Shown: positions 1 through 15,853 of the stretch, piece after piece
Layout: every line of letters begins with the position of its first letter
How positions within the stretch are numbered: the first letter of the stretch is position 1
Assembly: GCA_002729015.1 (NCBI GenBank)
Contig: PBVO01000002.1
Coordinates: 1-15,853, forward strand
From: Candidatus Poribacteria bacterium
Lineage (GTDB): Bacteria > Poribacteria > WGA-4E > UBA9662
Reading direction: 5' to 3'
DNA length: 15,853 nucleotides
Notes under the pieces: generated by a model
Told to the model about the DNA's origin: nothing
Databases searched by the model: none
Seen by the model: the letters and a program-made list of their open reading frames with translations, nothing else
Position numbers and translations under genes: made by a program

Positions 1-729
1 GTTTGTTGTTGGTAGATGGTTGGACTTGATGATGCTGATACCAGCAACCTTCAAGACTGTTCCATCTGCGTATGCTCCAGATCCACCCCAGTCTCTGTTG
101 AGTACATCAGTTGTTTGAGCCAACTTATAATATTCTGTTGGGCCTAAGACGAGGGTACGTCCCTCAGCAGGAACATTGTTAATGTCCATCTGCTCAGCCG
201 CTGACCACATAGCAGCTACAAGGTTTGCACCTGTAATAGCAGCTTTGTTTGCAGCAACAATCTTGATCCGAGTACCACCAGGTAGGTCAGTGTTGAAGTT
301 AGTACCAGTACGTGCAGCTTGAGCAATAGTTGCAGCTACATTCTTATCAAAAGTGTAAGCTAATGCGTTGCCCATCTCAGTTGAGTACTGAGATCTTACA
401 TCATAATGATTCTTAGCCTCGTCTATGTCTGCAATGAAAACATTACTAACAAGTTTGTCATCTATGTTGATAACAGCTTCAGCATGTTTGATTGCATTAC
501 CTGTTAGCTGTGTGCCTGGCGTATGGTAGGCAGTTGAGCTGAGTCCGATAATTGGAAATTGTGCTGATTTGCCTGATGAGATAGTTCTTACAGTATGAAG
601 ACTCTCGAACACCGTGGCTTTACGGAAAGCAGAGAGAACCTCTCCACTAAAAACCTTGAGGAAGAGAGCGTCATAAGAAGTACCTGTCGCATTGACAAGA
701 CCCAGCCGTGAGCTGGTGAAGTTAGCCAT
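1..729 (-). CDS. Major capsid protein (T7 gp10-like), N-terminal 243 residues; cut by the left edge
   Basis: The frame is open from an ATG at 727-729 to base 1, so the C-terminal part lies outside the window. The protein begins MANFTSSRLGLVNATG and continues with a long open stretch typical of T7-type major capsid proteins: the early segment VFSGEVLSAFRKATVFE, then TVRTISSGKSAQFPIIG, a DIDEAKNHYDVRSQYSTEMG segment, and GRTLVLGPTEYYKLAQ. These fit the HK97-fold coat protein that forms the icosahedral shell. It lies directly downstream of the scaffold gene, as gene 10 follows gene 9 in T7. No strong Shine-Dalgarno sequence precedes the ATG; a TAGG sits about 12 nt upstream. The 115-nt spacer before it is the largest in the structural block and could hold its own late promoter. 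The family call is confident; the full length is unknown. Confidence 0.93.
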   Translation of the reverse strand, partial: MANFTSSRLGLVNATGTSYDALFLKVFSGEVLSAFRKATVFESLHTVRTISSGKSAQFPIIGLSSTAYHTPGTQLTGNAIKHAEAVINIDDKLVSNVFIADIDEAKNHYDVRSQYSTEMGNALAYTFDKNVAATIAQAARTGTNFNTDLPGGTRIKIVAANKAAITGANLVAAMWSAAEQMDINNVPAEGRTLVLGPTEYYKLAQTTDVLNRDWGGSGAYADGTVLKVAGISIIKSNHLPTTN

Positions 730-778
730 AAAGAATAAAACCTAGAAAAAAATGAGTGCCTGACCTCAATTCTTTCCA

Positions 779-815
779 CACTGGGTATCCTTCGCAAAGG
801 GCCGTAGCTTCAGTG
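779..815 (-). other. Stem-loop in the scaffold-capsid spacer
   Basis: A CACTG/CAGTG outer stem (779-783 with 811-815) encloses a second small stem CCTT/AAGG (789-792 with 797-800). It lies in the 115-nt spacer between scaffold and capsid, where T7-like phages often carry a processing site or late promoter. The stems are short, so this is only a candidate RNA-processing or stability element. A T7 run further downstream lacks a good stem and is not called a terminator. Confidence 0.3.
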
Positions 816-821
816 AATCGG

Positions 822-840
822 TCTAGGTATCTAAATGATA
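822..840 (-). promoter_or_regulatory. Candidate phage promoter or regulatory motif upstream of capsid
   Basis: The minus strand reads TATCATTTAGATACCTAGA just after the scaffold stop codon. A very similar 20-mer, TATCATATAGGAATCCTAGA, occurs in the early spacer at 10951-10970. Both follow a gene end in which ATAAGA is found and both precede a downstream gene. A shared intergenic motif ahead of the capsid gene would suit a promoter for the phage RNA polymerase, but two copies are thin evidence. Confidence 0.25.
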
Positions 841-844
841 ACTC

Positions 845-1672
845 TTATATGACATTTGATCTAGCAAGTTTACTTTCTACTTTCTTTCTAAAGGCAGGAT
901 CAGATTGATAAAGAGGATCATTCATTGCTGCTACAACCTGAGCCATTGATTCATATTTATCGGCTGGTCCTTTAGCAGCTTTACCTCCAATTAATCTAGG
1001 TTCGATGTTTGCTTGAGCTTGATAACGACTTTGTAAACCACCGATTACAAGTCTGATTTGATCAAGATCTGTTGTCTTAATTGCACGATCAAAGGCTGCT
1101 TTCTCTCCATCTGTTAATGCAGTAGCAGCCCAAGTGATCATGTCATCGTAAGCCTTCTCACCTCCAAACTCTTGTTTGATATCTAAAACTTGTTGAGCTG
1201 CAAGTTGAGAATCTTGTGTCGCTTTAAATTGAACGCCTTCAAGATAAGCGTCCACCATATCTTTATTAAAACCTGCCTCATTAAGGGAGGTGTAATCCTC
1301 TTCCGTTAGCTGACCTGTCTGTTGCCAACGATCATTCATTCCACCGAAGTCAATACCTGCCTCTTCAAAGCGACCACCAATAAAATCTCCATAGATTTCT
1401 TTTGCGTCACTTGTAGTTTCAGGTTGTTCTTCTTCTGATTTGGTTTCTGTCTCAGTTGTTTCAGCAGTGTCAGTAGGTTCACCCTTACTTAATTTCTGTT
1501 GAAGTTCCTGATAACCCTTCTCTAAATCCTCAACTGATTTGTATTTACCAGCGAGGAGTTCAGCAGATTCAGATGTGGATTGTTCAGCCTTTTCAGATTC
1601 CTGAATAGCGGCTTGATCTTCTAAGGATAAAGCTGGGGTTGGTTCATCCTTAATAGTGATTGAATCGGGCAT
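845..1672 (-). CDS. Scaffolding / capsid assembly protein (T7 gp9-like)
   Basis: This 275-aa, strongly acidic, Glu/Gln/Thr-rich protein sits between portal and capsid, the position of T7 gene 9. The segment ELLAGKYKSVEDLEKGY near residues 39-55 is typical of scaffold proteins of T7-like phages. A low-complexity acidic stretch rich in Thr and Glu (about residues 67-90) follows, and the C-terminal end is basic and helical (DPAFRKKVESKLARS). Scaffold C-termini usually bind the coat protein during procapsid assembly, and the protein leaves the head before or during DNA packaging. The ATG at 1672 is the only reasonable start, although it has no clear Shine-Dalgarno sequence. A 15-nt gap separates it from the upstream Pro/Lys-rich ORF. 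The length is close to T7 gp9 (about 307 aa). Role follows from family and position. Confidence 0.87.
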   Translation of the reverse strand: MPDSITIKDEPTPALSLEDQAAIQESEKAEQSTSESAELLAGKYKSVEDLEKGYQELQQKLSKGEPTDTAETTETETKSEEEQPETTSDAKEIYGDFIGGRFEEAGIDFGGMNDRWQQTGQLTEEDYTSLNEAGFNKDMVDAYLEGVQFKATQDSQLAAQQVLDIKQEFGGEKAYDDMITWAATALTDGEKAAFDRAIKTTDLDQIRLVIGGLQSRYQAQANIEPRLIGGKAAKGPADKYESMAQVVAAMNDPLYQSDPAFRKKVESKLARSNVI

Positions 1673-1687
1673 GGTCTGTGTTGTGAA

Positions 1688-1936
1688 TTACTTAATGGTG
1701 ATATGTCCAGGTCTATCGTGAATGACCTGTGGCTTCTTAGGTTCTTCTGGAGCCTTAGTGGATTTCTTAGGCTTCTCTTCTTTGACAACTAATTCCTTTA
1801 CATCCTTATCAGGTGGTGGAACTTCTTTAGGCGGTGTCGCCTTGGGTATTGGTGGGGCCGCTGGGGACTCCAGCTTCGGTGACTGCTGTGGGGAGGGCGT
1901 TTGGGACTCCTCCTTCTTCTGTTGACTGGGGGCCAT
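1688..1936 (-). CDS. Small Pro/Lys/Glu-rich protein overlapping the portal 3' end
   Basis: The 82-aa product is low-complexity: repeated proline and lysine/glutamate (PAAPPIPKATPPKEVPPPDK, then EEKPKKSTKAPEEPKKP) with a short ordered-looking C-terminus, HDRPGHITIK. No domain is recognised. The start is well supported: AGGAG lies 6 nt before the ATG at 1934-1936, one of the best ribosome binding sites in the window. The gene overlaps the last 110 nt of the portal gene in another frame, so the same DNA encodes two proline-rich tails. Its place between portal and scaffold suggests a minor head or assembly role, but that is inferred from position only. It is probably disordered. A spurious ORF is possible but unlikely given the ribosome binding site and the 139 nt of unique coding sequence filling the portal-scaffold gap. 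Confidence 0.62.
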   Translation of the reverse strand: MAPSQQKKEESQTPSPQQSPKLESPAAPPIPKATPPKEVPPPDKDVKELVVKEEKPKKSTKAPEEPKKPQVIHDRPGHITIK

Positions 1937-3563
1937 AAGGTGCTCCTGGTTGGGTGTAATTTTTCACCAACTGTGCGGCGGCTGGTGATTGCAACAGGGA
2001 ACTCATTTGTTCCTGTTGTTGCATCTTATTCTGAGCTGTTTGTTCTTCAATTCGTTCTAGTCGTAATTGCTCAGAAGTTTTAACTAAATTAGTAGTGTCA
2101 ATAGATGCGCTTGCTGCAAGTCTACGCAAAGCTTCTTCCATGTTCAAGTACTGAGCCATCACCTCTGGACCTAAAGCTTGATGACCGATACTTATAAACT
2201 CAGTTAACTTATTCATATCATCACCTCTACCTATTGCTTCTAATCCTGTAATTGGTTTGGGATTAACTAAGGGTTCTCCATTCTGTTGGTTAACAGGGAA
2301 CTGAGGTAACTTACCTTGACGTTGAAGAATATACATTAACCTTTTAACTAAAGGTAGTTGTAGTTCTTGGGTAAGTATGGAATACAATCCTCCGATGGAT
2401 GCTTCGAGCTCCTGGCTCATATAGCGGATTTCTTCCGCAGTGACTCTTTCGCCTGGTCTTTGTATTGCGCTGTTAAGTAAGAAAGCAAACTGCATACGAC
2501 CTTCTATCCGATCAATAATGTTATTAACTATCTGTAGGTCTTGACTCTTCTGACTTTGAATAACGCTGACATCATTAGCATTACCCTGAACGATTGCACC
2601 GTTTGCTGCTGATGATAATGTCCTTGGTCTAGTAGTACCGTTAGGATTAACTAAGAACAGAATCTTTGCAGCGGCTGCACTTGCTTCGAGTGCTGATTGA
2701 TATAGAGATTCGAGCGCAGTTAAGTCACCGTAATAGGCTTCAACATGTGAGCGACCGTATTCTTCTGTGTCAATTCTCTCAAAGCGTAATGGAATCCAAG
2801 GGCTGCAATCTTCAGGACACATACCGTGTGTGCCTGGTATTTCTTTACCCTTTGCTTCTTGATACCAGATAGCTTTGTTATCTATAAACTTTACACATGT
2901 ATAGAGTTTAATTGTTTTCTTAATAGGTCCAATATTTTCCTGTGATTTATCATTAACAGGAAGAAAATCTTCTGGTAAAGATTCAGGATAGACTTCTTCT
3001 TCTACTAATATTTCAGTAACAGTACCCATTGGGTCACGTACTACACAATATCTATCAAGATGAATAACTCTTATTCCTTCTGGGCCTACATAAAGAAGTA
3101 CATTTCCTGCTACTAATAGTTGCTTGAAAGCTTCGTGCATAGAAGCTCGAGCTGACATGGTTTCAAGCATGGTCATTACAGCTTGCTCAACCTTTACTAA
3201 TGCAGTGTCGAGTTCTGTCTTTATCGTTGGATCTCGTTGATCTAATTGAAGAGCCAACGAATCCATTTCTAATTTAAAGAAAGGAGTATTAGGAGGGAAA
3301 AGACTAAGACCTAAGCGTGCTGATAAATGACTAACACCTCTTGCTCCAACTGATTGATAAGGAGTTTTTAGCTTTCCATGATCTCCCATGTTGGAGTCAG
3401 GAACCAAGCTAGGTATTGTAACTTTGCTACAATCTCTTGCTCTTTGAAGGAAAGGATCTCTTGATGTGACTAGCTGTTGGTAACGAGCAGCTAGTGTTCC
3501 ATCTCGATCGTCATCGTAAGGCTTACCTTGACTATCAACGTCAGTAGTTAGTGTTAATTCCAT
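1827..3563 (-). CDS. Portal protein (head-tail connector, T7 gp8-like)
   Basis: The 578-aa product matches the T7 gp8 type of portal in length (T7 gp8 is about 536 aa) and in sequence features. It opens with AARYQQLVTSRDPFLQRARDC, followed by the conserved early segment SVGARGVSHLSARLGLSLFPPN, and has the mid-protein GRSHVEAYYGDLTALESL. The helical stretch ERVTAEEIRYMSQELEASIG is the typical C-terminal crown/wing region. The protein forms the dodecameric ring through which DNA enters and leaves the capsid and on which the terminase docks. The ATG overlaps the upstream stop codon as TAATG, implying translational coupling with the gp7.3-like gene. The last 40 residues are Gly/Pro/Thr-rich and overlap the start of the next ORF. 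Confidence 0.95.
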   Translation of the reverse strand: MELTLTTDVDSQGKPYDDDRDGTLAARYQQLVTSRDPFLQRARDCSKVTIPSLVPDSNMGDHGKLKTPYQSVGARGVSHLSARLGLSLFPPNTPFFKLEMDSLALQLDQRDPTIKTELDTALVKVEQAVMTMLETMSARASMHEAFKQLLVAGNVLLYVGPEGIRVIHLDRYCVVRDPMGTVTEILVEEEVYPESLPEDFLPVNDKSQENIGPIKKTIKLYTCVKFIDNKAIWYQEAKGKEIPGTHGMCPEDCSPWIPLRFERIDTEEYGRSHVEAYYGDLTALESLYQSALEASAAAAKILFLVNPNGTTRPRTLSSAANGAIVQGNANDVSVIQSQKSQDLQIVNNIIDRIEGRMQFAFLLNSAIQRPGERVTAEEIRYMSQELEASIGGLYSILTQELQLPLVKRLMYILQRQGKLPQFPVNQQNGEPLVNPKPITGLEAIGRGDDMNKLTEFISIGHQALGPEVMAQYLNMEEALRRLAASASIDTTNLVKTSEQLRLERIEEQTAQNKMQQQEQMSSLLQSPAAAQLVKNYTQPGAPYGPQSTEEGGVPNALPTAVTEAGVPSGPTNTQGDTA

Positions 3564-3877
3564 TAGGGATTAGTAATACCTAGACCAGTAGATGATTGAA
3601 CTAAATTCTTATATCCTTCTCTACCTGTTTTTCTTCTATTAGTAGCAGCAATATCTAAGGCAGGGGCGGCCATGTCTGCACTTTTTTCTGGAGCTTTAGG
3701 AGCTTTCTGATCTGCTATTCTTTTCTGTTCTTCATGTCTAGCTTTCGTATAATCAAACTGTTGTTGCCAACGGACATCAGCCAACCTCGCTTGTTCCTTA
3801 GATGCCTCTAAGGATTCTCTTTGCAAAGCAATTGACGCTGAATTGTCTGAGCTTCTGCCCCCGCCACCTCCGCACAT
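3563..3877 (-). CDS. T7 gp7.3-like tail/virion protein with an MCGG N-terminus
   Basis: This 104-aa protein lies immediately upstream of the portal gene and is coupled to it by TAATG, exactly where T7 carries gene 7.3. Its C-terminus, NRRKTGREGYKNLVQSSTG followed by LGITNP, resembles the T7 gp7.3 ending (recalled as GRKKARAGGKKSLSVARSSG followed by GGINI). T7 gp7.3 is a small virion protein needed for tail assembly or adsorption. The middle (residues about 15-55) is rich in Gln, Glu, Lys and Arg and looks like one long amphipathic helix. The N-terminus is MCGGGGG, with Cys at position 2 followed by a glycine run; another protein in the window (15479-15703) also starts MCGG. The family match rests on the C-terminal pattern and position, seen by eye. 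Confidence 0.6.
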   Translation of the reverse strand: MCGGGGGRSSDNSASIALQRESLEASKEQARLADVRWQQQFDYTKARHEEQKRIADQKAPKAPEKSADMAAPALDIAATNRRKTGREGYKNLVQSSTGLGITNP

Positions 3878-3879
3878 AA

Positions 3880-4065
3880 TTAAATTTCGGTACTGTTTTG
3901 GTCAGTGTAAACGGAATACAACATTCTTACCACTGACCTTGCACCTACATAATGCCATATCTCTCTATCTTCTTCATCAGTAGAGGGACATTTCTCAGGA
4001 TAAATCTCATCTAATCTCTTTAATAAAGCCTCATCAATAGGAGGCCAAAGCTCTTCATCATTCAT
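3880..4065 (-). CDS. Small conserved phage protein, 61 aa
   Basis: The product starts MNDEELWPPIDEALLKRLDE and contains REIWHYVGARSVVRML. It resembles small proteins that many T7-like phages encode just before the tail/portal genes, though their function is unknown to me. The ATG at 4063-4065 overlaps the exonuclease stop codon as ATGA and has GGGAG 8 nt upstream, so it is preferred over an in-frame TTG five codons earlier. The protein is acidic with two predicted helices and no membrane segment. The gap to the next gene is only 2 nt, so it belongs to the same operon. No function is assigned. Confidence 0.72.
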   Translation of the reverse strand: MNDEELWPPIDEALLKRLDEIYPEKCPSTDEEDREIWHYVGARSVVRMLYSVYTDQNSTEI

Positions 4066-4793
4066 AGTGTTGGCTCCCAAAGTTTTACATTACCTGTTGT
4101 ATGATCGTACTCCCCGTCACGCAAGATACGTGTCAAGCGTGCAGTCATAATGGCATCAGCATAGGTTTTCTTCTTCTTAACATAAGCAGCGTGAACCTTA
4201 GCCCACATTTCTTCCATAGTTTCTGCGTCACCTAATAATTTTTCTGCTGTAACTGGACCGACACCAACTAAACCTTCTACATTATCAGTCTTATCTCCCG
4301 ATAAAGTTTGTAACATCCAGTGTCGATCAGCTTTCTTACGAGTAACTAATTCAAGATCATCATTAGCCAAGAGAGTACAAGGAACACCTCGCATATCTTT
4401 ATCAGGCGACACGATTACAGGGTTGTCATACTTCTGTCCTGTTGCAAGTAACCCCATAACATCATCACCTTCTAATCCATCAAAGCTAATAGCATGGAAC
4501 TCTTTAGCTACTCTTTCTCTTATATTTTTCAGACCTAGAGGTTTACGTTTACCTAGTCGATTAGCTTTGTAATCTTGATAGATCCCATGTCTGAAGGTGG
4601 GATAATCAGAAAAGCACATGATCGGATTACCTGGACTGATGATCTGATACTGAGCAACACGATCTTCAATCAGTTGCATTGCATCACGTTCATCTAGGTG
4701 GAGGGTATGAAGATTTTCATCCCATCTAAAATCTTGTTCACATGCACAGCATGAAGAATAGATAAGCCAATCAGCGTCAATTAATAAAGTCAT
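4062..4793 (-). CDS. 5'-3' exonuclease (T7 gp6-like, FEN/PIN-type nuclease)
   Basis: The 243-aa protein has the metal-binding and DNA-binding signatures of flap/5' exonucleases in order: LIDADWL with D6 and D8, FRHGIYQDYKANR around residues 67-79, GLEGDDVMG with E108, D110 and D111, IVSPDKDM with D131 and D133, and GDKTDNVEGLVGVGPVTAEK (167-186), which is the helix-three-turn-helix motif. In T7 this enzyme degrades host DNA and removes RNA primers during replication. The protein is shorter than T7 gp6 (about 300 aa) but keeps all acidic residues, so it is likely active. It overlaps the primase-helicase stop codon as TAATG and its own stop codon overlaps the next gene as ATGA. In T7, DNA polymerase gene 5 lies between helicase and exonuclease; here nothing does. 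Confidence 0.93.
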   Translation of the reverse strand: MTLLIDADWLIYSSCCACEQDFRWDENLHTLHLDERDAMQLIEDRVAQYQIISPGNPIMCFSDYPTFRHGIYQDYKANRLGKRKPLGLKNIRERVAKEFHAISFDGLEGDDVMGLLATGQKYDNPVIVSPDKDMRGVPCTLLANDDLELVTRKKADRHWMLQTLSGDKTDNVEGLVGVGPVTAEKLLGDAETMEEMWAKVHAAYVKKKKTYADAIMTARLTRILRDGEYDHTTGNVKLWEPTL

Positions 4794-6412
4794 TAGAAGT
4801 AAGAAGACATTGGTACAGATAGACGACCTGTGTCTTGGTCGTAAAGAAGTTTGTCAACAGGGCCAGTAAATCCTGCGTGTCTATTTTTCAAACAGCGCAG
4901 TTGCATTTCACTACGTTCTGCTGCATCTCCCTGTTGATTTCGTTCACAGGAGATAACGGCGTCCGATAATTGGGCTATTGAATGTGAACCTCTTAAATGG
5001 CCAAGCGAGACTTGGGCTCCCTCCTCATGGCCTCTCCCTTCGGGGCGTTTGAGATGACTGACAAGAAACAATCCAACGCCAGTCGATTCAACAACTTGTC
5101 GAAGCTTGGTGCATGTGACATCAAGAGCACGCCTCTCATCACAGTCAGTGAGGCCACTAACGATGATGGTCAAGTGATCAATGAAGACAACATCTACACC
5201 TTCTACATTCGCAAGATATTGGATCTGTTCTACAAGGCGATCAGGGTCCATCGAACCGAAGTGGTCATAAAGAAAGAGACGTTGAGTAGCACAAAGACGA
5301 TCAAAGGCTGATCGAGTTGTCTCTTCATCTGCAAGAGATGGATCAAGATGAATAGGTAGGTTGAGTTCAACTCCAACTATCCCTTGCAATGTGCGTTGAA
5401 TACTTTCTTCGAGTGCGATGTATCCAATCTTTAGTCCTTGAATGAGGAAGTGATGAGCCAGCTCCCTACACATTGAACTCTTCCCTGTTCCACTACCAGC
5501 GCAGATAGTAATCATCTCGCCTTTGCGATATCCCTTTAGATATTTATCTAGTTGGGGCCAAGGGTATTTACATATAGCAGTAGCTCCAGGTTTGATTAAT
5601 TCATCCCATAGATCCGCTGCATTAATGATCCCGTCTGGTCTGACGGGTGTTGCTTTCCAAAGCAAATCCCGCAACAGCTCTGCCTCTCCAGCGATGAGCA
5701 TCTCATTAGCGTCCTTGCGTGGCAATCTTGCGATAGCTGCTTTTCCAGCAGGTAATACTTCAATTGCTTTTTCGGCAGCCGCCATACCTGGTTCATCCGA
5801 ATCCAGGCAAAGAACAATTCGAGCGAAGTTGGATAACCATTTCAAGTTTGCAGATATATATTTGCTAGCACTCTGCGCTCCATTAGGCAATGAAACAACA
5901 GGAAAGTAAGTACCATTAGATGATTTTGTGGCTTGTGCCACGCTCATGCAATCAATTTCGCCTTCGGTAATTGTTACAAACATATTTTGTGTGCCATGTT
6001 GTCTCCATAAATGTTGACCCCATAGCTGCATGTCTGAACAGTCACCCACCCAACTGAATCTTTTGTCCTTAGTTCTTATGTGTTGAGCACACGGTTTGCC
6101 TAGTTGATCTCTAAAGGTAGAGACCTGAACAGGTTGTCCATGTCTTTCAGTTGTTCCATATCCATATAGTTCTGCTGTCTCCTTAGTGATTCCACGCTTA
6201 GTTAAAGCTTTGGAAACAATTCGACACTGATCTATAAGGTCAGGCTTTTTCATGGGAGTCACAGTCATTGGTCGTTTCTCTTTCTTTGAAGGTTGGAATT
6301 GATACCCGCAGCCATAGCAATGTGCATGTCCGTCATCGAACCAAGCAAGATTATCTTTGCTATCACACTCAGGACATGGGCCGTGTCTCAGGTATTTGCT
6401 TTTGCTTTTCAT
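4793..6412 (-). CDS. Bifunctional DNA primase-helicase (T7 gp4-like)
   Basis: The 539-aa protein has the whole gp4 domain order. A four-cysteine zinc domain comes first (C13, C16, C32, C35; CPEC and CYGCG). A TOPRIM primase core follows, with ITEGEID (E150, E152) and LCLDSDEPGM (D204, D206). The DnaB-type helicase has Walker A AGSGTGKS at 305-312, a catalytic glutamate in YIALEES (E335), Walker B VVFIDH at 408-413, and the motifs LVSHLKRPEG and HLRGSHSIAQLSDAV. It unwinds DNA at the fork and lays down primers. Length is close to T7 gp4 (566 aa). T7 gp4 ends in an acidic tail with a final Phe that binds DNA polymerase; here the end is LSVPMSSYF, with Phe kept but no acidic run. GGGAG lies 4 nt before the ATG. 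The adjacent 40-aa ORF overlaps its start. Confidence 0.96.
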   Translation of the reverse strand: MKSKSKYLRHGPCPECDSKDNLAWFDDGHAHCYGCGYQFQPSKKEKRPMTVTPMKKPDLIDQCRIVSKALTKRGITKETAELYGYGTTERHGQPVQVSTFRDQLGKPCAQHIRTKDKRFSWVGDCSDMQLWGQHLWRQHGTQNMFVTITEGEIDCMSVAQATKSSNGTYFPVVSLPNGAQSASKYISANLKWLSNFARIVLCLDSDEPGMAAAEKAIEVLPAGKAAIARLPRKDANEMLIAGEAELLRDLLWKATPVRPDGIINAADLWDELIKPGATAICKYPWPQLDKYLKGYRKGEMITICAGSGTGKSSMCRELAHHFLIQGLKIGYIALEESIQRTLQGIVGVELNLPIHLDPSLADEETTRSAFDRLCATQRLFLYDHFGSMDPDRLVEQIQYLANVEGVDVVFIDHLTIIVSGLTDCDERRALDVTCTKLRQVVESTGVGLFLVSHLKRPEGRGHEEGAQVSLGHLRGSHSIAQLSDAVISCERNQQGDAAERSEMQLRCLKNRHAGFTGPVDKLLYDQDTGRLSVPMSSYF

Positions 6413-6491
6413 TTTTCTCCCAGTGGTGGATCAGGAGTTTTAATTCCTTGATTCTTTTTTCTGCATAGTCAATGCGTTCAGTAACGTTCAT
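6369..6491 (-). CDS. Putative 40-aa helical protein overlapping the primase-helicase start
   Basis: A short ORF starts at the ATG 6489-6491 and encodes MNVTERIDYAEKRIKELKLL followed by IHHWEKNEKQKQIPETRPMS. The first 28 residues form a clear amphipathic helix with a heptad-like spacing of Ile/Leu. The ribosome binding site is strong: GGAG with 5 nt to the ATG. The ORF overlaps the end of the 81-aa gene and the first 44 nt of the primase-helicase gene. It fills an otherwise empty 65-nt gap in a block where every gene overlaps its neighbour, which supports it as real. Function is unknown. Only comparison with related phages could settle whether it is translated. Confidence 0.5.
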   Translation of the reverse strand: MNVTERIDYAEKRIKELKLLIHHWEKNEKQKQIPETRPMS

Positions 6492-6723
6492 CTCTTCTCC
6501 AAGGTTTAGGCTCATGACTATCAATCACAAGGCACTTCCATTCTGGATTTTTTTCCTTGACTATCTCAACTGCCTTAGCTGCTGATGATGCACGTTGGAA
6601 TACAAGAGTGGCCTTGTCATCTTTTTTATCAGGGTCAATAACCTTGATGGTGAACACTTTGATTTGATTAGCAGAAATAAAAGAAGTCTCTTCTTCTGCT
6701 ATTACTCTTTGTCGTTTAGTCAT
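6478..6723 (-). CDS. Hypothetical 81-aa protein between endonuclease I and primase-helicase
   Basis: The product begins MTKRQRVIAEEETSFISANQ, has a beta-rich middle (IKVFTIKVIDP, ATLVFQR), a short helix (SAAKAVEIVKEKNPEW) and ends KPWRRDERY. This looks like a small alpha/beta fold. No family is recognised. The start at 6723 is chosen because its ATG overlaps the endonuclease stop region (ATGACTAA), the coupling style used throughout this block; a longer in-frame version would overlap the endonuclease by about 90 nt. It occupies the place of lysozyme gene 3.5 in T7 but shows no amidase motif, so it is not lysozyme. A role in nucleic acid metabolism is only suggested by its neighbours. Confidence 0.68.
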   Translation of the reverse strand: MTKRQRVIAEEETSFISANQIKVFTIKVIDPDKKDDKATLVFQRASSAAKAVEIVKEKNPEWKCLVIDSHEPKPWRRDERY

Positions 6724-7150
6724 ACCAAGATGAGGGGATAGTACCGCTACTCCAAATGAATCCATGCCTTGTAGCCCAAGCTCCATAGGTAATAGATTTT
6801 TTGGCACGGCTGATTTTATCTTTGGCGTTTTGGAAGCACATCCTTATATCAAGTTCAGGATGTTGCTCCTTAACGCATAGCATTTTGCGCCTGTCCTGAG
6901 CAGAAAAGAATCCTTTCAGTTCTACTACTATCCCATTACCAAGAATGAGATCAGGTGTGTACTTAGCTTGAATTACATAGTCAAGGACTATCGGTTCATA
7001 ACTAAAGGGAAGGTTGCGTTGTTGAAGGCTGGTAGCTACACCAGCCTCAAACTTACTACGATATTTAGAAGTCGGATGCGTCCTCTTCCGTTGAGGAAGT
7101 CGAGACTTCGCACGCCCCTTGGAAGTTCCCTTCCGTTGCTTCAAAGCCAT
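6716..7150 (-). CDS. Endonuclease I, Holliday-junction resolvase (T7 gp3-like)
   Basis: The 144-aa protein has the PD-(D/E)XK active site of T7 endonuclease I: E35 in YRSKFE, D67 in YTPDLIL, and E77 and K79 in VVELKG. The spacing D-10-E-2-K equals that of T7 gp3 (D55, E65, K67). It cuts branched DNA and helps degrade host DNA and resolve replication intermediates before packaging. The N-terminal 24 residues are very basic (KQRKGTSKGRAKSRLPQRKR) and are encoded in a stretch of 86 nt that overlaps, in another frame, the acidic tail of the SSB gene. No other ATG, GTG or TTG gives a sensible shorter start apart from a TTG at codon 3. The stop region overlaps the next start as ATGACTAA. Confidence 0.93.
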   Translation of the reverse strand: MALKQRKGTSKGRAKSRLPQRKRTHPTSKYRSKFEAGVATSLQQRNLPFSYEPIVLDYVIQAKYTPDLILGNGIVVELKGFFSAQDRRKMLCVKEQHPELDIRMCFQNAKDKISRAKKSITYGAWATRHGFIWSSGTIPSSWYD

Positions 7151-7697
7151 AACTTGTGGAAGATTTTGTGTATTCTTTTAGGTCAATAATTTGTGCAGCT
7201 AAAGGTTGAATCTTTATTCCCACCCCAGTAGAAGGATGGTTATAAGGAACAGCTTCAAACGAGATGCGACCAGTGGAGCCAGGTCCAATCTTGTCTACTC
7301 TCTTCTTCATCTCTTCAGACAATGGCTTGCCTTGAGCATCAAAGAGTGCAGGTGGAGTGTTCTCCCATACTGAGCCATCTTTTCTTTGACCTGATACCTT
7401 GCGTTTCATCTTGATATAGAAGACAGGCTCTCCTTCTATGTCGTCATAACCAAAGGAAGGAGGTGCTGACTTCCAATTCTTTTTGTTTGGATCAGCTTCT
7501 TTGCATTGTTTCTGGAAGCGAGTTAATAATCCTCCAAGCTGTTCTTCCATTTCACTAGCTTGATCGGCTGGGATAAGTGCAGTTACTTTCCACACTGCCT
7601 GTTCATACTTGGTGTCAGGTGTGACAAGCCATGCGTACTGATACTTACAAGTTGGTGTTGTGAGTTTGAGTCTTTCAAATTGTTGTGCAGAAGTCAT
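7065..7697 (-). CDS. Single-stranded DNA-binding protein (T7 gp2.5-like)
   Basis: The 210-aa protein lies between RNA polymerase and endonuclease I, where T7 carries gene 2.5 (232 aa). It has the alternating beta strands of an OB-fold core (YAWLVTPDTKYEQAVWKVTA, FYIKMKRKV, GRISFEAVPYNH) and ends in an acidic tail STEEDASDF with a terminal Phe. In T7 that tail contacts gp4 and the gp5 polymerase and controls DNA binding. It coats single strands at the fork and assists annealing and recombination. The start overlaps the polymerase stop codon as ATGA. The tail-coding DNA also encodes the N-terminus of endonuclease I. The gp2.5 assignment rests on length, tail and order. Confidence 0.88.
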   Translation of the reverse strand: MTSAQQFERLKLTTPTCKYQYAWLVTPDTKYEQAVWKVTALIPADQASEMEEQLGGLLTRFQKQCKEADPNKKNWKSAPPSFGYDDIEGEPVFYIKMKRKVSGQRKDGSVWENTPPALFDAQGKPLSEEMKKRVDKIGPGSTGRISFEAVPYNHPSTGVGIKIQPLAAQIIDLKEYTKSSTSYGFEATEGNFQGACEVSTSSTEEDASDF

Positions 7698-10051
7698 GTG
7701 ATGAAATAGTTAGAAGTTTGTACGGAAGTCAGATCAAGATCACCAAGCTCAGGCTTAGGTAATAGTTCATCCTTCCTTTGAATCTGTTGGGTGAGCTGTG
7801 TTGTGATTGCTGTGAACCAATCCCCTGAATACATATCAGAGAATGATTGCCTAACTGCATCCCTTAGCTTGCTCATTTCTGAGGGAGTAGTGGCAAAGCA
7901 ATCGTGTACCCCACCTATATTCTTGACACCTAGAGCTATTGCTTTGAGTGTCGAGAATGACATGTGACTTGAGTCAAATGAGTGGACTACATTCGGGCTA
8001 AGTGCATTAGCCATCCGACCTGAATCAAGATCGTCTTGATCTATATTTGTTCTGATGTCCATGTGAACGTCAGATAAATACTTGAGTCGGATGCGTGTTT
8101 GCTTGACGTTCTTGTACTCCTGATGAACTAACAAACCTGATGGTGTTGTCCACTCAAGAGGGATGTTGTCCTTACCAGCAAGACGACCAAGTTTTCTGAA
8201 CCACTCCATTGCTTTGACGGCTGGGTTAATCAAAGCTGTTGTCTCTTTATGTAAGAGCTGTGCCATGAAGTGCATGGTTGTCATGGCTCCAGGTTTAGTA
8301 GTCCATGTTTTACCAGCGAATAGATCTTTCGATCTCTTCTGAGCCCAGTCATAACAGTAGTAGTAGAAGGCAGTAGATGTAGCTGAGTAAGGACTAGTCA
8401 TCACGCACGGTTTGGCGAGCGACCTATCTGGCTCAAGCATTAACCACTTCCTTGCTCGTGGATCTTCACTCTTTCTCAATTTCTTAAGGACACTGGTCAT
8501 TACTTCGGAGTAAATATCCTGTGGCCTATCACTTGAGATGAGGTTGACTGATCTGCCCATGTCCTCTGACTTGAGGAGGGCTGCATAATGTTGGATACCT
8601 GAGCACGTGCAGTCCAGCATTATGGGCAGGGTGCATTGATAACCCCAGCCATGTTGTTTGAACTCTTTATAAGTACGAGCGAAAGCAAGAAAGCACCAAG
8701 GCTTATCAGCTCTCATCCAAAACTCAGAGTTCAACCACGGGTCATTACCTGCCCCAGTAATTAATTGTTCATGCTCTAGTACCCAGTCAACACGAGTCTG
8801 CCAATCTGATTTACCTAATCCATAGAGGTTAGCCCCATGTATTCGTAACCAATTGAGTTCCTCTTCTGTGTTGATAGGTGTGCCTTCAGCAAATAAGAGA
8901 AGCGACCTTGATACATCATTACCTTGTGGGTTGAGATAAGGAGGGCGGTAATAGTAACGACCTCTGAAATCAAGGGACATAGGGAAATAAAATTTCTCTT
9001 CATCCTTGAATCTGCGTGCAACCCATAAGGTTTTAGCTTGACCTATGCGTGCGCCTTTGGTCTTGTCATTTCTCTCATGTATTTGCTTAGCTCTTTTCCT
9101 CCACTTGAATACACCTGGATCGTCTTCATCTAAGTGCTTAGGAAATGGAGGGACAGGCCATCCATCTCTAGGAAATAAGCACCCAATTTCTAGGTTGTTG
9201 TCATAAGCATGTTCAACCTGATCAAGCATCCAGTTATTAACCATCCAAGCTACTGATTGATGGACATTTGCTGCCTTGATAAAAGGTTCATCACCTTTAC
9301 AGTTCTTAGCTACGAGTTCATCATTACTCTTCAGTAATTTGAGGGGTAATTTGTAGTACCCACCATCAGGCCAAGGTCTAGGTTCAATCACCATCGGTAG
9401 ATAGTTAGGTGTCATCAATTCTTGTTGTGCTTTAACATCCTTAATCCATGCCATGCACTCATCGGTTGCTTTAACTACCCGTCTTGCAGGTTTATAACCG
9501 TGGTCCTTGACGATTTGAATTAAGCCTGTCTCTTTAGCAATCAACTCAATAAGAAATACACCTGATGCCATCTTTTCCTTGGGCTGCCAGTTATCAGTCC
9601 ACTTCATGTGTCTGATGGCTGCCATCTTGTGTGCTTTACGATTACGACCACGCTTGAATTTAATTAGTTCATCTTTCGATGCACGATCAAGCATGGTTTC
9701 AATCCAAAGCTTGTCTGCTAAGTCCATAGCTACTGAGTGCAGCGTTGGACATGAGCTAAGACTGTCGATAACAGTGCGAAGTGAACACGCTGCTACCTGT
9801 TGAGGTGGTAGGTGAATGATCGGAGAGAGCAAAGCAAAAGATCTACCTGCTACTCCCTTCTCTATTTTCTTTCTGATAGCTCGGAGATGGATAACTATCT
9901 GATCTATTCCATGTGCAGTGAGAGCTTCACCCCACTTGGAAAGGGACTCCATCTGTCCTCGCTTGCGTATGTTGGAGAGAAGTCTCACTCGATCGCAACC
10001 AAGCGTAAGCATCTCGTCCTCGTGAGCAAGCTCGTCTTGCAGGGTCTTCAT
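7694..10051 (-). CDS. Single-subunit DNA-directed RNA polymerase (T7 gp1-like)
   Basis: The 785-aa protein has the catalytic motifs of T7 RNA polymerase: SLDFRGRYYYRPPYLNPQGN (359-378), motif A with D480 in MLDCTCSGIQH, the O-helix RSLAKPCVMTSPY with K547 and Y555, and motif C HDCFATTP with D717. It transcribes phage middle and late genes from its own promoters. It is about 100 residues shorter than T7 gp1 (883 aa), mainly in the N-terminal domain. The specificity loop keeps T7 R746 (R653 in QTRIRL) but has R655, H663 and D665 where T7 has N748, R756 and Q758, so its promoter should differ from the T7 consensus. The C-terminus is NYFIT instead of DFAFA. A 36-nt gap with no clear Shine-Dalgarno sequence precedes the ATG. 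Confidence 0.97.
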   Translation of the reverse strand: MKTLQDELAHEDEMLTLGCDRVRLLSNIRKRGQMESLSKWGEALTAHGIDQIVIHLRAIRKKIEKGVAGRSFALLSPIIHLPPQQVAACSLRTVIDSLSSCPTLHSVAMDLADKLWIETMLDRASKDELIKFKRGRNRKAHKMAAIRHMKWTDNWQPKEKMASGVFLIELIAKETGLIQIVKDHGYKPARRVVKATDECMAWIKDVKAQQELMTPNYLPMVIEPRPWPDGGYYKLPLKLLKSNDELVAKNCKGDEPFIKAANVHQSVAWMVNNWMLDQVEHAYDNNLEIGCLFPRDGWPVPPFPKHLDEDDPGVFKWRKRAKQIHERNDKTKGARIGQAKTLWVARRFKDEEKFYFPMSLDFRGRYYYRPPYLNPQGNDVSRSLLLFAEGTPINTEEELNWLRIHGANLYGLGKSDWQTRVDWVLEHEQLITGAGNDPWLNSEFWMRADKPWCFLAFARTYKEFKQHGWGYQCTLPIMLDCTCSGIQHYAALLKSEDMGRSVNLISSDRPQDIYSEVMTSVLKKLRKSEDPRARKWLMLEPDRSLAKPCVMTSPYSATSTAFYYYCYDWAQKRSKDLFAGKTWTTKPGAMTTMHFMAQLLHKETTALINPAVKAMEWFRKLGRLAGKDNIPLEWTTPSGLLVHQEYKNVKQTRIRLKYLSDVHMDIRTNIDQDDLDSGRMANALSPNVVHSFDSSHMSFSTLKAIALGVKNIGGVHDCFATTPSEMSKLRDAVRQSFSDMYSGDWFTAITTQLTQQIQRKDELLPKPELGDLDLTSVQTSNYFIT

Positions 10052-10087
10052 CGGAATACCAAAGTAATTCTCGGAATCTGACTGTCA

Positions 10088-10318
10088 CTACGTCTTAGTA
10101 CTGGAATAGAGAGCGAATTCTCTAGCCCAATTTGCAGACAACCATTCTCCAATCATTGTTCTATTCAATTCAGAGATGCCAACGTCTTTAGCTTCTGCTA
10201 ATTGAACGACCATCTCGTATTGAGTACGAGTAAGAGCACCTTGTAGCTTTACTAATGGAGAAGGTTCATGCTTAGGAGCTTGATACTCCTGTGTTTCTTG
10301 AGTAGTTTCTTCAGTCAT
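10088..10318 (-). CDS. Putative ribbon-helix-helix DNA-binding protein, 76 aa
   Basis: After an acidic, Gln/Thr-rich N-terminus (MTEETTQETQEYQAPKHEPS), the protein carries LQGALTRTQYEMVVQLAEAK then DVGISELNRTMIGEWLS. This has the shape of a CopG/Arc-type ribbon-helix-helix: a short strand, helix A with QLAEAK, a turn with Gly-Ile-Ser, and helix B with the ELNRTMI pattern. Such proteins bind operators as dimers. Its position directly upstream of the RNA polymerase gene would suit an early transcription switch. The ATG at 10316-10318 overlaps the upstream stop as ATGACTGA and is preferred to a TTG ten codons earlier. The fold call is by eye and should be regarded as tentative; the coding call is firm. 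Confidence 0.72.
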   Translation of the reverse strand: MTEETTQETQEYQAPKHEPSPLVKLQGALTRTQYEMVVQLAEAKDVGISELNRTMIGEWLSANWAREFALYSSTKT

Positions 10319-10637
10319 GGAAATAGAATTTGCGTAAGGTTGATTCAATTAAAAGATTGTTGACTGTTGGTTCAGGAAATTCTTTTTTTAATAGACGTTG
10401 AAAATTCTTTTCCTCTATCTCTTTCCATGTTGCAGCCTCATCAGTTGGAGGCGAGTCAACAATCATTTGCCAATGCGTAGCTTCTTTAGGTATGTGTTCC
10501 CAGTTAGCTGACATTGACCAGTCACTCATGCGATAGAGAACATGGTCATCGTTGTTGGCATGTTTAGCGGTTGGTTTCTCTTTACTTAGAGGAACCCAAG
10601 GGTGATCGGACATGGTGGGTGGACATAAATTTTTCAT
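10311..10637 (-). CDS. DUF551-like protein
   Basis: The 108-aa product has the layout of DUF551 proteins, small phage proteins of unknown function: an N-terminal WVPLSKEKP, a short strand HVLYR, a Trp-rich middle (MSDWSMSANW), and the diagnostic ATHWQMIVDSPP close to THWMPLPEPP. A helical extension of about 40 residues follows (ATWKEIEEKNFQRLLKKEF), ending KFYFHD. Two ATGs are possible, at 10637 and 10613; the conserved domain begins after both, so the start is uncertain. A 16-base hairpin (10641-10656) lies just upstream of the first ATG. The stop overlaps the ribbon-helix-helix gene start, suggesting co-translation. The family is inferred from the motif order. Confidence 0.7.
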   Translation of the reverse strand: MKNLCPPTMSDHPWVPLSKEKPTAKHANNDDHVLYRMSDWSMSANWEHIPKEATHWQMIVDSPPTDEAATWKEIEEKNFQRLLKKEFPEPTVNNLLIESTLRKFYFHD

Positions 10638-10710
10638 GGAGGCCTGTATATAGGCCGTGTTGTGGATGATCAGGAAGGTAACGCTCGTCCCATATATAGA
10701 GGGCGTTCAT
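10582..10710 (-). CDS. Putative 42-aa early protein
   Basis: An ORF from the ATG 10708-10710 encodes MNALYIWDERYLPDHPQHGL followed by YTGLHEKFMSTHHVRSPLGS. The aromatic-rich, low-redundancy composition looks protein-like rather than random. It begins 6 nt after the stop of the 59-aa gene and its tail overlaps the DUF551-like gene by about 55 nt, or 32 nt if that gene starts at its second ATG. AGAGG abuts the ATG, too close for an ideal ribosome binding site; GGAG lies 10 nt away. The alternative is a 78-nt spacer with two hairpins (AACGC/GCGTT at 10680-10707, GGCCT/AGGCC at 10641-10656). No function is recognised. Confidence 0.42.
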   Translation of the reverse strand: MNALYIWDERYLPDHPQHGLYTGLHEKFMSTHHVRSPLGSSK

Positions 10711-10715
10711 CCTCT

Positions 10716-10895
10716 TCACTCTCCACTCGTTTTCTCTGATCCAGTTTCGGTCCATTGCTTAGGAGGATTCTTTAGTACATGCCTAGCGAAGTCACAATAA
10801 GCAACGGCATGTTGTGTATTTGGATGGTTTCCGAGGCTTTCACTCCACTCTCTAAAGAGGTCGTAAAGCTCACGGTTCCTGGCGTACTCACTCAT
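10716..10895 (-). CDS. Hypothetical early protein, 59 aa
   Basis: The product starts MSEYARNRELYDLFREWSES and contains HAVAYCDFARHVLKNPPKQW. It is helical, soluble and charged. The start at 10895 is chosen over an in-frame ATG nine codons upstream because the longer version would begin inside a terminator stem and add the odd peptide MHLFFYALP read through the T-tract. The ribosome binding site is weak. The gene follows an intrinsic terminator, so its expression may need read-through or a separate promoter; a candidate motif is at 10951-10970. No family recognised. Confidence 0.6.
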   Translation of the reverse strand: MSEYARNRELYDLFREWSESLGNHPNTQHAVAYCDFARHVLKNPPKQWTETGSEKTSGE

Positions 10896-10906
10896 AGGTA
10901 GTGCAT

Positions 10907-10952
10907 AAAAAAAGAGGTGCATGAAGCCTTAAGTATGGTTCAGATACACCTC
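10907..10952 (-). terminator. Intrinsic terminator
   Basis: On the minus strand GAGGTG (10952-10947) pairs with CACCTC (10919-10914). The stem extends with a U-G pair, two A-U pairs, a 2-nt bulge and GAA/TTC, and is followed by seven T residues (10913-10907). It sits between the 48-aa membrane peptide gene and the 59-aa gene. Confidence 0.7.
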
Positions 10953-10970
10953 TAGGATTCCTATATGATA
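10951..10970 (-). promoter_or_regulatory. Candidate regulatory motif shared with the capsid spacer
   Basis: The minus strand reads TATCATATAGGAATCCTAGA, close to the motif at 822-840 with one indel. It lies in the spacer after the 48-aa gene and just ahead of the terminator at 10907-10952. It contains CATATAGG, loosely like the initiation core of T7-type promoters. Weakly supported. Confidence 0.25.
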
Positions 10971-10977
10971 CATATTG

Positions 10978-11124
10978 TTATCTTATAGGGTGAACAGGGG
11001 TACTAGGTTGGTTCTGTCTCATCTGTCTCATCTCTATCAATAATCCTAAAGAGAAGAACAATAGAAGGTAAATCATCAGAGACTTAAAGACATCCCACTT
11101 AGAAGGGACATAAGGTGATCGCAT
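10978..11124 (-). CDS. Small single-pass membrane protein, 48 aa
   Basis: An ORF from the ATG 11122-11124 encodes MRSPYVPSKWDVFKSLMIYL followed by LLFFSLGLLIEMRQMRQNQP and STPVHPIR. Residues about 15-31 (SLMIYLLLFFSLGLLIE) form one hydrophobic membrane helix flanked by basic residues. AGGGGG lies 3 nt before the ATG and can serve as the ribosome binding site. The gene follows the 58-aa ORF after only 7 nt, so the two are likely co-expressed. Early membrane peptides in T7-like phages often act on the host envelope or exclude other phages, but nothing here shows a specific role. Confidence 0.58.
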   Translation of the reverse strand: MRSPYVPSKWDVFKSLMIYLLLFFSLGLLIEMRQMRQNQPSTPVHPIR

Positions 11125-11126
11125 TG

Positions 11127-11149
11127 GCCCCCTATAGGTAGTCCTCTTC
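11127..11149 (-). promoter_or_regulatory. T7-promoter-like sequence, ambiguous
   Basis: The minus-strand 23-mer agrees with the T7 class III promoter at 16 of 23 positions, including GACT at -11 to -8 and CTATAGGG around the start. Against this, the same bases encode the last codons and TAG stop of the 58-aa ORF (GAC TAC CTA TAG), the following Gs can be the ribosome binding site of the next gene, and the polymerase specificity loop differs from T7. Initiation at 11132 would leave an 8-nt leader before the next ATG. It shares an 18-nt upstream segment (one mismatch) with 12906-12923. Confidence 0.35.
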
Positions 11150-11308
11150 ATATGTGGACAGTTTGTTTTTGTTAAAGCTGAAGCCTTTATATTCGGGCAT
11201 TGGATGCTGCCTAAATCTTTCTTCTAGTTCCTCGTCCGTAATCTCATGGTGGAACCACTTGTCTACATAATGAGCAGTGATGTCGGCTTCAATTTGTGGA
11301 TCGTTCAT
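11132..11308 (-). CDS. Hypothetical acidic early protein, 58 aa
   Basis: An ORF from the ATG 11306-11308 encodes MNDPQIEADITAHYVDKWFH, then HEITDEELEERFRQHPMPEY and a C-terminal part ending KLSTYEEDYL. It is acidic with a helical centre and looks like a genuine protein. AGGAG lies 10 nt upstream with GGAAG nearer the ATG, and the start overlaps the stop of the 26-aa ORF as ATGA. No family is recognised. The coding sequence covers most of a stretch that would otherwise be an unexplained gap of about 700 nt. Confidence 0.58.
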   Translation of the reverse strand: MNDPQIEADITAHYVDKWFHHEITDEELEERFRQHPMPEYKGFSFNKNKLSTYEEDYL

Positions 11309-11385
11309 CTTCCATAAGCTCCTATGTTTTTAAGAAGAATAAAAAGGAGGATGCTTACGCATCCCCAGATGATGAATGATTCCAT
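11305..11385 (-). CDS. Possible 26-aa membrane peptide
   Basis: The ORF encodes MESFIIWGCVSILLFILLKN then IGAYGR, essentially one membrane helix. It starts 2 nt after the stop of the 54-aa ORF and ends overlapping the next start (ATGA), the spacing expected of coupled genes. However, its DNA also contains a good hairpin followed by a T-tract (11341-11364), which could be the actual reason for the sequence. There is no clear Shine-Dalgarno site. Either reading, or both, is possible. Confidence 0.4.
   Translation of the reverse strand: MESFIIWGCVSILLFILLKNIGAYGR
11341..11364 (-). terminator. Intrinsic terminator-like hairpin
   Basis: Minus-strand GGATGC pairs with GCATCC around a GTAA (GNRA-type) tetraloop, followed by TCC and five T residues. 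It lies inside the possible 26-aa ORF and downstream of the 54-aa ORF. Confidence 0.5.
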
Positions 11386-11387
11386 AA

Positions 11388-11552
11388 TTATTCATTTGAA
11401 TTAGATAGTTCTTCTAGTGTTGTCTTTTGATTATTAGTTAGCCCGTTGTCTAGGTGTTGACCACCTTTTCTTAGGGCTTCACTAGGTGATGTTTTTTCAA
11501 GGTCGAATGACTCTGATTCACCGTTGCAATTGACAAAGGTAATAGAAGGCAT
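11388..11552 (-). CDS. Hypothetical early protein, 54 aa
   Basis: The product begins MPSITFVNCNGESESFDLEK and continues TSPSEALRKGGQHLDNGLTN, ending ELSNSNE. A short beta start followed by an acidic helical tail is likely. No family is recognised. Its ATG (11550-11552) is preceded by AGGTTCTACCAACT, a leader shared in form with the two 97-aa early genes (AGGTNNTACC, 10-13 nt before each ATG), which strongly supports the start. An intrinsic terminator lies only 24 nt upstream. Confidence 0.6.
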   Translation of the reverse strand: MPSITFVNCNGESESFDLEKTSPSEALRKGGQHLDNGLTNNQKTTLEELSNSNE

Positions 11553-11575
11553 AGTTGGTAGAACCTAACGTGTTT

Positions 11576-11599
11576 AAAAAATCCCTCAATTAAGAGGGA
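11576..11599 (-). terminator. Intrinsic terminator
   Basis: Minus-strand TCCCTC pairs with GAGGGA around the 6-nt loop TTAATT and is followed by six T residues (11581-11576). It lies downstream of the 97-aa gene at 11636-11929 and just after the hairpin at 11607-11627. Confidence 0.75.
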
Positions 11600-11606
11600 A
11601 GAGCTA

Positions 11607-11627
11607 GGTCAGGGCTTGAACCTGACC
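11607..11627 (-). other. tRNA T-arm-like stem-loop; possible attachment-site remnant
   Basis: The minus strand reads GGTCAGG, TTCAAGC, CCTGACC: a perfect 7-bp stem with a 7-nt loop that fits the tRNA T-loop consensus TTCRANN. An intrinsic terminator follows 8 nt later, as after many tRNA genes. No complete tRNA is present: no matching acceptor, D-arm or anticodon arm occurs upstream. Some cyanopodoviruses carry an attP copy of a host tRNA 3' end; this could be such a site, or simply a hairpin. Confidence 0.3.
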
Positions 11628-11635
11628 GCCCGCCT

Positions 11636-11929
11636 TTACGGATTAGCTTCTTGTTCAATATCAGCAATGAAGTAATAGTGATTGTGATCGTGACCCCGCC
11701 CCTTTAGAACAAATTTAAAATGTTCATTGAAGGGCCATGAATCTATAAGGGCCTGAGCTGCTCGCTCGTGGTTCTTATCAGAATCTAGGGCCGAATCATA
11801 GCCAACCGTCTTACTCCATTTCGTTTCACTGTCCCTTGTATGTGTAGCTTTAATTCTTGAGCCCCTGTAATCAGTAGGGCCAAGGTATTTAGTGACGATA
11901 CAAGGGCCAGTTAATGCTTCTAAATCCAT
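11636..11929 (-). CDS. Hypothetical early protein, 97 aa
   Basis: The product starts MDLEALTGPCIVTKYLGPTD and contains GSRIKATHTRDSETKWSKTV, then DKNHERAAQALIDSW, and ends HNHYYFIADIEQEANP. A beta-rich start, one helix (HERAAQALIDSW) and a final strand suggest a compact alpha/beta fold. It does not match a family I know. It is the second gene after the early promoter, where T7-like phages place host-takeover proteins, but no specific activity is visible. The ATG has the shared leader CTAGGTATTACCAGC. It is flanked by hairpins upstream (11953-11988) and by a T-arm-like hairpin and a terminator downstream. Confidence 0.78.
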   Translation of the reverse strand: MDLEALTGPCIVTKYLGPTDYRGSRIKATHTRDSETKWSKTVGYDSALDSDKNHERAAQALIDSWPFNEHFKFVLKGRGHDHNHYYFIADIEQEANP

Positions 11930-11952
11930 GCTGGTAATACCTAGCGAAATGT

Positions 11953-11988
11953 TGAGGGTGAGTCCCTCAGAGAGGCCCGAAGGCCTCT
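11953..11988 (-). other. Tandem hairpins in an early spacer, one with a UUCG tetraloop
   Basis: Two adjacent stem-loops lie between the two 97-aa genes. On the minus-strand transcript the first is AGAGGCC-TTCG-GGCCTCT (11988-11971), a 7-bp stem closed by the very stable cUUCGg loop. The second is TGAGGG-ACTCA-CCCTCA (11969-11953). Neither is followed by a T-tract, so they are more likely processing or stability elements than terminators. Confidence 0.6.
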
Positions 11989-11997
11989 GGGAGAGAG

Positions 11998-12291
11998 TCA
12001 GTTCAAGACTGGTTTTCTTAGCTCGGCATATCCTTCTTTAACCCATCGGATCAAAGATTGATAACCGCACCGTGCGTCCTTGAAAAATAAAGGACGCTCA
12101 ACCATATCTTTCTTAACCCGTGGCATGATGAACCGTTTCTGAACATCACCCCAGGTCAGCTCGGATTCACAGTTGGCAACTGCTCGGAGCTCTGCAACTT
12201 GGGCTTGTGATTCAATCAATGCAGCGTGCATTTCTGCCAGCTTCCAGACCTTATTTGTGGCTGGGTTGATTTCCTTGAAGCGTGTTGCCAT
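11998..12291 (-). CDS. First early gene product, hypothetical, 97 aa
   Basis: This is the first gene downstream of the early promoter. The product starts MATRFKEINPATNKVWKLAE, continues as a long helix (MHAALIESQAQVAELRAVAN), then has WGDVQKRFIMPRVKKDMVER and YQSLIRWVKEGYAELRKP. It is basic and mainly helical, with many aromatic residues in the second half. I do not recognise a family; in T7 this position holds the anti-restriction protein 0.3, but that is an acidic DNA mimic and this protein is not. The ATG follows the shared leader CAGGTACTACCGAC. A UUCG-type hairpin lies 28 nt further upstream. Confidence 0.78.
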   Translation of the reverse strand: MATRFKEINPATNKVWKLAEMHAALIESQAQVAELRAVANCESELTWGDVQKRFIMPRVKKDMVERPLFFKDARCGYQSLIRWVKEGYAELRKPVLN

Positions 12292-12319
12292 GTCGGTAGT
12301 ACCTGACTAGGTGGACAGT

Positions 12320-12337
12320 TGAAGGGCGAACCCTTCA
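12320..12337 (-). other. UUCG-loop hairpin upstream of the first early gene
   Basis: Minus-strand TGAAGGG pairs with CCCTTCA around TTCG, a 7-bp stem. No T-tract follows. Its loop and position match the UUCG hairpin at 11971-11988 upstream of the next early gene. Confidence 0.55.
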
Positions 12338-12685
12338 GAGGATTCTCAAGGCTGGTGCAATCCATACAGCAATAGAAACTCATTTGAAACTTGGCTTTGA
12401 GATAGGGACAAACCTACATTCATCTCTTGCTCTGCAAACTCTGTCTAGTGCATGGAGATTTCAACTCACTTGAAAATCCTGTGAAGGATTCAACTATTAA
12501 TTGTCGAGGTTCGGAATGGTTGCCCCTGCGTATTAGCTGCAAGCTGGGGCGGTACTGCGGAACTGCTCGCCTAATGAACCGAGCCTCATACCGTGCATGT
12601 CACTTGATTAGAGCTCAAGTCAGTAGGCCCCTGTTGATTAAGGCTCAACTAGTCAAAGCCTGAGAGAGTCTTACAAGACCCCTCA
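12338..12685 (-). ncRNA. Structured non-coding 5' leader of the early transcript
   Basis: About 350 nt between the predicted early start site (near 12685) and the first gene hold no convincing coding sequence on either strand. They do hold repeated stem-loops. Two similar hairpins (12602-12620 and 12633-12649) share TTGATTANNGCTCAA exactly 30 nt apart. A nine-base outer stem with one mismatch (12506-12514 with 12579-12587) encloses a GCCCC/GGGGC stem (12522-12526 with 12546-12550) with an AGCT/AGCT inner stem. A further hairpin AATCCT/AGGATT is at 12475-12490. This could be a regulatory leader or a stable small RNA. It matches no RNA family I know. Confidence 0.4.
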
Positions 12686-12878
12686 TTGATCAATATAGAC
12701 CCCTCCCCCCTCTTTGTCAATCTTGGGCGACCACAGAGACAACCACAGAAGACCCTCCGCAGACTCCTTCAGGATCTTCAAGACAATATATATGACCCCT
12801 ATGGGGGAACTGCGGCGGCCCCGTCCCTTCGTAAACCCCTCAGATTTTTCCACCAAAAAAGTGAACTAATGGACCCCT
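12677..12878 (+). repeat. Dispersed GACCCCT repeats with a CCCCTATAGGGG palindrome
   Basis: GACCCCT occurs at 12677-12683, 12698-12704, 12794-12800 and 12872-12878, with shorter relatives at 12752-12758 (AGACCCT) and 12834-12840 (AAACCCCT). The last copy runs into the perfect 12-bp palindrome CCCCTATAGGGG (12874-12885) and the third into CCCCTATGGGGG. Copies 1 and 2 flank or overlap the early promoter. They could be operator or packaging-recognition sites. Confidence 0.45.
12692..12720 (-). promoter_or_regulatory. Host sigma70-type early promoter
   Basis: The minus strand carries a perfect -35 TTGACA (12720-12715), a 17-nt spacer and TATATT (12697-12692) as -10, five of six bases of consensus. 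It points leftward into the early genes, and no equally good match was found elsewhere in the window. The spacer is an unusual G-rich tract that includes one GACCCCT copy, so a repressor could bind across it. Transcription would begin near 12685. Confidence 0.75.
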
Positions 12879-12915
12879 ATAGGGGGGAGGTAGAAAGACT
12901 TATCTTCTTCATATA

Positions 12916-12936
12916 TGGACAGTAAGTGGTGGACAG
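12916..12936. repeat. Tandem TGGACAG repeats
   Basis: TGGACAG occurs at 12916-12922 and 12930-12936. Two more copies lie at 12312-12318 and 11155-11161. The copies at 12916 and 11155 are part of a shared 18-nt block with one mismatch (minus strand ACTGTCCAYATATGAAGA). Possible protein-binding sites. Confidence 0.4.
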
Positions 12937-12963
12937 GGATTTGGGATAAGGTAGAAATAAGGT

Positions 12964-12997
12964 GTTGATCCAGCAATCCCCATCACTTAAGATCAAC
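12964..12997. repeat. Inverted repeat GTTGATC / GATCAAC
   Basis: A 7-bp inverted repeat (12964-12970 and 12991-12997) with a 20-nt loop lies immediately left of the terminator stem at 12999. It could extend the terminator structure or be an operator for the divergent units. Confidence 0.4.
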
Positions 12998-12998
12998 G

Positions 12999-13034
12999 AA
13001 AAAGGGGCTTCCTGTGGTGGGTGGGCCTCTTTTT
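12999..13034. terminator. Bidirectional terminator-like hairpin before the terminase genes
   Basis: AAAAAGGGGC (12999-13008) pairs with GCCTCTTTTT (13025-13034), ten pairs with one G-T, around a 16-nt loop. T runs occur on both strands after the GC part of the stem, so it can stop transcripts in either direction and would insulate the leftward early unit from the rightward terminase unit. Confidence 0.55.
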
Positions 13035-13066
13035 CATTAGTGTGTAAATGAGATATAGTAAATTAC

Positions 13067-13303
13067 ATGGCAAAGAAAACAACAACAGAAGTATTAAGTG
13101 AGCTACATGCAGGGTTAGCTCATTTATTCATGGAGAGATTACGGGAAGGGGAATTAGGTACAGCAGAGTTAAATATTTTAAGGCAATTTTTGAAGGATAA
13201 TCAGATCAGTGCGCAACCAGTAGAGGAAACAGAGTTTGGGGAGTTAGCTAAGGCATTGCCTGATATAGAGAATGTGATTGAATTTCAAAAGAAGAGAGCG
13301 TAA
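13067..13303 (+). CDS. Terminase small subunit (gp18-like)
   Basis: The 78-aa protein has the compact helical pattern LHAGLAHLFMERLREGELGT followed by AELNILRQFLKDNQI, typical of small terminases of many T7-like phages, and ends in an Ile/Glu-rich tail (FGELAKALPDIENVIEFQK). It recognises packaging sites on concatemeric DNA and regulates the large subunit. Length is close to T7 gp18 (89 aa). It lies directly ahead of the large terminase gene, separated only by a 22-codon ORF. There is no Shine-Dalgarno sequence; a TATAGT box 8 nt before the ATG would give an almost leaderless transcript. It is transcribed opposite to the early region, unlike T7. Confidence 0.85.
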   Translation: MAKKTTTEVLSELHAGLAHLFMERLREGELGTAELNILRQFLKDNQISAQPVEETEFGELAKALPDIENVIEFQKKRA

Positions 13304-13305
13304 TC

Positions 13306-13374
13306 ATGCCAAAAGGGAAAGGAACTTACGGAAGTCAAAAAGGAAGACCTCCAAAGAAAGGAACAAAGAAGTAG
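13306..13374 (+). CDS. 22-aa basic AT-hook-like micropeptide
   Basis: The ORF encodes MPKGKGTYGSQKGRPPKKGT then KK. It starts 2 nt after the small terminase stop codon and its TAG is followed directly by the large terminase ATG, so it exactly fills the gap. KGRPPKK resembles an AT-hook core (GRP flanked by basic residues), which binds the minor groove of AT-rich DNA. I recall similar MPKGKGTYG-type peptides near other marine phage genes, but did not check. It could bind DNA during packaging or be a coupling cistron. GGAAAGG-type purines precede neighbouring starts. Too short for normal gene finders. Confidence 0.65.
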   Translation: MPKGKGTYGSQKGRPPKKGTKK

Positions 13375-15105
13375 ATGCCAACGAAGAAGTGGCAGAAACT
13401 ACCTGAACCTTATAGCGAGGACTTCAGATATTTTTTAGTGCTGGTATGGAGGCATCTTCAGTTACCAGATCCGACACCAGTGCAGTTGGATATAGCGGAA
13501 TATATGCAGGGTGGTCCTAGTAGAAGAATTATTGAAGCTTTTCGTGGAGTAGGAAAGAGTTGGATGGCAGCAGCATATGTGTTGTGGTTATTGAGGAATG
13601 AACCGCAGAAGAAAATTATGGTGGTGTCGGCTAGTAAAACGAGGGCTGATGATTTTGCACAGTTTTGTTTGAGATTAATTAGGGAGATGTCGTTATTACA
13701 ATGCTTGGACCCCGATAAAGACGAACAAAGGAGTGCAAGTAATAGGTTTGATGTAAGACCAGCGATCCCCGATCAGAGTCCTAGTGTGAAATCGGTTGGT
13801 ATTTTTGGTCAGTTAACAGGATCTAGGGCAGATTTAATACTTGCTGATGACGTTGAGGTTCCTAATACTGCTTGGACAGTAGGAATGAGAGAGAAATTAT
13901 TAGTTTCAGTCGGAGAATTTAATGCAATTTTGAAACCAGGTGGGGAGATTATGTTCTTAGGAACGCCCCAAACTGAAGAAAGTATCTATAACAAACTACG
14001 GTTAAGAGGATATGAGTGTCGTATTTGGCCTTCTAGGTATCCAGAGAAGCCAGAGAAGTATGGAGAATCGCTTGCGCCAGTGATTCAAAAGAAATGTATG
14101 TCATCAAAAGGAGCTCCGACAGATCCCGATCGTTTCTCAGATCTTGATTTGTTAGAAAGAGAAGCAAGTTATGGTCGCTCACAGTTCACTCTTCAGTTTC
14201 AATTAGATACAACATTGTCGGATTTAGAGAGATTCCCTCTCAGATTATCGGATTTAGTTGTAATGGAAATAAAAGACCATGCACCAGAGAAGATTGTTTG
14301 GTCATCTGGGGCGGAATATCGAATAACTGACCTACCTGCTGTCGGTTTTAGTGGTGATTATTACCATCGACCTGCGTTTTTACATGGCGATTGGTTGGAA
14401 TTTCAAGGTTGTGTCATGTTTGTAGACCCTTCTGGTAAGGGAATTGACGAAACCGCATACTCTATTGTCGCTCAATTGAATGGAAACCTCTTTATTCTTG
14501 AGGTAGGTGCATTTAAAGAAGGTTATACAGAGAAGGTCTTAGAAGGGCTTGCACAAGCCGCTAAAAGACAACAGGTAAAACTCATCCTCTTGGAGGATCA
14601 GTTCGGTCAGGGGATGTTACAGAGCCTTTTACAGCCATATCTGAGGAAGATCTACCCCTGCACGATTGAACCTGTTAGAAGTAACGTTCAAAAAGAAAGA
14701 AGAATCATTAATGCACTAGAACCTGTACTTAATCAACACCGTTTGATTGTTAATAGGTCTGTCGTAGAAAATGATGCGAAGGCTAGAGAGAATGATCCTG
14801 TAGAAACTGCTCTTAGTTATCAACTATTTCACCAATTAACACACCTAACTGTTGATAAAAATTGTTTACAACATGATGACAGACTGGATTCTTTGGCTGG
14901 AGCTATAGAATATTGGAATGAGTCACTTGCTATAGATGAAGACAGAGCCATCAAAGAACGAGAATCAGAACTCTGGGATCTCGAATTGGCTGCGTACAAG
15001 GGGGATATTGAAGGGCTTCTCGACTCACAAATACTTGGGGTTCCTCTTGAGAAAATCCAAAAAGCAAAAGCAGGAGCCGAATGGATGCGAGTCGTGGGTC
15101 ATTAA
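13375..15105 (+). CDS. Terminase large subunit (T7 gp19-like)
   Basis: The 576-aa protein has the ATPase and nuclease halves of T7 gp19 (586 aa). The ATPase half has Walker A AFRGVGKS at 55-62, Walker B LILADDVE at 154-161 and the coupling motif MFLGTPQT at 193-200. The RNase H-like nuclease half has MFVDPSGKGIDETAYSIV with D351, ILLEDQFGQG with E407 and D408, and HDDRLDSLAGAIEYW with D501, D502 and D505. It drives DNA into the procapsid through the portal and cuts the concatemer. The ATG directly follows the micropeptide stop codon. Its 3' end may overlap a following gene. Orientation is opposite to the early, replication and structural genes of the window. Confidence 0.96.
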   Translation: MPTKKWQKLPEPYSEDFRYFLVLVWRHLQLPDPTPVQLDIAEYMQGGPSRRIIEAFRGVGKSWMAAAYVLWLLRNEPQKKIMVVSASKTRADDFAQFCLRLIREMSLLQCLDPDKDEQRSASNRFDVRPAIPDQSPSVKSVGIFGQLTGSRADLILADDVEVPNTAWTVGMREKLLVSVGEFNAILKPGGEIMFLGTPQTEESIYNKLRLRGYECRIWPSRYPEKPEKYGESLAPVIQKKCMSSKGAPTDPDRFSDLDLLEREASYGRSQFTLQFQLDTTLSDLERFPLRLSDLVVMEIKDHAPEKIVWSSGAEYRITDLPAVGFSGDYYHRPAFLHGDWLEFQGCVMFVDPSGKGIDETAYSIVAQLNGNLFILEVGAFKEGYTEKVLEGLAQAAKRQQVKLILLEDQFGQGMLQSLLQPYLRKIYPCTIEPVRSNVQKERRIINALEPVLNQHRLIVNRSVVENDAKARENDPVETALSYQLFHQLTHLTVDKNCLQHDDRLDSLAGAIEYWNESLAIDEDRAIKERESELWDLELAAYKGDIEGLLDSQILGVPLEKIQKAKAGAEWMRVVGH

Positions 15106-15313
15106 AGAACCAAGGACTTGGGTTATTCGTATCCCTGGTGCTTTTGATGGAACTGTTGAGGAAGGTGGAGGTGGTTATCAGACAACAGTTATTGCAGAAA
15201 GTTGGGAATCTGCATGGGAAGCCGCAATGGATGCGGATTCATGGGAAGTTCTTCCCTTTGATATAAAACATATTGCTTGTTTTCCTAAAGAAGTCGTAAC
15301 TACTTGTGATTAA
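15101..15313 (+). CDS. Hypothetical protein after large terminase; start codon uncertain
   Basis: The reading frame encodes KEPRTWVIRIPGAFDGTV, a Gly-run, then YQTTVIAESWESAWEAAMDA and a Cys-containing end (ACFPKEVVTTCD). The alternating strand-helix pattern is protein-like and there are no stops. No ATG lies near its beginning. The coordinates given assume an ATT start at 15101 overlapping the terminase stop codon; TTG codons further upstream or an ATG at 14936 (170 nt inside the terminase gene) are alternatives. The last 4 nt overlap the convergent gene ending at 15310. Function unknown. Confidence 0.5.
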   Translation: MKEPRTWVIRIPGAFDGTVEEGGGGYQTTVIAESWESAWEAAMDADSWEVLPFDIKHIACFPKEVVTTCD

Positions 15314-15477
15314 CCACGCCAAGTTCTTGGCTTCATTGTGGCTACTTGTTTTTCCAGAGCATTTACTCTATGGAATAATTCTCGTATATCTCTTTCTTTC
15401 CTAGAACTGTTATTACTAATAGCTACTACTACGGTGGTAGCAGCAACACCAATGAGAGCAGCCCAGATTTCAGTCAT
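15310..15477 (-). CDS. Small membrane/coiled-coil protein, 55 aa (holin-like?)
   Basis: The product starts MTEIWAALIGVAATTVVVAI, one N-terminal membrane helix, followed by SNNSSRKERDIRELFHRVNA and LEKQVATMKPRTWRG, a charged helix with leucine spacing typical of a short coiled coil and a basic end. This layout fits small phage membrane proteins such as holins or spanin-like partners, but no catalytic or family signature confirms that. It starts 1 nt after the stop codon of the MCGG gene and so forms a two-gene minus-strand unit. It converges with the terminase unit, overlapping its last gene by 4 nt. Confidence 0.62.
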   Translation of the reverse strand: MTEIWAALIGVAATTVVVAISNNSSRKERDIRELFHRVNALEKQVATMKPRTWRG

Positions 15478-15478
15478 G

Positions 15479-15703
15479 CTACATCTTGTTTAATTGTTCT
15501 TGGAGTTGTCTATTGCGTTCCAAGATTGTTCCGAAAGTTCCACCTCCCAGTTCTACGTTGGGATTTCCTGTACGAGCTGCTTCAACAGCATCTCTAGTTT
15601 TTTTAATTTGAAGTGGATTTAATACATTCCATTTGGATGTAGTGGAATCAGAAGAAGTTTCTTCTTCTCCTTGATTCATCATTTCACCTAAACCGCCACA
15701 CAT
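15479..15703 (-). CDS. Small MCGG-type protein, 74 aa
   Basis: The product starts MCGGLGEMMNQGEEETSSDS, contains NVLNPLQIKKTRDAVEAA and a Gly-rich loop (NPNVELGGGTFG), and ends in a helix (LERNRQLQEQLNKM). The N-terminus MCGG followed by acidic and helical sequence resembles the start of the gp7.3-like protein at 3563-3877. Such MCGG small proteins may be virion-associated; that is inference. No clear Shine-Dalgarno site precedes the ATG. It diverges from the partial gene at 15765 and is followed by the membrane peptide gene with a 1-nt gap. Confidence 0.65.
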   Translation of the reverse strand: MCGGLGEMMNQGEEETSSDSTTSKWNVLNPLQIKKTRDAVEAARTGNPNVELGGGTFGTILERNRQLQEQLNKM

Positions 15704-15764
15704 AGTCTGAGTTTTGTATTTGTTTTAGTTTATCGCTAATCTTGACTTGTGTTTCTTTTTATTT

Positions 15765-15853
15765 ATGGCAGACCAACAGACCGTTCCTCCTTCAGACAAG
15801 AAGGAAGAGAAGAAAAAAGGAGTAATGAATAAGCTACAAGAATTAACTCCAGA
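15765..15853 (+). CDS. 5' end of a Lys-rich protein, cut by the right edge
   Basis: An ATG at 15765-15767 opens MADQQTVPPSDKKEEKKKGV followed by MNKLQELTP and continues to the window end. The charged, low-complexity start does not identify a family. The 61-nt spacer shared with the divergent MCGG gene is T-rich on this strand and contains TTGACT, but no well-spaced -10 element was found before the ATG. Confidence 0.5.
   Translation, partial: MADQQTVPPSDKKEEKKKGVMNKLQELTP

Follow-up and report, generated by a model that had tools for sequence, protein, structure and literature searches.

How does a phage with a T7-like replication region copy its DNA when the slot that holds the DNA polymerase gene in other phages is empty? 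The question is raised by a stretch of 15,853 nucleotides (hereafter, the window), which forms bases 1–15853 of the linear, 22,059-base IMG/VR virus record G000. The gene order on its minus strand is T7-like: small early genes, RNA polymerase, SSB, endonuclease I, primase-helicase, and exonuclease, followed by a conserved 66-aa protein, a 104-aa protein, the portal, the scaffold, and the start of the capsid gene, while the plus strand carries the terminase genes.

The replication region and its empty polymerase slot

The primase-helicase (539 aa; positions 4793–6412, minus strand) is of the T7 gp4 type (PF21268, PF13155, and PF03796; phrog_239, E 2e-171). Pfam and PHROGs identify zinc-binding cysteines and Toprim and DnaB-like domains, the top Foldseek matches are T7 gp4, and the protein is predicted to be complete and to have the T7 gp4 fold. 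Its stop codon holds the start of the gene for the T7 gp6-type 5′–3′ exonuclease (243 aa; 4062–4793, minus strand; PF02739, PF01367, and phrog_107), and the junction reads TAATG, with one shared base, just as the first-pass annotation had described the overlap. The other replication and transcription genes, all on the minus strand, encode a T7 gp3-type endonuclease I (144 aa; 6716–7150; PF05367, E 2e-34; phrog_945), a gp2.5-like SSB with the acidic C-tail EEDASDF (210 aa; 7065–7697; phrog_112, E 4e-20, with a Pfam score under the cut-off, 20 versus 27 bits), and a T7-type single-subunit RNA polymerase (785 aa; 7694–10051; PF00940, E 2e-81; phrog_414). Two small early proteins on the same strand have no Pfam or PHROG match, namely one of 108 aa with 23 relatives (10311–10637) and a second from a family of ~64 aa (10716–10922). 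The 66-aa protein directly after the exonuclease belongs to phrog_4970 (3880–4080, minus strand). Packaging and head genes comprise the portal, or head–tail connector (578 aa; 1827–3563, minus strand; PF12236 and phrog_449), the small terminase subunit (78 aa; 13067–13303, plus strand; PF11123 and phrog_891), and the large terminase subunit (576 aa; 13375–15105, plus strand; PF22530 and phrog_38), which was used for placement. Between positions 10100 and 15105 the terminase is followed directly by the early genes; in the linear P-SCSP1u record these two blocks lie at opposite ends, and the contig probably joins genome ends here. Beyond the window, at about 1800–6000 of locus L001, ambiguous bases (X in the translations) occur in several frames and make gene calls uncertain.

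A second IMG/VR record, G001 (31,446 bases), is 99.94% identical to positions 1–11429 of the window and extends the map beyond it: the capsid, gp11, and gp12 are followed by three virion proteins, a gp14-like one of 228 aa and two of 776 and 2556 aa, and by a T7-type tail fibre of 870 aa, the gp14-like and tail-fibre assignments coming from family searches. The two fragments, of 22.1 and 31.4 kb, overlap by 11.4 kb, and published MPP-C genomes are 37.3–37.9 kb long, with Prochlorococcus MED4 as host (PMC9860041).

The first-pass annotation had stated that no polymerase gene lies between helicase and exonuclease and that polymerase A motifs are absent from every open frame of the window, and both profile and sequence searches confirm this: no family A polymerase (PF00476) is present in the whole of G000, and tblastn queries from eight phages (nine polymerase sequences) gave no match in that record. 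The annotation had also proposed a polymerase profile search beyond the window, and with G001 added this returned no polymerase of families A, B, or C, G001 having no match to PF00476, PF07733, or PF00136; both records are linear, and the gap between them falls among the tail-fibre genes.

To place this absence in a wider setting, helicase scans of viral contigs, one set for polymerase-less loci and a polymerase-bearing control, were combined with reference phages and one scan of a genome collection. For loci that extend 2.5 kb or more past the helicase, a polymerase is present in 0/172 loci of the polymerase-less scans (53 + 17 + 102) and in 56/56 control loci (both among the matches listed, with repeated contigs included), as well as in 8/8 reference phages; the empty slot is therefore not due to chance. 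The control loci without a polymerase match, 5 of the 80 listed, all have less than 1.4 kb downstream. The genome-collection scan found 26 loci, none of them in a cyanobacterial genome, and a single close relative, L116 (55% identity), which is also polymerase-less; among the 25 of these loci with at least 2.5 kb downstream, 18 are polymerase-bearing, and the remaining seven comprise L116 and six loci with distant helicases. L116 lies on a contig binned as the MAG “bacterium TMED161” and carries a P-SCSP2-like polymerase-less helicase–exonuclease pair; its place in that MAG is perhaps a binning error.

Whole-record searches agree with the locus counts. PF00476 was found in 0/39 IMG/VR records, these being 39 of the 80 records listed by the first polymerase-less scan, in 0/2 isolates, and in 6/6 polymerase-bearing controls. 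Eleven of the 39 records are 36–43 kb long, although the records come with no completeness estimate. PF07733 and PF00136 gave nothing in 23 polymerase-less records, and a hidden polymerase recognizable by these three family models was accordingly discarded for the polymerase-less records searched. Five loci (L055, L057, L077, L081, and L083) have a weak thyX-like match between helicase and exonuclease (24–26% identity, E 4e-10 to 5e-7), in the slot that holds the polymerase in other phages.

Kinship with MPP-C and the breadth of the polymerase-less clade

MPP-C was described as being without a DNA polymerase by Cai et al. 2022 (PMC9860041), and polymerase absence in MPP-C is thus already known and not new here. 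The suggestion in the first-pass annotation that the window belongs to MPP-C or a relative proved right, the best phage records for helicase, RNA polymerase, and terminase being MPP-C isolates. For the primase-helicase, the best 19 phage records comprise 18 MPP-C isolates (17 P-SCSP1 and one P-SCSP2) and the uncultured MedDCM-OCT-S08-C159, and tblastn found no polymerase in three of those 19 (P-SCSP1u, P-SCSP2, and S08-C159); for RNA polymerase and for terminase, the best 17 records are in each case P-SCSP1 isolates. Identity to P-SCSP1u is ~58% for the primase-helicase, 66% for the RNA polymerase, and 81% for the terminase. Across nine genes (helicase, exonuclease, SSB, RNA polymerase, terminase, portal, capsid, gp11, and gp12, the capsid being compared from a partial protein), the window is 42–81% identical to P-SCSP1u and in 9/9 is nearer to it than P-SCSP1u is to P-SCSP2, as for the SSB (42.5% versus 28.7%); the window therefore falls within the published spread of MPP-C. 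The smallest supported set containing both isolates includes the window in the exonuclease tree, and in the helicase tree the window branches just outside it. The divergence of the two isolates deserves mention in its own right: their ANI is given as 88.3–88.4% (PMC9860041), whereas by blastn only ~5.0 kb of P-SCSP1u and P-SCSP2 aligned, at 76%, their proteins are 24–52% identical, and the divergence of their RNA polymerases and terminases is far above expectation for one species group.

The accessible text of PMC9860041 reports that MPP-C lacks psbA, hli, mazG, rnr, talC, and thyX, and tblastn likewise gave no match to these genes in the window, G000, or G001. Auxiliary genes (by tblastn) and tRNAs yielded nothing as host clues. 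The early gene family phrog_3199 was set aside as an indicator of the host, since its 17 phage records have mixed, noncyanobacterial hosts and are uninformative.

The polymerase-less phages related to the window form a single group. A helicase was taken as polymerase-linked when its locus gave a polymerase match, and as polymerase-less when the locus gave none and had either 2.5 kb downstream or an exonuclease within 1.5 kb. After identical proteins were merged, the matches listed contained 267 unique complete helicases (158 polymerase-less, 98 polymerase-linked, and 11 of unknown status); with the latter 11 and three distant helicases without a polymerase match (two from Bartonella and one from a gammaproteobacterial MAG) left out, 155 polymerase-less and 98 polymerase-linked helicases among those matches were clustered at 78%, giving 11 and 73 clusters, respectively. 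One branch of the helicase tree parts the 11 clusters from the 73, with one change and an SH-aLRT value of 100, and the exonuclease and SSB trees (44 rows) show the same single split. The RNA polymerase (44 rows) and terminase (20 rows) trees, which the first-pass annotation had recommended, join the window to P-SCSP1 without fixing the place of P-SCSP2 and contain two changes each; a separate origin of two RNA polymerase or terminase types was not adopted, since the AU test does not reject a single clade (p 0.44 and 0.589). The polymerase-less state thus marks one helicase clade and one evolutionary event. Gene spacing follows the same division: among the matches listed, the exonuclease starts at most 1.4 kb from the helicase (median 9 bases) in 155/155 polymerase-less cases, a count that, like the counts 79/79 and 0/114, follows in part from the status rule, and it lies at least 1,852 bases away in 71/71 polymerase-linked cases where it was found. 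The counts free of that rule are the locus counts 0/172, 56/56, 8/8, and 18/25.

This clade is wider than its isolates. The two isolates have a GC content of 34 and 39% and the window one of 43%, while 9/19 polymerase-less records measured, with lengths of 32.6–43.1 kb, reach 55–65% in the stretches examined; among the matches listed, the high-GC kind accounts for 4/11 helicase clusters and 37/155 helicases. Ten polymerase-less loci with 58–65% GC in the stretches examined (L018, L035, L038, L049, L052, L054, L057, L060, L061, and L066) form the deepest branches of the helicase tree as drawn. Synechococcus or Cyanobium, for example, might be among the hosts of the high-GC phages. Surveys that count such phages by their polymerase gene overlook a clade that is broader than the isolates suggest. 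The family of the 66-aa protein downstream of the exonuclease is found in 11/11 polymerase-less and 30/73 polymerase-bearing clusters (among the matches listed).

The helicase and SSB tails

In T7, the acidic C-tail of gp4 ends in Phe and binds two basic patches of the polymerase gp5, and removal of 17 residues from this tail lowers processivity from 17 to ~5 kb (PMC12593628 and PMC12230644). The window helicase ends in GRLSVPMSSYF and thus retains a terminal Phe, with two acidic residues in its last 15 and none in its last 8. When a tail is defined by an aromatic last residue and at least three acidic residues in the last 15, it is present in 60/73 polymerase-bearing and in 0/11 polymerase-less clusters (among the matches listed); Fisher's test on these clusters gives p 1e-7, which overstates the contrast, as one clade is one event. 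The 13/73 polymerase-bearing clusters without such a tail, HTVC011P, HTVC119P, and S30-C28 among them, indicate that it is not indispensable. Polymerase-less helicases end 7–12 residues past the last conserved GR(L) motif, and 8/11 cluster representatives, P-SCSP1, P-SCSP2, and L033 being the exceptions, share the end P-M/L-S/D/E-x-Y-F. In AlphaFold monomer models, the last nine residues of the window helicase have a mean pLDDT of 68, with no segment below 50 (16 sequences), and the last ten residues of the control helicase L142 fall below 50 (14 sequences). The SSB, by comparison, keeps an aromatic-ended tail in 11/11 polymerase-less clusters and in 62/65 controls (among the matches listed).

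The loss of the helicase tail may be drift that followed the loss of the polymerase. None of the titles and abstracts listed by literature searches deals with it, and the word “C-terminal” is absent from the main text of PMC9860041, as is “helicase” from the accessible text of PMC10575957. What is added here to the known features of MPP-C is the clade split, the wider GC range, and the absence of the helicase tail in phages that retain the SSB tail. For MPP-C, published work leaves open how a helicase of the T7 type couples to a foreign polymerase, and the clade-wide absence of the helicase tail, together with the kept SSB tail, leads to a short list of testable contacts.

Which polymerase works at the fork

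Cai et al. considered three hypotheses, host Pol I, host Pol III, or an unrecognized polymerase, the use of a host enzyme being an inference on their part (PMC9860041). We favor, with a probability of roughly 0.6, the reading that the window phage belongs to the polymerase-less MPP-C lineage and likely copies its DNA with its own primase-helicase, SSB, and exonuclease together with a host polymerase, most likely the Pol III holoenzyme. With no polymerase in its gene set, the phage has few options other than a host enzyme. At such a fork, the phage helicase would open the duplex, synthesis would be primed by primase products or by transcripts of the RNA polymerase, the SSB would coat and anneal the strands, and the exonuclease would remove the primers. 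Since the T7-type hold on a family A polymerase is missing from this helicase, coupling is expected to occur through some other contact (the clamp, the clamp loader, or the SSB tail that the phage keeps) and not by Pol I simply taking the place of gp5; the missing hold and the precedent of satellite phage P4 discussed below are what favor Pol III. Conserved clamp-binding motifs are absent from the helicase, exonuclease, and SSB, and a QLALE-like sequence close to the RNA polymerase N-terminus was discarded as a clamp motif, as it is also found in T7.

Replacement of the lost T7-type polymerase at the fork by host DNA polymerase I is a lesser possibility, one that we think rather unlikely. Pol I is of the same polymerase family as gp5, it figures among the published hypotheses, and the kept acidic tail of the SSB could contact it; however, 11/11 clusters (among the matches listed) lack the helicase end that in T7 holds a family A polymerase, and Pol I is chiefly a repair enzyme (PMC9860041). 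Less probable by a clear step is a very divergent phage polymerase outside all family models, which Cai et al. also proposed (PMC9860041). Unassigned proteins do exist: among 797 frames of at least 330 aa from 264 polymerase-less loci, 87 were assigned to nothing in the comparison set, and the 776- and 2556-aa proteins of G001 belong to no Pfam or PHROG family. Yet 0/797 frames match a polymerase, the replication region has no spare room, and both large proteins sit among virion genes (the 2556-aa protein at L093:5120–12790, minus strand), where they align at 24 and 31% identity with the co-located 953- and 2564-aa proteins of P-SCSP1u, the former of which has a lysozyme-like domain. Most improbable of all is a normal polymerase gene outside the two fragments. 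Such a gene could lie in the short stretch among the tail-fibre genes that neither linear record covers, but the usual slot is contiguous and empty, and PF00476 is missing from both complete isolate genomes and from all 39 IMG/VR records searched, 11 of them 36–43 kb long.

Within the favored reading of a host polymerase, most likely Pol III, further steps are more speculative. Tentatively, the T7 replisome may have had its polymerase swapped, the helicase having lost its acidic tail along with the polymerase gene and gained the short P-M/L-S/D/E-x-Y-F end of 8/11 clusters as its coupling to the host enzyme, in a clade that would span low-GC Prochlorococcus phages and phages of other hosts with ~60% GC. 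The early families of ~115 aa (10311–10637) and ~64 aa (10716–10922) occur in 7/11 and 6/11 polymerase-less clusters, respectively, and in no polymerase-bearing cluster (among the matches listed); our guess is that they act on host replication, with the former as a possible host-takeover factor. An out-of-frame ORF inside the helicase gene, kept in 10/11 clusters, was set aside, since conservation of the helicase alone could keep the frame open.

Among known systems, the nearest are the MPP-C isolates (P-SCSP1a–u and P-SCSP2), which share with the window the order RNA polymerase–SSB–endonuclease I–primase-helicase–exonuclease and have no polymerase, although P-SCSP2, unlike the window, has no annotated endonuclease I. 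The window nonetheless represents a separate lineage, given its helicase (~58%) and RNA polymerase (66%) identities and its GC content of 43% versus 34–39%. S08-C159 (GU943031) has a polymerase-less helicase–exonuclease pair like that of the window but groups with P-SCSP2, to which its helicase is 81% identical, as against 55% to the window. With the T7 replisome (gp4, gp5, gp2.5, and thioredoxin) the window shares the gp4-type primase-helicase and a gp2.5-like SSB with an acidic tail; it differs in having no gp5, the family A polymerase of T7 itself, and a helicase without the acidic, Phe-ended tail. The alpha primase-helicase of satellite phage P4 works with host Pol III, and although its protein architecture differs from that of the window helicase, it offers a precedent for the use of host Pol III by a phage primase-helicase.
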